64,000 nucleotides of DNA, taken from assembly GCF_029395475.1 (NCBI RefSeq), contig NZ_CP113917.1, positions 930,001-994,000 on the forward strand, in the 5' to 3' direction. The notes under the pieces were generated by a model. It was given only the letters and a program-made list of their open reading frames with translations. It searched no databases and was not told the DNA's origin. Each line of letters starts with the position of its first letter. Within the stretch, counting starts at the first letter, position 1. This DNA is from Bifidobacterium sp. ESL0775. GTDB lineage: Bacteria; Actinomycetota; Actinomycetes; Actinomycetales; Bifidobacteriaceae. This document shows, in pieces, positions 1 to 64,000 of this stretch. The position numbers and the translations under genes are program-made.

Positions 1-1
1 C

Positions 2-817
2 AAGCACACGTTGATGGGCGGTCTCTCGGGCTTTGAATCTCCTATTGGCCTCGATCGCCACGACCGCATCAGTGCGCTGCGCACCGGCGACATCGGCTTC
101 GTCCATTCTTGGGACATCAACACCTCCGTCGACGGGCCGGGAACCAGAATGACGGTGTTCATGAGCGGATGCCCGCTGCGTTGCCAGTTCTGCCAGAACC
201 CCGACACCTGGAAGATGCGCGACGGCCAGCCGGTCTATCTCGATGACATGATCGAGCGCGTCACCCGTTACAAGGACGTTTTCCAGAGCACCGGTGGTGG
301 AGTCACCTTTTCCGGCGGCGAGTCCATGATGCAGGGCAAATTCGTCTCGCGCGTCTTCCACGCGGTGCGCCAGGAAGGCATCCACACCTGCCTCGACACC
401 TCCGGCTTCCTCAACAAGGACTGGACCGACGAGATGATCGATGACATCGATCTGTGCCTGCTCGACGTCAAATCCGGCGATGAGGAGACCTATCACAAGG
501 TCACCGGCAGCCAGCTCGCCCCGACCATTCAATTCGGCCAGCGCTTGAACAAGGCTGGCAAGAAGATCTGGGTGCGTTTCGTCCTTGTTCCTGGCCTTAC
601 CGACAGCGTCGAGAACGTCGAGAACGTGGCCAAGATCTGCGAGACCTTCGGCGATGCCGTCGAACATATCGACGTGCTGCCGTTCCACCAGCTCGGCCGC
701 CCGAAGTGGCACCAGCTCGGCATCCCATATCCGCTGGAAACCAAGGAAGGCCCGTCCAAAGAACTGAAAAAGCGCGTCCACGACCAGTTCAAGGCCCACG
801 GTTTCGAGGTCTACTAA
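2..817 (+). CDS. pflA: Pyruvate formate-lyase activating enzyme, 5' partial
   Basis: A radical SAM enzyme that installs the glycyl radical on pyruvate formate-lyase, the formate-producing step of bifidobacterial fermentation. The [4Fe-4S] motif CPLRCQFC is visible, followed by the glycine-rich SAM-binding stretch GGGVTFSGGE. The C-terminus, ending in GFEVY, matches family length. The reading frame is open to the left edge: the codons before the first TTG/ATG (11/14) read K-H-T-L and continue the family's conserved N-terminal KH.LGGL-type sequence. The true start is therefore most likely outside the window, and the internal TTG/ATG is not the start. It is followed by a hairpin at 852-887. pflB is expected immediately upstream but is not visible. 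The family call is very secure; only the 5' boundary is unknown. Confidence 0.96.
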   Translation, partial: KHTLMGGLSGFESPIGLDRHDRISALRTGDIGFVHSWDINTSVDGPGTRMTVFMSGCPLRCQFCQNPDTWKMRDGQPVYLDDMIERVTRYKDVFQSTGGGVTFSGGESMMQGKFVSRVFHAVRQEGIHTCLDTSGFLNKDWTDEMIDDIDLCLLDVKSGDEETYHKVTGSQLAPTIQFGQRLNKAGKKIWVRFVLVPGLTDSVENVENVAKICETFGDAVEHIDVLPFHQLGRPKWHQLGIPYPLETKEGPSKELKKRVHDQFKAHGFEVY

Positions 818-851
818 AGCGTCGGACTGGGCGGTTAATTCGATGTTCATG

Positions 852-887
852 CACCGGACAGAGGGCTTATGCAATCCTTGTCCGGTG
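852..887 (+). terminator. Hairpin after pflA, probable terminator
   Basis: Perfect 9-bp inverted repeat (CACCGGACA at 852-860, TGTCCGGTG at 879-887) with a further partly paired AGG/CCT inside. It is followed by a T/A-rich stretch that also holds the -10 element of ileS, so the end of pflA and the ileS promoter are interleaved. Confidence 0.6.
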
Positions 888-894
888 TTATAGT
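867..894 (+). promoter_or_regulatory. Putative ileS promoter
   Basis: TTATGC (867-872), 16-bp spacer, TATAGT (889-894). It sits immediately upstream of the T-box leader, so the transcript would begin near 900, just before the stem I region. The -35 is weak and overlaps the pflA hairpin loop. Confidence 0.45.
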
Positions 895-1140
895 ATGCAA
901 CATAAGCGCTGATCCGTTATCGGCGGGGAGCTTTTGGAAGAACGGCTGTTCAATTGGTTGGATGGCTTATTAGAACCGACGGGTGGGCCCGAAACAGCCC
1001 GTACTTCAAGCGGTTGTGCTGGAGCGATACGTTCAAGTATCCGAACAACATAACAAGCGAGGTGGTACCGCGGTAACGGCGCGTGTTAGCGTCCGTCATC
1101 GTCCTCGTGGTAGTTAATGACATCTGCCAAGCGAGGAGAC
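895..1140 (+). promoter_or_regulatory. Translational T-box riboswitch of ileS (ultrashort stem I)
   Basis: The T-box signature GGTGGTACCGCGG lies at 1061-1073. Upstream, a short stem (CCGTT at 914-918 with AACGG at 931-935 region) presents an ATC isoleucine specifier at 919-921, followed by the GGCGGGGAGC stretch known from actinobacterial ileS leaders. Downstream, GTCCTCG (1101-1107) is complementary to the ileS ribosome binding site CGAGGA (1132-1137), which gives a sequestrator/antisequestrator switch rather than a terminator. Uncharged tRNA-Ile should free the ribosome binding site. The class is established for actinobacterial ileS; the pairing here was assigned by eye. Confidence 0.9.
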
Positions 1141-1144
1141 AGCG

Positions 1145-4100
1145 GTGAGCGAAACCACCAATTCCCATGTGTATCCCAAGGCGTCCGTAGGCGAGCAAAG
1201 CGCGCACGTCGCGCCGAACCCGAGCTTCCCCAAAATGGAAGAATCGGTGCTCGATTATTGGGACAAGGACGACACCTTTGAAAAGTCCGTCGAGCGCAAT
1301 CCAAGCGGTGACCACAGCGACAACGAGTTCGTCTTCTTCGACGGCCCACCGTTCGCCAACGGCTTGCCGCACTACGGCCACTTGCTGACCGGTTACGCCA
1401 AGGACGTCATTCCGCGCTACCAGACCATGAAGGGCCGCAAGGTCAGCCGCGTCTTCGGCTGGGACACCCACGGCCTGCCCGCCGAGCTTGAGGCGCAGAA
1501 GGAACTGGGGATCGAATCGGTCGACCAGATTGAGGAGATGGGCATCGAGAAGTTCAACGACGCCTGTCGCAAGTCCGTCTTGAAGTATACGAACGAGTGG
1601 AAGGATTACGTCCACCGTCAGGCCCGTTGGGTTGATTTCGAGCACGGTTACAAGACCCTGAACACCACCTACATGGAATCGGTGATGTGGGCGTTCAAGA
1701 CACTGTATGACAAGGGCTTGGCTTACAAGGGCTACCGCGTGCTGCCGTACTGCCCGAAGGACCGCACCCCGCTTTCCGCGCACGAGCTGCGCATGGACGC
1801 CGACGTCTATCAGGACCGTCAGGACATCACCCTCTCCGTCGCCGTTAAGATGCGTGATGAGGACGACGCCTACGCCGTCTTTTGGACGACTACGCCTTGG
1901 ACCGTGCCGACCAACTTCCTTATTGTCGTCGGTGAGGACATCGATTATGTCGAGGTCAAGCCTACTGAAGGCAAGTTCGCTGGGAAGAAGTTCTACCTTG
2001 GAAAGCCGCTGCTGGGTTCGTATGCCAAGGAACTTGGCGAGAACTATGAGATCGTCCGCGAGCTCAAGGGCAAGGAACTGGTCGGCCGTCGCTACTGGCC
2101 GGTCTTCCCGTATTTCGCGGGGGAGGAAGCCGAGTCTGAAGGCCACATCCCTGGGCCGAACGCCTACCAGATCCTCGCCGCCGACTATGTCGACACCGTC
2201 GAAGGTACCGGCATGGTCCATCAGGCTGTCTATGGCGAAGACGATATGAACACGCTGAACGCAGCCGGCGTCAATTGCATCGACGTGCTCGACGCTAGCT
2301 GCACCTTCACCGCCGATTGCCCGGATTACGAAGGCATGTACGTCTTCGATGCCAATATGCCGATCCTGCGCAACCTGCGCAACGGTGACGGCCCGCTGGC
2401 CCGCATCCCCGAGAATCATCGCGCGCTGCTCTTCCAGGAGAAGAGCTACGTGCACTCCTACCCGCACTGCTGGCGTTGCGGCACCCCGCTGATCTACAAG
2501 CCGGTCTCCTCCTGGTTCGTCTCCGTGACCAAGATCAAGGACCGTCTGCTCGCCAACAACCAGCTGATCAACTGGATTCCCGAGAACGTCAAGGACGGCC
2601 AGTTCGGCAAATGGCTGCAGAACGCCCGCGACTGGTCAATCTCCCGCAACCGCTTCTGGGGCTCGCCGATTCCCGTGTGGGTTTCAGACGACCCGAAGTA
2701 CCCGCGCGTCGATGTCTACGGTTCGCTCGACCAGCTCAAGGCCGACTTCGGCGACTACCCGCGCGACGGCGAGGGTAACGTCAACATGCACCGGCCCTAT
2801 ATCGACAACCTGACCCGCGTCAACCCCGACGACCCGACCGGTAAGTCGCACATGCACCGCATCACCGACGTGCTCGACTGCTGGTTCGAGTCCGGCTCCA
2901 TGCCGTTCGCGCAGTTCCATTACCCCTTCGAGAACAAGGAGTACTTCGAACAGCACTTCCCGGCCGACTACGTGGTCGAATACATCGGCCAGACCCGCGG
3001 CTGGTTCTACGTGCTGCACGTCATGGCCACGGCCCTGTTCGACAAGCCCGCCTTCAAGAACGTCATCTGCCACGGTATTGTGCTCGGCGACGACGGCCAG
3101 AAGATGAGCAAGCACCTCAGGAACTACCCGGATGTCAACGGCGTGTTCAACGACTACGGCTCCGACGCGATGCGCTGGTTCCTCATGTCCTCGCCGATCC
3201 TGCGTGGCGGCAACCTCATCGTCACCGCCGATGGCATCCGCGACACCGTGCGCCAGGTGCTGTTGCCGGTGTGGAGCTCGTATTACTTCTTCACGCTGTA
3301 CGCCAACGCGGCGAACGGCGGCAAGGGTTACGACGCTCGCGCGCTGAAGCCCGAGGAAGTCGCCGGGCTGCCGCAGATGGACCGCTACCTGTTGGCCCGT
3401 ACTCGCAGGCTCGTGGTTTCGGTCGAGCATGCGCTCGATACCTTCGCCATCTCCGACGCGTGCGCCGCGGTGCAGGACTTCATCGACATGCTCACCAACT
3501 GGTACATCCGCAACAACCGCGAACGCTTCTGGGACGAGGACGAGAACGCCTTCAACACGCTCTACACTGTGCTCGAAGTGCTCATGCGCGTCATGGCGCC
3601 GCTGGCCCCGATGGAGTCCGAGTCGATCTGGCGCGGGCTTACCGGTGGGGAATCCGTACATCTGGCCGAATGGCCATTCGTCACCGTGCAGGATGAGAAG
3701 TCCCACGATGTCGGCGCCAACGCCGAATCCACCGGCGAGCTCAACCAAGGCAAGGAAACCGAGCTGGGACGTGTGTTGGTCGACGAGCCCAAACTGGTGG
3801 AGGCCATGGAACAGGTACGTGAAGTCGTCTCCAGCACGCTTTCGCTGCGCAAGTCCTGCCAGATTCGCGTGCGTCAGCCGCTCGCCAAACTTACCGTTCT
3901 GGTCGACAATCCCGATGCCGTCGCCGAGTACGACGACATCTTGAAGACCGAGCTCAACGTCAAGGACGTGGAATTCTCCACGCTCGCCGACGCAGGCAAA
4001 CATGGCTTGAAGATCGTGCACGACCTGAAGGTCAACGCCCGTGCTGCCGGTCCGAGGCTTGGCAAGCAGGTGCAGTTCGCCATCAAGGGCTCCAAGTCCG

Positions 4101-4525
4101 GCAACTGGCATGTCGACGAATCCGGTGCGCCAGTGGTCGAGACGCCGAACGGCGACCTGAAGCTGGAGGAGGGCGAATATACCCTGATCAACCAGGTCGA
4201 GGAAGTCGGGGCTGAGGATCGCGCCAACGACGTCTCTGCAGCGCTTCCCGGCGGCGGTTTCGTCATTCTCGACACGGCTTTGACCGACGATCTCATCGCC
4301 GAAGGCTATGCACGTGACGTCATCCGCGCCGTGCAGGACGCCCGCAAGGACGCCGACCTTGACATCGCTGACCGCATCAGTCTGAAGCTCGATATGCCAA
4401 CCGCCGACGCTCCGAAAGCCGAGCAGTTCCGAGACCTCATCGCCCATGAGACGCTGGCCACGAAGCTCGACATCAACGCCGAAACGTCCACTGACGAGCT
4501 GAAGGTCACGGTCGCCAAGGCATAG
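1145..4525 (+). CDS. ileS: Isoleucyl-tRNA synthetase
   Basis: Class Ia aminoacyl-tRNA synthetase charging tRNA-Ile, with an editing (CP1) domain that removes misactivated valine. It is 1126 aa, the usual size of the long actinobacterial form. The HIGH-type motif is PHYGH at residues 75-79 and the KMSKS loop is KMSKH at 653-657. GWDTHGLPAE and the editing-domain WTTTPWT are also present. The GTG start at 1145 is set by the GCGAGGAG ribosome binding site, which is itself the expression platform of the upstream T-box. A 13-bp inverted repeat at 4562-4596 follows. Long antisense reading frames lie over this gene but are compositional shadows. Confidence 0.99.
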   Translation: MSETTNSHVYPKASVGEQSAHVAPNPSFPKMEESVLDYWDKDDTFEKSVERNPSGDHSDNEFVFFDGPPFANGLPHYGHLLTGYAKDVIPRYQTMKGRKVSRVFGWDTHGLPAELEAQKELGIESVDQIEEMGIEKFNDACRKSVLKYTNEWKDYVHRQARWVDFEHGYKTLNTTYMESVMWAFKTLYDKGLAYKGYRVLPYCPKDRTPLSAHELRMDADVYQDRQDITLSVAVKMRDEDDAYAVFWTTTPWTVPTNFLIVVGEDIDYVEVKPTEGKFAGKKFYLGKPLLGSYAKELGENYEIVRELKGKELVGRRYWPVFPYFAGEEAESEGHIPGPNAYQILAADYVDTVEGTGMVHQAVYGEDDMNTLNAAGVNCIDVLDASCTFTADCPDYEGMYVFDANMPILRNLRNGDGPLARIPENHRALLFQEKSYVHSYPHCWRCGTPLIYKPVSSWFVSVTKIKDRLLANNQLINWIPENVKDGQFGKWLQNARDWSISRNRFWGSPIPVWVSDDPKYPRVDVYGSLDQLKADFGDYPRDGEGNVNMHRPYIDNLTRVNPDDPTGKSHMHRITDVLDCWFESGSMPFAQFHYPFENKEYFEQHFPADYVVEYIGQTRGWFYVLHVMATALFDKPAFKNVICHGIVLGDDGQKMSKHLRNYPDVNGVFNDYGSDAMRWFLMSSPILRGGNLIVTADGIRDTVRQVLLPVWSSYYFFTLYANAANGGKGYDARALKPEEVAGLPQMDRYLLARTRRLVVSVEHALDTFAISDACAAVQDFIDMLTNWYIRNNRERFWDEDENAFNTLYTVLEVLMRVMAPLAPMESESIWRGLTGGESVHLAEWPFVTVQDEKSHDVGANAESTGELNQGKETELGRVLVDEPKLVEAMEQVREVVSSTLSLRKSCQIRVRQPLAKLTVLVDNPDAVAEYDDILKTELNVKDVEFSTLADAGKHGLKIVHDLKVNARAAGPRLGKQVQFAIKGSKSGNWHVDESGAPVVETPNGDLKLEEGEYTLINQVEEVGAEDRANDVSAALPGGGFVILDTALTDDLIAEGYARDVIRAVQDARKDADLDIADRISLKLDMPTADAPKAEQFRDLIAHETLATKLDINAETSTDELKVTVAKA

Positions 4526-4561
4526 CGCACCAGCAACCAATAATGTAATACGTTAAACGGC

Positions 4562-4596
4562 AATCGGGTCTGCATCCAAAAGGTGCAGACCCGATT
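4562..4596. terminator. Bidirectional terminator between ileS and the DsbA-like gene
   Basis: Perfect 13-bp inverted repeat: AATCGGGTCTGCA (4562-4574) and TGCAGACCCGATT (4584-4596) with a 9-nt loop. It lies between two convergent genes. There is no long T-tract on either side, so the strength is uncertain. Confidence 0.7.
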
Positions 4597-4658
4597 CCAT
4601 ATCAATCACACGCCTGTGTTTGCTGGACATATATCCTATGCAAACCAGCTACCTCATC

Positions 4659-5645
4659 TCATGCGGACTTCGGTGCGTCCGTGGGGCCAAGTGTCGGCAG
4701 GACCTTAGCATTGCCGACTTCCTGGGGTTTCAGACCGATGCTGTTCTCGAAGCCGGATACCAGCTCGTCGTAGCTGCGGTCTTTCAACGACCACACGCAT
4801 TTGTTGACACGAATCAATGGGGTGGCGAAGGTGCCGCCTTGCGGATAAATGGCGGTGTCACACAATTCCGGACGATGGAAAACGGTGTAATTGTTCGCTT
4901 TGCTCATGTATTCGGCGTAGGTGCCCTGCGTGGCCTTTCTCGCTGTGGTCTTGTCCACGCCGGCCTTGACGGCCTGGCAGATGATCTGCTCATCGCTCAC
5001 CGGCTTGTAGGCGGTTTCGCTGGGCTGGAAGTCCTTTTCGAAGAGGGCCGATACGAAATCCATCAGATGGCCCGGGTCCTTGCTGGCGATGTACGCCGCG
5101 GCGCTCGCGGTGCGCAGTGAGTAATGGTCGGTCGAATTGCCATCGAGGAACGTGACCGGATGCACCTCGATGTTGATTTGGCGCGCCTTGTTCATCTTCT
5201 TCAGCGCGGAGTCCATCGTGCGGTTGATCTCGCCGCAGTTGGGGCACATGAAGTCCAGATAGATTTCGACGGTGGGTGCCTTGGGATTTAGCTTGGCCTT
5301 CTTGCAGGCGATCAGGCCGCCTTGGTTGGTGGCGTTGTTGGGCTTTTGGGCGACTGCCTGAAGCTGGCGGTAAGCGTTGGAGGTGGTCTGTGTCTTGATT
5401 TGTTGCGTTTTACTGTGCTCGCCCCAAGCGGTGGCGCCGATCACCGCGACCAGCGCCACGACGACAAACGCCACGATCGCGCCGATGATCGTCTGCTGCC
5501 GGCGCTCTTTCGCGGTGACTGCGGCCGCTTGCGCCTCTGCCGCCGCCTTGGCCGCGCGTCTTTGTCGCTGGTTTCGCGTCGAAGTCGCATAATCGTTTGA
5601 TGAACGAACCGGCTCGTTCTGTGGCTTGCGGTGTTTGCGTGACAT
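4659..5645 (-). CDS. Membrane-anchored DsbA-like thioredoxin-fold protein (CPNC)
   Basis: Predicted extracytoplasmic thiol-disulfide oxidoreductase of the Thioredoxin_4/DsbA type (328 aa). Layout: basic cytoplasmic head (about 1-50), one transmembrane helix (53-75), a short linker, then the thioredoxin fold with CPNC at 134-137 and a C-terminal TP pair in TFATPLIRV that fits the cis-proline loop. The ATG at 5645 was chosen because AGAGG lies about 7 nt upstream and because the longer frame would start inside the -10 element at 5720-5725. It is a clear paralogue of the CPDC protein at 7273-8304, sharing the KPN/KPEG...QGGL.A linker and DFMCP/DYFCP active-site context. Its substrates are unknown. 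Confidence 0.88.
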   Translation of the reverse strand: MSRKHRKPQNEPVRSSNDYATSTRNQRQRRAAKAAAEAQAAAVTAKERRQQTIIGAIVAFVVVALVAVIGATAWGEHSKTQQIKTQTTSNAYRQLQAVAQKPNNATNQGGLIACKKAKLNPKAPTVEIYLDFMCPNCGEINRTMDSALKKMNKARQINIEVHPVTFLDGNSTDHYSLRTASAAAYIASKDPGHLMDFVSALFEKDFQPSETAYKPVSDEQIICQAVKAGVDKTTARKATQGTYAEYMSKANNYTVFHRPELCDTAIYPQGGTFATPLIRVNKCVWSLKDRSYDELVSGFENSIGLKPQEVGNAKVLPTLGPTDAPKSA

Positions 5646-5719
5646 GCTTTGCCTCTTTTGTTTGCTTCCTTGCGGACTTCGCTCCTCGCGTAACACAACG
5701 GGTGCGGTCTTGTCTAACA

Positions 5720-5725
5720 ATTATA
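5720..5725 (-). promoter_or_regulatory. Putative -10 element of the DsbA-like gene
   Basis: TATAAT on the minus strand. Transcription would start near 5712, about 67 nt before the chosen ATG. No convincing -35 was found at the standard spacing. Confidence 0.45.
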
Positions 5726-5995
5726 TAGGCCGCAAGGAAAAGCATCGTATGGCTTGGCTATACGGACCAATGGTTTCGTGCCGGCGTCATTTCAAGTAAT
5801 TAGACATTCAAAAACGATATTTCATCCTCCGGAACGATGGCGTGACAATCGCGAATGCGTATTCTTGGATATCGGAAAAGGCTGTTGGACTGATCGGTTT
5901 CATGTTTACAAGCCAGAGATTGGCGTGATGGCTCACCGAGCAAGGCAAGAACTATTGATATTCGATATTGAGAACTACGAATAGGGGATATACGA

Positions 5996-7021
5996 ATGGG
6001 CAAAAGCAACGTTATCGACAATCGCACAACCGGAACCATTGACAAGATTCGTTCCCGTCGCCTGGGATTGACGACCTTCGACATCAAGATGATTGGCGTG
6101 GTGCTGATGGTGGTCGATCATGTCCATCAGATGTTCGCCTCGCAAGGTGCGCCAAACTGGCTCGACTGGTTCGGACGGCCCGTGGCCACGCTGTTCTTCT
6201 TCGTCAGCGTCATCGGTTTCTCGCACACGCACAGCAAAAAGGCCTATATGGCGCGACTTTACGTGTGCATGGTGTTGATGGCCATACTTGACGTGGTGCT
6301 GCAGCAGGTAATCAACTATGACGGTGCCCAGCTGGTCAACAACATCTTCCGCGACCTTTTCATCGGCACGATCTTCATGGCCGCCATCGACTGCTTCGAG
6401 GCCGCGTTCAAGAAGCACGGCAACAAGGCCTCCTCCGGGTTCGGCGCTGGCGTGCGCGGCGGTGACGAGCGTGCCGATGCAGTTCATGGGGTTATTGGTC
6501 GTAACGCTGTCGCCGGAACTTCCGTCAATAACGTTACCGCCTCCGGGCGGGCTGCGATGTCGGCCAGCAGGCACGCCGGCACTGTCACTCGTGGTTTCCG
6601 CGTGAAGAAGACCTTCGAGGGCTTGCTGTTGCTTGCCCTTCCGTTCCTGCTCTCGTTGGCGCTTCTGCCGTTCATGGCCCAAGGCGACGGCACGCAAAGC
6701 CCGGTGATGATATGGGTGCTGCGTGTGCTGACCGCCGTCGATCCGGCGATTCTGCTCGCTGAAAACACCGTCATGGTACTACTCATCCCGGTGATGTACG
6801 CCCTACGCAACGTCAAGCACAGCGCGGTTTGGCGGAGCGTGGCTATCGCCGTGGTCGCGGCGTGTTACGCCTTCGCCGGGCAGACGCAATGGATGATGAT
6901 CTTCGCCATCATCCCGATCCTGCTCTACAACGGCGCGAAGGGACGTGGCGACAAGTACTTCTTCTATATCTTCTATCCCGCCCATATCGCCGCGCTGTAT
7001 ATCTTGGCGAGTGTCATCTGA
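5996..7021 (+). CDS. TraX-family integral membrane protein
   Basis: Polytopic membrane protein (341 aa) of the TraX family, named after the F-pilin N-acetyltransferase but widespread in chromosomes with no conjugation genes. Visible family features are an N-terminal FDIKMIGV.LMVVDHVHQMF segment with its conserved Asp-His, the RPVATLFFF helix, and the terminal FYIFYPAH motif. A poorly conserved hydrophilic insertion of about 65 residues (roughly 140-205, Gly/Ala/Ser/Arg-rich) separates the two membrane halves. AGGGGA before ATG 5996 supports the start. It lies between two paralogous thioredoxin-like genes on the opposite strand. The acyl acceptor is unknown; a cell-surface substrate is an inference from the family. 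Confidence 0.85.
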   Translation: MGKSNVIDNRTTGTIDKIRSRRLGLTTFDIKMIGVVLMVVDHVHQMFASQGAPNWLDWFGRPVATLFFFVSVIGFSHTHSKKAYMARLYVCMVLMAILDVVLQQVINYDGAQLVNNIFRDLFIGTIFMAAIDCFEAAFKKHGNKASSGFGAGVRGGDERADAVHGVIGRNAVAGTSVNNVTASGRAAMSASRHAGTVTRGFRVKKTFEGLLLLALPFLLSLALLPFMAQGDGTQSPVMIWVLRVLTAVDPAILLAENTVMVLLIPVMYALRNVKHSAVWRSVAIAVVAACYAFAGQTQWMMIFAIIPILLYNGAKGRGDKYFFYIFYPAHIAALYILASVI

Positions 7022-7093
7022 GTGGCTTGAACCTGGCGAGTGTGGTTTGAGCTTTGACTCGGATAGCGCATCGTCACACATATTCGCTTACGG

Positions 7094-7130
7094 AAGTGCC
7101 GTCGCAAATCAGTATGCGACGGCACTTTTG
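7094..7130. terminator. Rho-independent terminator after the TraX gene
   Basis: AAGTGCCGTCGCA (7094-7106) pairs perfectly with TGCGACGGCACTT (7115-7127), with an 8-nt loop and a TTTT run. The reverse strand also shows an A/T-flanked stem, so it may serve the convergent gene ending at 7273 as well. Confidence 0.85.
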
Positions 7131-7272
7131 ATTTTGGCTCAATAAAACATTGAGTAGGTTGTGAGGGATAGATCAGCGTGGGGCCGAAGAGCAATGTGCC
7201 TGACCTTGTGTTGTCTGGTTTGCTCGGCTGGTTTGTTCGCACGCCAAAGTGATTTCAGCGCACTCTCTATGG

Positions 7273-8304
7273 TCACAGATATTGCTTGGCTATTGCCCCT
7301 ACTTGGCCGTGCGCGCCTATCGACGGCGTGACTTGGGGGTTGCCGACATCCCGCTCGTTCAGACCGATGACCTGAATCAGTGCTGACGAGACGTTCTCCA
7401 GCTTCTGCATGGCGCGGTATTTCCACATGGTGCCGTTGATGGTGATAGTCGGCGACGAGAAGCGGTGCTCACCGCGTACATCGACGAAAAGGTCTTTGCG
7501 CAGGAGCGTGTATTTCGTGGCCCTCTGAACGTAATCCGTGTAGGAGCCGTTCGTGGCGGCGGAGGCCACCTGCTTGCTCACGCCAGCCTTTAGCGCTTGA
7601 TCGATGATTTGTTGGTCAGTGACGTTCTTGCCGTCCAGTGATTGGTGGTGAAAATCTGTGTCATACATTGATGAGGTGAAGTCGAGCAGTTTATCTGGTT
7701 CATGAGAGGAGATGTAAGCGGCAACTCCCGCGGCTCGGGTGGAGTAGTGGTTCTTCGTCTTGGCGTCGAGGAAATTGACAGGATGCAGGTACAGGTTGAT
7801 CTGCCGCGCCTCGGCCAGTTTTTTAAGCGTGGGGGCGGTGTCGTGGTCGAGATCGGCGCAGTCAGGGCAGAAATAATCGACATACAGGTCGACGCTGGGA
7901 GCCTTGGGGTTGAAGTCGCTGGCTTTGAACGCCGGTAGCCCGCCCTGCTTGTTCATGCCCTCCGGCTTCTGCGTCAGCCCCTGCAACTGCTGGTAAGCGC
8001 GTTCCTCCGCATGTTGTTTGTCCCAATACCCATACCCCACAACCGCCACAATGACCACGACCAACACCGCCGCGATGATTCCAAAGATGGTGAGCGTGAG
8101 ATGCTTCTGCTTCTTTTCGTCTGTTTTGGTTGCTGTTTCGCTGGTTTCCGGACTTGAATGGTCCACTTTATTCGTGTGGCTGGTTTCTTGTGTTAACTTT
8201 GCTGTTGGGGCACCAGTGGTGTTGTTTGCTTGTGTTGTTGAGATATCGTCGGTATCAACCTCGTTTGGCTGTTGAGCGTCTTTCTCGTCACCGTTGTCCA
8301 CCAT
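7273..8304 (-). CDS. Membrane-anchored DsbA-like thioredoxin-fold protein (CPDC)
   Basis: Second DsbA/Thioredoxin_4-type protein (343 aa). An acidic, Ser/Thr-rich cytoplasmic head (about 1-65) precedes one transmembrane helix (69-91). The thioredoxin fold follows, with CPDC at 146-149 in DYFCPDCADL and a likely cis-proline at SSPTITING. GGGGA lies 9 nt before the ATG. It is paralogous to the protein at 4659-5645: the same linker motif (KPEGMNKQGGL), RQINLYLHPVNFLD against RQINIEVHPVTFLD, and a related C-terminal IGL motif. The different dipeptide between the cysteines suggests a different redox potential. Start and family are well supported; partners are unknown. Confidence 0.88.
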   Translation of the reverse strand: MVDNGDEKDAQQPNEVDTDDISTTQANNTTGAPTAKLTQETSHTNKVDHSSPETSETATKTDEKKQKHLTLTIFGIIAAVLVVVIVAVVGYGYWDKQHAEERAYQQLQGLTQKPEGMNKQGGLPAFKASDFNPKAPSVDLYVDYFCPDCADLDHDTAPTLKKLAEARQINLYLHPVNFLDAKTKNHYSTRAAGVAAYISSHEPDKLLDFTSSMYDTDFHHQSLDGKNVTDQQIIDQALKAGVSKQVASAATNGSYTDYVQRATKYTLLRKDLFVDVRGEHRFSSPTITINGTMWKYRAMQKLENVSSALIQVIGLNERDVGNPQVTPSIGAHGQVGAIAKQYL

Positions 8305-8710
8305 GCTGCTGTGTCCCCTTAAATTCGTCTACGTTGCAATGAAGTTTACGTATTATCTTTTTGACACTCTACTATTTTCCACGTATAAATACCAGCGTTC
8401 GTAAGGATTATCTCAGTTTTATATCATTGACGAAAGAGTAGTTTAAGAAAAAATTTAAACGTTTGATGTTTCGAAGCAAGCTATTTTCTCTCTTGTTCAT
8501 AGCTAGTCTGTTGCCTTCAGAATCGGCGCCTCAACTACTTATTTGATTTATTAATATTGTTTTTGTTTATCTGATCAGCTATTGCAAATAAGACTTGAAG
8601 TCAAGATAAAAAATCTTGAATTTTTGAGGATTTCTTAAAAATAATTTGAATATTTCTTTTCCGAACTGATAATTTATCAAAAATGAACTTGCAGAAAAAA
8701 CAGTGAGGTG
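8305..8710 (+). other. AT-rich intergenic segment upstream of the toxin-antitoxin pair
   Basis: About 400 nt with no credible gene and far lower GC than its neighbours. It contains repeated CTTGA/TCAAG half-sites between about 8593 and 8619, including TCAAGAT (8601-8607) facing ATCTTGA (8613-8619), and then a good promoter. The half-sites are candidates for autoregulatory binding by the toxin-antitoxin complex. The base composition suggests acquired DNA. Confidence 0.6.
8646..8673 (+). promoter_or_regulatory. Promoter of the toxin-antitoxin genes
   Basis: TTGAAT (8646-8651), 16-bp spacer, GATAAT (8668-8673). It lies about 37 nt before the toxin start and just downstream of the CTTGA/TCAAG half-sites. 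Confidence 0.6.
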
Positions 8711-9034
8711 ATGCATTTGAAAGAATGGAAAGTTAGATATTTAGAAATGGCAAAAGTCGATATCAAAAAGCTTGGTGAACCGCGCGCAAGTCATGTGCGT
8801 AAAGCGATTCGTAAAGTTTCTCGCAGCCCTTTACCATTTACTGAGGGTGGATACGGTAAGCCCTTAGGAAACAAAAGAAATAATAATTTGACTGGCTTAC
8901 TGAAAGTTAAATTAAGAAACGATGGAATAAGAATCGTTTATTCTCTTGAACGAATTGGAAAAACTATGACTATTGTAATCGTTGGAGTACGAGATGATGA
9001 GGCTGTTTACCGAGAAGCAGCAAAGCGATTATGA
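8711..9034 (+). CDS. RelE/ParE-family toxin
   Basis: Small basic protein (107 aa) with the RelE/ParE toxin pattern: an N-terminal helix (EWKVRYLEMAKVDIKKL), a central PFTEGGYGKPLG stretch, then the strand block LKVKLRNDGIRIVYSLER and a terminal VGVRDDEAVYREAAKRL. Such proteins are ribosome-dependent mRNA endonucleases or gyrase poisons; the target here cannot be told. ATG 8711 follows GAGGTG very closely, while a TTG at 8717 would have better spacing, so the start is approximate. It is the first gene of the pair, whereas Phd/YefM systems more often place the antitoxin first. AT-rich codon use differs from the neighbouring genes. Confidence 0.82.
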   Translation: MHLKEWKVRYLEMAKVDIKKLGEPRASHVRKAIRKVSRSPLPFTEGGYGKPLGNKRNNNLTGLLKVKLRNDGIRIVYSLERIGKTMTIVIVGVRDDEAVYREAAKRL

Positions 9035-9118
9035 TAATTAATACTCCTAATTTGAATTATAATGTATATTTTTATATGGTGTATGATGTGAATTATAGAT
9101 ATGAAGAATGAGGATATT

Positions 9119-9424
9119 ATGGGAACTGCTACTCTTCTAAACAATTTGGTTTCTGTTAGTGACTTCAATCATGGTAAAGCAAGTCAGACGTTCAAGCGTG
9201 TACAGAATGATAGCCCAGTTGTCGTCTTGAAGAACAACAAACCTGCAGCTGTTATTGTAAGCCCTGACGATTACCGGCGTTTGACTGAAGCTGAAGAGAA
9301 TTTTGTTCTTTATCAAGAAGCTATGGAAAGGTTGAAGCAGGACGATGGCAAAAGACTGACTGAGGAAGAAGTGTTTGGCAAGGAGCCGGAAGTTGACGAT
9401 GGTTATGAACCGGAGTTTGAGTAA
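9119..9424 (+). CDS. Phd/YefM-family antitoxin
   Basis: 101-aa protein with the Phd/YefM DNA-binding fold: SVSDFNHGKASQTFKRV at the N-terminus and the conserved NKPAAVIVSPDDYRRL block. A strongly acidic C-terminal tail (EEEVFGKEPEVDDGYEPEFE) presumably wraps the toxin. ATG 9119 is preferred over 9101 because GAGG lies 5 nt upstream and the family begins at the MGTATLL-like segment. An 84-nt AT-rich gap separates it from the toxin gene and contains possible promoter elements (TTGAAT at 9052-9057), so the antitoxin may have its own transcript as well as being the repressor. Confidence 0.85.
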   Translation: MGTATLLNNLVSVSDFNHGKASQTFKRVQNDSPVVVLKNNKPAAVIVSPDDYRRLTEAEENFVLYQEAMERLKQDDGKRLTEEEVFGKEPEVDDGYEPEFE

Positions 9425-9463
9425 ACGATAAAATCAAATTATTTCAAGTGACAGATTATCTTG

Positions 9464-9490
9464 TTGTGCCGCAATCGTCTTGCCGCACAA
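9464..9490 (+). terminator. Hairpin downstream of the antitoxin gene
   Basis: TTGTGCCGCAA (9464-9474) and TTGCCGCACAA (9480-9490) form an 11-bp stem with one C-C mismatch and a 5-nt loop. There is no T-tract. It could terminate the toxin-antitoxin transcript or act in the luxS leader. Confidence 0.4.
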
Positions 9491-9589
9491 TAAGAATGCT
9501 CTTGATTGCACATTAATTTCAATAAGTAAGATATAGCGGCGCCGCATTAAAATGTATTTTAAATTGTTGTACGACTGAAAGGAAACCAA

Positions 9590-10078
9590 ATGGCAGAAGA
9601 AAACAAGCCGGAACCGGAGAGCTTTAAGCTCGATCACACCAAGGTGAAGGCACCGTATGTGCGCTTTATCGACACTGAGACAGGCGAGAAGGGCGACGTG
9701 ATCTCCAATTACGACCTGCGCCTCGTGCAGCCCAACGAGAACGCCATTCCGACCGGCGGCCTGCACACCATCGAGCACACCATCGCGGTGCTGCTGCGCG
9801 AGCGCATTCCGGGCTATATCGACTGCTCGCCGTTCGGCTGCCGCACCGGTTTCCACCTGCTGACTTGGGGCGAGCACAGCACCGAGGACGTGGCGAAGGC
9901 GCTCAAGGAATCGCTCGAGTTCATCGCCTACAAGGCGACTTGGGACGACGTGCCGGCCACGGACATCAAGAGCTGCGGCAACTACCGCGACCACAGCCTC
10001 TTCACCGCCAAGGAATGGTGCAAGAAGATTCTCGATGAAGGCATCAGCTCCGATCCGTACGTGCGCAAGGTGGTCTGA
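9590..10078 (+). CDS. luxS: S-ribosylhomocysteine lyase
   Basis: Converts S-ribosylhomocysteine to homocysteine and DPD, the autoinducer-2 precursor, as part of methyl-cycle recycling. It is 162 aa, typical for the family. Metal ligands are visible as H59 and H63 in LHTIEH (with catalytic E62) and C129 in SCGNYRDH; the catalytic cysteine corresponds to C84 in FGCRTGF. AAAGGAA upstream supports ATG 9590. A strong hairpin follows at 10120-10172. It returns to high-GC codon use immediately after the AT-rich toxin-antitoxin region. The metN system at the right end of the window belongs to the same methionine economy, but no linkage is implied. Confidence 0.98.
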
Positions 10079-10119
10079 TTTTGGCGATATCGCGGCTTTT
10101 ATGAAGGCTGTGATTGCTT

Positions 10120-10172
10120 GAATACGATAAGGGACGCTGGCAATGTATTTGCTGGCGTCCCTTTTCGTATTC
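10120..10172 (+). terminator. Rho-independent terminator of luxS
   Basis: GAATACGATAAGGGACGC (10120-10137) pairs with GCGTCCCTTTTCGTATTC (10155-10172), with an inner TGGCAA/TTTGCTGG stem and a TTTT stretch. The very long stem strongly suggests termination. Confidence 0.85.
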
Positions 10173-10262
10173 GCAGAAGTCGAATATGGAGTCTCTCGAA
10201 AGTCCCTGTCCGTGTTAGGCTTTCGTTCAGTATTGGTCATGATGTATGGGATAGGCGGTTTC

Positions 10263-10799
10263 ATGAGCGGGCAGCAGTCGGGCGAACACATTCGGAAGGC
10301 GACGCAGGGGGATTACGAGACCATCCTGCGCAACTTCGATCGGGCGCGGAAGCTCATGGCAGCAAACGGCAACCCGACGCAGTGGGGCACAACATGGCCG
10401 CCGGCCGAACTCGTCCAAAAGGACATCAACGGCGGCAATGCGTTTGTTTTGGTGGATAACGAAGGCGAGAACGGCTCGGAGCGCATCCTCGCGCAGTTCG
10501 CCATGTTCACGGGGCTGGAGCCGACCTACGCCGAAATCGAGGGCAAGTGGCTTGACAACGACGAATACGCCACAATGCACCGCCTCGCCTCTTCCGGGCT
10601 CAAGCGGCACAGCGCCAAGACCTGCCTCGACTGGGCGGTCAAGACATACGGCAACGTGCGCTGCGACACGCATCCCAACAACAAGGCCATGCAGCACGTT
10701 TTCGAGGCCGACGGGTTCCAGCATTGCGGGCTGATCCACGTCATGAACGTCACCGACAAGCCGGACGTGCGCATCGCCTACCAGCGGCATGATAGGTGA
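10263..10799 (+). CDS. GNAT-family N-acetyltransferase
   Basis: 179-aa protein with the GNAT layout: an early IRKATQGDYETILRNF segment, a central strand containing ILAQFAMFTGLEPTY, the acetyl-CoA-binding helix region (SGLKRHSAKTCLDWAVKTYG), and the closing THPNNKAMQHVFEADGFQHCG motif typical of family motif B. It transfers an acetyl group to an unidentified amine. The longer frame from 10143 overlaps the luxS terminator and was not used; ATG 10239/10242 are alternatives, and the ribosome binding site (AGGCGG) is weak. A hairpin-forming GGCTAGT/ACTAGCC pair lies about 20-50 nt downstream. Confidence 0.85.
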   Translation: MSGQQSGEHIRKATQGDYETILRNFDRARKLMAANGNPTQWGTTWPPAELVQKDINGGNAFVLVDNEGENGSERILAQFAMFTGLEPTYAEIEGKWLDNDEYATMHRLASSGLKRHSAKTCLDWAVKTYGNVRCDTHPNNKAMQHVFEADGFQHCGLIHVMNVTDKPDVRIAYQRHDR

Positions 10800-11057
10800 A
10801 GTCGTTCTTGGGCTAGTCACATCACCACGGGAAGTGTTCGGAACTAGCCAAAGGGTGAGTTGAGCGAAGCCTCGCTTTGGCGGGAATTGAGCAACGGCAT
10901 TCGGACGAAATGATAAGCCTATAGCAAGTTGTTTTTGCGCGGGTAAGTACTGATGGATGAAAGTCTGTTTGATTAATCAGTATCGTATATTTTCGTGTCT
11001 TGATTTGTGTGCTGAACCGATGAATTTGCCAGTTGTGTAGCGTTTTCGGCTTGATGT

Positions 11058-11086
11058 TTGCGTTCGTCACCTGCCCGCGACACAAT
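11058..11086 (+). promoter_or_regulatory. Putative alr promoter
   Basis: TTGCGT (11058-11063), 17-bp spacer, CACAAT (11081-11086). The expected start point, 7-8 nt downstream, coincides with the alr ATG, which itself lacks a ribosome binding site. That combination suggests a leaderless mRNA. Confidence 0.45.
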
Positions 11087-11093
11087 ATTGACT

Positions 11094-12452
11094 ATGACAT
11101 TGAACGCATTGGAACCATGGCCGTTTTCCTCCACTCTTGGCAAGTCGAACTACACCGCGGCGCTGCGGCGCTATCCTGGGCAAGCCATCGTCGATCTCAA
11201 GGCGATGCGCGACAACATGCGCCACATGGTCGAGGTCGTCGGCGGCCCGAAGTCCGGCACAGCCGTGATGGGCGTGGTGAAGGCCGATGGCTACGGGCAT
11301 GGGCTCATTCCCTCCGCGTTGGCGGCGCTCGCGGGCGGCGCGACTTGGCTGGGAACCGCGCAGCCGCGTGAGGCGCTGCTGCTGCGCATGGCGGGCATCG
11401 ATTCAAGTCGTTGCCACATTCTCACCTGGATGTACAACGGGCGCAATGCCCCGCTGGTCGAGCTCATCGCCAGCGACATCGACATTTCCGTGGGTTCGCT
11501 CGACGGCATCGATGCCGTGGCGGCCGCCGCACGCAAGCTCGGCATGCCGGCGCGTGTGCATATCAAGGTTGACACCGGTTTCGGCCGCAACGGCTTCACT
11601 TCCGAAGGCTTCCAAGCCGCGCTCGACAAGCTCGTGCCGCTCGCCAAGGAAGGCGTGCTCGACATCGTGGGGCAGTGGAGTCACTTCTCGGTGGCCGACG
11701 CGCCCGATGTCCCCGAGTTCGTGGAGGCGACCGACCAGCAGCTCGAAAGCTTCAAACAGTTCACCGCACGTATGGAGAAGGCCGGCATTCCACCGCGCAT
11801 CCGCCATATCGCCAACACTGCGGCGACGTTCTCGCGTCCGGAGGCGCGCTTCGAACTGACCCGTCCGGGTATCGGGCTTTACGGTTACGAGGCCGATCCG
11901 GCGATGGGCACGCCGTCGAGATATGGTCTGAAGCCGGCGATGACGCTACAGGCGCAACTGGCCACGGTCAAAAGCGTTGAGGCTGGACACGGGATTTCGT
12001 ACGGGCGCACCTATATCACCGACGAGGTGACCAGCACGGCCATCGTGCCGCTGGGTTACGCCGATGGCATTCACCGCTCCGCCTCCGGGTTCGATGAAGC
12101 CGGCGCGAAGCACACAAGCAAGTCGGGCGGACCGGTGCGCGTGATGACCTCCGAAGGACCAAAGCTCATGCGGGTTTCCGGGCGCGTGTGCATGGACCAG
12201 TTCATCCTCGATCTGCATGGCGATTCCGAGAAACTTGGCGTGCACGAAGGTGACACCGTGGAGCTCTTCGGGCCTGGGCGCGGCGAGCAGTATGCGGAAC
12301 CGACCGCCGACGATTGGGCGCGCGCCGCCGACACCATCAGCTACGAGATCTTCACCTGCCTGCGCACGCGCATCCCGCGGCTGTATCTGCATGCGGCCGA
12401 GGTGCTCGACGCCCAGGATATGAGCAAACTCAACGCAAAGACCTTGCTGTAA
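11094..12452 (+). CDS. alr: Alanine racemase
   Basis: PLP enzyme making D-alanine for peptidoglycan (and for D-alanylation, if present). 452 aa from ATG 11094. The PLP lysine is K63 in VVKADGYGHG; the second catalytic tyrosine lies in the GISYGRTY...PLGYADG region, and the C-terminal MDQF motif is intact. N-terminal length is slightly above the family average. No Shine-Dalgarno precedes ATG 11094, but a promoter placed so that transcription starts at the ATG is visible, so leaderless translation is inferred. TTG 11058 would lie inside the -35 element and is unlikely. dgt and dnaG follow on the same strand. Confidence 0.97.
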   Translation: MTLNALEPWPFSSTLGKSNYTAALRRYPGQAIVDLKAMRDNMRHMVEVVGGPKSGTAVMGVVKADGYGHGLIPSALAALAGGATWLGTAQPREALLLRMAGIDSSRCHILTWMYNGRNAPLVELIASDIDISVGSLDGIDAVAAAARKLGMPARVHIKVDTGFGRNGFTSEGFQAALDKLVPLAKEGVLDIVGQWSHFSVADAPDVPEFVEATDQQLESFKQFTARMEKAGIPPRIRHIANTAATFSRPEARFELTRPGIGLYGYEADPAMGTPSRYGLKPAMTLQAQLATVKSVEAGHGISYGRTYITDEVTSTAIVPLGYADGIHRSASGFDEAGAKHTSKSGGPVRVMTSEGPKLMRVSGRVCMDQFILDLHGDSEKLGVHEGDTVELFGPGRGEQYAEPTADDWARAADTISYEIFTCLRTRIPRLYLHAAEVLDAQDMSKLNAKTLL

Positions 12453-12569
12453 GTTTTGTGTTACGTTGAGGAATTGCGTTGATTTGATTGGCGTTGTTTA
12501 GGCACGAATAAAAGTGGTTTTATAGAAACTGCGTTGATGACAAGATGACGTGAAAGACGAAAGGCATAC

Positions 12570-13862
12570 ATGGCTAAGACGCGCACCGCGGATGGCGAGG
12601 AAATACTGACTGAGGAGGGCTATGACGCCTTCGACGAGGAGCGTTGGGCCCCCGAACCTCCGAAATCCCAATCCCGCACGGCCTTCCAGCGCGACCGCGC
12701 GCGTCTCATCCATTCCTCGGCGTTGCGCAGGCTCGGCGCGAAAAGCCAGATTCTGGTGGCCGGAACCGACGATTTCGCCCGTACCCGGCTGACGCACACG
12801 CTTGAGGTCGCGCAGATTGGCCGGCAGATTGGTTCGATGCTTGGCTGTGACCCGGACGTGGTCGATTGCGCCTGCCTGGCCCACGATCTCGGACATCCGC
12901 CATTCGGGCATAACGGCGAGCGGGTGCTGGCTGATATCGCCTCCGGCATCGGTGGTTTCGAAGGCAACGCGCAGACCTTGCGGTTGCTCACGCGGCTTGA
13001 GCCGAAAGTCTTTCATGCCGACGGGCGCTCAGCAGGCGTCAACCTTACCCGTGCCTCGCTTGACGCGGCTGTGAAATATCCCTGGACGCTTGCGGAAGCC
13101 TCGAAACACCCGAAAGGGGAGCGGAGCCTGAAATTCTGCGTCTACCCCGATGACGTCGACGTGTTCAACTGGCTCAAGACCGGGGCGCCGAAAGACGCCA
13201 AGCCGATGGAATGCCAGGTCATGGACCTTTCCGACGACATCGCCTACAGCGTGCACGATGTAGAAGACGCCATCGCCACCGGCGCGTTCAATCCGCTTGC
13301 TTTGGCCGATTCGCGTGTGCTCGACGGCATCGTGGAGGCTACCCGCGAATGGTACGGCCAGCAATGGGACGCCGATGAGCTGCTCGAGGCATTGCACCGC
13401 TTGAAGAAACGACACATGTTCCCCTCGCATTTCAACGGCTCGCGACAGGCTTTGGCGCAGTTGAAGAACATCACCAGCTCGCTGATCGGCCGGTTCGCCA
13501 GCTCCGTGGAGCAGGCGACGCGCGAGCAGTACGGTCAGGGCCCGCTGACGCGCTACAGCGCCAACGTCGTCATCCCCGACGAGACCAACTACGAGATCGT
13601 CGCGCTTAAGGGCATCGCGGTCTACTTCGTCATGGCGCCGCGGGAGCGGGAGCCGTTGTACGATCAGGAGCAGCAGATCGTCGCCGATCTGGTCGATGTG
13701 CTGATGGCCAATTCACCGCGTCCCTCCGACGCGCTGGAAACCGTGTTCCTCGAGGACTGGAACGAGTCCACCAACGATGACGAGCGCCTGCGCGTGGCCA
13801 TCGACCAAGTGGCTAGCTTGACCGACGGCTCCGCCATGACCCTCCATTCCCTGATTTGCTGA
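12570..13862 (+). CDS. dgt: Deoxyguanosinetriphosphate triphosphohydrolase-like HD-domain protein
   Basis: HD-superfamily dNTP triphosphohydrolase (430 aa) that releases tripolyphosphate from dGTP or other dNTPs. Metal and catalytic residues are visible at H76 (RLTHTLEV), the H105-D106 pair in LAHDLGHPPFGHNGE, and a later aspartate in VMDLSDDIAYSVHDVEDA. AAAGG upstream of ATG 12570 supports the start. It is placed directly upstream of dnaG, as is common in actinobacteria, which links dNTP control and replication. The C-terminal LPLL-type tail lacks unusual features. Confidence 0.96.
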   Translation: MAKTRTADGEEILTEEGYDAFDEERWAPEPPKSQSRTAFQRDRARLIHSSALRRLGAKSQILVAGTDDFARTRLTHTLEVAQIGRQIGSMLGCDPDVVDCACLAHDLGHPPFGHNGERVLADIASGIGGFEGNAQTLRLLTRLEPKVFHADGRSAGVNLTRASLDAAVKYPWTLAEASKHPKGERSLKFCVYPDDVDVFNWLKTGAPKDAKPMECQVMDLSDDIAYSVHDVEDAIATGAFNPLALADSRVLDGIVEATREWYGQQWDADELLEALHRLKKRHMFPSHFNGSRQALAQLKNITSSLIGRFASSVEQATREQYGQGPLTRYSANVVIPDETNYEIVALKGIAVYFVMAPREREPLYDQEQQIVADLVDVLMANSPRPSDALETVFLEDWNESTNDDERLRVAIDQVASLTDGSAMTLHSLIC

Positions 13863-14035
13863 ATTTCATGCGACTTGCCCGTTGGGAATAAGATTCTAAA
13901 CGGATGCGGTGTTTTTGGCTTTGTGATGCCAGATTGTTTTCTTCGTGCTATACGGCCAGCAAGATTCCTTGATTCTTATTTTGCACTATGGATTTGGTTG
14001 TGTCTCATGCATGGTGCGCGGTAAGGTGAACAGTT

Positions 14036-16174
14036 ATGGTGGGAATGATTCCGAAGGAAGACATTGAGAAGGTGCGTGCGTCGGCGGATCTGTATGAGAT
14101 CGTCTCGTCGACGGTGACGCTCAAGGCCGCCGGCACCGGCACGTTCATGGGATTATGCCCGTTCCATGATGAGAAGACGCCCAGTTTCAGCGTCCGCCCT
14201 TCACTGGGAGTCTGGCATTGCTTCGGTTGTGGGCTCGGCGGCGACGTCTTCGGCTACGTCGAGCACAAGGAGAACATCGATTTCCGCGAGGCCGTGGAAC
14301 TGCTGGCCGACAAGTACCACATCGAATTGCATTACGTCAACGACAATGGCGACAGGCAGGAGCACCAAGGCTCCAAACGCGCCCGTCTGCTTGAGGCCAA
14401 TGAGGAGGCCCAGCGCTTTTTCGTCTCCCAGATTATGACGCCAGAGGCGCTCGCAGCTCGCAAGCTGCTCGGCGGACGTAACTTCAGCCAGGCCGACTGC
14501 GAACGGTTCGGTTGTGGTTACGCGCCGCAGGGCTGGGACAATCTCGTCCGTCATCTCGCGGGCAAGGGCTTCACCCAGAAGGAGATGCTGGACGCCGGCC
14601 TCGCGCGACAAGGGCAGCGCGGCGTCTATGACTACTTCCGTGGCCGCGCCACATGGCCCATCCGCGATTCCACGGGGCGGACGCTGGGTTTTGGCGCTCG
14701 CAAGCTCTATGACGACGACACCATCAACGCCAAATACATCAACACGCCCGACACCCAGCTTTACCGCAAGACACAAGTGCTCTACGGCATCGATCTGGCC
14801 AAATCCAGCATCGTCAAGAAACGCCAGGCCGTCATCGTCGAAGGTTACACGGACGTGATGGCTTGCCATCTGGCCGGCATCGACACGGCGGTCGCCACCT
14901 GCGGCACGGCGTTCGGCGAGGAGCACGCCAAGATCATCCGGCGTTTGATTTCCGATGATTCGTTGGGTGCCGTACAACTGGTCGGTCCACTGAAAGTCGA
15001 GGGGCAATCCCTGAGCTCCCGTATCGTCTTCACCTTCGATGGTGACGCGGCGGGGCAGAAGGCCGCGATCCATGCCTTTGGCCTTGATTCGGCGTTCCTC
15101 TCTCAGACCTTCGTGGCCGTGGCGGACAACAACCTCGACCCCTGTGATCTGCGCATCCAGCAGGGCAACGAAGCGGTGCGTTCGCTGATCGACCACGCCA
15201 AGCCGCTCTATGACTTCGTCATCGACACCGCTATCGGCAGGTTCGACACGTCATACACCACCGGCCAGATGGGGGCGGTGAAGGCCGTGGCGCCGTTGAT
15301 CGCGCAGATCCGCGACCGTTCGCTGCTGGATATCTACACCCGCAAGGCGACCCGTCGCATCGGTGTGGATCTCGACATCATGCGTCGCGAGGTCGACCGG
15401 GCCCGTCGGCAGCTCCACGTGCGTGACGACGATGCGTACGCGCCCAAGCGGCGAGGTGGCAGAGGCTATGATTTCAACGCGCAGAACCGTGAGAACGCCT
15501 ATGCCAATCCGGCGGCACGCAAGGCATTGCAACACCGCGACGCCGCCGACCAATCCTATTTCCGTGTCGACGATGCGGTCTTCATCTGTGAGCAGCAATT
15601 CATGGCTGTGCTCATCCAGGTGCCACGTGCCATCGAGCCCAATGCCTTCGCGCAACTGACATTGGCGGATTTCATGACACCGGTGTTCCGCACCCTGTTC
15701 CAGGCGATTGCGGCGGCTGGTGGCCTGCCTGAAAAAGGCACGCCCCAAGGCCTTTGGATGCACAATCTCACCAAGGCTGGTGGCCCGATGCTCGAGCAGG
15801 TCATCAACGAACTCGCCGTGATGCCGCTGCCGTTGCCAGGAGGCGATGACCAGAACATCAATGCCAATGGCATGAACGGGTCTTCGGTCGCGCAGGGCGG
15901 ACAGAACGGCGCTGCCAATGGTGCGGGCGTCGAGATGCCCAATCCCGCTGCGGCCCAATTGCGCGCCCCCACAAGCGAGGAACAGCGCTATGCCTCGGAG
16001 TTGACCGCGCGTCTGCTTGATGTCGGCTACATGCGCCGCATCGGCTCTGCAAAACGTAAGATGGCGCAGTTGCCGGACGGCGAGGAGAAAATCAAGCTCC
16101 TGGGCAAGATCACCGATATGGAAACCGCGCGGAAGGATCTGCAGGCGCAGGTTTACGGCAACGCTGTGGCGTAA
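14036..16174 (+). CDS. dnaG: DNA primase
   Basis: Synthesises RNA primers at the replication fork with the DnaB helicase. 712 aa. The CHC2 zinc motif is C41, H44, C62, C65 (CPFH...HCFGC). The Toprim fold carries the catalytic glutamate E269 in VIVEGYTD and the metal-binding FTFDGDAAG further on. A short insertion (LGAVQLVGPLKVEGQSL) separates Toprim motifs. A low-complexity Asn/Gly linker (about residues 605-640) precedes the C-terminal helicase-binding helices. AAGGTG 7 nt before ATG 14036 defines the start. There is no rpoD downstream in this window. Confidence 0.98.
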   Translation: MVGMIPKEDIEKVRASADLYEIVSSTVTLKAAGTGTFMGLCPFHDEKTPSFSVRPSLGVWHCFGCGLGGDVFGYVEHKENIDFREAVELLADKYHIELHYVNDNGDRQEHQGSKRARLLEANEEAQRFFVSQIMTPEALAARKLLGGRNFSQADCERFGCGYAPQGWDNLVRHLAGKGFTQKEMLDAGLARQGQRGVYDYFRGRATWPIRDSTGRTLGFGARKLYDDDTINAKYINTPDTQLYRKTQVLYGIDLAKSSIVKKRQAVIVEGYTDVMACHLAGIDTAVATCGTAFGEEHAKIIRRLISDDSLGAVQLVGPLKVEGQSLSSRIVFTFDGDAAGQKAAIHAFGLDSAFLSQTFVAVADNNLDPCDLRIQQGNEAVRSLIDHAKPLYDFVIDTAIGRFDTSYTTGQMGAVKAVAPLIAQIRDRSLLDIYTRKATRRIGVDLDIMRREVDRARRQLHVRDDDAYAPKRRGGRGYDFNAQNRENAYANPAARKALQHRDAADQSYFRVDDAVFICEQQFMAVLIQVPRAIEPNAFAQLTLADFMTPVFRTLFQAIAAAGGLPEKGTPQGLWMHNLTKAGGPMLEQVINELAVMPLPLPGGDDQNINANGMNGSSVAQGGQNGAANGAGVEMPNPAAAQLRAPTSEEQRYASELTARLLDVGYMRRIGSAKRKMAQLPDGEEKIKLLGKITDMETARKDLQAQVYGNAVA

Positions 16175-16734
16175 AAACTCAGGCTGTCCCGCAAAAGCAA
16201 GGCGGTCGGTGCAAATAGAGGCGTGACGGTTTATGGCCTAATCTGTTCTAGGCGCGTCATCCCATGGTCTAAGTTGCACGAGGTGCCAGAGAAGTGGTGT
16301 ATCGATTCACGGGTTGTTTCGTTGTCAGAGGCCATGCATCCGGAAGCAAAACACGACGAATCTTCACAAATTTCTTTGGAATTTTGGTCGCTTTTGATCA
16401 TCTAGAACAATGCCAATAATTTCTAGGATTTCCCCCTACATTTCTTGTAATATTAATGAAAATGGTCGCTGGAAGCGCGTTTTTTCGTCTCATTTCGCTT
16501 TCAAATGCCCATACAATAAGAGGTAAGAGAACGAATATGCGTGTTCGGCGTCGAGCCGGAACCTTTTGTGGGGCGCGTCTTCGTTGGCCTGTTTGGTGGC
16601 CGAATGACGGATGGGAAATGATGACCGAGACATTGGGGATTGCTGGGCGCAAATGCCGGCGAGCGATTGAGGCGCGCCGATGAGATGCCCTCGTCGTGTC
16701 GCGTGTTTCCCGTTGACGGTTGGCTGGTGAGCCG
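16175..16734 (+). other. 560-nt intergenic region between dnaG and the permease gene
   Basis: No RNA gene or conserved protein was recognised. The best small frame is ATG 16537-16683 (48 codons, Arg- and Trp-rich), preceded by AAGAGG/AAGAGA and ending 52 nt before the permease start. It could be a leader peptide but is unsupported. The central part (16380-16470) is AT-rich and is the most promoter-like stretch. Confidence 0.4.
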
Positions 16735-17928
16735 ATGCGCAAGTGGATCGTCAAGGAACTGAAAAACGACACCATTTTGGTGGTGGCGACGATACTCGCC
16801 ATCATTTCGTGTTTCATCGTCCCGCCGGATCGTCAGTACCTTGGTTATATCCACCTGAACACTATTAGCCAGCTGGTCTGCCTCATGCTTGTGGTCTGCG
16901 GCTTCCAGCGCATCGGTGTGTTCCACATCATCGGCACCAAGTTGCTCGAACATGTCCATACCGAGAGCGCGCTGATTATCTCGTTGGTCTCCCTGACGTT
17001 CTTCTCGGCGATCTTCATCACCAACGACGTTTCGCTGGTCACGTTCATACCCTTCGCGATTTCCGTATTGGTGATGGCGAAAATGGAGGATAAGACCGTT
17101 CTGGTCGTCACGTTGATGACCATCGGCGCCAACACCGGCAGCATGCTGACGCCGGTCGGCAACGCCCACAACCTATATCTCAAATCTGTTTCCAAGATGC
17201 CGACCTCGGAATTCCTTGAGGTCATGGGGCCTTTCTCGTTTGCTTCGGCGATCCTGCTGCTTGTCGTCATTCTGGTCGTTTTCCGCCGTCGCAGCAGCCA
17301 GGCCGATTTCGCGGGGCTGGGGCGCAAGGGTATCGAGCAATCGCTTTTCGCTCCGCAAAGCGAGCAGAAGCCGGACGAGGTCCGTGTGATCAATTACGGT
17401 GCTGGGTATGGCGGTTGGCGTTCGATCGTCTACGTGGTTCTGTTCCTCATCTGCATTTTCACGGTCAGCGGCTCGATTCCGCTGTGGCTGATGTGTGTGC
17501 TGGTGTTCGGCGCGTTCCTGATCTGCGACCGCCGCGCCTTCCTCAAGGTCGACTGGAGCCTGCCGCTCACCTTCATCATGTTCTTCATCTTCATCGGCAA
17601 CATGCGCCGCGTGCCGGAGTTCTCGAATTTCGTGGCCTCGATCGTCAACCAGCATCCGATGGAGGTCGCCGTCGCCTCCAGCCAGGTCATCAGCAACGTG
17701 CCCACCTCCATCCTGCTTTCCGGCTTCTGCAGCCAGTGGCGCGAGCTGATCATCGGCACGAACTTGGGTGGGCTGGGCACGCTGATCGCCTCGATGGCCT
17801 CGCTGATCTCCTACCAGCAAATCGCCCGCAAATACCCTGACAAGAAGGGCCGCTATCTGTTGGTCTACACGGTCACCAACGTGCTGTTCCTGGCGGTGTT
17901 GCTGGGATTGGCGTTGATCATCAACTGA
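16735..17928 (+). CDS. SLC13/ArsB-like anion permease
   Basis: Integral membrane transporter (397 aa) of the ion-transporter superfamily (SLC13, CitMHS, ArsB, NhaD). About ten hydrophobic helices are visible. The first conserved repeat loop is ITNDVSLVTFIPF followed by GANTGSMLTPVGNAHNLYL; the second is represented by SQVISNVPTSILLSGF near the C-terminus. The inverted-repeat pair of ND/NVPT loops is the substrate- and sodium-binding signature. The substrate (dicarboxylate, citrate, arsenite or H+/Na+) cannot be decided. ATG 16735 was chosen over TTG 16720; GGTGAG upstream is a weak ribosome binding site. It ends 15 nt from the convergent gene at 17944. Confidence 0.8.
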   Translation: MRKWIVKELKNDTILVVATILAIISCFIVPPDRQYLGYIHLNTISQLVCLMLVVCGFQRIGVFHIIGTKLLEHVHTESALIISLVSLTFFSAIFITNDVSLVTFIPFAISVLVMAKMEDKTVLVVTLMTIGANTGSMLTPVGNAHNLYLKSVSKMPTSEFLEVMGPFSFASAILLLVVILVVFRRRSSQADFAGLGRKGIEQSLFAPQSEQKPDEVRVINYGAGYGGWRSIVYVVLFLICIFTVSGSIPLWLMCVLVFGAFLICDRRAFLKVDWSLPLTFIMFFIFIGNMRRVPEFSNFVASIVNQHPMEVAVASSQVISNVPTSILLSGFCSQWRELIIGTNLGGLGTLIASMASLISYQQIARKYPDKKGRYLLVYTVTNVLFLAVLLGLALIIN

Positions 17929-17943
17929 GGCGAAAGTGTTTGC

Positions 17944-19200
17944 CTAGCGTGGTAACGAGTATGTTGTCATTTCGCCACAAGTGATGCTTTGCAATTCGCC
18001 TTTTTCTGTGAGGCCTTCAAGCGCGTTGGTGAGTTCTCCGGAATCGGTACCCAGCTCGGTTTGGATATCACGCAGGCTCATGGCCTCTTTCCGTTCCGAT
18101 AACAGGTGCTTGGTGATTTGCCCGAGCGTGTCAATTTCGAATTGATTCGTTTCCTTGCCGACCATCCATTGTTGCACTTGCGATCTGACGTTATCAGGCA
18201 GTGCTTCCAGTGTTTTCGAGTCTGGGTTGCTGTTCAGAAGCTGCCAGATTTTGCTGCCTGCGAAAACCACGGACGACAACGGGGTCGCGGCAAGCACCTT
18301 GCTTCCGACAAGCGCTTCTGCGGGGTTGGTGGTGAAGAGGTGCGGTCCGCCGAGCGGGAACGTATAGCGCTTGGCTTTGCCGGAACCAGTGTCAGGATTA
18401 TCGTTATCGGGGTTATCCGTTTCGTTTTTTGATTGGCCTCCATTCTCATCGCTGCCTTGAGACTCGGGCCACGCGGAATCGAGTACCGGCTTGGGCAGGA
18501 TCATCGCGACTGAGCCTGGTCCGACACGAAGTTGAGGGCTGGCGAGGCTTTGCGAATAGGCGTCAAGGATGCGTTGCACGCCGGTGCCGCAGTTCTCGCT
18601 CAGGCCCAAGGCTTCGAAGACATCCGCAAGCCAGGCGTTGCGCGATTCGCTGACCCCGTTCAACAGGTCGTTGACCTCAAAGCCGTCGACCAGACCGCCG
18701 GGGGAGACGATTTCGATGCTCGAAGTGAACAGGCTGATAAGAATAGGCCCGTTCTTTTCATAATCGCGATGAAGGACGGCGTTGACCAACGATTCGCGCA
18801 ACGCGGCCTCGGGCCACGCGTTTTCGGGATTGTGTCGGTTCAGGAACATCATCGTGGCGTCGATTTGGTTCAATACCGAGCCCGAAACGTTGTGCCGTTC
18901 GGTCAGATTCGCCTTGGTGTCGCCGTCGAAAACTGCGCATTTGATGAGGTAGGGGCATTGGTCGGAAAGCAACAAAGCGGCATTAGTGGCTTGTTTTTCG
19001 GCATCGAAAAGACGGAGTTTGGTAAGGTTTTCGTCCGACCATTCGAGTCCGGCCGAGGCAAACGCCGGTTTCGCGTATTCAAAGGTCAGGTTCTGGTTCG
19101 CGCTCAAACGGTGGTCAAAGGGAGGCGCGGCGGAAAACGGCCCGGCAATCTGCTGAGCATCGTCGCCAACTGTTTGGGGCGTTTCCTTGTCCGTGTCCAT
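17944..19200 (-). CDS. RecG C-terminal/Schlafen-like ATP-binding regulator
   Basis: 418-aa protein of the group annotated as ATP-binding or RecG-like transcriptional regulators. The HATPase_c_4 region is clear: ALRESLVNAVLHRDYEKNGPI, ISLFTSSIEIVSPGGL and LGLSENCGTGVQRI (about residues 130-210). The usual N-terminal AlbA_2 nucleic-acid-binding domain, with its E-F-K core, is not visible; the protein begins near the segment that normally follows it. A Gly/Asp/Asn-rich linker and a C-terminal winged-helix-like part (EIDTLGQITKHLLSER...LRDIQTELGTDSGELTNALEGL) complete it. No ribosome binding site precedes the ATG. The target is unknown. Confidence 0.75.
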   Translation of the reverse strand: MDTDKETPQTVGDDAQQIAGPFSAAPPFDHRLSANQNLTFEYAKPAFASAGLEWSDENLTKLRLFDAEKQATNAALLLSDQCPYLIKCAVFDGDTKANLTERHNVSGSVLNQIDATMMFLNRHNPENAWPEAALRESLVNAVLHRDYEKNGPILISLFTSSIEIVSPGGLVDGFEVNDLLNGVSESRNAWLADVFEALGLSENCGTGVQRILDAYSQSLASPQLRVGPGSVAMILPKPVLDSAWPESQGSDENGGQSKNETDNPDNDNPDTGSGKAKRYTFPLGGPHLFTTNPAEALVGSKVLAATPLSSVVFAGSKIWQLLNSNPDSKTLEALPDNVRSQVQQWMVGKETNQFEIDTLGQITKHLLSERKEAMSLRDIQTELGTDSGELTNALEGLTEKGELQSITCGEMTTYSLPR

Positions 19201-19428
19201 GACTTGAGTTTATCGTCACTTTGCGACACGGATTTAAGCTTTCCATTGCAATTCCGCCATATTTTGGCACTTATATGATTACTGTAGTGTTCATTCAGAT
19301 TCTCTTGATCATGTCAATTTTCATATCGACTGCCGATTATTATCAATCCGATATTTTCCAAATACCTAAGGGAAAACAGTGACTTTCGGCACGGGGCATG
19401 GTCTCTTGGAATATGTGACGATGAAAAT

Positions 19429-20211
19429 ATGAAAAACGAAGACTTTACAAGCTATACCACACAGACGTATCCCATACAACAACAAATCATAACGGCCAAG
19501 GAGGTTTTGCGGGCCGAAGGTCTGATCCGTGATTTCGGGTTCAGGCTGGGACCGATCGACCTGACGGTTCACGAAGGCGAGACGGTGGCGGTCATCGGGC
19601 CTTCGGGTTGCGGCAAGTCGTCACTGCTGCGTGCGATGGCCGGAATGGACAAGCCCACCCGAGGCACGGTGACGTTCGACGGCAAGGTGCTGGCCAAGCT
19701 CGGTGAGAAGAAACTGGCCCGACTGCGTGCCTCGCGCTTCGCGTTCATTTTCCAGGACTACATGCTGCTTGAGAACCTGACCATAGGGGAGAACGTGGCA
19801 TTGCCCGCCTCGATTCGTGGCGAGCGGATGGGTGACGACGAGATGTTGCGAGCCTTGGCATGCGTGGGTCTTTCTTACAAACCGCTGGACACGCCCGTCA
19901 CCAGCCTTTCCGGCGGGCAGCAGCAACGTGTCGCCATCGCCAGAGCGCTCGCCATCGGCGCCGATGTGCTGTTCGCTGACGAGCCGACCGGCAACCTCGA
20001 CCCGAAAGCGCGCGACGAGGTCATCGACACCATCCATGCCTCCATGCGTGCCGGGCTCAAAGCGGCTCTGATTGTCACTCATGACCCGGTGGTCGCCGCA
20101 TCGGCCGACCGTGTGGTGCTGATGGCTGATGGTCGGATCGTGCGCGAATACGGCAACGGGATTTCCGCCTCGCAGATTGAGGTTTTGCTGCTTGGAGGCC
20201 GTCATGAGTAA
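19429..20211 (+). CDS. ABC transporter ATP-binding protein (MacB/LolD type)
   Basis: ATPase subunit (260 aa) of an FtsX/MacB-type exporter. Walker A is GPSGCGKSS, the Q-loop is FIFQDYMLL, the signature is LSGGQQQR, Walker B is VLFADEPTGN, and the switch histidine is in IVTHDP. The ATG at 19429 has no good ribosome binding site. AAGGAGG at 19498-19504 sits only 2 nt before an in-frame TTG, so it is probably coding sequence. The gene overlaps its permease partner by 8 nt (ATG 20204 inside the last codons), so the two are translationally coupled. It is convergent with a two-component system at 22409-24582 that may control it, as in antimicrobial-peptide-sensing modules. Confidence 0.93.
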   Translation: MKNEDFTSYTTQTYPIQQQIITAKEVLRAEGLIRDFGFRLGPIDLTVHEGETVAVIGPSGCGKSSLLRAMAGMDKPTRGTVTFDGKVLAKLGEKKLARLRASRFAFIFQDYMLLENLTIGENVALPASIRGERMGDDEMLRALACVGLSYKPLDTPVTSLSGGQQQRVAIARALAIGADVLFADEPTGNLDPKARDEVIDTIHASMRAGLKAALIVTHDPVVAASADRVVLMADGRIVREYGNGISASQIEVLLLGGRHE

Positions 20212-22249
20212 GCCGGAAGCCGGGAAAGCGAAGAGTATGAGCGGTACGGGTGCTGCGGCTGGGCGGCATAATACCGCCGGCATGGGTAGCGCAGGCAGCA
20301 CAGGAAATGGGCTGCGAAACATCGTCAGGATGAGCGGCGTGCGTATCGTTTCCTCGCTTTGGAGAGGTAACAGGCGCTTGCAGTTGCTCAACGGTGCGGC
20401 AAACATGGCGGCGATGACTCTGATATTCGTGCTCGCGTGGGCGGTGAACTCGGTTCCCAGTGTGGCCGGTGATTTGGGGACATTTCTGGTCTTCATGGTT
20501 GTTGCCGCAGTGCTGATTGACAAGACGACCACCGACCATGCCTTCATTGCCAAGTGGAGTGATCTGATGCGTCTGCGGATGATGGGTGCCACTCCGCGTT
20601 GGCTGATTCGGGCGATGATCGGTGTGCAGCTGCCCGTCGCTTTCGTCTCGGCGCTTGGCGCGTGCGTACTCGGTGTGCCGGGCAACGCATTGTTCTACTT
20701 CTTCTTCAGACTCATCGGCACGGATGCGGTTAAGCGCACCGGTTCTGGATTCTTCAATGCGGTTTGGCAGACCGTCCTGATTTCCTTGGTTTGCGCGATG
20801 GTTTCCGCTTACTTTTCCGGCAGGAAGGTCGGCAAATCGCGACTGGTGCTTTCTGCCGTCCCGGAGCGCGCGACGAGGCGGAGTGTATATACCCGGTTTT
20901 CCAACATTGTCCGCAACCTCATTACCGTGGCCATGTTCGTCGTCGGTATCGGCTGGGGTATCGTCTCTTCACGCTCCAACAGCGATGCGGCGCAGGTGGG
21001 CAACGGTGTGATGCCGCTCTTGGTCTGTTGGGGTATTGCCCGGCTGGCCAAACCGATGCTGCGTGCTATTGGCGGTGGTATCAGCAGGTGGATGCGGGGT
21101 CGTTCGTGGGCGGACATTGCGTTGCGTGACGTGACAGCGCTCAAATCCGTGTCTATTTTCAGCATCACCGTCGTTGCTGTGGCCGTATTTGTGTTTTTCT
21201 ATGGGATGCAGACCTTCCAGGACCACGCCGCCAACACCTCGTTGCACGCGATTTTCGATGGTACATCGGTGATGGAGACCAGACAGGCAGGGAAAGCAGG
21301 CACGAGGAATCTGCGTGCATTGGCGAGAGAAGCCGATCCTCGCGCATTGGTGCTGGCGCCGACCACGCAGGTGAGGTACCTATACTCCGATACGGGTGGC
21401 TGTGATAAGCAGATGAAAGAGGATCTGACCGGAGGCTTCCCGTTGGGTGAAGGCCTCTCTTCGGTGATCGATAGCGGCTCGCTCTCGGATTTCATACCGG
21501 TCGGCGCGAGGCAAGGCGACGTGGATGCTCGCAATGGCGTGGTATCGGCGGGTGAAAGCAAAATCGGCCAACCCGTCTGCATAGCGGGGGCGGACGGTCA
21601 CTGGCATCGCAGCAAAGTGACTTCTATCATACGAATGGGCGGTGGGATGACCGGCAATCTCTATGTACCCCGTTCGCTTAACCCAGCGGAAAACCAGCAT
21701 GGCCACCGTATGGCGATCATTCACCACGACCGTACGGTCCGGGCCCATGGGTTGGTCTCAGATACAGGCAGTCGTTCCGTAAGCGTTTCGAGCACTGGAG
21801 ATGTCATTGATCGGCTGCCGTTCGGTGCGGTGTCCCAGCGTGAGTTCGCGGGTGGCAACCGCGTCGGCGTTTATTTCTTCGTCTACCCGATTCTGCTCAT
21901 CTCGGTGGTGGGTCTGGTCTCCGTGGTCGCCAATGATGCTGAATCGCGCCGCCGCGAGGCCAGAGCTGCATGGATGATTGGCATGAGCGGACGGCAATGG
22001 GCTATGTCCGGTTGCATTCGTACGGGTATCGAGGTCGGCACGGCAGGGCTGCTCTCGATGGTGGCTGTCGTCATTTCCGTCAATCTTACGGAGCAGCCAA
22101 GGCTCTCTGAGTATTGGCATGCGGCGCGGGTCTATGTGCCATGGCCTCAGCTGGGGATGATGGCGCTCGCATTGCTGATTGTTATCGGCTGTGGTGGGCT
22201 GCTTTACCGTTCGGTTTATCGCGGCGTTGTCCGGAACGGCGGTCGATGA
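20204..22249 (+). CDS. FtsX-like ABC transporter permease
   Basis: Permease partner (681 aa) of the preceding ATPase. A Gly/Ser/Ala-rich cytoplasmic head (about 40 residues) is followed by paired FtsX-like membrane domains, with helices near TLIFVLAWAV, FLVFMVVAAVLI, MIGVQLPVAFVSALG, FFYGM, FFVYPILLISVVGLVSVV and LLSMVAVVISV. A large extracellular loop separates the two halves (about residues 350-560). GGAGG 5 nt before ATG 20204 defines the start. The architecture is closest to FtsX/BceB-like exporters that handle peptides or lipids, but no substrate can be assigned. Confidence 0.88.
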   Translation: MSKPEAGKAKSMSGTGAAAGRHNTAGMGSAGSTGNGLRNIVRMSGVRIVSSLWRGNRRLQLLNGAANMAAMTLIFVLAWAVNSVPSVAGDLGTFLVFMVVAAVLIDKTTTDHAFIAKWSDLMRLRMMGATPRWLIRAMIGVQLPVAFVSALGACVLGVPGNALFYFFFRLIGTDAVKRTGSGFFNAVWQTVLISLVCAMVSAYFSGRKVGKSRLVLSAVPERATRRSVYTRFSNIVRNLITVAMFVVGIGWGIVSSRSNSDAAQVGNGVMPLLVCWGIARLAKPMLRAIGGGISRWMRGRSWADIALRDVTALKSVSIFSITVVAVAVFVFFYGMQTFQDHAANTSLHAIFDGTSVMETRQAGKAGTRNLRALAREADPRALVLAPTTQVRYLYSDTGGCDKQMKEDLTGGFPLGEGLSSVIDSGSLSDFIPVGARQGDVDARNGVVSAGESKIGQPVCIAGADGHWHRSKVTSIIRMGGGMTGNLYVPRSLNPAENQHGHRMAIIHHDRTVRAHGLVSDTGSRSVSVSSTGDVIDRLPFGAVSQREFAGGNRVGVYFFVYPILLISVVGLVSVVANDAESRRREARAAWMIGMSGRQWAMSGCIRTGIEVGTAGLLSMVAVVISVNLTEQPRLSEYWHAARVYVPWPQLGMMALALLIVIGCGGLLYRSVYRGVVRNGGR

Positions 22250-22396
22250 TTGTCAATCTGTACCGTTCGTTGCCCAATAGGATAATTTTTGACCGGCGAA
22301 TAGCCTTATGCAGCCTCGCCAGTCTGTTCTTCGCTCAAATAAGCATTCCGACAACTTCGCGTGATGGATGGTTGTGTCCGGGCCAATGGAGATATC

Positions 22397-22416
22397 TGGA
22401 CTGTAGGTTCAGTCCA
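22397..22416 (-). terminator. Hairpin at the end of the two-component operon
   Basis: TGGACTG (22397-22403) and CAGTCCA (22410-22416) form a perfect 7-bp stem spanning the response-regulator stop codon. No T-run follows, so termination is only possible, not shown. Confidence 0.35.
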
Positions 22417-23299
22417 ATGTGCCACCGAGCATGGCGGTCAGCTCGGTGCGGTTGCGGACGTTGAGGCTGGCGAAGATGTGGCTGGCGTGATTCTTCACCG
22501 TTCCGGGGGAGAGGAACAGTTTGTCTGCGATTTCCGAATTGGTGCGGCCTTGGGCGATCAGCAAGGCGATTTGCTGGTTTCTTGGTGTCAGCTCGGCAAG
22601 TAGCGCACGGGTCTCCGAACTGGCTTGAGAGATATCCGCATCATTGCCTACAGCCATATAGGAGTTATCGTTGACTACTCTATTTTCGTCAATGTTCCTG
22701 CCGGATATAGATTCGTGAGAGGTCTCGGCAGGGTGAATATCAAACTTCCTTGCGGTTCTTTCGTCCGTGGATTGTTCGTCGAAGTTTGCCGAGAGAGCTG
22801 CACGCTCATCGTTTCGGTCGTCGTGATTGCCGGATTGCGAGATGAGACGCATGGCATGTGCGGTGGCGCTGGCACCGATGACATGGCCTCCTTTGGCAGC
22901 ACAATGGATGGCATTGGCGAGATCTGCTGTGGAGATGTCTTTGAGCAGATAGCCAACCGCGCCGGCTTTTAAGGAATTAATCAGATTGTCGTCCTCATCG
23001 AACGCGGTGAGCAGAATGCATTTGATGTCGGGATATTTGTCATGCAATTGAGCAATCAGCTCGGGTCCGTCCATCTGCGGCATGTGTGCGTCGACCAGCG
23101 CGACATCGATCGAATGGAGTGTGCTGTCAGGCAGTTGAAGCACCGCTTGACCGCTTTGTGATTGTGCAACTACTTCTATGCCAGGCATATAGGTGACGAG
23201 TTCGGTAAGTCCTGTGAGGATGAGTTCCTGATCGTCCACGATAAGGAGGTGGATGGGTTGATTGGAAGTGGTTGCTGCAGATTCGACGGCATCGCTCAT
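22409..23299 (-). CDS. NarL/LuxR-family response regulator with extended linker
   Basis: REC domain (about 16-135): acidic pocket VDDQ, phosphoacceptor D70 in VALVDAHMPQMDG, and a conserved lysine in YLLKDI. The LuxR-type HTH (about 235-292) has TPRNQQIALLIAQGRTNSEIADKL and SPGTVKNHASHIF. The linker between them (about 154-232) is some 80 residues, Asp/Asn/Glu/Ser-rich and low-complexity, giving 296 aa against the 200-230 usual for the family. The kinase gene overlaps its start by 4 nt (ATGA). It likely binds DNA upstream of the convergent ABC genes or its own operon; this is inferred from position only. Confidence 0.93.
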   Translation of the reverse strand: MSDAVESAATTSNQPIHLLIVDDQELILTGLTELVTYMPGIEVVAQSQSGQAVLQLPDSTLHSIDVALVDAHMPQMDGPELIAQLHDKYPDIKCILLTAFDEDDNLINSLKAGAVGYLLKDISTADLANAIHCAAKGGHVIGASATAHAMRLISQSGNHDDRNDERAALSANFDEQSTDERTARKFDIHPAETSHESISGRNIDENRVVNDNSYMAVGNDADISQASSETRALLAELTPRNQQIALLIAQGRTNSEIADKLFLSPGTVKNHASHIFASLNVRNRTELTAMLGGTLD

Positions 23300-24582
23300 G
23301 ACTCGTCCGCTCCTTTCGTGGGTGTCGTTGCCTTATTTTCTCTGGTTTTCTTGGAAGTATGATTTGCGGTATCCAAATTCGATGATCGTGATGGCTCGGC
23401 CGGTTCCGTCCCGCTTGGTTTCGGAATAGTCACCGTGATACTGGCCCCACCAAGCGATTGCGATTCCCCTAACATGAGATTTCCGCCGATCTGTTCCATG
23501 CGCTGGCGCAACGACGCAAGACCAAAGCCGTGATCGATGTCGTCCGCATCGATACCCGGCCCGTCGTCCTCGACCCGCAACGTCGTCTCGTGGCCGCCGA
23601 CGGCGATGGCGAGCCGTACTTTGGTGGCATGGGCGTGGCGCACGGCATTGGTCAGAGTTTCCTGCAAGGCGCGGAACAACAGCGTCTGTTCTTCGCTTCC
23701 CAGCAAACTGACCTCTCCGGTGATGTCGGTCTGCATCTCAAGTCCGGCTTGGCCAAACGAGCGTGCCATCGCGTCGATCGACTCATTGGTGAGCGTTTGA
23801 CCGAACGCCGCCGGATCCAGAGCGCGTGCCATCTGACGGACTTCCGACAAGGCGCCTTCGGCGATGTCGTCTGCCCTGGTGATGGGTTTGCTGATGGCTG
23901 CCCGTTCCGCTTCGGTCAGGCTGGTGGCGGCGAGTGTTGCATTGGCCGCGGATTCATGAGCATAGTGTATTGTCGTAAGTTGTTGACCCAGGGAATCGTG
24001 CATTTCACTGGCCATTCGTGCCCGTTCGCGCGAAAGGGTCAGCGATTCAATCTGCTGTATATTGTCTTGGAGTTGCTCGTTCGCCCGTTGCAGTTTCTCC
24101 GATTGTACGGTGTAGACCATGAAGAGGATGCCGGCGAACAGGATGTAGCTTGATGTGGCGATGAAATCAGGGGTATGCAGACTGTGCAGATTATTAAGTA
24201 TCGGCGAAAGTATCCACATGGCAACCGCGGAAATCACGATGGCGGTGTACCCGAATGTGGCATTGAACAGTATTGATGCTTCGGTTATGACGATATAGGT
24301 TAGCAGTTGCCCGCCGTGGCGCAGATACGGTGCCGACCAGATGCAGACCGCTATCAGCATCAGCGCCGCCGCACGTTGCCAGAACAGTTTTGGCGCCTTG
24401 AGCATGGCAACATAGAGCAGCAGAATAAGTATCGGCTGCAGAATCATGAGTACGAATCGGCCCATATACGCCGACTCGGGAATCAGAAAAACGAATCCCA
24501 AAGCGAAGATTAGCGCGGAATATTTTGGAAACCGGCGTTTGGGTGCCTGCCAGTCGATGCTTATTGTTGAAGATTTCGTCAT
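23296..24582 (-). CDS. NarL-type sensor histidine kinase
   Basis: Membrane sensor kinase (428 aa). The N-terminal half has five or six closely spaced hydrophobic helices (about 22-158) with almost no extracellular loop, typical of intramembrane-sensing DesK/LiaS-like kinases. A short coiled coil (SEKLQRANEQLQDNIQQIESL) leads to the HisKA_3 box with H195 in RARMASEMHDSLGQQL. The HATPase N-box is ETLTNAVRHAHA and the G-boxes are DDGPGI and HGFGLASLRQRM. A Pro/Ser/Thr tail of about 45 residues ends the protein. It is transcribed first, overlapping the response regulator by 4 nt. No obvious ribosome binding site precedes its ATG. Confidence 0.93.
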   Translation of the reverse strand: MTKSSTISIDWQAPKRRFPKYSALIFALGFVFLIPESAYMGRFVLMILQPILILLLYVAMLKAPKLFWQRAAALMLIAVCIWSAPYLRHGGQLLTYIVITEASILFNATFGYTAIVISAVAMWILSPILNNLHSLHTPDFIATSSYILFAGILFMVYTVQSEKLQRANEQLQDNIQQIESLTLSRERARMASEMHDSLGQQLTTIHYAHESAANATLAATSLTEAERAAISKPITRADDIAEGALSEVRQMARALDPAAFGQTLTNESIDAMARSFGQAGLEMQTDITGEVSLLGSEEQTLLFRALQETLTNAVRHAHATKVRLAIAVGGHETTLRVEDDGPGIDADDIDHGFGLASLRQRMEQIGGNLMLGESQSLGGASITVTIPKPSGTEPAEPSRSSNLDTANHTSKKTRENKATTPTKGADES

Positions 24583-24651
24583 TGAGGTGTCTTTGTCGTA
24601 TCGTACCGTTCGGTTTCTTCGGCGGGGGTTGCTTCCCGTCTCCAGACCAAG

Positions 24652-24725
24652 TGACCCCGGCGAGATTCGAACTCGCGACCTACAGATTAGAAGTCAGTTG
24701 CTCTATCCAACTGAGCTACGGGGCC
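24652..24725 (-). tRNA. tRNA-Arg (anticodon TCT)
   Basis: 74-nt cloverleaf on the minus strand: acceptor GGCCCCG/CGGGGTC, D-arm GCTCAGTTGGATAGAGC, anticodon loop CTTCTAA, T-arm with TTCGAATC, discriminator A. One T-T mismatch occurs in the anticodon stem (ACTGA/TCTGT). CCA is not encoded. It lies between the sensor kinase and gldA. Confidence 0.97.
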
Positions 24726-24853
24726 GAACAACAATCCTTTATTGTATCAGCACTCCTGACGCAAGAATGGCATGAACGCCGCCATATCGAGCTTCGACGA
24801 CGTTCATGCCATTCACGCGGTCACGCCAGCAGACCGCCTTATCGGTTGCCGGT

Positions 24854-25957
24854 TCAGTAGACCGAGGCCACTTCGGTGGCGGTGCGCAGCGCGATCGCCA
24901 CGTCCTCGGGCGTCACTTCGAACGGCATGTTGGACATCGTGTCGTCCTTGCTGCAGGCGAGCTCGCCGACCTTCAAGAGGTCCTCGTCACTCGCATCCTC
25001 GACGCCGATCTCAGCAAGGGTGGTAGGCAGGCCGACCTTGCGGAAGAAGCCGTAAGCCTCGCGCAGATCCGCTTCGGGACGGTCCTCAAGCACGAACTGG
25101 GTGAGCGTGCCGTACGCCACCTTCTCGCCGTGCAGGTACTTGTGGGTGCCGGGCAGCACGGTCAGTGCGTCGTGGATGGCATGCGCCGCGGCGAGTCCGC
25201 TGGATTCGAAGCCGAGGCCGCTCAGGAGGGTGTTGGCTTCGATCACGTTCTCGACCGCCGGGCTGCACAGGCCCTGACGCACCGCTGCGACGGCCTTGGG
25301 GCCATCGGCGATGAGCAGGTCATGGCAGAGCTTGGCCAGCGCGATGGCCGCGTTGGTGGAATGGCCGCCGGTCATGGTGATTGCGTTCGACTGCTTGCAG
25401 GCCAGGGCCTCGAAGTAGGTCGCGTAGGCGTCGCCAAGGCCGGAGATCAGGAAGCGAACCGGGGCCTTCGAGATGATGGTGGTGTCCATGATGACCATGT
25501 CCGGGTTCTTGGGCAGGGGCAGGTAGTGGTCGAATTCACCGCCGTCGGTGTAGACCACGGACAGACGCGAGCACGGGGCGTCGGAGGATGCCGCGGTTGG
25601 GGAGATGATCACCGGACGCTTGCCGAAGTGCGCGACGGCCTTCGAGGTGTCGAGCGTCTTGCCGCCGCCGATGCCGATGACGGCGTCGTTTTCACCGAGC
25701 GCCGCGACATGCTTGTTGATTTCGTTGTCGGAGCATTCGCCGCCGAAGACGACAAGCTGGTACGGGGTGTTGCTGCTTTCGAAGCTGGAGACGATTTGGT
25801 CATGATAGGTCTTCTCGATGAACGGGTCGACGATGATGTAGGCGCCTTTGCTGCCGAGAGTGCGGTACTGGTCCGCGAGCTCGTTGATGGCGTTGGGTTC
25901 CTGGATATAGCTTCCGGGTGAGCACAGAATTTTCTTCAAGGTGTCCTTCTTTGACAT
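24854..25957 (-). CDS. gldA: Glycerol dehydrogenase
   Basis: Iron-type alcohol dehydrogenase family member (367 aa) that oxidises glycerol to dihydroxyacetone with NAD+, or works in reverse as a redox sink. The dinucleotide motif GIGGGKTLDTSKA, the metal-ligand aspartate in ISGLGDAYATYFEA, and the two histidine segments (AAAHAIHDAL, HKYLHGEKVAYGT) are all visible. No Shine-Dalgarno lies before ATG 25957. Just upstream are a TATAAT -10 (25995-26000, minus strand) and a palindrome at 25971-25986 overlapping the likely transcription start. This arrangement points to repression by a Rex- or CRP/FNR-like factor. Confidence 0.96.
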   Translation of the reverse strand: MSKKDTLKKILCSPGSYIQEPNAINELADQYRTLGSKGAYIIVDPFIEKTYHDQIVSSFESSNTPYQLVVFGGECSDNEINKHVAALGENDAVIGIGGGKTLDTSKAVAHFGKRPVIISPTAASSDAPCSRLSVVYTDGGEFDHYLPLPKNPDMVIMDTTIISKAPVRFLISGLGDAYATYFEALACKQSNAITMTGGHSTNAAIALAKLCHDLLIADGPKAVAAVRQGLCSPAVENVIEANTLLSGLGFESSGLAAAHAIHDALTVLPGTHKYLHGEKVAYGTLTQFVLEDRPEADLREAYGFFRKVGLPTTLAEIGVEDASDEDLLKVGELACSKDDTMSNMPFEVTPEDVAIALRTATEVASVY

Positions 25958-25970
25958 TGGTAAACAAAAA

Positions 25971-25986
25971 CGTGACGTAAGTCACA
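25971..25986. promoter_or_regulatory. Palindromic operator candidate in the gldA promoter
   Basis: CGTGACGTAAGTCACA reads as GTGA-N6-TCAC with five-base arms (GTGAC/GTCAC), the layout of CRP/GlxR and Rex sites. It falls just downstream of the gldA -10 (TATAAT at 25995-26000, minus strand), where a bound protein would block transcription. A related site lies upstream of focA (62571-62586). Confidence 0.5.
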
Positions 25987-26190
25987 TCACCATTATTATA
26001 TTGGATATAGCCGTAGTACATGCCGATATGATGAGAGCGTTAACATTTCGCTGTTACGACGGTTCCGCCAGAATATCCGCAGGACAAGCCTTTAGGATAC
26101 AGTGAAATCATTAAGACCGAACTTTGCCGATAATCCATTGATGGCAGGAGCCGTATGGTGTGATCGGCAATCACGAGGAATGGGATGTAA

Positions 26191-26499
26191 ATGGCGACGA
26201 GATTGAACAAACGACAGGTCAAGCAGCTCAAGGCGCTGGCGAGCAAGATCTCGCCGATGCTGTGGATTGGCAAGAACGGGGTCACCGATGCCGCTGTGAA
26301 GCAGGCTTCGGAGACGCTCGAATCGCACGAGCTACTGAAAGGCGTGGTGCAGGACGGCTGCCCGGTCGATGAGCAGGAGGTCGGGGAGACCCTTGCCGGC
26401 CAGATCGGCGCGCAGCTGGTGCAGGTCATCGGCCATCGTTTCGTGCTGTACCGGCCTTCGAAGAAGCCCGGAATCACCAAGATTGAACTCGTCCACTGA
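26191..26499 (+). CDS. yhbY: YhbY/CRS1-family RNA-binding protein
   Basis: Small CRM-domain protein (102 aa) associated with ribosome assembly. The family pattern is complete: LNKRQVKQLKALASKISPML, WIGKNGVTDAAVKQASETLESHELLKG with the conserved GKNG loop, and a terminal VQVIGHRFVLYRPSKK. The start has GGGATG/GAGGAA upstream. A clear terminator follows at 26589-26620. It is isolated between gldA and purE with no obvious operon partner. Confidence 0.93.
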   Translation: MATRLNKRQVKQLKALASKISPMLWIGKNGVTDAAVKQASETLESHELLKGVVQDGCPVDEQEVGETLAGQIGAQLVQVIGHRFVLYRPSKKPGITKIELVH

Positions 26500-26588
26500 C
26501 GTCATCCTCTGATCTGGTGCTGGTAATCTGGACAATGTTCAGAGTCCGTTTGCCGGCGCTGGCGCGAACAAAACGATAGTTATCATTC

Positions 26589-26620
26589 AATGCCATCGGT
26601 ATATGCCGGTGGCATTTTTG
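26589..26620 (+). terminator. Rho-independent terminator after yhbY
   Basis: AATGCCAtCGG pairs with CCGgTGGCATT across a TATATG loop, then TTTTT. It separates yhbY from the purE promoter region. Confidence 0.8.
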
Positions 26621-26724
26621 GTGAAACCGTACGTTTTACAGGGAATTGAACAGGCGCATTTTCTCGTTCCCGCCGCGTAAAGTGGGAGCCGGCTCTGGTT
26701 TCCCAACGATACTTCGGAGGTATC

Positions 26725-27222
26725 ATGGCAGCTCACGCACCACAAGTAGCAGTTATTATGGGTTCGGCAAGCGATTGGGAGACGATGCGTCACGCTTGCG
26801 ACACCCTCGACCAGTTCAATGTCTCCTATTCAAAACAAGTCATTTCCGCCCACCGCACGCCAGAATTGATGGCGGATTTTGCGCACAACGCCCGCAAGAA
26901 CGGCATCAAGGTCATCATCGCGGGAGCCGGGGGAGCCGCGCATCTTCCCGGCATGGTCGCCGCGCAGACCACCCTGCCGGTTATCGGCGTACCGGTGAAG
27001 TCGCATGCGCTTTCCGGCGTTGATTCCCTGCTTTCCATCGTCCAGATGCCCGGTGGCATCCCTGTGGCGACCACGGCCATTGGCAATTCCGGCGCGCAGA
27101 ACGCCGGCCTGTTGGCGGTCAGCATTTTGAGCGTTTCCGACGATTCCTTGGCACAGGCGCTCGCGGATTACCGTGAAGGCCTCAAGAAGAAGGTGGAGGA
27201 ATCCAATGCCCAGCTTGTCTGA
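26725..27222 (+). CDS. purE: N5-carboxyaminoimidazole ribonucleotide mutase
   Basis: Class I PurE (165 aa) that converts N5-CAIR, made by PurK, to CAIR in purine synthesis. Conserved blocks are visible: [23 protein letters not shown] with the catalytic histidine, [16 protein letters not shown] and [26 protein letters not shown] before ATG 26725 is a good ribosome binding site. It overlaps purK by 17 nt, so the pair is co-translated. The remaining pathway genes of this window lie 17 kb away on the opposite strand. Confidence 0.98.
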
Positions 27223-28378
27223 AGAGACTAACGGCAAGATCGAAACGCTGATGCCGGGCGCCACCATCGGCATCATCGGCGGCGGGCAGCTCGGACGCAT
27301 GATGGCGCTTTCCGCGCGTTACCACGGTTTCCGCATCGGTGTGCTCGACCCGACGCCGGATTGCCCGGTCGCTCAGGTCGCCGATTTCCAGGTCACGGCC
27401 GATTACGATGACAAGGCCGCGATTCGCGAGCTGGCTGAACGCAGCGACGTGCTCACCTACGAGTTTGAGAACGTGGACGCCGATGCCATCGATGAGGTGC
27501 GTGGCAGCGTCGCCGTCCCGCAGGGAACCGATCTGTTGCGCGTCACGCAGGACCGTGTCTTCGAGAAGCAATTCATCAATGACCATGGCACGCAGACCGC
27601 TCCTTGGCGACAAGTGGATAGCCTTGCGGACTTGGATAAGGCCATCGAAGAGATTGGCTATCCGGCTGTGTTGAAAACCCGACGGGGCGGTTATGATGGC
27701 CACGGACAAGTCGTTCTGCGTGGGCCTGAGGATTTGGCGAAGGTTCACGAGCGTGACGAAAAGCAAGGCACGTTCCCGCCATCGGTTCTGGAGGGTTTCG
27801 TCGATTTCGCGTTCGAGGCCTCGATCCTGATTTCCGGCAACGGCAAGGATTTCGTCACCTTCCCGATCGTACGCAACGAGCATCGCCACAACATCCTGCA
27901 CCTGACCATCGCGCCCGCGCAGGTCAGTGATGGGATCGCCGAAGAGGCCAAGGCCTTGGCGCTGCGGTTGGCGAAAGGCTTCGAGCTGGCGGGAACGTTG
28001 GCCATCGAACTGTTTATCACCGAGGACGGCCGAGTGGTGGTCAACGAGCTTGCCCCGCGTCCGCACAATTCCGGCCATTACACCATCGAGGCCTGCTCCA
28101 TCGACCAGTTCGATGCGCATATCCGCGGTATCGCCGGTTGGCCGCTGCCGCAGCCGAAGCTGCTGAGCCCGGCCGTGATGGCGAATGTCTTGGGCCAACA
28201 TGTCGCTCTCACGCGCAAGCTCATCGCCAAGCATCCCGAATGGTATGTCCACGACTATGGCAAGGCCGAGGTGCGTCAGGACCGCAAGATGGGCCATATC
28301 ACGGTGCTTACCGATGACACGCAACGCACGGTCGACGAACTCGAGGCCACGGGCTGCTGGGACGATTTGCGACAATAA
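27206..28378 (+). CDS. purK: N5-carboxyaminoimidazole ribonucleotide synthase
   Basis: ATP-grasp enzyme (390 aa) that carboxylates AIR with bicarbonate and ATP. The N-terminal [13 protein letters not shown]ossmann-like loop, the grasp lysine region [14 protein letters not shown], and the C-terminal [17 protein letters not shown] metal/ATP site are all present. ATG 27206 was chosen because GGAGGA lies 5 nt upstream inside purE; the 27173 frame start would overlap purE by 50 nt with no ribosome binding site. The N-terminal 16 residues before the Rossmann motif are slightly longer than in Escherichia coli PurK. Confidence 0.97.
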
Positions 28379-28651
28379 AGAAATCGCGAAAGCGCTTGTG
28401 GATAAGGTTGTGCCTTGCCTCGCAAAAGGGATTGTTATCCCCACGTTGTTGATGGCCGGCTTGATGCGGATTTTTCGGCATTTTGATCATGGTTTCGACA
28501 CTCTTTCGAAATCGGTCAAAAACGAGTAAACTATCATGTACGTCCATAGGAATTCCGTGGAATGATCCAAGCATTTGGTCATAAGCGTGATGTGATATGA
28601 AAGAGGTTCTGCGACGTGTTAGCCAACGGGCAAAACGAAAAGGAACGTTCC

Positions 28652-29098
28652 ATGCGTAGGATGCTCGGGCGCAATGGCAGGCGTGGCAGCCAGCATACTT
28701 GGCAGAAGGACGCTGTGTTGAAGGCGCTTTCCGGATGCGATGATTTCGTCTCGGCCCAAGATCTGTATCGGATCTTAAGCGAGGACGGCCAGGGCATTGG
28801 CCTTTCCACCGTCTACCGGCAGCTGAACGCGCTGGCCGACGACGGCAGAGCCGACACCATCCACTTGAATGACCAGCAGATGTTCCGCATCTGCGACGAC
28901 GGCGAGCACCATCACCATCTGGTCTGTGAGAATTGCGGCAAGACCGTTGAGATTGAGCCGCCGGAGCAATGGGTGCGCAAGGTGGCCGAGGAGCATGGTT
29001 TCACCGTCAGCTCGCACACGCTTGAGGTCTTCGGCCTTTGCCCGGATTGCCAGCGGCTGGAAGCCGAGGCGAAAGCAAAGGGCAACCCCGATTTTTAA
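28652..29098 (+). CDS. Fur-family transcriptional regulator
   Basis: Metal-responsive repressor (148 aa). The winged helix is at RGSQHTWQKDAVLKALS...VSAQDLYRIL and GIGLSTVYRQLNAL. The dimer domain begins with the metal-binding HHHHLVCENCGKTVEIE. A second CxxC (LCPDCQ) closes the structural zinc site, a Zur/PerR-like arrangement. ATG 28652 has AAAAGGA 8 nt upstream. GTG 28616 (12 codons longer, AAGAGG at 28601-28606) is a real alternative. It has its own terminator at 29143-29184. Which metal it senses cannot be decided from the residues. Confidence 0.9.
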   Translation: MRRMLGRNGRRGSQHTWQKDAVLKALSGCDDFVSAQDLYRILSEDGQGIGLSTVYRQLNALADDGRADTIHLNDQQMFRICDDGEHHHHLVCENCGKTVEIEPPEQWVRKVAEEHGFTVSSHTLEVFGLCPDCQRLEAEAKAKGNPDF

Positions 29099-29142
29099 GG
29101 CCTTTGCGGTGTTGATTTCGTGTCATTGAATCGTTGAACGAC

Positions 29143-29184
29143 AGAATGGCGTCAACCCGGTTGAGGTTGGCGCCATTCTTTTGT
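29143..29184. terminator. Bidirectional terminator between the Fur and MprF-like genes
   Basis: AGAATGGCGTCAACC (29143-29157) and GGTTGGCGCCATTCT (29165-29179) form a 15-bp stem with one G-T pair, followed by TTTTG. It serves two convergent genes. Confidence 0.85.
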
Positions 29185-29208
29185 TATCTGCTGTGATTTT
29201 TGAATTGT

Positions 29209-32148
29209 CTACTTTTTGTTGGTCTTGTCCGACTTGTCGCCAGAAGTCATGGATTTGACGATTCCGACGACTTCCTTCGGCTTGAGTTCAGGCACGTAGG
29301 CGTTGACCACGGCGATGCCGATCTGCGCGAGCTTGGCCGAATCCGGATAGCAGATGTAGATCGGGGCGGGGCTCGGCTGGAACTTCTTCTTGAAGAAGAA
29401 CAGCGACTTGAAGCCGTACGCGGGCTCAAGCACGTCCGCCGCGATCTGCAGGGCGTGTTCGATGATTTCGGTACCGCTTGGGATCGTGTCGTTGCCTTTG
29501 CCTGTGTCCTTGCTTTCGGTTTGGGCGGTTTGGCCGGCTTGATCAGGTTTTTGGTCCGTCTTTCCGGACTTATCGCCTTCGACGGCTTGATCGGCTGCGG
29601 CAGGTGCCTTCTCGCCCATGCCGGCCAGCGGGGCTGCGGAAAGGCTCATGAACTCGACCGCATTGGCTGGGTCGGCTTGTCCTTGGTCGCGCAGGCGCTC
29701 GGCCATACGGGCGATGAGGAATTCCATGATGCCGTTGGGGCTGTCGGTGCGGTGGCGCATGAAGTCGAGCGTCCAGCCGATGACCCGGCCATCGCGGTAG
29801 GTCGGCAGCCAGCTGGTGACGCCGAGCACCACGCCGTCGGCGTCCACCGCGTAGAGCAACGCCACACGGTCGTCGCGCAGCTCCTCGATGCCGCCGAGGG
29901 TGAACTTCATTTCCGGCAACGCCTTGAGCTGCGCCCATTGTTCGGAGATGTCCACGATCTGCTGGTCGATGTTGAAACCGGCCTGGTCGTATGTGGTCAG
30001 CACATCGGTGATGCCGTCGCGCTTGGCCTTGTTGATGGCGGTGCGGATGTCCTGCCATTTCTTGCCGCGCGTCTGCCAGAGGCTCGGGTTGATGACCATT
30101 TCGGTGCCGACCTGGATGGAGGACCATCCCATTGATTCAAGCTCCTTGCGCTGGTCGTCGTGAACGGCATAGAAGGAAGGGGACCAACCGTTGGAATCGC
30201 TGAACACGGTAAACGCGCGAAGGTCGTCCATATATTCATTCGGATCGCCGAAGGGGCCGGTGACGGTCAAGGCGATGCCGTGCAGGACGCGGTAGGCGAT
30301 GGCGGAACGGCCGGTGGGGGAGAACCAATAGTGGTTGCCTTCCCAGGTGGTCATGAAGCTCATGGACTCGCCGCCAAGGGCGACCAGGTCCTCGGCCTTC
30401 TTCCGGTCGCGTTCGTCGGGAGTGACGTTGTCGCGGAACCAGAGGATGAAGACGATAAGCACCGTCAGCCAGAAGAGGACTGTCAGTCCTTCGCTCACCA
30501 ACGTCGCCATTCCGGTTTGCGGGACGATCAGCGCGGTGGATTTGCGTCCGCCGAAGCCAGTGGGCAACAGGCGGCGCATCATGTCAAGCAGCAGCAGTTT
30601 GACGGTCGGCCGCGGTCTGAAATCATTCGGCAAGGCCACCGCGAAGCCGATATACACGGCGCTGGTGACCACCAGCATGCCCAGCATGGCGATCAGGCCG
30701 TTGCGCACGCGTCCGTGGCCCGCCTTGACGCTGAAATGGGGAAGCTCACGCACCATCAGCACGATAAGCACCAACGGTGGCAACGCGGTGGTGATGAACG
30801 CCGGCATGAAGTTGTAACGGCTGGCCATGCTGGGGCTCAACGGGGTGATGGTGAACGGGAAAACAACGTAATACAATACCGCGAACACCACTGCCGCACC
30901 ATTCAAAACGATGCTGACCCATGCCGCGAGCCTGCGGCCATGATAGAGTCCCCACGCCACCAAGGCCAAGGCCGCTATCGGCAGCAGCAAGTGCAGCCAA
31001 AGCCCCGCCATGGCCAGATGCTGGCGGCTGGCCATCAGACGCACGCAACTGGTCACGGAACGGTTGACGCTGCACCGGGTGAGCATGGAGGAATCGCCCC
31101 AGACCGAAGACGTGAAGAGGCCGAAGGTGGTCAGCGGACCCAGGTGCGAGGTAGAGGTCAGGGCGAGCAGCGGACCGATGGCGAGCACCAGTTGGGCGAA
31201 GGCGAACAGGCGACGGATCTCATAGTCGCTGCTGTTGGCCCAATGGATGTGCTCCTTGACGGGGCCATGCATCAACAGGCCTGTCAGTTGGCCGACGATC
31301 GCGGCGCCGAGCGTGCAATAGTCGCCGGGGTTGCCACTGAAGAGCAGCAGCGTGCCGATGACGGTGTAGCCGATGAGCAGGATGCGCCGCCGCCACAGCG
31401 CGGATTCGTAGGCGCTTTCAGCCATCAGCGCCCCGATGATGAGGGTCAGCGGCGAAAGCAGCACGGGCAGGCGCTCCATGCTCTGCCAGTCATGCATGGC
31501 CATGTCCACCAGGACGCAGACCAGCAGGCCGAGCGTGGAGCCGATGACGGCGCTGAACAGCGCGGCGAACGTGGTTTTCAAAGCGCCGAGGCGTGATTGC
31601 GCCACCGCCAGGATGACGACGATCAGCAAGGTGTAGACGATCAGCATCAGCGGGCTGCGTACGATCACCGCGGAGCGCAGGATGCTCTTGAGCCACGGAA
31701 TGATGTCCTGGCTGTGCAGCGGCTGTTGGAACGGGCCGTTGGGCTTGGCCCCGTTGGCCAGCTTGCCCAGCAGAATCTCCCGCAAACTCATGGTGCTGCC
31801 GTATGCAGGTGCGCGCAGGTGGCGGATCGCCGAGAAGACCATGCTGATGACGTTGCCGATCAGGAAGACCGCGGCGACGATGATGGCGAAGAGATGCCCA
31901 CGCAGCCAGCTGATCAGATCGCGGCCGAGCACGGTCCAGCTTGAGGGGCCGCCTTTTCTGGATTTGTTGGGTTTGCCGGCTTTGTCGCCTTTGCCGTTTG
32001 GCTGCCCTTTGCCATTGGGGCGTTCGGTTTGCGGGTTCGTTTTGGCTTCAGGGTTGCCGACGGGCCTGCCGTCGGCCGGTGGGGTCGATACATTCCCGGC
32101 CTGGCCGGTGCTGTTCTCAACGTTATTCTGCATCTCAACAACTTTCAT
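29209..32148 (-). CDS. MprF-like membrane protein with DUF2156 aminoacyltransferase domain
   Basis: Large polytopic protein (979 aa). A Lys/Gly/Asn/Pro-rich cytoplasmic head (about 1-70) precedes a block of a dozen or more membrane helices (about 80-560). The DUF2156/LPG-synthetase C-terminal domain (about 570-840) follows, with YWFSPTGRSAIAYRVLHG, WQDIRTAINKAKRDG and GWTLDFMRHRTDSPNGIMEFL. That domain normally transfers lysine or alanine from aminoacyl-tRNA to phosphatidylglycerol or diacylglycerol. A low-complexity insertion (about 842-892) interrupts the domain before its final FKSLFFFKKKF segment. The amino acid and lipid used are unknown. The upstream neighbour on the same strand is a serine esterase, a pairing also seen for aminoacyl-lipid hydrolases. 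Confidence 0.87.
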   Translation of the reverse strand: MKVVEMQNNVENSTGQAGNVSTPPADGRPVGNPEAKTNPQTERPNGKGQPNGKGDKAGKPNKSRKGGPSSWTVLGRDLISWLRGHLFAIIVAAVFLIGNVISMVFSAIRHLRAPAYGSTMSLREILLGKLANGAKPNGPFQQPLHSQDIIPWLKSILRSAVIVRSPLMLIVYTLLIVVILAVAQSRLGALKTTFAALFSAVIGSTLGLLVCVLVDMAMHDWQSMERLPVLLSPLTLIIGALMAESAYESALWRRRILLIGYTVIGTLLLFSGNPGDYCTLGAAIVGQLTGLLMHGPVKEHIHWANSSDYEIRRLFAFAQLVLAIGPLLALTSTSHLGPLTTFGLFTSSVWGDSSMLTRCSVNRSVTSCVRLMASRQHLAMAGLWLHLLLPIAALALVAWGLYHGRRLAAWVSIVLNGAAVVFAVLYYVVFPFTITPLSPSMASRYNFMPAFITTALPPLVLIVLMVRELPHFSVKAGHGRVRNGLIAMLGMLVVTSAVYIGFAVALPNDFRPRPTVKLLLLDMMRRLLPTGFGGRKSTALIVPQTGMATLVSEGLTVLFWLTVLIVFILWFRDNVTPDERDRKKAEDLVALGGESMSFMTTWEGNHYWFSPTGRSAIAYRVLHGIALTVTGPFGDPNEYMDDLRAFTVFSDSNGWSPSFYAVHDDQRKELESMGWSSIQVGTEMVINPSLWQTRGKKWQDIRTAINKAKRDGITDVLTTYDQAGFNIDQQIVDISEQWAQLKALPEMKFTLGGIEELRDDRVALLYAVDADGVVLGVTSWLPTYRDGRVIGWTLDFMRHRTDSPNGIMEFLIARMAERLRDQGQADPANAVEFMSLSAAPLAGMGEKAPAAADQAVEGDKSGKTDQKPDQAGQTAQTESKDTGKGNDTIPSGTEIIEHALQIAADVLEPAYGFKSLFFFKKKFQPSPAPIYICYPDSAKLAQIGIAVVNAYVPELKPKEVVGIVKSMTSGDKSDKTNKK

Positions 32149-32223
32149 TCTTCACTCGTGACACCATTTTATCTGATGCGATAACAAGATTGGGGTCGAT
32201 GCTGTCTCATGTTTGCTCCAAGG

Positions 32224-33615
32224 TCAGTCGCTGAATTTGTTCGTATTGGCCGCCACGACTTCCAACAGCGGGTAGGAGTCGATGTCCTTGCCGGTTTTGC
32301 CCAGCCCGGTTTCAGTGCCGAACAGATCGATCTGCGTCGTCATTCCCGCGTTGACGGTGTGCCAATCGTGCCCGTTGTCCTTGACGATCACCGTGGTCAC
32401 CGACATGCCCGCCTTCATGGCCGCGGCGCTGATGGCCTTTTGGTTCTTCTGCGATTTGCTGTCTATCTGGCCCGCCGCCGAGAACCATGTCTGTTTGGAG
32501 GGCGCATGACGGTTGATGATGGAGATCGGGACATGCTTGTCGAACTCCTTTTCATTCCCGCCGAAATAATGTTTGACGGTGCTCTTGTGTGAGCCGCTGG
32601 TAGGCTCTATCTCGCCGCCCGCGCTATAGATATGGCCGTAGATGCCCGGATGTGCGGGACCGAGTTGCGTGGCGCAGGTCCCTCCTTGCGAGAAGCCGCC
32701 GATGAGCCATTTGTCTGGCGATTTCTCGACAGGCAGGTTGCTTTTCACCCAATCGGTGACATCACGGGTCAGATAGGTCTCCGCATTGCCGTACACGGGA
32801 GTGTCGGAGCACAGGGAGTTGTGGGTGATGGACCCGTTCTGGTCCGGTGAGATTGCGATGGGGGCCAAACCGTAATGTTTCGCCGCGTACTTGTCGAGCT
32901 TCTGCCCGAGTTGGCCCGCGTTGAAGAAACGGTCCGGCGTGCCAGGTTGCCCCGCGAGCACGATCATGACGGGCAGCCTCGGCGGGTTCTTGCTCAACGC
33001 CGCCGGCGGAAGGTACACGTTGGCGGTGCGCGCCTTGAAATGCGAGGCCGTGGCCGGAATGTCGACCGAGTGGACCTCGCCATGTTTGGGCATGGCCGGC
33101 AGTTTGTCTTCCTTGCCCAGTTTCTGCCAATCCTCGACGGTGTTGGTTTGGTGTTCCGTCGCCTTGCGGATGCTATCGGTGTCGAGCTTGGAAAATTGGT
33201 TGTGGCCGAACAACGAGCCCATTGTCGTGTACTCGCCATAGATGCCGTCCACGTGCAACAGGCAGGTGATCAGCGCCAGGATGACGGTGACGATCGCGAT
33301 GATACGGCGAATCTTCCCCGAATCCACGCATGCGGCCAGCAATATGGAGATCACGGCGATGCCGTACGTGATGGTGATCTCGACCTTGCTGCCCAAGCTG
33401 ACGCCGAAAACCATGAAGACATCGGAAAGCAGCCAGACGACGAAGTAGCCGACCAGGCCGCCGATGACGCCCCAACCCAGTTGCTGCAGCAGAGGCTTGA
33501 ACCATCCGCTCTTCGATTTGAGCACGACAAGCAGAATACAGCCGACAAGGGTGGCCACTTCTATGGTGGTCGGAAGCCATCCCTTGAGCAGTTGTATGTT
33601 GTAGAACCAATCCAT
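32224..33615 (-). CDS. Membrane-anchored alpha/beta-hydrolase (esterase family)
   Basis: 463-aa protein with four N-terminal membrane helices (about 12-150) and an extracytoplasmic Esterase-family (PF00756-like) hydrolase domain. The nucleophile elbow is GGFSQGG; the charge-relay histidine is probably in GHDWHTV near the C-terminus; VMIVLAGQPG forms the oxyanion-side strand. It is transcribed towards the MprF-like gene with a 75-nt gap, so the two are probably one operon. By analogy with the MprF/AhyD pairing in Enterococcus, it may remove amino acids from aminoacylated lipids. That role is inference; an actinobacterial envelope esterase with another substrate is equally possible. Confidence 0.82.
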   Translation of the reverse strand: MDWFYNIQLLKGWLPTTIEVATLVGCILLVVLKSKSGWFKPLLQQLGWGVIGGLVGYFVVWLLSDVFMVFGVSLGSKVEITITYGIAVISILLAACVDSGKIRRIIAIVTVILALITCLLHVDGIYGEYTTMGSLFGHNQFSKLDTDSIRKATEHQTNTVEDWQKLGKEDKLPAMPKHGEVHSVDIPATASHFKARTANVYLPPAALSKNPPRLPVMIVLAGQPGTPDRFFNAGQLGQKLDKYAAKHYGLAPIAISPDQNGSITHNSLCSDTPVYGNAETYLTRDVTDWVKSNLPVEKSPDKWLIGGFSQGGTCATQLGPAHPGIYGHIYSAGGEIEPTSGSHKSTVKHYFGGNEKEFDKHVPISIINRHAPSKQTWFSAAGQIDSKSQKNQKAISAAAMKAGMSVTTVIVKDNGHDWHTVNAGMTTQIDLFGTETGLGKTGKDIDSYPLLEVVAANTNKFSD

Positions 33616-33865
33616 CGTTACTCGTTACCCTTTGCCGTGCCGATATGTTACGTGACGATTCTAGACGCATGCGCTGGATGGTGGAAATCGGTCGCAGGAA
33701 TGATTTCAGAACCACAACGTTTCCGGAATGGAATATATTATTGTGTCGATATGATTGTGGGCAATGACGGATGGCGGGCGAGGATTGGCACGGTTCTCGC
33801 GGTGCGTTGAAAGGCGGAAACGCGTGTTGCCCGGGTAATATGTTTGGCTCAGGGCAAAGGGCCGG

Positions 33866-36124
33866 ATGATTATCGACGAATGCGAATATGGTCATGGCAT
33901 GGTGAAGCTCAAGGAAAAGAACGGTAAGGGTATGGACGGCGCTGAAAACAAGGCAATCCCCGGAGACGAGACGTTGGATGGCAAAGGGACGGGCGATGCG
34001 TCGTCGGATTTCGTGGTCGGGGCCGGCAAGAAACGTTCCGGCTCGCAACGTCTGCATATCCACGGTTGGCTTTACGCGCTGCTGTTCCTGGTCTTCGACA
34101 TCGTCATGGCGCTCATTTTGCAGCAGGGCGTCTCCCAGAACGATACCCGCGTGAAGCTCGCCAGCCCGCTGACCGGGGTGTGGGGCATGATCTCCAAGAT
34201 GTGGGAGAAGGGCAATTTCGTCTTTGTGCTGAATTTGCTGCTGTTGGGACTTATCTATCTCGCTGTGATTATGGCGTTCAACCGCTTCTGGATCGCCACA
34301 CCCGTCATGTTCGTCTTAGTGATCGTCATCGCCGTGGTGGAGCATTTCAAGGTGAGCGTTCGCTATGAGACGATTCTCCCCTCCGATCTGAGTTTCGTCT
34401 CCAACGGCGACGCGGGGTCGCTGATGAGTTTCATTCCCTCGGGGTCGGGCGGTCTTATCACGGCTGTCATCATCGCGATAGTGGCGGTCATCGCCTTGTT
34501 TGTCGCGTTGAGTCATTTCGACGCAAGGCATGGGAAGGTGTTCGGTTTCGTACGCCATGATGGCGTTAATCGACGCAAAGCCGCGAATAAAAGCGATGTC
34601 GAAGATAATGATGTCGATAATAAAGGAAATGGCAGCAATGCAAAGAGCAAAAGCCTTGGTGCCGCGTTGCGTATCGTGCTGATTATAGTGCCTCTGTTGC
34701 TGGTGACAGGCTTCAGCTATCAGGTTGGGCAGATCAACACCTTCACCAATTCCTTCGCCAAGACCATGGGCTACATCCCCTCGATGTGGGATTCCGTCTA
34801 CGACGCGCAGCGTAACGGGCCTCTGGTCTCGTTCCTGGGTCAGGCCCATCCCAAGGTGATGGATCAACCCAGCGACTACAACGAGGCGACGATGAAGCAG
34901 GTCGCCAAGCGCTACTCCGCGGAGGCCGCGAAGATCAACAAGACTCGCACGGCCAAGATGGACGACAGCAGCGTCGTCTTCATCCTTTCCGAATCGTATT
35001 CCGACCCGTCGCGCGTGCCGGGGCTCAGGATCAATCACGATCCGATTCCCAATACACGCGAAATCAAGCAGCACACGACCGGCGGCTACATGCTTTCCTC
35101 AGGCTATGGCGGCGGCACCGCGAACCTTGAGTATATGAGCCTCACGGGCATGTCGATGGTTAATTTCGATCCGTCGCTCACGAGCCCGTACCAGCAGCTC
35201 ATTCCGGGTGAAAAGTGGACGCCGACCATCAACCAGCTGTGGGGGAGCAAAGAGCATTCCGTGGCCTTCCATCCCTACGAACCGTCGATGTACCTGCGTG
35301 CCAACAACTACAAGAAGTTCGGCTTTTCGCACTTCTACTCGCTGGAGCCGCCGGAGGTCATCGCGCATCGCCAGAAGATCGATTCCTCGCCGTATGTTTC
35401 CGACGCTTCGGCCTACCAGAGCGTCTACGAATCGATGAAGAAGAACCCGCAGAACGAATTCGTCCAGCTGGCCACAATGCAGAACCACATGCCGTATCAC
35501 AACTGGTACAAGGGCAATGATTTCAAGGCCGAATCCACCGATCCGTCGCAGCCGCTCGGTGCCGACGAGAACGAGTCGATCAACACTTACGCCAAAGGCG
35601 CCAACATCACCGACAAGGCCACCGCCAAGTTCCTGGAGCAGATGGATTCGCTCGATAAGCCCGTCACCGTCGTCTTCTACGGCGACCACCTGCCCGGCAT
35701 TTACAAGACCGCCTCGGCCGACCAGAAGAACTCCCTGGCGCTGCACACCACCGATTACTTCATCTGGTCGAACAAGGCCAGCGGCAGGCAGGGTTACAAG
35801 AGCCCCGACGGGGAATATTCCTCGCCGAACTTCTTCATGGCGCAGGCCGCCGAGCAGACCAACGCCAAGGTCACGCCCTTCCTCGCCTTCCTGACCCAGC
35901 TGCACGGCAAGGTTTCCGCGATGGAGCCGCCCGTGGTCAACCAGATCCAGGGTTGGTCACGCATCCCCGAAGGCCAGCCGATCTATCTTGACCCCAAGGG
36001 ACATCCGATGGCCGCAAGCGACTTCGACAAGGAGACCAAGCAACTGATGCACGACTACAAGCTCATCCAGTACGATGTCACCGCCGGAAAGGGCTATCTC
36101 AAAGACGCCGGGTTTATGGGCTGA
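33866..36124 (+). CDS. LtaS-type lipoteichoic acid synthase (sulfatase fold)
   Basis: 752-aa membrane enzyme of the alkaline phosphatase/sulfatase superfamily that polymerises glycerol-phosphate-like units on the outer leaflet. Five hydrophobic helices (about 68-88, 118-138, 141-161, 196-216, 266-286) precede the catalytic domain. Its key residues are E376 (VVFILSESYSD), nucleophile T418 (GGGTANLEY), and D607-H608 (YGDHLPG). The loop between helices 4 and 5 is a charged Asn/Lys/Asp-rich insertion. AAAGGG before ATG 33866 supports the start. It is divergent from the esterase/MprF pair, and together they form an envelope-modification locus. A 16-bp perfect inverted repeat follows. Confidence 0.93.
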   Translation: MIIDECEYGHGMVKLKEKNGKGMDGAENKAIPGDETLDGKGTGDASSDFVVGAGKKRSGSQRLHIHGWLYALLFLVFDIVMALILQQGVSQNDTRVKLASPLTGVWGMISKMWEKGNFVFVLNLLLLGLIYLAVIMAFNRFWIATPVMFVLVIVIAVVEHFKVSVRYETILPSDLSFVSNGDAGSLMSFIPSGSGGLITAVIIAIVAVIALFVALSHFDARHGKVFGFVRHDGVNRRKAANKSDVEDNDVDNKGNGSNAKSKSLGAALRIVLIIVPLLLVTGFSYQVGQINTFTNSFAKTMGYIPSMWDSVYDAQRNGPLVSFLGQAHPKVMDQPSDYNEATMKQVAKRYSAEAAKINKTRTAKMDDSSVVFILSESYSDPSRVPGLRINHDPIPNTREIKQHTTGGYMLSSGYGGGTANLEYMSLTGMSMVNFDPSLTSPYQQLIPGEKWTPTINQLWGSKEHSVAFHPYEPSMYLRANNYKKFGFSHFYSLEPPEVIAHRQKIDSSPYVSDASAYQSVYESMKKNPQNEFVQLATMQNHMPYHNWYKGNDFKAESTDPSQPLGADENESINTYAKGANITDKATAKFLEQMDSLDKPVTVVFYGDHLPGIYKTASADQKNSLALHTTDYFIWSNKASGRQGYKSPDGEYSSPNFFMAQAAEQTNAKVTPFLAFLTQLHGKVSAMEPPVVNQIQGWSRIPEGQPIYLDPKGHPMAASDFDKETKQLMHDYKLIQYDVTAGKGYLKDAGFMG

Positions 36125-36129
36125 GGTTC

Positions 36130-36209
36130 AGCAAAAAGGTCGGTCGATATCAATCATAAAATGGCTATTTTCTGCCATTTCGATTTTGGTATTGACCGAC
36201 CTTTTTGCT
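36130..36209. terminator. Long bidirectional terminator
   Basis: AGCAAAAAGGTCGGTC (36130-36145) and GACCGACCTTTTTGCT (36194-36209) are perfect complements. A second smaller stem (AAATGG.../...CCATTT) sits within the 48-nt loop. Both strands end in a T-tract within the stem, fitting two convergent transcripts. Confidence 0.88.
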
Positions 36210-36215
36210 GCAAAG

Positions 36216-37685
36216 TCATTCCTGATTCTTGATGGCGTCAAAGGCAGGGATACGCACGGCCTTGTTGGCCGGGCCAAATCCGAAAATCAGGCCGATGATC
36301 GAGCAGAAGACGAGCGCTGACAAGTAAAGCCACCACGGGATAATGGAAATGTTTGTGGCTTCCTGCCCTGGCATCGTCATCTGTGAAGTGGCGCTGTTGG
36401 CGACGGCGTTGATACCCAAGGAAGCCAGTCCGCTCAGAAGGCAGCCAACCACCCCTCCCAACAGGCCGAGCGCCGCCGCTTCCGTCAAGAACATGAGGCG
36501 GATGTCGCGCACCCTGCAGCCCAGCGCCTTCATGATGCCGATTTCGCGCGTGCGTTCGGTCACCGACATCACCATGGTGTTGGCGATGCCGATGGCGGCG
36601 ACGAGAAACGCCACCGCTCCGATGCCGCCCAACGCCAATTGCACCATGTTGGATTCCTTCTGCATCTGTTTGCGCATATCCTCGCTGGAAGTGGCCTGAT
36701 AGCCGAGCGATTGTATATGTTTCTGGACCTGGGCGACCTTCGAGATGTCGTCGACTTTCACCAGCACCGTCGAATAATCGGAGGGTGTCGGCGCGGATGG
36801 GTCGAGGGCCTTGCGCATTTTCTGAAGGTCTTCAAGGCTCATCAGAAAGCCGTTGTGGGTCGATTCGCCAGCGGTCTGATTGCTTTTGAGTGTACCGACC
36901 GCGTTGAACTTGAATGTTCCTCCGGGGTTGTTGACATTGGCGGCCTGTGGCGCTGAGGGCCCGTCCCGCGTGATTCCGGCTCCGATGCCGCCGCCATGTC
37001 CGTCTTCGTCCTCCGCTGCTTTTGAGGCCGTATAGCTCACGGTCAGCGGATCGAAGAAAGCCGGCTTGTCGCTGGTCTCACAACGATTGGTTTCCGGATT
37101 CCATTGGCAGGCTCCTGAGTCTGGGGCGTAGCGGAAGGAATCCTCGTCGGAGCGGAATTTGTCGCCAAAGGAATAGGCGGTGTTCTTGCCTGCAAGCACT
37201 TCGCCGCTGCGCAGCGGCTCGCGTCCTTTGACGATGTCGAAGCTCATCGCTTTGAGCTGGGTCATGTCAATGCCTTGAATCACTAGACTGCTGTATTGGT
37301 CGGCTTTATACCGCCCTCCTGCTCCTGCTGTAACGTTTACCGGAATGTTCAGTACGTCCATCGGTGTCACTGCTTTGACGTTTTCGATGTTACGAAAGAC
37401 GGTCAATGCGGTCTTGTTAAGTCGTTTAGGAGAATTCCCACCGTCGTTCGAGCTCGACATCCCCATCATCGGGTTGCCGTCTGCGTTGCTACCTACCGTA
37501 ATCAGGGTCAGGTCGCCCATTTCCCTGAGCATGGCTTCGTTGGCTGCGCTCATGCCCTGACCCAGCGAAATCATGATGAGAATCGAGCAGGACCCGACGA
37601 TCACGCCCAGGACGGTGAGGATGGTTCGCGACTTGCGCCGTCGCAGATTCTGAAACGCAAGCCGTATGATGTCGCCGACTCTCAT
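36216..37685 (-). CDS. MacB-like ABC transporter permease
   Basis: 489-aa permease with the MacB topology: one N-terminal helix (ILTVLGVIVGSCSILIMISL), a large extracytoplasmic domain (about 45-360), then three C-terminal helices (GAVAFLVAAIGIANTMVMSV..., LGLLGGVVGCLLSGLASLG, WWLYLSALVFCSIIGLIFG). The NLRRRKSRTILT basic start and TERTREIGIMKALG coupling helix are family hallmarks. It overlaps the preceding gene by 4 nt and ends the operon ATPase - CARDB protein - permease. It probably does mechanotransmission-style export of an envelope component or peptide. No adaptor or TolC partner is expected in this cell type. Confidence 0.92.
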   Translation of the reverse strand: MRVGDIIRLAFQNLRRRKSRTILTVLGVIVGSCSILIMISLGQGMSAANEAMLREMGDLTLITVGSNADGNPMMGMSSSNDGGNSPKRLNKTALTVFRNIENVKAVTPMDVLNIPVNVTAGAGGRYKADQYSSLVIQGIDMTQLKAMSFDIVKGREPLRSGEVLAGKNTAYSFGDKFRSDEDSFRYAPDSGACQWNPETNRCETSDKPAFFDPLTVSYTASKAAEDEDGHGGGIGAGITRDGPSAPQAANVNNPGGTFKFNAVGTLKSNQTAGESTHNGFLMSLEDLQKMRKALDPSAPTPSDYSTVLVKVDDISKVAQVQKHIQSLGYQATSSEDMRKQMQKESNMVQLALGGIGAVAFLVAAIGIANTMVMSVTERTREIGIMKALGCRVRDIRLMFLTEAAALGLLGGVVGCLLSGLASLGINAVANSATSQMTMPGQEATNISIIPWWLYLSALVFCSIIGLIFGFGPANKAVRIPAFDAIKNQE

Positions 37686-39148
37686 GACCGGCCCTCGTCG
37701 GAGGTCAGAGTGGAATCTTGCGAAGCTTCCGGAGCGTTCGGTTTGAAGCGGTCGTCGCTTTGGCTTGACGGGTCGCCGAGCTCTGAGCCGTTTGTCAATG
37801 TTGTGGAATCGCTATATTGAGGCTGAGTTTTCGGCAATACCGCGGTGGCTGCCATGTTGTCGTTGACGGTCGGCGTGTTTGCCGGCGTTTCATTTTGGTT
37901 GTATGACGTGGTGGGGTTTCCGGCATTGAGAGCGGCGACATTATCGTCGCTGATGTCATCATCCCAATCGTCGTCATCCTCTTCTGCGGCGAGCTTGGCC
38001 TTCTTCTTTTTGCGATGGCGGCGAACGAGTACCACGATTAGCGCGATGACGAGGATAAGCACCACGGCAGCGATGATGAGGAAGGGGAGAGGGTTGGGTT
38101 TGGGCAGTTCTTCAGAGACGGTCATATTCGCAGGTTCGGCTTTTGCGCCCACGTTCATGCTGATCGGGTATTCCTTGCTTTGCGCCTTGCCGTCCGAGTC
38201 CTCATATGAAACCTTGAATTTCGCCTCGAGTTTGCCGGCTTTCTGCGGGGTGAAGAGGTAGCCGATGCTGCCGTTCCCTCCGCTGGCCACATTGCCGAGA
38301 TACTGTGTGGGCACGCTGGCCTTGAACCCTTCGCCTTCCATGGTGGCCTCAAGGTTGGCGATGTCGCCCTTGCCCTTGTTGACGTAGGCGAGTGTGATGG
38401 TGGTCTCTTCGCCGGCCCTGACTTGTTCGGGAATCACCGGATCGTTGATCTGCATGCGTGTGGGCTGGCTCAGCGGCACTGAAACCTTGATGTCGGCCGA
38501 GGCTGAGGAACGCTGGTTGTTCTGTACGTACTCGTAGGCGAAATGGATGGTGACGCCCTGCGCGCCGCTTTTCGCGTCCGCCAGCGCCTGCATCGGCACG
38601 GTCTGGGATAGCGAGTGCCCGGCCGAGAGCGAGGAGACGTAGAAGGTGTTGGTGCCTCCGGAGATGGCGAGCATATCGCCGCCGTCCACGGTAATCACCA
38701 TGTTTTGTATGGCTACCTGCCCCTTGTTCTGGTAGGTGAAGACCAGGTTGAAATTGCTGCCGATCGCTACCGGCCCGTTGCCATAGTTGAAGTTGGTGAT
38801 GATGACGTTGGGTACCGGGCCGGCTATCGGTTCACTGGCAGGTGCGGCGCTGCCTGATTTGGCCATGTCGCTTGACATCTGTTGGGCGGGGATGGACTCG
38901 TCTGTTTCCTCGGCGTTCGCCGTACCGTGGTGCATGAAAAATGACGGAACCCACAGCATCACCAGCGTCACCGCGACCGCAAGCAGTGCGGCGAATCGGT
39001 GGTGATTGCCGGTCGCCACCTTTGGATCTTTGATGTCATGCGGGGATTCGGACGTGTATATCCCACCGTTCGCGGAGCTTACGGAAGAGATATCGTTTTT
39101 TAGATGGCTCGTCGGTGGTTGATCGTGCACGGATACGTTCTGGTTCAT
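37682..39148 (-). CDS. Secreted CARDB/COG1361-type surface protein of the ABC operon
   Basis: 488-aa protein: cytoplasmic head (1-50), signal/anchor helix (about 53-72), extracellular region of two or three Ig-like CARDB/NEW3-type beta domains (motifs such as NFNLVFTYQNKGQVAIQNM and TTITLAYVNKGKGDIANL). A C-terminal helix (about 351-375) is followed by a basic stop-transfer RRHRKKKK and a 105-aa cytoplasmic tail starting with an acidic EEDDDDWDDD patch. ATG 39148 was chosen because AAGGAG lies just upstream; the longer frame would run into the ATPase gene. Being coded between the ATPase and permease, it is probably a dedicated extracellular partner of the exporter. Confidence 0.85.
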   Translation of the reverse strand: MNQNVSVHDQPPTSHLKNDISSVSSANGGIYTSESPHDIKDPKVATGNHHRFAALLAVAVTLVMLWVPSFFMHHGTANAEETDESIPAQQMSSDMAKSGSAAPASEPIAGPVPNVIITNFNYGNGPVAIGSNFNLVFTYQNKGQVAIQNMVITVDGGDMLAISGGTNTFYVSSLSAGHSLSQTVPMQALADAKSGAQGVTIHFAYEYVQNNQRSSASADIKVSVPLSQPTRMQINDPVIPEQVRAGEETTITLAYVNKGKGDIANLEATMEGEGFKASVPTQYLGNVASGGNGSIGYLFTPQKAGKLEAKFKVSYEDSDGKAQSKEYPISMNVGAKAEPANMTVSEELPKPNPLPFLIIAAVVLILVIALIVVLVRRHRKKKKAKLAAEEDDDDWDDDISDDNVAALNAGNPTTSYNQNETPANTPTVNDNMAATAVLPKTQPQYSDSTTLTNGSELGDPSSQSDDRFKPNAPEASQDSTLTSDEGRS

Positions 39149-39218
39149 GTGGGCTCCTTCGCTCAGTGGTGGTGAATGGTTCGTTGGGTTATGCGTTGGT
39201 GGCTGCTGACATCTGTGG

Positions 39219-40148
39219 TCATTGTCGTGGCTCTTTTGCGCGGATAGTCTGTTGTTGGCTGTTCGCGTTCGCAAGGCGGGCAAGATCCGCTTGACCATCG
39301 CCTGACGTTGCTGTGATGTGTGGTATCGAAACCGATGGCCGGAGGAATCCGGTATCGATAAAATCATGGTTCTGGACGGCTATATTTTCTGTCATCACAT
39401 CACCGACGATATGCCCGTCGAAGAGGGTGACGATCCGGTCAGCGTACTGCGCCATGTGCTCGTCGTGGGTGACCAGCACCAGGGTCTGCCGATAGTGCCG
39501 CGCGAAGGCGCACATCATCGTCATCACTTCGTTTTTGGTCTTGGAATCGAGGTTGCCGGTCGGTTCGTCGGCGAAGACGACCTCCGGCTTGGCAATGAAC
39601 GCGCGGGCGATGCCCACCCGCTGCTGCTGTCCGCCGGACATCTGCGAGGGGAAGTGCTTGAGCCGTTTGCCGAGGCCGACCCGTTTGAGCATTTTGCTTG
39701 CTTTTGCTTCCCGCGCTACTTTGTCGATTCCACAGAACATCAGCGGCATCGCCACGTTCTCAACGGCTGTCAGGTGGGGGAGCAGATTGTAGGACTGGAA
39801 GACGAAGCCGATATGACGCTGGCGGAACGCGGCCAGCTCGCGCTCGCTCATTTGCGAGATGTTGTTGTGGCCGATATGCACCGATCCCTTCGTCGGTTTC
39901 TCCATTCCTGCCATCTGGTTCAACAATGTCGATTTGCCAGAGCCGGATTCCCCGAAAATACAGCAGATCTGCCCGCGTGGGATTTCGAGATTGATACGTG
40001 CGAGGGCGACCACCTTGTCGTCGTCGACCGCATAGACCTTGCGAAGATTGTGGATACTGACGAATTCGCGCGGCCGCCGTGGCGGCGGCGCTGAGTCGGG
40101 GACGGCGTGCGTCCCGTCGTTGCCTGAGGTCCTGATATCGCTCGCCAT
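39219..40148 (-). CDS. ABC transporter ATP-binding protein (MacB type)
   Basis: 309-aa ATPase, first gene of the operon. Walker A GESGSGKST, Q-loop FVFQSYNLL, signature MSGGQQQR, Walker B VVFADEPTGN and H-loop LVTHDE are intact. An N-terminal Pro/Arg extension (about 30 residues) and a C-terminal tail of about 70 residues go beyond the MacB/LolD norm. GGAGG lies only 2 nt before ATG 40148, so the exact start may differ. A possible promoter (TTGCGA at 40221-40226, 17-bp spacer, TAATTT at 40198-40203, minus strand) precedes it. Confidence 0.92.
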   Translation of the reverse strand: MASDIRTSGNDGTHAVPDSAPPPRRPREFVSIHNLRKVYAVDDDKVVALARINLEIPRGQICCIFGESGSGKSTLLNQMAGMEKPTKGSVHIGHNNISQMSERELAAFRQRHIGFVFQSYNLLPHLTAVENVAMPLMFCGIDKVAREAKASKMLKRVGLGKRLKHFPSQMSGGQQQRVGIARAFIAKPEVVFADEPTGNLDSKTKNEVMTMMCAFARHYRQTLVLVTHDEHMAQYADRIVTLFDGHIVGDVMTENIAVQNHDFIDTGFLRPSVSIPHITATSGDGQADLARLANANSQQQTIRAKEPRQ

Positions 40149-40267
40149 TGCCTCCGCCCATCTTCATTGACCGCCGATTGGAAAACAGATATTCCATAAA
40201 TTACAGGAATCCCACTAATTTCGCAATCATTCCTGAGGATGATTCCGGAGACGTGAAATTGGCATAC

Positions 40268-40621
40268 TTAAAGCGTGGAAAGTTTTACGTCGTGCGCTTC
40301 CGCGTCCTTTTCAACCAAGTTACGCAAGTATTCGCTCATGTTGGAAAGATTCTCTCTTTTGGTGGCAGCCTTGGCATATTCCTTCATCGTTGCAGGAAAA
40401 GACAGGTGAATCTGAACCGACCGCCTCCTACCTCTTAGCTGTTCTTCAAGCGTCGGCCTTCCCATGACGGTTTTGACCAGCTCTTGTTTATCGCTATCTG
40501 GGTTGGTTAGAGCCGCGCCGAATTGCCTGGCGTCTTCACCAGAGCCGTCAGCCAGAGGCGCTTTTTCCAGGTCATGTTGAGGATGAGCCAGATAGTCTTT
40601 GTATTCTTCAAAAGTAGCCAT
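40268..40621 (-). CDS. Small protein with ribbon-helix-helix-like C-terminal half
   Basis: 117 aa. The C-terminal half reads like a CopG/RHH DNA-binding unit: a basic strand (RGRRRSVQIHLSF) followed by two helices (MKEYAKAATKRENL and SEYLRNLVEKDAE). The acidic N-terminal half (EEYKDYLAHPQHDLEKAP) is unrecognised. GAAGAG lies 5 nt before the ATG. It is the second gene of a pair with the unrecognised protein at 40672-41031 (50-nt gap). RHH proteins of this size are often antitoxins or autorepressors, so a toxin-antitoxin or regulatory pair is plausible; this is inference. Confidence 0.6.
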   Translation of the reverse strand: MATFEEYKDYLAHPQHDLEKAPLADGSGEDARQFGAALTNPDSDKQELVKTVMGRPTLEEQLRGRRRSVQIHLSFPATMKEYAKAATKRENLSNMSEYLRNLVEKDAEAHDVKLSTL

Positions 40622-40671
40622 GTTCTCTTCTTATAATTTTGAATCGATTTGTTGAATAGGTTGCGGTTCGT

Positions 40672-41031
40672 TTATCTCAATGCCCTCAGTTTTTCTCCTG
40701 CTTCCGGATCATGAGCCCTCCAATATCGTTCCCAAACCTGTGTCAGCTGTTCCACATGGAATACCGTCGTGTGGTTCCCGTCCAGATACAGCAGAATTTC
40801 AGCGATACCGCTTCCGAGCGTGTCCGGCGGCATCCAGCACGTCAGGAATATGACGGGTAATGGTCTATTGACTTCTGGGGTGGATAAATCTTTTGGATCT
40901 AGAAACGCATAGTAAATCATCCCTTTCGCTATCATCTCTAAGACGATTGAGTCGCTGAGTGACAGCTCGTCGTAATGATGCCGTGCCGATCGTTCGAACC
41001 GTATTGGACTTTCAGCTTTCATAATAAGCAT
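40672..41031 (-). CDS. Unrecognised small protein upstream of the RHH-like gene
   Basis: About 119 aa from ATG 41031 (AAAGGA 3 nt upstream). ATG 41022 is an alternative, and the frame extends to 41130, but that part contains the strong plus-strand promoter at 41060-41087 and is probably not translated. I do not recognise the family. Visible features are RFERSARHHYDELSLSDSIVLEMIAKG, a hydrophobic VIFLTCW strand, and an ILLYLDGNHTTVFHVEQL segment ending in WERYWRAHDPEAGEK; a compact alpha/beta protein seems likely. Adjacent to an RHH-like protein, it could be the toxin of a pair, but no catalytic motif can be pointed to. Confidence 0.5.
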   Translation of the reverse strand: MLIMKAESPIRFERSARHHYDELSLSDSIVLEMIAKGMIYYAFLDPKDLSTPEVNRPLPVIFLTCWMPPDTLGSGIAEILLYLDGNHTTVFHVEQLTQVWERYWRAHDPEAGEKLRALR

Positions 41032-41059
41032 ACATCCTTTCATGTACATACTTTTATCG

Positions 41060-41087
41060 TTGACTGAATTGGCTTTTCTTGTATAAT
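41060..41087 (+). promoter_or_regulatory. Strong promoter for mcrBC module A
   Basis: TTGACT (41060-41065), 16-bp spacer, TATAAT (41082-41087). Transcription would begin near 41094 and give an unusually long, about 205-nt, leader before mcrB-A. The promoter overlaps the divergent small-gene promoter region. Confidence 0.65.
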
Positions 41088-41183
41088 TCACATACTTACT
41101 TGTATCCTGCAATCCATTTATTGGACTCACGGTAACACTGATAGAGACGAATACCGGTATCTAAAGAAGGGATTAGGCGAAAA

Positions 41184-41199
41184 ATCAAGATTTCTTGAT
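41184..41199. promoter_or_regulatory. Perfect palindrome in the mcrB-A leader
   Basis: ATCAAGA-TT-TCTTGAT, 7-bp arms. It lies in the leader between the 41060-41087 promoter and the mcrB-A start. It could be a repressor operator or a small RNA hairpin. Confidence 0.45.
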
Positions 41200-41298
41200 A
41201 GCAGCGATTATTGATTTGTAATGTATTCGAATGATTCGAGTAGCATAAATGAAAAGAAGTTAGAGTCGAAAGCGGCAGTGCCGTGCAAAGGAGCGATG

Positions 41299-41607
41299 AT
41301 GACAGGGACGTCAGATGAGATAAAACAGCAGCAAAAGTTCACTTGGGTTCCGGTTTATGAAGCCATTGCCACCAAGCTTTTGGATTATCGAGATAATCAC
41401 GGCGTGCTGGTCGACATCGCTGAGCAGGTTCTGGGAGAGCGGTTTGATGATATGGATCCGTTCACCTTCTTCGCGATGTTCAACGGAAAACGGAGTCAAC
41501 GTGATAAACGCATTGATGCTATCAGAATCATTCTTTCGCGTTTTGGAATTCAGATGACATTGCCAACAGATTTTGGGGGAGTTCCTGTTAATAATCCGCA
41601 GCTTTGA
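41299..41607 (+). CDS. N-terminal part of McrB-like protein A, cut by in-frame TGA
   Basis: 102 aa ending at TGA 41605-41607. The sequence (FTWVPVYEAIATKLLDYRDN, DMDPFTFFAMFNGK, FGIQMTLPTDFGGVPVNN) matches the N-terminal domain of larger McrB-type AAA+ restriction proteins, in which the same polypeptide runs on without a break. The TGA is in the same reading frame as the following gene (41653-43290), with 15 open codons between, so the two are pieces of one 664-codon gene. ATG 41299 has AAAGGAG 5 nt upstream; 41221 is a possible but unsupported earlier start. It is either a nonsense-inactivated or split mcrB, or the TGA is read through at some level. Confidence 0.75.
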   Translation: MTGTSDEIKQQQKFTWVPVYEAIATKLLDYRDNHGVLVDIAEQVLGERFDDMDPFTFFAMFNGKRSQRDKRIDAIRIILSRFGIQMTLPTDFGGVPVNNPQL

Positions 41608-41652
41608 GAATATTGGGATGGAAGCAACGACATAGTTGAACATGATTGGGAC

Positions 41653-43290
41653 ATGTTCGAAGCTGCTATACGTTATGCAGATGGTGGCTCGGAGATCTCA
41701 ACGCGTCAAGATTTTATTGATTCGTTTGATCGGATGAGAGCTCACAAATTCATTGCTGATGCAAGGCAGACAATGGGTCTGTTTTGGATGCGGCCTAACA
41801 CTTTTCTGTCCTTGGACAGTAATACAAAACAGTATATTGATATGGAATTTCAGGTCAGACCTGTATCGCCGATTGACGGTAAAGGTTATTTTGATGTTTT
41901 GCACAAGGTGAAAGAATCGACTATGGAATCTTTTCCTGAGATTTCATTGAAAGCATGGAATCGTGATGGGTGGTTTCCAGATGAGGAGCATCGAAATACA
42001 GGTCTCACGGCAACAGAATGGGAGTCGGTACTTGCCAATCCCGATCTAACGACGACGAATAATCTTATTACGCTTGCAAGCCTTGTAGAGCATCCTCAGG
42101 GGATGACATGCGTTGAATTGGCTGATCTGTATAAACGAGAGCCGAATTTTTATTCGAGCAACGTCTCTACCTTGAGCGAGAAAGTCGCGAAAAAATTCGG
42201 TTTAGCGGATGTCGACCAGCAAAGCGGAACTTTTGAGTATTGGACAGTAATGTGTCTTGGTCGGAAGGTCAAAAAACCTCGGTCGGGAAATTATGAATGG
42301 AAATTGCGCTCTGAAGTGATTGAAGCGCTTAACAGCATGGATCTTTCGAGATATCCGCTGTATACCGATAAACCAGAGACTTCAGCTGAGTCCGAGTCCT
42401 CGCCGATAAGCAAAGCCGAGGTGGAACCGTATGGCGACAAGGATTTCCTGGATGATGTCTTTTTGACTTCTTCTGATTTGGATGAGCTGAAAGAGTTGCT
42501 AGAACGCAAGAAAAACGTCATTCTGCAAGGTGCTCCGGGCACTGGCAAGACATTCACCGCAAAACGGCTTGCGTGGGACATATTGGGGCATAAAGATGGT
42601 GGGCATATCGAATTCGTGCAATTCCATCAGAATACGAGCTACGACGAATTCGTCTATGGTTACCGGCCGACCGAGGATGGCAAGGGATTTGAAAAGGTGC
42701 CGGGTGTTTTCGTCCAGTTTGTGCGGAAAGCTATTGCCCATCCTGATGAGCCATATTTCTTCATTATCGACGAAATCAATCGGGCCAACATCTCCAAGGT
42801 TTTCGGTGAGCTATTGATGACCATTGAAGCCGACCACCGTGGTCCTGACGAGAGCGTGACTCTTACGGTTTCGCAAGAACCGTTTTATGTGCCCCAAAAC
42901 CTGTATATCATCGGCATGATGAACACAGCCGACCGTGGTCTGGCACTTATCGACTATGCGTTGAGGCGGCGGTTCACATTCTTTACGATGAAACCTGCAC
43001 TTAAAAACAAGAAATTCACTGATTTAATCGAGGGGCGTCATGATTCGAAATTATCAGCACTGGTAAAGGCAGTCGGAAAGCTCAACGACAAGATTGCGGG
43101 TGATGAAACCTTAGGCGAAGGTTTCTGCATCGGTCACAGCTATTTCTGCCAAAACAACGATGACAACGATCCGAATTTCGCGAGTTCAATTGTCAGTTAC
43201 GAACTCATTCCTTTGATTCAAGAATACTGGTTTGATAACCCTAAGAAAGTCAAAGAAGAATGTGATGCTCTTACGAATAGTGTGAAATAG
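41653..43290 (+). CDS. mcrB: McrB-like AAA+ restriction protein A (motor part)
   Basis: 545 aa. N-terminal part (1-110) continues the domain begun at 41299. A winged-helix-like domain (about 118-236) is shared with protein B. Then the AAA+ motor: Walker A GAPGTGKT (293-300), FHQNTSYDEFVYGYRP, Walker B FFIIDEINRAN, and sensor MNTADRG. Protein A has only a short Ser/Glu linker (about 237-262) where B carries an EVE domain. With McrC it would form a nucleotide-driven translocase that cuts modified or foreign DNA. ATG 41653 has no convincing ribosome binding site, so translation by readthrough of, or reinitiation after, TGA 41605 has to be considered. Codon use is AT-richer than in neighbouring purine genes. 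Confidence 0.88.
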   Translation: MFEAAIRYADGGSEISTRQDFIDSFDRMRAHKFIADARQTMGLFWMRPNTFLSLDSNTKQYIDMEFQVRPVSPIDGKGYFDVLHKVKESTMESFPEISLKAWNRDGWFPDEEHRNTGLTATEWESVLANPDLTTTNNLITLASLVEHPQGMTCVELADLYKREPNFYSSNVSTLSEKVAKKFGLADVDQQSGTFEYWTVMCLGRKVKKPRSGNYEWKLRSEVIEALNSMDLSRYPLYTDKPETSAESESSPISKAEVEPYGDKDFLDDVFLTSSDLDELKELLERKKNVILQGAPGTGKTFTAKRLAWDILGHKDGGHIEFVQFHQNTSYDEFVYGYRPTEDGKGFEKVPGVFVQFVRKAIAHPDEPYFFIIDEINRANISKVFGELLMTIEADHRGPDESVTLTVSQEPFYVPQNLYIIGMMNTADRGLALIDYALRRRFTFFTMKPALKNKKFTDLIEGRHDSKLSALVKAVGKLNDKIAGDETLGEGFCIGHSYFCQNNDDNDPNFASSIVSYELIPLIQEYWFDNPKKVKEECDALTNSVK

Positions 43291-43292
43291 CC

Positions 43293-44345
43293 ATGTGTGC
43301 CGAAGACCATGTCGTCATCAAGAACATCTATTATATGATGACTTATGCGTTCATAGCATTGAAATTCAAGCAATATGCCAGGTTGGAAACCGAGGATTTC
43401 GACACTATCAATGATTTGATGGCGGCGATTCTCAACATCGGAATAACTACGCAGCGAAAGCATGGTTTCGAACGCGAATACCAACCCGAGTGCGAGCGGT
43501 TGCATGGTATTCGCGGCCGAATCGATATGTCTGACACGGCACGTTTGAGGATGGCAGGGAGTAACAAGATTTCATGTGTTTATGACGATTTATCCGCCGA
43601 TACCTATAAGAACCAGATACTCAAGACCACGGCCCGGGTGCTCATTGGCGAATCAGACGTGGATGCTGACAGAAAACGAAAATTGAAACGATGCCTTATC
43701 AGTATGCAGGACATACAATTCGTCGATATCCATCATGTTGATTGGGCAAGATTGCGGTTCGACCGTAATAATGCCAGTTATCAACTGCTGATGAACGTAT
43801 GCCGTATGGTTTTGGAAGGCAAACTGCTCGCACAAACCCAGGGCAGAAGGAGACTGGCCAAATATACCGCCCAGAAACTCAGTAACTTGTATGAGAGATT
43901 TGTGCTTGAATATTATCGACAGTGCTTTGCCAGTCAGCGTGGAATGACGGTAAGAGCAAAGGAGATTGACCGCCATGTAGGGTCTGATGAACCCAGGTTT
44001 TTGCCCCGGTTACAGAGTGATGTCACCCTTCATCAAGGAAACAAAACGCTTATCATCGATGCCAAATGTTATGGGAAGATTCTTCAAATACATTACAATA
44101 AGGAAATCTATAACCGGGACAACATCAATCAGATTCAGAGTTATGTCTTACATGAAGCATATGGGATTAGTGACGAGGTCAGTGGCATGCTGCTTTACGC
44201 GATGACGGATAATGATGAACAGCATAACGAGACATGGGAGGAGCTGGATCATCGTTTTTCCGTCCGTACCCTCAACCTTAATCAGGATTTTCAGGATATT
44301 GCGGCCGAACTTGACGGCATCGCCAATCAGTGGTTACTGCCCTAG
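43293..44345 (+). CDS. mcrC: McrC-like endonuclease subunit A
   Basis: 350 aa, McrC family. It begins with the conserved VIKNIYYMMTYAF block and ends with a PD-(D/E)xK nuclease: D243 (LQSDVTL) and D256-A-K258 (LIIDAKCYG). It starts 2 nt after the mcrB stop, so the genes are one operon. It is closely related to the McrC at 56511-57635 over its whole length (same RGRIDMSDTARL/RGHIDMPATARL and NNASYQLLMNVC/NNASYVLLMNVC blocks). Its stop is only 3 nt from the stop of convergent purD, leaving no room for a terminator between them. Confidence 0.9.
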   Translation: MCAEDHVVIKNIYYMMTYAFIALKFKQYARLETEDFDTINDLMAAILNIGITTQRKHGFEREYQPECERLHGIRGRIDMSDTARLRMAGSNKISCVYDDLSADTYKNQILKTTARVLIGESDVDADRKRKLKRCLISMQDIQFVDIHHVDWARLRFDRNNASYQLLMNVCRMVLEGKLLAQTQGRRRLAKYTAQKLSNLYERFVLEYYRQCFASQRGMTVRAKEIDRHVGSDEPRFLPRLQSDVTLHQGNKTLIIDAKCYGKILQIHYNKEIYNRDNINQIQSYVLHEAYGISDEVSGMLLYAMTDNDEQHNETWEELDHRFSVRTLNLNQDFQDIAAELDGIANQWLLP

Positions 44346-44348
44346 AGT

Positions 44349-45689
44349 TTACTGATTTTTCGTTTCGGAGCTGTCCGGAACAACGGCCTTCAGTGCCTTG
44401 GCGCCGATATCGCGGCGGTAGAAGAAACCGGGGGTGTCTAGGGTATCCAACGTGCTGTAGATCTTGGACTGGGCGGCTTGGAGGGTCGGGGCGATGGTTT
44501 CGTAGACCAGGACGCGGCCGGAGGATGAGACCAAACCGGTTGAAGAGGCTGGGTCGGCGGTTTTCTGGCCTTCGGGATGCTTTGGCGTTTTCACTCCGGC
44601 GTAATAGATATGGGAATCCGCGTCGGTGGGAATGGCCGGAACGGGTGTGCCTTCCTTCGGCTTGCCGGGGTAGCCGTCGGATGCCAGCACCACGCCGAGG
44701 GCCGTGGCATCCGTGCGCCAGGTGAAGGTCGGCGATTCATCGTTGAGGATGGCGTTGATGGCCTTGCCAAGGTCGCTCGTGAGTAGCGGCAACACGGCTT
44801 CCGTCTCGGGATCGCCGAAACGGGCGTTGAACTCGATGACCTTCGGACCTTCGTCGGTGGCGATGAGACCGGCGTAGAGGATACCGGTGAAGGGGATACC
44901 TTCTTCGGCCAGCGCTTCGAGCGTTGGACGGACGATGGTATTGATGGCCTGTTCAACCGTGTCATCGCTGATTTGTGGAACCGGGCTGTAGGCTCCCATG
45001 CCGCCGGTGTTCGGGCCTTTGTCGCCGTCATAGGCGCGTTTGTGGTCCTGCGAGATGGGCATCGGCCAGAATTCGGTGCCGTTGACGAAGCTCATCAGCG
45101 AGAATTCCTGGCCTTCAAGGAATTCCTCTACCACTACTTTGAGGTCGGTGTTGCCAAAACGATGCTCGACGAAAATGTCTTCGAGGGCACCGAGCGCCGT
45201 CTGTGTGTCGAGCGCGACGGTCACGCCCTTTCCTGCGGCCAGCCCGTCGGCCTTGATGACGATGGGCGCCCCATGTTCCATGACATATGCCGCGGCCGCA
45301 TCATAGTCGGTGAAGGTACGATAGGTGGCGGTCGGGATGGCGTGGCGAGCCATGAGCTGCTTGGCGAAATCCTTGGAACCTTCGACCTGGGCGGCGGCAC
45401 GGGTGGGTCCGAACGCCTTGAGCCCGACCTCTCGGAAATCGTCGACGATGCCATGGATCAGCGGCACCTCAGGCCCGACGAGCGCCCAATCGTAACCGCT
45501 CGATTGCATGAACTCGATCAACGCGGCGTGGTTCGACGGGTCGATGTGGGTGGTGCGGATGCCGTCGAGCTCCATGCCAGGATTGCCGGGAGCGACGGTG
45601 ACTTCATCGACGCTCGCGCCTTTGAGCAGCGTCGCGGCGATGGCGTGTTCGCGCGCGCCCGATCCGATGACCAAAACCTTCATACCCAT
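44349..45689 (-). CDS. purD: Phosphoribosylamine-glycine ligase
   Basis: ATP-grasp enzyme (446 aa) making GAR from phosphoribosylamine and glycine. It shows MKVLVIGSGAREHA at the N-terminus, the VIKADGLAAGKGV grasp lysine block, and FNARFGDPETEAVLPLL. ATG 45689 was preferred over the longer frame (45722) because AAGGA lies 6 nt upstream. There is a small Pro/Thr/Ser insertion near the C-terminus (KTPKHPEGQKTADPASSTGL). It is the last gene of the operon purL-F-M-D, 113 nt after purM. It meets mcrC-A tail-to-tail. Confidence 0.98.
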   Translation of the reverse strand: MGMKVLVIGSGAREHAIAATLLKGASVDEVTVAPGNPGMELDGIRTTHIDPSNHAALIEFMQSSGYDWALVGPEVPLIHGIVDDFREVGLKAFGPTRAAAQVEGSKDFAKQLMARHAIPTATYRTFTDYDAAAAYVMEHGAPIVIKADGLAAGKGVTVALDTQTALGALEDIFVEHRFGNTDLKVVVEEFLEGQEFSLMSFVNGTEFWPMPISQDHKRAYDGDKGPNTGGMGAYSPVPQISDDTVEQAINTIVRPTLEALAEEGIPFTGILYAGLIATDEGPKVIEFNARFGDPETEAVLPLLTSDLGKAINAILNDESPTFTWRTDATALGVVLASDGYPGKPKEGTPVPAIPTDADSHIYYAGVKTPKHPEGQKTADPASSTGLVSSSGRVLVYETIAPTLQAAQSKIYSTLDTLDTPGFFYRRDIGAKALKAVVPDSSETKNQ

Positions 45690-45802
45690 TTCGTGTCCTT
45701 CCGCAGTTTTTGTCTTATTCAATTATGTTGCTTGGCCTGGTTTTACGCCAATACTTAGTGATTTTCGGGATTCTTGATGTCTCACACATGGGGGGACGGA
45801 AA

Positions 45803-46843
45803 TCATTCGAATCGCACGCGTTGCCCGTCGCTGGGTTCGGGAACGATCGAGCCGATGACATGGCCGGTTTCGCCGACGGTTTCAAGCGTCTCAAGCGCTT
45901 GCTTCACGTTCGCCGAATCGATGGCCAAGACCATGCCGATACCCATGTTGAAGACGTTGAACATCTCCTTGTGGTCGATGCTACCGGCACGTTCGATGAC
46001 GTCGAAAATCGGCGAGACGCTCCACGTGCCGACCTTGATCGAGGCTGCCAGACCGTCGGGAATCATGCGGGGGATGTTCTCGATGAACCCGCCGCCGGTG
46101 ATGTGTGCGACGCCCTTGATAAGTCCTGCGGCGAAAAGCGGCTTGAGCGCCTTGACGTAGATTTTCGTCGGGGTCAAGAGGACGTCGCCCAGCGTCGCAT
46201 CGCCGAGCTCGTCAAGTTTCGTGTCGATGCTGTATCCGGCTTCGTGGAACAGGGCTTCGCGCACCAGCGAGAATCCGTTGGAATGGACCCCCGAGGATTC
46301 CAGACCGATCAGCGCATCACCTTCGCGGATACCCGAGCCGTCAACAATGGCAGACTTTTCGGCGACGCCAACAGCGAATCCAGCCAAATCGTATTCGTCT
46401 TGCGCATACATGCCGGGCATTTCCGCCGTCTCGCCGCCGATCAGCGCCGACTCCGCCTGAACGCAACCGTCGGCCACGCCGGAGACGACCTGTTCCAGAA
46501 GAGCGGGATCGTTCTTGCCACAGGCGATGTAATCGAGGAAGAACAGCGGCTGGGCGCCTTGGGCGGCGATGTCGTTGACGCACATCGCCACGCAGTCGAT
46601 GCCGATGGTGTCGTGCTTGCCGGCCATGTTCGCGACCATGAGCTTGGTGCCCACGCCGTCGGTGCCGGAGACCAGCATCGGCTCCTTGTATCCGAGGCTG
46701 GCCAGGTCGAAAAGCCCGCCGAAACCGCCGATGCCGCCGACCACGCCGGGACGGTTGGTCCGTGCCACGTGCGATTTGATGCGGCGGACGACCTCGTAGC
46801 CGGCCTCGACGCTGACTCCCGCTTGTTCGTATGCTTGAGGCAT
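45803..46843 (-). CDS. purM: Phosphoribosylformylglycinamidine cyclo-ligase
   Basis: AIR synthetase (346 aa), which closes the imidazole ring of FGAM using ATP. Conserved GVDVxAGYE-like start ([14 protein letters not shown]), [10 protein letters not shown], the [15 protein letters not shown] metal site and [10 protein letters not shown] are visible. AAGGAGGG 6 nt before ATG 46843 is strong. Its start lies 1 nt after the purF stop, so the two are translationally coupled. Confidence 0.98.
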
Positions 46844-46844
46844 G

Positions 46845-48419
46845 CTATGCCCTCCTTGTGGTGGTGGCTGTGGCGCTTATGTTATTTGTATGACTTTTAC
46901 TGTTGCCATCATGGCTGGATGGTTCGATGTCGCGGTATTCGTTGTCCACGTATTGGCTTTCGTATTTGGCGAAATGCGGCAGGCGCTCGCGTTCCTCGGG
47001 TTTGAGCGAAGCGAGGAATTCGACTTCGTAATCGTCCAAGGCGGTGGGGTAGTCGCCGTTGAAGTAGGCGACGCACAGGCCTCCGTAGGGCGCGTCGGCG
47101 TTGAGGCCGATCGATTCGATGAGGCCGTCGAGGCTCAGGAATTGCAGGGAATCCGCGCCGATGTATTTCCGAATCCCCTCGACGCTCATGCGCGCGGCGA
47201 TCAGTTCGCGGGTGGTGGAGATGTCAATGCCGTAGAAGCATGGGTATTTCAGCGGCGGCGAGCTGATGCGCATGTGCACCTCGGCCGCGCCCGCTTCGCG
47301 CAGCAGTTGGACGATGCGCTTGGAAGTGGTGCCACGCACGATGGAGTCATCGATGACGATGATCCTTTTGCCTTTGACCACGCCTCGCACCGCCGAAAGC
47401 TTCATCCGAACACCCTGTTCGCGTAGTTCCTGCGTGGGTTGGATGAACGTGCGGGCGATGTATTGGTTCTTTATCAGTCCCATCTCATTGGGCAAGCCGC
47501 TGGCTTCGGCGTAGCCGGAAGCGGCGGAAAGCGAGGAATTCGGCACTCCGATGACCATGTCGGCGTCGACCGGCGTTTCCTTGGCAAGGCGCGCGCCCAT
47601 GCGCTTGCGGGCGGAGTGGACGTTGACGCCGTAGATATTGGAATCCGGGCGGGCGAAGTAGATGAACTCCATCGAGCAGATGGCCAGTTGGGTTTTGTCG
47701 GTGTATGACATGATGTGATAGCCGTCATCATCCACGACCACGATTTCACCAGGACGAATATCGCGTACGAGTTCTGCGCCCACCGTGTCCAACGCGCAGG
47801 TCTCGCTGGCCAGCACATAGGCCCCGTTGCTCATCCGTCCTAGCGAAAGCGGGCGGAAGCCGTTCGGGTCAAGCGCCCCGATCATCGCGTTCTCGGTCAT
47901 CAAAAGGTAGGCGAAACCGCCATGAACGATGTTCAGCGCCTCCTTGAGCTTCTCGATGAATGTCGGCTTGCTCGAGCGGCGGATCAGGTGCATCAGCACT
48001 TCGGTGTCGGAATTCGAGTGGAAGATGGCGCCTTCGTTCTCCAATTTGGCGCGTAATGCAATGCAGTTGGTAAGGTTGCCGTTGTGGGCCAAGGCGAAAT
48101 CGCCATCGTGGAAACGGAAGATGAACGGCTGGATGTTGTCGATGCCGCTGGAGCCGCTGGTGGCGTAGCGGACGTGCCCGATGGCCCGGTCGCCGGTGAG
48201 CCGTTCGATCTCGTGCTCGTCGTGGAACACTTCGGTCAGCAGTCCCAGCCCGCGATGGCCGATGAGCCTGCCGTGGTCATTGGAGACCATGCCGGCGCCT
48301 TCCTGCCCGCGGTGTTGCAGCGCGTGCAGGCCGAAATAGGTCAGACGCGAGGCTTCAGGATGGCCCCAGACGCCGAACAGGCCACATTCCTCGTGGACAT
48401 CCTCGAGTTCGAATGACAT
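46845..48419 (-). CDS. purF: Amidophosphoribosyltransferase
   Basis: Committing step of purine synthesis (524 aa): PRPP + glutamine to phosphoribosylamine. The N-terminal nucleophile hydrolase has an 11-residue propeptide before C12 ([11 protein letters not shown]), with [14 protein letters not shown] close by. The C-terminal phosphoribosyltransferase carries the PRPP loop [12 protein letters not shown]. Four later cysteines that would mark the [4Fe-4S] type were not fully assigned. It starts 1 nt after the purL stop with GAGG inside the purL end. The C-terminal tail is Ser/Thr/Asn-rich. Confidence 0.98.
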
Positions 48420-48420
48420 C

Positions 48421-51400
48421 TCAGGCCTCGCTTTCGTCGGTCATGTTGACGGGATTGCTCAGTTCGGTTGCCTCGGTAGCCTTTGCCGTGACATCGGTGA
48501 AATAGCGTACGCCGGCCTCGAAAATCGGCTGGAACTCGCGGCCGGGAACGTTCAAATACAACCCGTCGCCACGGCGCTCGGAATGGCCCATCTTGCCGAG
48601 CACACGGCCGTCCGGGCTGGTCAGCGCCTCGACGGCGTCCATGGAGCCATTGGGATTGTCGGCAAGATCCATGCTGGCGTTACCGTTTTCGTCCACATAT
48701 TGCGCGGCGATCTGTCCATTGTCGGCGAGCTGCCTGATTTGTTCAGGAGTGGCCACGAACCGGCCTTCACCGTGGGAGATCGGGATGGTGTAGACATCGC
48801 CGACTTCGCTGCCAGCCATCCAAGGTGACAGATTGCTTGACACCCGTGTGCGTACTAGACGGCTTTGATGCCGTCCGATGGTGTTGAAGGTCAGAGTCGG
48901 CTGGTTTTCGCTGGGTTCGACGATGTCGCCGTAAGGAACCAGGCCGAGTTTGATCAGCGCCTGGAATCCGTTGCAGATGCCAAGCATCAGGCCGTCACAG
49001 TTGCCCAGCAGATCGCGCACGGCATCGGCCACAGCCGGGGCGCGGAAGAACGCGGTGATGAATTTCGCCGATCCGTCCGGTTCATCGCCGCCGGAGAAGC
49101 CGCCGGGAATCATGACGATTTGGCTCGCCGCGATTTCCTCGGCAAGTCTGCGTGACGATTCTGCCACGGCCTCAGGGGAGAGGTTGTTGACGATCAGCGT
49201 ATGCGGGTCGGCGCCTGCCGCCTCGAACGCGGCTGCGGCGTCATATTCGCAGTTGTTGCCGGGGAACACGGGAATGAGTACGCGCGGCTTGGCCTTGAGT
49301 GGGTTGCCGATGTAGAAAGCCTTTCGGCCTTTGCGGTAACTGATGGTTTCGGCGGCAGTTTCATCACGAGCCGGAGTTGGCGTGGGAAGGCCATTTGCAG
49401 TCGTTTGAACGGTTTCTGCAACGGCTTGTGAAAGACCGTTCTGATTGTCGACGCCATGGCTGCGATAGGGGAAGATCTCCTCCATCGCGGATTCCCAGAC
49501 ATCCTGCACTTCGCCAAGGTCGACGGTCTCGCCGGCCGCGGCGAATTCGTAGGTGGCCGTGGTCGTGCCGATGACTTCGACATCGACTTGTTCGGTGCTC
49601 TGTGGCACCTCTGCGCCTTCGGCCAGCTCCACGATGAAGCTTCCATACGCAGGCTCGAACAAGGCATCAAGGTTGATGTCGTTGTTGAGTCTGACACCGA
49701 GTTGGTTGCCTAGGGCCATCTTGAACAATGCTTCGGCGCTCGCGCCATAGCCGGGTGTCGAAATCGCGAGAGCCTGGTCGGCGGTGGTCAGTTGCTCAAC
49801 GGTCGCCATGGTTCCAAGCAAATCGTCGGGATTGGGGATAAGCCGGTAAGCGCTTCCGGTGCCACCCGTGTTTTCGAAGGCTTCGCCGTATTCATACCGT
49901 TTCGGCGCGATGCGAACGATGTGATGCCCGTAGCCCTTGAATTCCGGCGATACCGTACGGCTCATGTCTCCGGTCGACACGGCGAAGGAAACCAGTGTCG
50001 GCGGCACGTCCAATTCCTTGCCATCCTGTTCGAAGCTGCCGCTCATCGAGTCCTTGCCGCCGATGGCTCCGACCTTCAAGTCAAGCTGGGCGCTCAGCGC
50101 GCCAAGCAATGCCGCGGTTGGTTTGCCCCAACGTTCGGGGTCTTGGTGCAGCCTGCCGAAATACTCTTGGAAGCTCAGATAGGCGTTCTCTCTGGTGAAG
50201 CCGGTCGCGACGAGCTTGCAGATGGATTCCACCACGGCCAGATAGGCTCCGGCGAACTGGTTGCGTTCCGTGATATACGGGTTGAAGCTCCATGCCATCG
50301 CGCTTGCTGTGCTCGTCAACCCACCTGGAACCGGGAGTTTGGCGACCATGGCCTGGCTTGGTGTCAGCTGCTTGCGTCCGCCGAACGGCATCAGCACAGT
50401 GCCGGCACCGATGGTGGAATCGAAACGTTCGGCAAGGCCTTTGTTGCCGGCGACGTTGATATCGCTGACCAATGAGGTCAAACGTTCCTTAAGATCGCCG
50501 GATTCCCAAGCTTCGGGAACCGAATAATCCTCGGCCGGCAGCACATGGACATTCTGGTGTTTGGCCGCGCCATTCGAGGCGAGGAATTCGCGGGAAAGGT
50601 CGACGATTCGCTTACCTCGCCAATCCATGACCATACGAGGCTCGGCGGTGACGGTGGCGATGACCGTGGCCTCAAGGTTCTCCTCACGGGCGTAGCGTAG
50701 GAACTCGTCCACATCCTCGGCCGCCACATCGACGGCCATGCGTTCCTGCGATTCGGAAATGGCCAGTTCCGTGCCGTCCAATCCCTCGTATTTCTTGGGG
50801 ACTTTATCAAGGTCGATTTCCAACCCATCGGCGATTTCGCCGGTCGCTACGGAAACGCCGCCCGCTCCGAAATCGTTGCAGCGCTTGATGAGTACGCTGG
50901 CATCGTGCCGACGGAACAACCGTTGCAACTTGCGTTCGACGGTCGCGTTGCCCTTCTGCACCTCGGCTCCCGATTCAACCAAACTGTCGGTATCCTGCGC
51001 TTTGGAAGCGCCGGTCGCGCCTCCGATGCCGTCTCGTCCGGTGCGTCCGCCGAGCAGAATTATTTTGTCGCCCGGTGTCGGGGTTTCACGGCGTACATTC
51101 TCCGCCGGAGCCGCGCCGACTACCGCCCCGACTTCCATACGCTTGGCGACGTATCCGGGATGATAGATTTCATCGACCTGTCCGGTCGCCAGCCCGATCT
51201 GGTTGCCGTATGAGGAATAACCCTGTGCGGCGGTGGTGACGAGTTTGCGTTGCGGCAGCTTGCCTTCCAACGTCTGTGAGACGGGAACGCGCGGGTCGCC
51301 AGCCCCGGTGACGCGCATGGCTTGATAGACGTAGGCACGGCCGCTCAGGGGATCGCGGATGCAGCCGCCGATGCAGGTGGCCGCCCCGCCGAACGGCTCG

Positions 51401-52380
51401 ATTTCCGTGGGATGGTTGTGCGTCTCGTTTTTGAAGAGGAAGAGCCAATCCTGCGGTTCGCCGTCGACGTCCACCTTGATTTTGACGGTGCAGGCGTTGA
51501 TTTCCTCGGACTTGTCGAGTCCGGTCAGCTCGCCTTTGGCCTCGAGCTCCTTGGCGCCGATGGTGCCCATGTCCATAAGCGTGACTGGCTTGTTGGTGCG
51601 CCCCAGATCCTGCCGGACCTTGAGATAGCGCTCGAATGCGGCCTTGACCACGCTGTCGTCGATATCGACCCGCGTCAGCTCGGTGCCGAAGGTCGTGTGG
51701 CGGCAGTGGTCGGACCAATAGGTGTCGATCACCTTGATTTCGGTGATGGTCGGTTCGCGGTGCTCGCCGCGGAAATAGGTTTGGCAGCACTTGGCGTCGC
51801 CCAGATCCATCGCCAGCCCACGCTGGTCGATGAAACGTCGCAATCCGGCATCGTCAAGCTCGTTGAAGCCATCAATCACTTCGACATCGGCTGGAACCTT
51901 GACTTGGTTTTCCAAGGTCTCGCGCGTCTCAAGTCCAGTTTCGTGCGCGTCGACAGGATTGATCACATAGCGTTTGATGGCCGCAACGTCCTCGGGGGAG
52001 AGGTCGCCGTACAACGCATAGATTTTCGCCGTCCGCACATCCGGTCGTGTTCCTTGGCTGAGCAATTGGATGCACTGGCTGGCCGATTCCGCCCGCTGGT
52101 CGAACTGTCCTGGCAGATACTCAACCGCGAAAACCTGCGCGCCTTGCAAATCAGGCAGGCTCCGAGCGGCCGTATCCACTGGCGGTTCACTGAACACGGT
52201 AGGAATGGCCGCTTCGAACAGCTCGGAATCCAATCCCTGGGCATCGTAGCGGTTGATGATGCGAATGCGTTCGAGTCCCGTGAGCCCGAGCACATCCCGC
52301 AGCTCGCCCGCGAGATTGGAGGCTTCGACGTCGAAGCCGGGTTTCTTTTCTACGTACACACGAAAAACTGGTGAAAGCAC
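48421..52380 (-). CDS. purL: Phosphoribosylformylglycinamidine synthase, large single-chain form
   Basis: 1319-aa PurL, containing in one chain the PurS-like N-terminal part ([23 protein letters not shown]), the two-lobed synthase ([42 protein letters not shown]) and a C-terminal glutaminase ([15 protein letters not shown], catalytic-cysteine block [24 protein letters not shown]). Bifidobacteria use this long form where many Gram-positives have separate PurS, PurQ and PurL. The GTG start at 52380 has AAGGAA 5 nt upstream. It is preceded by a possible promoter and, further upstream, by the purC terminator. Confidence 0.98.
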
Positions 52381-52422
52381 TGAAGTTCCTTAGCACTGCT
52401 GGTCAAGAAGTTGAAATGAGGA

Positions 52423-52451
52423 AGTATGGAAAACGAGAAACGATGCGGCAA
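52423..52451 (-). promoter_or_regulatory. Putative purL promoter
   Basis: Minus-strand TTGCCG (52446-52451), 17-bp spacer, CATACT (52423-52428). It lies between the purC terminator and the purL GTG, so purL-F-M-D could be transcribed independently of purC. Confidence 0.4.
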
Positions 52452-52457
52452 CCAAAA

Positions 52458-52494
52458 ATCGCTCGCATACCAACGATTCAGGTATGCGAGCGAT
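52458..52494 (-). terminator. Rho-independent terminator after purC
   Basis: Perfect 14-bp stem: on the minus strand ATCGCTCGCATACC (52494-52481) and GGTATGCGAGCGAT (52471-52458), followed by TTTTT. It interrupts an otherwise continuous pur gene order and could act as an attenuator. Confidence 0.88.
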
Positions 52495-52497
52495 ATG

Positions 52498-53247
52498 TCA
52501 TTCGACCTTGACGCCTCGGCGGTCGGCCAAATCAAGCAGTCGTTTGTGGATTTCCTCATAGGCGGGAATGATGTCGCCGAGATCCCGCCGGAAGAGGTCC
52601 TTGTCGAGATGCTCGACTTTGCCGGACCTGTCCTTCAAATCCCAGAGCCTGCAGGTGTCGGGCGTGATCTCGTCGGCCAGGACGATCTCACCATCCTTGT
52701 TCTTGCCCTCCTCGATCTTGAAATCGACCAGTTTCACATCGATGTCGCGGAAAATCTTGGTGAGCTTTTCGTTGATGTCGAGGGCCTGCCGAGAGACTTC
52801 GGCCATGTCCTCGTCGGTGGCGAGGCCAAGTGCCACGATGCCATCGACGTTGATGAACGGGTCGTGCAGTTCGTCGGATTTGTAGCAGAACTCGAGAATC
52901 GGACGCTTGAGTTCGGTGCCTTCCTCAATGCCGTAACGCTGGGCGAAGGAACCGGCAGCGGTGTTGCGCATGATGATCTCGAGCGGGAACATGGAGATTT
53001 TCTCATTGAGCTGTTCGGTGTCGGAGACGCGGCGGATGAAATCCGTTTTGACGCCCTCGGCCTCCAAAAGCCTGAAGAGAACCGTCGTGATGCGGTTGTT
53101 GAGGCTTCCCTTTCCTTGAATCTGGGCCTTTTTCGCGCCGTCGCCGGCGGTGGCCTGATTCATATATTCGACCCAGAGAACATTCGGGTCATCCGTTGAA
53201 TAGAGCTTTTTGGCTTTGCCCTTGTAGAGCATGTCCAGTTTCTCCAT
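52498..53247 (-). CDS. purC: SAICAR synthetase
   Basis: Joins aspartate to CAIR (249 aa). It shows the [16 protein letters not shown] loop, [50 protein letters not shown] (metal/ATP site) and [13 protein letters not shown] 53247 has GGAAGG about 7 nt upstream; the longer frame to 53313 is not conserved. A strong terminator lies only 4 nt after its stop, so purC may be largely monocistronic. Confidence 0.98.
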
Positions 53248-53503
53248 GATTCGCCTTCCCGTAGAGTAACGAGATTGATTGAATGAGGTGAACTTACAAC
53301 AAAAATATACCAACTGAAGCCAACAATTTCGTTCGTCGTCGTGCGCAAAAATGCGACAACAGATACATTATTTATATGGAAGCGTTTTATCTCTTACGTC
53401 ATTTCCCAATAAATTCGGCCATTGTAAATTTTCTGTTACGACTTATTTCCTCGGTAAAAGAAATAATTCCGCGTTTGGATAGATACCATTATGACAAAGT
53501 TAT

Positions 53504-54430
53504 TTAAGAAACTTGCCAAATTTTTTCTTGTTGCCAATTCGCGGGGATACCCATCGAACGAGCGACATCTACTTGTGGAATGTCGCCAGGTATGCTCGAC
53601 AAAACTTGTAAAAGCCCTCGTAAGCTTGTTTCGGCATTGAGGCTTGACAGTAAGAATACGAGAACTGCAATGCCGCCATACATTTTTGTCGATGACTCAA
53701 TTGCATGTTCAAGTAAAGATATCGCGGGTGTGATACTTGGAGTGACGATGAGTGAACGGTTGTATAGCCGACCATGGTGGGCGCAGAGATTTCGAATGAA
53801 ATTGAGACAGTTAAGCCATGATTTGAGAGTCGCCTGATCGGCACCATAAGTAATAGCGATTTGTGTTCGCATCTGGTAAGGAAGAAAACTGTATAGGTTC
53901 CGGAGCATTGCGAATTCCATTATTTCGGTTGCTGCCCAAATCGGTATTTCTCCGTCGTAGTCGTGCCTGAAATGTTTAACAAAGTCCTCTCTTGAGTGAT
54001 TTTGACGCTCGCTAAATTTGGTGATGAATCTGCCATATTCGATAGCGTTCAAAGCAGGATCCAAAACTTTTGGTTTTAAATAAAGGAATGGATCTTGTTT
54101 CCCAATGGTATAGGCTAAACGAGAGCGTAAGGAAATCTCAAGACTTGCTATAGCTGAAAATAGTTGGCTGCGTAGTTGTTGGTCAAAATTATATATCCGT
54201 AATACGTCTCTAAAGTCAGAGCCGTACATGAAGTCGCTGGAACGAGAATGTGTTGTCTTGTCGATTTTCCGAAACATGTACCAGAAGCCGCTGAGACGGT
54301 AATATCCGATTTGAGAAAGTTCGTTACGGTATGGTTCAACGTTTTGCATGCCGTGTGCTTTGAGTTTGGTGCATTGCTCGTCCAGACTCAGCCATGGCTT
54401 TTCGTAATGAGGATGGTTCCCTGTCGTCAT
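53504..54430 (-). CDS. Abi_2-family abortive infection protein (AbiD/F-like)
   Basis: 308 aa. Abi_2 pattern: KPWLSLDEQCTKLKAHGM at the start, IGYYRLSGFWYMFR, then YNFDQQLRSQLFSAIASLEISLRSRLAYTIG, PIWAATEIMEFAML, and the HEPN-like RNLCAHHGRLYNR motif near residue 215 (Rx4-6H), a probable ribonuclease site. Such proteins abort phage infection by toxic RNase activity. GGGAG lies 6 nt before the ATG. AT-rich codon use and its position between purC and McrBC module B mark it as part of an accessory defence patch. Confidence 0.9.
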   Translation of the reverse strand: MTTGNHPHYEKPWLSLDEQCTKLKAHGMQNVEPYRNELSQIGYYRLSGFWYMFRKIDKTTHSRSSDFMYGSDFRDVLRIYNFDQQLRSQLFSAIASLEISLRSRLAYTIGKQDPFLYLKPKVLDPALNAIEYGRFITKFSERQNHSREDFVKHFRHDYDGEIPIWAATEIMEFAMLRNLYSFLPYQMRTQIAITYGADQATLKSWLNCLNFIRNLCAHHGRLYNRSLIVTPSITPAISLLEHAIESSTKMYGGIAVLVFLLSSLNAETSLRGLLQVLSSIPGDIPQVDVARSMGIPANWQQEKIWQVS

Positions 54431-54780
54431 CGTCGGCTCCCGGAAAAGAAAAAATGATGACCGCCCCTGAGCCGTTTACACGGCATCAGGACGGCCTTGC
54501 ATTTATCAATCTATCTTATAATTAATGATTTTGCAAGTTTATTGTAGTTAAGGGCCGAGTTTAGGTAACTGATTGATACGGCTGTGCTGTAATATGCCAG
54601 GTTTGCCGTGAAGTGGTCTTGTGATACTGAAACCGTCGTTTTGCGAATCGTCAATTGTCGGGTTTCCAAGAACCGGAATTTAGTACATAAGTCTTTTGTA
54701 AACGATAAGAATTTATTGCATAAGTCTTTTGTGAACGATAAATTTAGTATTTGTTGAAATAAACAAGCAATGGAGCGGTT
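54431..54780 (+). other. Intergenic region between abi and mcrB-B
   Basis: 350 nt, AT-rich, no gene seen. It contains the direct-repeat pair at 54686-54741 and the presumed mcrB-B promoter: TTGCAT (54717-54722), 17-bp spacer, TAAATT (54740-54745). Both promoter elements overlap the second repeat. Confidence 0.5.
54686..54741 (+). repeat. Direct repeat pair upstream of mcrB-B
   Basis: Two 23-bp copies starting at 54686 and 54719 (CATAAGTCTTTTGT, then A or G, then AACGATAA) differ at one base. Their start-to-start distance is 33 bp, about three helical turns. The second copy overlaps the predicted promoter. They are candidate binding sites for a regulator of the restriction module. Confidence 0.75.
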
Positions 54781-56514
54781 ATGAGTGAGAACGGCATAGA
54801 AGAGGACGAATCAGTATGGGTTGGGCATGACCCGGGTATCACCACTGAGCATTGGGTAAGCCTGCTTCATGACTCATCCATGGTTACAGACAATAACCTC
54901 ATTACTCTCAGATGTCTTTACGAACAGCCTAATGGTCTTTCCTGTGCTCAGTTGGCTGGCGAATATGGTCGGGATTGGCATTTTTATCTCAGCAATATTT
55001 CTACATTAGGTGAAAAAGTAGCAAAAAATATTAATCTAATAAAGCCCGATCAGAACGAAAGAACTTTCGAATACTGGACGGTACTTTGCTTGGGCAAGTC
55101 AACGGATGAAGGGCAACATGGATATTTCGTCTGGAAACTGCGCCCTGAACTTCGTGACGCACTTGCACAGATGGATTTGTCGATGTATCCGTTGCGTGCT
55201 TCGGAAAGCGAAGGCTCAGACTCTGTCGCGTACTGGTGGTTGGTGGCCAGTCCTAAACAGTGGAAAATCTCCTCGCTAAAGATCGATGAAGAACAGAATT
55301 ATACAGTTCATAACGAGAACGGCAATTTGCGGCGACTCGCTGCCAACTTCAAAGCCATTAAGAAAGGTGACCGGATCGTTGGCTATGAAGCGAGTCCGAC
55401 CAAGGCGGCGCTCGCGATATTCGAGGTAAGCCGTCAGCCGAGTGATGAACTGTTGTATTTCAAGAAACTTCGCGATTTTGACGAGCCTGTTCCGTTCTCC
55501 TCAATCAAAGCGAACCCGGAATTGTCTGGCATGGAATTTTTTAGGAACATGAACGGGAGTCTTTTCAAACTTTCCAAGGCGGAATATGAAGCGTTGGAAG
55601 AGATGGCTGGTGAGGATGATGTTTCGCCTTTGGTTGAGAAAACGCCGGAACTATACAATGACCGTGATTTCCTCAATGAGGTGTTTCTTTCAAAGGATGA
55701 CCTCAAAGTGTTGAAAGGTCTGTTGCGGCGTAAACACAACCTGATTCTGCAAGGGGCGCCGGGCACAGGCAAGACATTTGCCGCCAAGCGACTGGCCTAT
55801 GCCATGATGGGTGAAAAGGACGAAAGTCGTATTCAGTCCGTTCAATTCCACCAGAATACCAGTTATGACGAATTCGTCTATGGATATCGTCCCAATGACG
55901 ATGGCAATGGCTTTGCACCTGTGCCGGGGATTTTCACGCGGTTCGTGCAGAAGGCCAAGCGCGATAGGGACAGGAAATATTTCTTCATCATCGATGAGAT
56001 TAACCGTGCCAACATCTCCAAAGTGTTCGGCGAATTGCTCTCTACCATCGAGTCCGACCACCGTAGCTCGGATGATGCTGTCGTTCTTTCGATTACAGGC
56101 CAGCCGTTCTACGTTCCGGACAATTTTTATATCATTGGCATGATGAACACGGCGGATCGCGGGCTAGCCCTGATTGATTACGCTCTGCGTCGTCGTTTCG
56201 CGTTCTTTACGATGAAGCCACAGCTTGATAACGCGAATTTTAAAAACCGTGTTGGCAATCTTGGCGATGCAAGGTTGTTGAATCTTGTAAAGGCCGTGCG
56301 TGAGTTAAACAAGGTGATTGTCGAGGATGATGCTTTGGGTGAAGGCTTCTGCATCGGTCATAGCTATTTTTGCGATAATCAAACTAAGGACGGTGAAGGC
56401 CTGGCTGCCTCCATTATCGAGTTCGAGTTGGTTCCATTGATTAAGGAATATTGGTTCGACAATAAGAAGCAGGTTAAGACACAGTCCGATTTGCTGCGAA
56501 AAGCGATTCAATGA
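54781..56514 (+). CDS. mcrB: McrB-like AAA+ protein B with EVE domain
   Basis: 577 aa. An N-terminal winged-helix-like domain (about 20-138) matches the central domain of protein A. An EVE domain follows (about 149-275: YWWLVASPKQWK, GDRIVGYEASPTKAALAIFEVS), a PUA-like fold that reads modified bases. The AAA+ motor has Walker A GAPGTGKT (325-332), FHQNTSYDEFVYGYRP, Walker B FFIIDEINRAN and sensor MNTADRG (455-461). GGAG upstream supports ATG 54781. It lacks the N-terminal FTWVP-type domain of module A. With the overlapping mcrC-B it is predicted to be a type IV, modification-dependent restriction motor. Confidence 0.92.
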   Translation: MSENGIEEDESVWVGHDPGITTEHWVSLLHDSSMVTDNNLITLRCLYEQPNGLSCAQLAGEYGRDWHFYLSNISTLGEKVAKNINLIKPDQNERTFEYWTVLCLGKSTDEGQHGYFVWKLRPELRDALAQMDLSMYPLRASESEGSDSVAYWWLVASPKQWKISSLKIDEEQNYTVHNENGNLRRLAANFKAIKKGDRIVGYEASPTKAALAIFEVSRQPSDELLYFKKLRDFDEPVPFSSIKANPELSGMEFFRNMNGSLFKLSKAEYEALEEMAGEDDVSPLVEKTPELYNDRDFLNEVFLSKDDLKVLKGLLRRKHNLILQGAPGTGKTFAAKRLAYAMMGEKDESRIQSVQFHQNTSYDEFVYGYRPNDDGNGFAPVPGIFTRFVQKAKRDRDRKYFFIIDEINRANISKVFGELLSTIESDHRSSDDAVVLSITGQPFYVPDNFYIIGMMNTADRGLALIDYALRRRFAFFTMKPQLDNANFKNRVGNLGDARLLNLVKAVRELNKVIVEDDALGEGFCIGHSYFCDNQTKDGEGLAASIIEFELVPLIKEYWFDNKKQVKTQSDLLRKAIQ

Positions 56515-57635
56515 CTGTGGGTGTCAAAGAAGCGATGGATGGTGAAAAGCAGCGGACCACTGAAGACAATGTGGTCATCAAGAACATCTACTATATGATG
56601 ACCTATGCGTTCAAGGCTTTGCGACTCGACGATTATCGGCGTTTGGCAACTGAGGATTTCGATCATATCGACGACCTACTGGCAGCCATTCTGGCTATCG
56701 CGATTGGCACACAGCGTCGCCGTGGTTTCGAGCGTGAATATTTGCCGGTCCATGAAAATCTTCATACGGTTCGTGGCCATATCGATATGCCGGCAACCGC
56801 TCGGTTGCAAATGGCTGGGTACAACGGGCTGTCGTGCGTCTACGACGTTTTTTCGGAGAATACCTACAAGAACCGTGTGCTCAAGACTACAGCACTGTTG
56901 CTGATTGGCCGCAGGGATGTTGATACGGTGAGGAAAACCGATTTGAAGCGATGTCTGATTGCCATGCGTGATGTCGGCGAGGTGGATATTCATCGCGTTG
57001 ATTGGGCGAGGTTACGTTTCCATCGCAACAATGCGTCGTATGTACTGTTGATGAATGTCTGTCAGATGGTCATCGAGCGAGAGCTGTTCAATCAGGATGA
57101 AGGTAATCGGTCGATGCGATACCGGTCGAAGCGAAAACTAAGCAAGCTCTACGAGAAATTTGTACTCGAATACTATCGAGTGCATCATCCGGAACTGTCC
57201 GCCAGCGCCAAAACCATTAATCGTCAGGCTCAGGGGAATACAGAATTTCTGCCGAGACTGCTAACTGACGTTACTCTGTCTAAAGGTAAGCGGGAACTTA
57301 TCATCGACGCAAAATGTTACGGCCATATTCTCGATGTCCATTACGACAAGCCCATCTACGCGCCAAAACATATCAATCAGATTCAAAGTTATGTGCTGCA
57401 TGAGGCATTCGGCAACGACAAGTTGGTGGATGGTATGCTGCTCTACGCGAAGGTGGGTGATGAGGATGGGCATAATGAGACTTGGTCAGAGCTTGGGCAT
57501 CGCTTCTCGGTCCGTACGCTGGACCTTAACCGCGATTTTGCTGCCATAGCTGCCGATCTTGACGACATTGCGGTTAGGTGGATCGAGGGAACTGGAGCAA
57601 AGTCGGCGGGTGCTATTCTTCTGGAGCCACAGTAG
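56511..57635 (+). CDS. mcrC: McrC-like endonuclease subunit B
   Basis: 374 aa. Overlaps mcrB-B by 4 nt (ATGA). Conserved VIKNIYYMMTYAFKALRL block, long helical middle, and C-terminal PD-(D/E)xK nuclease with LLTDVTLSKGKRELIIDAKCYG. About 20 extra N-terminal residues precede the conserved start compared with the module A homologue. Its last 23 nt overlap the end of convergent purT on the other strand, so neither transcript has a terminator before entering the partner gene. Confidence 0.91.
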   Translation: MTVGVKEAMDGEKQRTTEDNVVIKNIYYMMTYAFKALRLDDYRRLATEDFDHIDDLLAAILAIAIGTQRRRGFEREYLPVHENLHTVRGHIDMPATARLQMAGYNGLSCVYDVFSENTYKNRVLKTTALLLIGRRDVDTVRKTDLKRCLIAMRDVGEVDIHRVDWARLRFHRNNASYVLLMNVCQMVIERELFNQDEGNRSMRYRSKRKLSKLYEKFVLEYYRVHHPELSASAKTINRQAQGNTEFLPRLLTDVTLSKGKRELIIDAKCYGHILDVHYDKPIYAPKHINQIQSYVLHEAFGNDKLVDGMLLYAKVGDEDGHNETWSELGHRFSVRTLDLNRDFAAIAADLDDIAVRWIEGTGAKSAGAILLEPQ

Positions 57636-58893
57636 TATCGAGTGCATCCGTTACGGTGGTGGCTTTGGAGCGGGCCTCGGTTTCATCGCTGCCAACTGCC
57701 AATGCGACGGCCATACGGCGGTGGCCGTTTACTGTGGGCTTGCCGAAGATGCGTAGGTCGGTATTCGGTTGTGATAACGCTTCGGGAACGTTGGTGAACG
57801 TGACTTGGCCGTGTCCCGTGACCACTACGGCGTGACTGGCTGCGACTTCGCCGTTTTTAAGATTTAGGGAGACACTTTCTTCGGTGACGGGAATGCCGAG
57901 AACCGCTCTTGCGTGCAGGGTGAACTCGCTTAAATGTTGGGAGATCATGGTCACCATGCCGGTGTCGTGCGGACGAGGGGAGACCTCGTTGAAAAGAACC
58001 GCGCCGTTCTTCAGAACGAACAGTTCCACGCCGAAAACGCCCCAGCCGTGTTCACCGTCTTTGTGGGCGATATCGACCAATCCGCTGACGGCCTTGCGGG
58101 CGATGGTTTGCGCTTTTTCCAGAACTGCCGGATTCACTTGTGCAGGTTGCCACGATTCGCGGTAGTCGCCGTCTTCCTGTCGTTGGCCGATGGGGGAGCA
58201 GACCACGATGCCGGCGCTGGAAGAAACGGTGAGCATGGTCAGTTCATAATCAAGTGGCGCGAACGCCTCGACGACGACACGCGAGATAACGCCGTCTTTG
58301 GCATCTCGACGTCCGGTTTGCGCTTCTTGCCAAGCTGTTTCGAGATCGTTATCCGAACGTAATACGGATTGGCCGTGTCCTGAAGAACTCATCACCGGCT
58401 TGACCACGCACGGATAGCCGACGGCTTGTGTCCTGGTTTTGAATTCGGCGAACGAACCGGCAAAACGGTACGGGGTGGTCGGCAGATTAAGTTTTTTGTG
58501 CATCAACGTTCGTAAAGCTTCGCGATCCATGCAAATCGATGCGATGCGGGAGCTGGGCACGACTTGGATACCATTTGAAGCTGCTTTGGCCAATTCGGCG
58601 GTCGCGATGGCCTCGATTTCGGGGATGATGATGGAAGGCTTGACTTCTGCAATAAGACCATTGAGCGCTGTGGTATCCGTCATATCGAGTACACGGCTTT
58701 CCTGCGCGATCTGCATGGCCGGCGCGCGCTCGTAGCTGTCGGCTGCGAAGACGAACGCCCCAAGCCGTGTCAGCCCGATGGCGATTTCACGTCCCAATTC
58801 GCCAGAACCCAGTAGCAGCACGCGCGTTTGCTGTAAAGGTGCAGGGTTTCCCAGCGGATAATCGACGGATGATGATGCAGTTTCGGCGCTCAT
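57613..58893 (-). CDS. purT: Formate-dependent GAR transformylase
   Basis: ATP-grasp enzyme (426 aa) that makes formyl-GAR from GAR, formate and ATP. It shows VLLLGSGELGREIAIGLTRLG, the grasp region PCVVKPVMSSSGHGQSVL, and the metal site FGVELFVLKNGAVLFNEVSPRPHDTGMVT. ATG 58893 was chosen because conservation starts here; the reading frame stays open far upstream through the divergent glycosyltransferase gene only by compositional bias. It fits with formate supply from PFL (pflA) and transport by FocA. It overlaps mcrC-B by 23 nt at the 3' end. Confidence 0.97.
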   Translation of the reverse strand: MSAETASSSVDYPLGNPAPLQQTRVLLLGSGELGREIAIGLTRLGAFVFAADSYERAPAMQIAQESRVLDMTDTTALNGLIAEVKPSIIIPEIEAIATAELAKAASNGIQVVPSSRIASICMDREALRTLMHKKLNLPTTPYRFAGSFAEFKTRTQAVGYPCVVKPVMSSSGHGQSVLRSDNDLETAWQEAQTGRRDAKDGVISRVVVEAFAPLDYELTMLTVSSSAGIVVCSPIGQRQEDGDYRESWQPAQVNPAVLEKAQTIARKAVSGLVDIAHKDGEHGWGVFGVELFVLKNGAVLFNEVSPRPHDTGMVTMISQHLSEFTLHARAVLGIPVTEESVSLNLKNGEVAASHAVVVTGHGQVTFTNVPEALSQPNTDLRIFGKPTVNGHRRMAVALAVGSDETEARSKATTVTDALDTTVAPEE

Positions 58894-58944
58894 GCTTTCA
58901 TTCTCGCATGAGATAGCCCCAGCGTAGGGGAGTAGGATGAAACC

Positions 58945-60153
58945 ATGCCAGATTCCCGAAACGCCGCAGGCGACGCCAACAAGTCGCTGACCATCGCGCT
59001 GGTGGTCGATTCGGTCGGCAACCGGGGCAACGGCACCTCGAATTCGGCGTTGCAATATGCCGAAGAACTTCGGCGGCAAGGCCATCACGTTCGGCTTGTC
59101 GGCGTTGGCGCTCCCGATTATCCCGTCGAGGTTCATCATCTGCCGTTTGTCTCGTGGCTTGCGGCCAAGCAGCAGATGCAGTTCGCGCAGCCGGACGACG
59201 CGGTGTTCCGCGAGGCGTTCGATGGGGCCGATGTGGTGCATATCTATATGCCGTTCAAATTCGGCAGGCGGGCGTTGGCCGTCGCGCGTTCGATGGACAT
59301 TCCCGTAACCGCAGGTTTCCATCTTCAGCCTGAAAACATCACGTATTCCGCCGGTCCGTTGCGCTACATTCCCGGCATTCCTTCGCTGATCTACTACTTG
59401 TTCGATTTCTGGCTGTATCGCCATATCGGCCACATCCACACTCCGAGCCAGATGATCGCCCGTCAGTTGCGGGCGCATGGCTATCGGGCCCGGCTTCATG
59501 TCATCTCCAACGGGTATTCCAGCCGTTTCCACCCGAACGGTACTGGGGTTGATGATGTAATACATGGCGAATATGATGGAATCGACATTCAAGATTCCCG
59601 CCATTCTCAACCCGTGTTCCGTATCATCGCTTCTGGCCGTTTGTCCCATGAAAAAGACCATGAGACGCTGATCCGTGCGGTGGCGATGAGCCATCACGCC
59701 TTGCACATCGATTTGACCATTTGTGGTACGGGTCCATTGCAACGACGTCTTCGTCGACTTGCCAAGCGATTGTTGCCGCGTCAAGCGCATATCGGATTCC
59801 ATCCCAATGAGGATATGCCGAATCTGTTGCGCCGGGCCGATTTGCTGGTCCATCCCTCAATCGTGGACATCGAATCACTCAGCGTGCTTGAGGGCATCGC
59901 CTCCGGCTTGGTGCCGGTCATCGCTGATTCGCCGCTTTCGGCCGCCAGCCAGTTCGTGTTGACCGATTCGTCGGTTTTCCCCGCCCGCAACGCCAAGGCG
60001 CTCGCCCGTCGCATTGATTGGTGGATCGAACACCCGCAAGAGCGTGCGGAGTGGGGACCCAAATACGCGCAGGAAGCCCGCGAGCAATACGCGTTGCCAC
60101 AGTGTGTGCGCCGTTTTGTCGCCATGGAGCGCGCGGCCATCGCCGATGCGTAG
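58945..60153 (+). CDS. GT4-family glycosyltransferase
   Basis: 402-aa cytosolic GT-B enzyme. The N-terminal glycine loop DSVGNRGNGTSNSALQYAEEL and the C-terminal nucleotide-sugar site RIIASGRLSHEKDHETLI...GTGPL..., with the acidic HPSIVDIESLSVLEGIASGLVPV motif, are typical of mannosyl/glucosyl transferases acting on lipids. It resembles actinobacterial PIM/glycolipid mannosyltransferases. GGAG/AGGATG lies upstream of ATG 58945. It is divergent from purT with a 51-nt gap. The sugar and acceptor are not determined. Confidence 0.88.
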   Translation: MPDSRNAAGDANKSLTIALVVDSVGNRGNGTSNSALQYAEELRRQGHHVRLVGVGAPDYPVEVHHLPFVSWLAAKQQMQFAQPDDAVFREAFDGADVVHIYMPFKFGRRALAVARSMDIPVTAGFHLQPENITYSAGPLRYIPGIPSLIYYLFDFWLYRHIGHIHTPSQMIARQLRAHGYRARLHVISNGYSSRFHPNGTGVDDVIHGEYDGIDIQDSRHSQPVFRIIASGRLSHEKDHETLIRAVAMSHHALHIDLTICGTGPLQRRLRRLAKRLLPRQAHIGFHPNEDMPNLLRRADLLVHPSIVDIESLSVLEGIASGLVPVIADSPLSAASQFVLTDSSVFPARNAKALARRIDWWIEHPQERAEWGPKYAQEAREQYALPQCVRRFVAMERAAIADA

Positions 60154-60187
60154 TGCGGTGCCACGGGTCAGCAATGGCATGTGTTAT

Positions 60188-60315
60188 TGCGACGAAAAGC
60201 ACGGAAAACGCAAGAAAAGTGTGCTTTTGGTCGCATTGCGAGTTTCAACGTGACGAAAAGCATGAAAAATCCTGCTTTTCGTCGCACTGACTTTAAGAGT
60301 CCGCGACGCAAAGCA
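60188..60315. repeat. Clustered GCGACGAAAAGCA inverted repeats
   Basis: Five copies of a GCGACGAAAAGCA-like word lie within 128 nt: direct at 60188-60200, 60251-60262 and (as CGACGCAAAGCA) 60304-60315; inverted at 60221-60233 and 60273-60286. They form two consecutive hairpins between convergent genes, so they may terminate both transcripts, or be a dispersed palindromic element. Confidence 0.7.
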
Positions 60316-60334
60316 GGATGATTGGCGGTTAAAT

Positions 60335-61360
60335 CTACAGCAGTGCGATGAGCTGGTCGGTGTGCTCCTGGGTTGTTGCCCAGCTGGTGCAAAGGCGCAT
60401 CACCGAATGCGTGTCATCGTACTTCTCAAGGAAGCCCATGGCGACCTGCGGGGAAAGCCGGTCGATCGTCGGCTGGTCCATGGCCACGAAGACCTGGTTG
60501 GTCGTGTTCGGGTAGACGAGCTGATAGCCCTTGGCCCTGAGCGCGGCGCGGATCTGGTCGGCCATGGTGTTGGCGTTCCTGTCGATTTTCGTATACAGTC
60601 CGTCGGTGAACAGCGTGTCGAACTGCAAGCCGAGTAGCCAGCCCTTGGCCAAAAGCGCACCGTGTTGCTTGATCTGGGTGAGGAAATGCTTGGGCGTGTT
60701 GTGCTTGGTGAAGACGACCGCCTCGCCGAAGAGGGCTCCGACCTTGGTGCCGCCGATATAGAAGACGTCGGTGATGCGCGCGATGTCCTCAAGCGTGAGG
60801 TCGTTGCCGGCCGCCGTCAGCCCGTACCCCAGGCGCGCGCCGTCGAGGAAAAGCGGCATGTCATAGCGGTGCGCGACCTCGGCGATGGCCGTGAGCTCGG
60901 CCTTGGTATACATCGTTCCGTATTCGGTGGGGTGCGAGACGTAGACGCAGCCGGGGAAGACCATGTGGGTGTAGTTGCCGTCGGCGTAGAAGTCCTTGCA
61001 ATATTGATCGAGCTCGTCCGCCTCGATCTTGCCCTCGTGGCTCGGCAGAGTGAGCACTTTATGTCCTGTGGATTCCACGGCGCCGGCCTCGTGGACGTTG
61101 ATGTGCCCGTTGGTGGCGGCCACCGCACCCGCGTAGGCCGGGGTGATGGTGTCGATGACGGTCTGGTTGGTCTGTGTGCCGCCGACGAGGAACCAGACAT
61201 CGGCGTCCGGGCAGCCGCAGGCCTGGCGGATCTTCTCTTTGGCGGAGTCGCAGTATTTGTCGGAGCCATAGCCTGGAATCTGCTCCATATTGGTCTCGGC
61301 CATCCGCTTCAAGATCGCGGGATGGGCGCCTTCCGTGTAATCACTGGTGAAATCCAGCAT
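60335..61360 (-). CDS. Low-specificity threonine aldolase / beta-eliminating lyase
   Basis: PLP fold-type I enzyme (341 aa) cleaving L-threonine or allo-threonine to glycine and acetaldehyde. MLDFTSDYTEGAHPAIL start, the GGTQTNQTVIDTI phosphate-binding loop, and FLDGARLGYG with the PLP-lysine motif FYIGGTKVGALFGEA are visible. ATG 61360 has AAGGAG 4-5 nt upstream; the extended frame to 61426 is unsupported. Glycine so produced could feed PurD, but no genetic linkage is implied. Confidence 0.93.
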   Translation of the reverse strand: MLDFTSDYTEGAHPAILKRMAETNMEQIPGYGSDKYCDSAKEKIRQACGCPDADVWFLVGGTQTNQTVIDTITPAYAGAVAATNGHINVHEAGAVESTGHKVLTLPSHEGKIEADELDQYCKDFYADGNYTHMVFPGCVYVSHPTEYGTMYTKAELTAIAEVAHRYDMPLFLDGARLGYGLTAAGNDLTLEDIARITDVFYIGGTKVGALFGEAVVFTKHNTPKHFLTQIKQHGALLAKGWLLGLQFDTLFTDGLYTKIDRNANTMADQIRAALRAKGYQLVYPNTTNQVFVAMDQPTIDRLSPQVAMGFLEKYDDTHSVMRLCTSWATTQEHTDQLIALL

Positions 61361-61459
61361 GTCGCTCCTTGTTTTGCATCCGATTGGTATGCCTCCACCA
61401 TAATCCCACGGGTGGCTACGCGGCACGGGAGCGGGAATAGCGCCTTATTGGGAAACGAT

Positions 61460-61498
61460 AAAGGGGCATCCGTATTTTGATATGCGAATACCCTTTTA
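61460..61498. terminator. Imperfect hairpin between focA and the aldolase gene
   Basis: AAAGGGGCATCCGTAT and ATATGCGAATACCCTTTT pair imperfectly (outer AAAGGG/CCCTTT exact). On the minus strand it ends in CCCTTTA after focA. It is moderately convincing as a terminator of focA. Confidence 0.5.
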
Positions 61499-61555
61499 TA
61501 TTGAAGTGTTACGTAGGCTTTGGTTGTGAAGAAGGTCCAGGAATCCGGGCTTGCC

Positions 61556-62446
61556 TTATTCCTTGCCTGCCTCCGCCGTGATGCCGCGCTCGTCGTTCAT
61601 CGTCGCGAAGTTGAGGCCGATGAGGATGCCGCCGCCGACGAGATTGCCGAGGATCGCGACCACGATGACCAGAATCGCCTTCCATGCGTTGATTGCCCCA
61701 TGCAGTCCAAGGATGAGGAACATCGCTGAGTCGGCCACGGAGTGCTCGAAGCCGCAGAAGGTGAAGACCAGCACCGCGACCACCATGATGATGCACTTGG
61801 TGAAATCGTTGGAAAGTTTGCCGTTGTATACCATGAGCATGGCGATGTTGATGCAGAAGTTGCAGAAGATCGCGCGCACGAAGAGGTCGCCGACCCCGCC
61901 AAAGGAGTTGAGATAGACGAGTTTGGCATTCGCCGCGGCGAGCATGGCGTCGTAGCTGGCCCCGGAGATGATGGTGGAGAAGCGCAGGATGACGGCCACG
62001 ATAAGCGCGCCCAGAAGGTTGCCGAGCAGACACAATCCCAGCAGTTTCAGCGATTTCAGCCAGCCGATGCGCTTGTGGTAGGCTCCGACGCTGACGACCA
62101 TCATGTTGGAGGTCAGCAGTTCAGAATTCGTGTAGTAAATGAGCACAAGCGCCCAACCGAAGGTCGTGCCGGCCAGCACTTTGCCCGCAAGCAGCAGCCC
62201 CGGTCCACCCGACGAGCTGGCCCCCATGATGACCCAGAAGGCGGTGAAGAAGACGCCGACCAAAATGCCCGCCATGGTCGCGCGCTGGATGTAACGGCCG
62301 GTCATCTTGCCGGTCATGGTCTCCTTGCTGTCAAGCACGTCGAGCACGGTCGAGATGAACGCGCGCCCTGGGAAAAGCGGCTTGGTCTCGTCCTCGGTCC
62401 CTTCGACTTCGGAAATGGTGGTTTTGAGTTCCGATAGTTTGCCCAT
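61556..62446 (-). CDS. focA: Formate/nitrite transporter (formate channel)
   Basis: FNT-family pentameric channel (296 aa) moving formate, and perhaps related anions, across the membrane. Six helices are visible, with family motifs RATMAGILVGVFFTAFWV, ELLTSNMMVVSVGAYH and FCGFEHSVADSAMF (pore histidine). The N-terminus is long and acidic (about 50 residues), a feature of bifidobacterial and enterobacterial FocA that contacts PFL. A promoter (TTGAAT, 17 bp, CATAAT) lies about 50 nt upstream of the start, with a CRP/Rex-like palindrome at 62571-62586. Confidence 0.95.
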   Translation of the reverse strand: MGKLSELKTTISEVEGTEDETKPLFPGRAFISTVLDVLDSKETMTGKMTGRYIQRATMAGILVGVFFTAFWVIMGASSSGGPGLLLAGKVLAGTTFGWALVLIYYTNSELLTSNMMVVSVGAYHKRIGWLKSLKLLGLCLLGNLLGALIVAVILRFSTIISGASYDAMLAAANAKLVYLNSFGGVGDLFVRAIFCNFCINIAMLMVYNGKLSNDFTKCIIMVVAVLVFTFCGFEHSVADSAMFLILGLHGAINAWKAILVIVVAILGNLVGGGILIGLNFATMNDERGITAEAGKE

Positions 62447-62503
62447 GTGTTTCCGTGTGTTCTTTCCGTGAGAATGATTGAAAAAAAATAAAGACTTTTT
62501 TCA

Positions 62504-62532
62504 TTATGAGTCGATGGTGTGCCGTCATTCAA
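62504..62532 (-). promoter_or_regulatory. focA promoter
   Basis: Minus-strand TTGAAT (62527-62532), 17-bp spacer, CATAAT (62504-62509). The start point would be near 62497, leaving a leader of about 50 nt that is T-rich. Confidence 0.6.
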
Positions 62533-62570
62533 GCGAAAGCGGCCCTTTGTAAGCAAGAACACAACAGTTA

Positions 62571-62586
62571 TGTGACGGACGTTACA
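62571..62586. promoter_or_regulatory. CRP/Rex-like palindrome upstream of focA
   Basis: TGTGACGGACGTTACA = TGTGA-N6-TTACA, one base from the CRP/GlxR consensus. Centred about 81 nt upstream of the predicted focA start point, a typical class I activator position. It resembles the gldA site at 25971-25986. The rest of the 440-nt focA-metN interval shows no gene; a SAM riboswitch was looked for and not seen. Confidence 0.45.
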
Positions 62587-62886
62587 TTAAGCGAGGGTTG
62601 CAGGGCAGGTTGATATGTCCACATACTGATAAAAATCCATGGCCGGCGAAATAAAAACCAGAAGAACGTGCCCGGCCTCGCCTGCGGCTTGCGTGATTGA
62701 TAAATGACTATTGATTCTGCGTATATCGTTCAGGTTGCGATGGCCGAATGTATGCCGATACACTCGGTTGCTAACGCCGGCGATGTCAAGAAAAACGGTG
62801 GATTCATTGAGCTGTCCGCGGTTCAGTGGCTTGCAAAAAGCGCGCTTGCACGGTGGATGGATGGGAAAGACGAGGGAGGTGATTCG

Positions 62887-63927
62887 ATGTCACAAGCTAT
62901 CACGATACGTAACCTGACAAAGAAATATCCCAGTGAAGACGGCGAGAAAGTCGCGTTGAGCGGCGTGGATCTAGATGTCGAAAAAGGGGATATCTACGGC
63001 ATCATCGGATTGTCCGGTGCCGGCAAGTCCACGCTGGTGCGTTGCATCAACGGGCTTGAGCATTACGATGGCGGCACGCTCGCCGTCAACGGCAAGGAGG
63101 TCGCCGATCTGCGCCCCAAGGAGCTACGCGCCTTGAGAAGCGATGTCGGCATGATCTTCCAGTCGTTCAACCTGATGCCCTCGCGCACAGTGGCCGCCAA
63201 CGTCGAGCTCGCCTTCCGCGGCAAAACCGACGCCAAAACGCGGCAGGAGCGCGTCTCGGAGCTTTTGGAACTGGTCGGCCTGACCGAGAAGGCCGATGCC
63301 TATCCCGGCGAGCTTTCCGGCGGCCAGCAGCAGCGCGTCGCCATCGCCAGGGCCTTGGTCAACAGGCCCAGCATATTGTTGAGCGACGAGGCGACGAGTG
63401 CGCTCGATCCGACCACGACCAAATCCATCCTCGCCCTGTTGCGCAACCTGCACGACACGCTGGGCCTGACCATCGTCGTCATCACCCACCAGATGGCCGT
63501 CATCAAGCAGATCTGCAACAAGGTCGCCGTCATCGACCACGGCACCATCGTCGAGAAGGGCGATGTCTTCGACATCTTCGCAGCGCCAAAGGCCGCGCTC
63601 ACCAAGGCATTCGTCGCCACGACCTCGAACCTCGACAAGGTCCACGAGCTGCTTGACGACCATTCGCCGCTGGTCGAGCCGCAACCCGGGCAGGTGCTGC
63701 TACGCATGAACTACATCGCCAAAGAGGTCTCCGAGGCCTTGGTCTCGCACATCTCGCGCGAGTTCTCGATCGACGTCAACATCATTTTCGCCGACATCGA
63801 CATCGTCGAGAACGCGCCGCTCGGCGGGCTGGTCGTCATGCTCAAAGGCGATTCCAAGAAAATCAATGACGCGCTCGCCTATTTGAAGGAACGCAATATC
63901 GGCATCGAGGTGATCGATCGTGCTTAA
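62887..63927 (+). CDS. metN: Methionine ABC transporter ATP-binding protein
   Basis: 346-aa ATPase of the MetNIQ importer. Walker A GLSGAGKST, Q-loop MIFQSFNLM, signature LSGGQQQR, Walker B ILLSDEATSALD, H-loop VITHQM, then a C-terminal ferredoxin-like NIL domain (about 265-346) that binds methionine for feedback inhibition. ATG 62887 follows GGGAGG at a good distance; the frame extends 61 codons upstream without a ribosome binding site. Its end overlaps metI by 8 nt. The MetQ lipoprotein is expected nearby but is not in the window. Confidence 0.96.
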   Translation: MSQAITIRNLTKKYPSEDGEKVALSGVDLDVEKGDIYGIIGLSGAGKSTLVRCINGLEHYDGGTLAVNGKEVADLRPKELRALRSDVGMIFQSFNLMPSRTVAANVELAFRGKTDAKTRQERVSELLELVGLTEKADAYPGELSGGQQQRVAIARALVNRPSILLSDEATSALDPTTTKSILALLRNLHDTLGLTIVVITHQMAVIKQICNKVAVIDHGTIVEKGDVFDIFAAPKAALTKAFVATTSNLDKVHELLDDHSPLVEPQPGQVLLRMNYIAKEVSEALVSHISREFSIDVNIIFADIDIVENAPLGGLVVMLKGDSKKINDALAYLKERNIGIEVIDRA

Positions 63928-64000
63928 TCTGCTCAACCTTTGGTTTCCGAACGTGATGAGCCGTCTGCCGGAATTCTTCGACTCGTTCGTGCAGACGATC
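63920..64000 (+). CDS. metI: Methionine ABC transporter permease, 3' truncated by window end
   Basis: GTG 63920 opens a frame that reads LNLLNLWFPNVMSRLPEFF and runs to the last base (27 codons). GAGGTGAT upstream is a fitting ribosome binding site. The start overlaps metN by 8 nt, the usual MetN-MetI arrangement. The short N-terminal stretch is consistent with MetI but is too short for an independent family assignment. Confidence 0.85.
   Translation, partial: MLNLLNLWFPNVMSRLPEFFDSFVQTI

Follow-up and report, generated by a model that had tools for sequence, protein, structure and literature searches.

The genome of Bifidobacterium sp. ESL0775 carries two mcrBC pairs, modules A and B, one on each side of its purine operon. 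We consider it probable (roughly 0.7) that these represent two old, related lineages of type IV McrBC systems, each at its own variable site by the purine operon and with replaceable McrB sensors; the ancestor would have carried two sensors, which were then lost differentially. The features of the window (the whole 64,000-nucleotide stretch of DNA that was analyzed) were as follows.

41299-44345, plus strand: module A, comprising N1, central domain, GTPase and McrC, without EVE
41299-41607, plus strand: 5' part of mcrB-A with the first half of the N1 (FTWVP-type) sensor; ORF as listed from 41221, ending at an in-frame TGA
41608-43290, plus strand: in-frame continuation of mcrB-A, encoding the rest of N1, the central domain and the GTPase motor; its ORF begins with the ATG at 41653
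41995-42363, plus strand: central domain of A (own profile, E 6e-42)
42289-42468, plus strand: EVE-less junction and linker of A, codons 331-390 (DNA identity to orthologues)
42424-43275, plus strand: GTPase (AAA+) motor of McrB-A (GAPGTGKT, FFIIDEINRAN, MNTADR)
43293-44345, plus strand: mcrC-A, predicted nuclease subunit (SDVTL...IIDAK)
44349-53313, minus strand: host purine operon purD, purM, purF, purL, purC, between modules A and B
53504-54430, minus strand: AbiD (Abi_2) gene, by family and PADLOC searches, between the modules
54781-57635, plus strand: module B, intact, comprising central domain, EVE, GTPase and McrC
54781-56514, plus strand: mcrB-B, intact, 577 aa (ORF and family matches)
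54829-55197, plus strand: central domain of B (own profile, E 4e-45)
55231-55605, plus strand: EVE domain of B, residues 151-275 (Pfam, own profile, PDB profile)
55651-56502, plus strand: GTPase motor of McrB-B (family match, motifs)
56511-57635, plus strand: mcrC-B, predicted nuclease subunit (TDVTL...IIDAK)
57613-59853, minus strand: purT-like gene at the edge of site B; ORF as listed, to which relatives align from residue 312 onward

Site A lies after purD, and site B is the purC-purT interval (within the operon, purL is a putative assignment made from its sequence). The sequence-only reading had treated 41299-57635 as one unit, a view we abandoned since ~9 kb of host purine genes and the AbiD gene lie between the modules. 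The GC content of the modules and AbiD was 0.44-0.50 as compared to 0.58-0.59 for host stretches, and mcrC-B shared 23 bases with the purT-like gene at the 3' end of the latter. AbiD accompanied site B in all three occupied genomes examined (the window, G090 and G091). No mcrBC was found at site A in the four examined genomes without the A lineage (G084, G090, G091 and G092), or at site B in G083, G084, G089 and G092. Both lineages occurred together in one (G000) of 189 family genomes; three had A alone and two had B alone. A tandem duplication of A and B was not supported, on account of the two separate sites, the host genes between them and the separate occurrence of the lineages. An origin from a plasmid or a phage found no support either, as neither gave a close match (best plasmid, 43% over 97% of B, E up to 1e-60; best phage, 49% over 75%, E up to 1e-20).

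Both McrB proteins matched AAA_5 (E 3e-26 for A and 2e-25 for B) and NCBIfam McrB (E 3e-78 and 7e-75), and both had the Walker A, Walker B and MNxxD motifs of an McrB-type GTPase. In each module mcrB was adjoined by an mcrC whose product contained the Pfam McrBC region (E 1e-28 and 8e-25), matched NCBIfam McrC (E 3e-88 and 3e-85) and carried the motif SDVTL/TDVTL...IIDAK, which we take to be a catalytic motif of the PD-(D/E)xK type. Since the NCBIfam bit scores were under the curated cut-offs (264 and 253 vs. 637 for McrB; 296 and 286 vs. 338 for McrC), the window proteins are relatives of the E. coli proteins and not equivalogs. PADLOC gave no match for either McrC and matched the McrBs in the motor region only. 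Judged from sequence, the modules would function in type IV (modification-dependent) restriction.

Residues 149-275 of B, between the central domain and the motor, had been called EVE-like, and the searches bore this out: Pfam PF01878 scored 47.6 bits (cut-off 23; E 2e-12), and a profile of residues ~150-275 matched the structures 2gbs (E 1e-6) and 1zce (E 7e-5), both taken to be EVE proteins. B had also been described as lacking the A-type N-terminus, and a scan with our own profiles indeed detected no N1 remnant ahead of B. Conversely, family search, own profiles and a six-frame scan of the module A DNA detected no EVE in A. Searches of Pfam, PDB and PADLOC gave no significant match for N1. 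The central domain, earlier described as winged-helix-like, had no significant Pfam match, and its PDB profile matches were ADAR1 chains alone (presumably the Z-alpha winged helix), at non-significant E values of 0.15 and 0.26. The proposed homology between A and B was evident in the motors (59% identity over 327 aa), the central domains (49% over 128 aa) and the McrCs (62% over 348 aa).

Sensor sets at the two sites differed among orthologues. At site A, G089 encoded N1, central domain and GTPase while G083 encoded N1, central domain, EVE and GTPase; at site B, G091 had the EVE form and G090 the EVE-less form. EVE was absent from three of the four A alleles (G088, G089 and the window allele, winA). 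At the EVE junction, the DNA of module A in this genome is pieced together from A alleles: codons 331-390 were 86-92% identical in DNA to G089 and 68-78% to the EVE-bearing G083. An AU test on motor DNA, with groups picked after seeing the protein tree, rejected the grouping of G083, G088 and G089 (p 0.018). The second half of N1 and the central domain of A were far diverged from orthologues (the central domain was 57-60% identical to the other A orthologues, themselves 76-85% identical to each other). AU tests on this middle segment were non-significant (second half of N1 plus central domain, p 0.22; central domain, p 0.07; proteins, 0.08-0.17), so its divergence could reflect fast evolution and not replacement. 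The motor end (codons 556 on) was also diverged, at 53-74% DNA identity to orthologues, indicating that divergence is not confined to the sensors. There was no support for recent conversion between the A and B genes of this genome, as sliding windows along the proteins revealed no long stretch of raised identity and the divergence of EVE (68% between G083 and B) was about equal to that of the motors (65%). The earlier proposal that related type IV systems exchange domains is thus supported, in that the same sites carry other sensor sets in other species and A is a DNA mosaic, but there was no sign of a recent swap between A and B. Tentatively, one may go further and regard McrB in this subclade as a chassis for exchangeable sensor cassettes, in which N1, central and EVE parts would be lost and taken up again between species through recombination in conserved flanks at two fixed sites, A and B being complementary survivors of the two-sensor ancestor. 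Such cassettes would resemble in spirit the type I systems, which change target through S subunits.

The mcrB gene of module A is interrupted in this genome. A single in-frame TGA (41605-41607) inside N1 separates ORFs 41221-41607 and 41653-43290, which share a frame that is otherwise open and has no frameshift. The gene start (41299) was immediately preceded by a Shine-Dalgarno-like AAAGGAG and lay at about the same place in the uninterrupted copies of the relatives G083, G088 and G089. Module A had been described as a continuous gene with an FTWVP N-terminus and no EVE; both domain assignments were correct, but the continuity was not, since the TGA had been read through. The stop looks recent because the motor dN/dS of A remained low (0.05-0.12 against orthologues; 0.04-0.18 for the remaining computed pairs inside either lineage). 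As the TGA should leave McrB-A without a whole N1, A is probably inactive or altered in this genome, and B is probably the working system. We doubt that A is simply a pseudogene in decay, with decay accounting for part of its different sequence. The TGA and the far divergence of the second half of N1, the central domain and the motor end would fit such decay, but against it stand the open remaining frame, the lack of a frameshift, a dN/dS below 0.25 in each computable segment (the second half of N1 was computable against G088 only) and the EVE-less architecture that A shares with the uninterrupted G088 and G089.

Loci for the architecture counts were the best 80 of at least 463 confirmed relatives, with a query led by B, and are not a census. 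Before counting, 13 of 111 ORFs (12 loci) were dropped, namely 11 truncated or repeated copies, including the window's own 545-aa part that was re-entered as winA, and two pieces of L145, the locus where a stop interrupts the G094 gene. The L001 entry gave way to winB, the identical protein, and G045 was added. A quick tree contained 99 rows, with L105 (split motor) left out; from these, 38 were chosen by hand for a careful tree. There the motors of A and B fell into one 7-row clade (support 99/96), closer to each other than to the other McrBs among the 38. Within it, A (100/98) and B (100/99) were sister clades; winA grouped with G083 (99/97), and the EVE-less A rows were not one clade. Each of the four nearest outgroup motors among the matches listed had EVE together with an N-terminal sensor, which was N1 in L043 and N2 in L072, L053 and L048. 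EVE had been thought to be inserted into B; its presence in these four outgroup proteins, in B and in one A orthologue makes loss from A more likely than insertion into B, on the few genomes sampled. Before A and B parted, their McrB probably combined an N-terminal sensor, central domain, EVE and motor. The likeliest history is that EVE was lost in A and the N-terminal sensor in B, with recombination among A alleles of different species, through which the EVE-less form would have spread.

That the ancestor was without EVE, which was then inserted separately into B and into G083, we consider unlikely. EVE-less forms in both lineages (G088, G089 and winA; G090), a difference that falls at the same linker, and EVE-less A alleles that the motor tree does not join would agree with such gains. 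However, the same four outgroup motors have EVE in the same place, and the EVE identity of G083 to B, near that of their motors, exceeds the 52% to outgroup L043, as predicted by joint descent. That an error of sequencing or assembly produced the TGA, and that A is in fact intact, is quite improbable: the stop comes from one assembly only and the remaining frame is open, but the genome forms one contig, rated at 95% completeness and 0.05% contamination. Least of all do we expect A and B to be one split system, with N1 of A and EVE of B as two sensors in mixed McrB hexamers, because, although their motors and McrCs are similar and multiple McrBC copies in one island may cooperate according to Bell et al. 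(2024, PMC11090510), the lineages mostly occur apart and N1 of A is interrupted in this genome.

The modules are a well-resolved example of a kind already known, since the literature describes both EVE-McrB fusions and islands with several McrBC copies. Bell et al. (2020, PMC7641849) describe the EVE-McrB fusion, present in nearly 300 genera, as the commonest architecture in which EVE occurs in defence systems, and note that additional domains are frequent in such proteins. Module B likewise joins EVE to an McrB GTPase with mcrC adjoining; it differs in also having the central domain, which given those frequent extra domains is no break with the type, and in having a relative, A, without EVE in the same genome. 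A itself, without EVE, is not an EVE-McrB but a relative of one. McrBs with N2, central domain, EVE and GTPase, mostly from gut Bacillota (50 of 100 proteins examined among the matches listed), share the order of central domain, EVE and motor but have N2 where the window has N1 or none, and most of their motors are ~46-57% identical to those of the window. The modules share an NxxD GTPase, the McrC nuclease and a two-gene operon with E. coli K-12 McrBC, and the B GTPase aligned with solved McrB (7vsr/6ut6/6hz4, E near 1e-73). The window proteins differ from E. coli K-12 McrB in their sub-cut-off NCBIfam scores and in their sensor domains; DUF3578, the N-terminal sensor of K-12-type McrB, had no match in A or B (P0001, P0003, P0005) up to E 0.1. 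CoCoNuTs are likewise McrB/McrC relatives, with NxD in their GTPases and several McrBC copies per island, as given by Bell et al. (2024, PMC11090510). Membership of A and B was rejected, since both window GTPases have NTAD (NxxD).

In E. coli McrBC, an McrB hexamer with McrC translocates and cuts DNA. In the two lineages, McrB would similarly be a conserved GTP-driven motor, with DNA read by replaceable sensors on its N-terminal side and McrC as the nuclease. On incoming DNA, the EVE of B would bind a modified base, after which the McrB hexamer with bound McrC would translocate and cut; A, if whole, would act in the same way through N1 and its central domain. To our knowledge, many McrB sensor domains have no known ligand. 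The pairs G083/G089 at site A and G091/G090 at site B differ by EVE besides ordinary divergence and are a natural deletion series for what EVE adds. Type IV systems can swap sensors yet keep their motor and nuclease, and the two modules give a hint of which systems may restrict the transfer of DNA into these bifidobacteria.

The two McrBC modules of the window, A and B, enclose five purine genes and an AbiD gene in a source genome of 2.26 Mb, assembled as one contig. Of the named matches listed for module B, that in Bifidobacterium sp. ESL0784 ranked first (93%).

Genes of the two modules and of the interval between them (window positions)
from 41299: mcrB of module A
43293-44345: mcrC of module A
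between the modules, on the strand opposite to them: purD, purM, purF, purL and purC
53504-54430: AbiD gene, also between the modules
54781-56514: mcrB of module B
56511-57635: mcrC of module B

All four module products fitted the McrB or McrC family and had intact GTPase and nuclease motifs; their NCBIfam scores fell short of the curated thresholds that define the E. coli equivalogs. Elsewhere in the window, positions 8001-10000 had a GC content of 0.43, low relative to the 0.57-0.59 of the neighbours.

The sequence-only reading had taken the motors, central domains and McrCs of the two modules to be homologous, and BLASTP identities of 59%, 49% and 62%, respectively, bore this out. In a tree of 38 motors, hand-picked from 99, McrB-A with its orthologues in genomes G083, G088 and G089 and McrB-B with its relatives in G090 and G091 formed sister clades (support 100/98 for A, 100/99 for B and 99/96 for A+B). 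A quick tree of the 99 motors returned the identical seven-row A+B group (SH-aLRT 96). With the group recovered in both trees, the outcome that would have refuted the earlier reading, two motors no more closely related mutually than to unrelated McrBs, did not occur. The nearest outsiders were L043 (Thermophilibacter), L072 and L053 (Coriobacteriaceae) and L048 (an actinobacterium).

We scored domain sets with our own profiles in 100 McrB proteins, a sample built round the best 80 of at least 463 relatives matched by a query led by B, and not a census. N1 is the FTWVP-type N-terminal sensor and N2 another N-terminal domain.

Domain sets of the 100 McrBs examined
N2, centre, EVE and motor: 50
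centre, EVE and motor: 6, some cut short
N1, centre and motor: 3 (McrB-A, G088, G089)
centre and motor: 2 (G090, G045)
N1, centre, EVE and motor: 2 (G083, L043)
other combinations or motor alone: 37, in some of which another domain, which we label PUA_G100, stands at the position of the centre

The EVE domain read in module B proved secure. By these profiles it was absent from A and present in the A orthologue of G083, McrB-B was without one domain present in A, and the G090 protein was B-type except that it had no EVE. On the 38-row motor tree, EVE required at least 5 changes and N-terminal type 9. EVE and motor identities ran parallel, at 68% and 65% between G083 and B and at 52% and 59-61% to L043; this fits shared descent of EVE and motor from the ancestor of A and B, and these comparisons do not suggest a recent transfer of EVE from B to G083. 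A product of phage NatCom_35866 from human faeces (PV036449.1, 7912-9195) was 49% identical to McrB-B residues 143-573, that is, EVE plus motor. Five McrBs (L073, L075, L076, L079 and L082) had ~150 additional residues between centre and EVE. N1 had no significant match in Pfam, PDB or PADLOC, and an N1-led profile matched in 2 of 396 phylum genomes, the window's own among them. The centre had no significant Pfam match, and its sole hits by PDB profile search, to ADAR1 chains (E 0.15 and 0.26), were not significant either. An 885-aa McrB relative in G084 (L141, 8383-11040) carried two consecutive N1 domains.

DNA identity of mcrB-A to its orthologues, computed in 30-codon windows, was mosaic. 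G083 was nearest in windows starting at codons 1-31 (86-90%; G089 78-84%) and 391-481 (83-93%; G089 77-83%), while G089 was nearest at 331-376, the EVE-less junction (86-92%; G083 68-78%, G088 76-80%). Windows starting at 61-316 were distant from all three orthologues (43-73%), which in the same windows were 69-84% (G083-G089) and 70-97% (G088-G089) identical to each other; windows from 556 on were again distant from all three (53-74%). Motor DNA grouped mcrB-A with G083 (99/98) and rejected a G083+G088+G089 group (AU p 0.018 for the whole motor and 0.029 for its first part), the AU groups having been picked after seeing a tree. The middle segment placed mcrB-A outside the three (86/97), and neither it (AU p 0.22) nor the centre alone (p 0.07) rejected mcrB-A+G083. 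Protein AU tests were weaker than those on DNA (p 0.08 to 0.17). Fast divergence is possible for the middle segment and motor end of A. We read the EVE-less junction as imported into A by recombination.

An FTWVP-type N-terminus had also been assigned to McrB-A. Its ORF (41221-41607) is in the same frame as the remainder (41653-43290), but a single in-frame TGA at 41605-41607 splits the two. This TGA falls within N1, residues 12-180 of A by profile. The orthologue was unbroken in G083 (814 aa), G088 (672 aa) and G089 (676 aa); a TGA counted within the G089 match sits upstream of the gene start. Since motor dN/dS between A and its orthologues was 0.05-0.12, compared with 0.04-0.18 for the remaining pairs inside either lineage, any decay of mcrB-A must have set in recently. 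Translation from a weak start codon at 41653, inside the gene, might yield a product that lacks the N-terminal half of N1. In G094 (L145, contig C120), an in-frame TAG breaks another mcrB relative.

In the subclade to which the window belongs, PurL was 89-90% identical among the window, G083, G089, G090 and G091, with G084 and G092 close. The A lineage lay after purD in the window, G083 and G089, and this site was without mcrBC in G084, G090, G091 and G092. The B lineage lay with AbiD between purC and a purT-like gene in the window, G090 and G091; that site was without mcrBC in G083, G084, G089 and G092. In G088, a search of the whole genome found no purL, and mcrBC-A, its McrC open, adjoined AbiD (L132, G088:C1:1463001-1483000); loss of the purine genes that separate the two sites elsewhere is the apparent cause. 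The window's AbiD was 81% identical to that of G088 but 64-65% to those of the B relatives G090 and G091 (L133, L135), which suggests that AbiD and mcrBC reassort separately. A HipA_C-domain gene adjoined mcrBC-A at its site in G089 (L131, 11633-12850). Three query proteins from the window, P0001, P0003 and P0005, had matches at E 0.001 in 31, 30 and 8 of 112 Bifidobacterium genomes, mostly far relatives. Among 189 family genomes, A-lineage McrC (70% or more) occurred in four, B-lineage McrC (61-62% to A) in three and both in one.

Bell et al. (2020, PMC7641849) describe EVE-McrB as the form in which EVE most often occurs in defence systems, and the tables of the McrBC census by Bell et al. 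may well already include these architectures; modules A and B therefore belong to a known kind of system. Among the titles and abstract openings listed from the open-licence literature, none concerned these pur-flanking mcrBC modules. Their interest lies in the natural series of relatives that have EVE or lack it.
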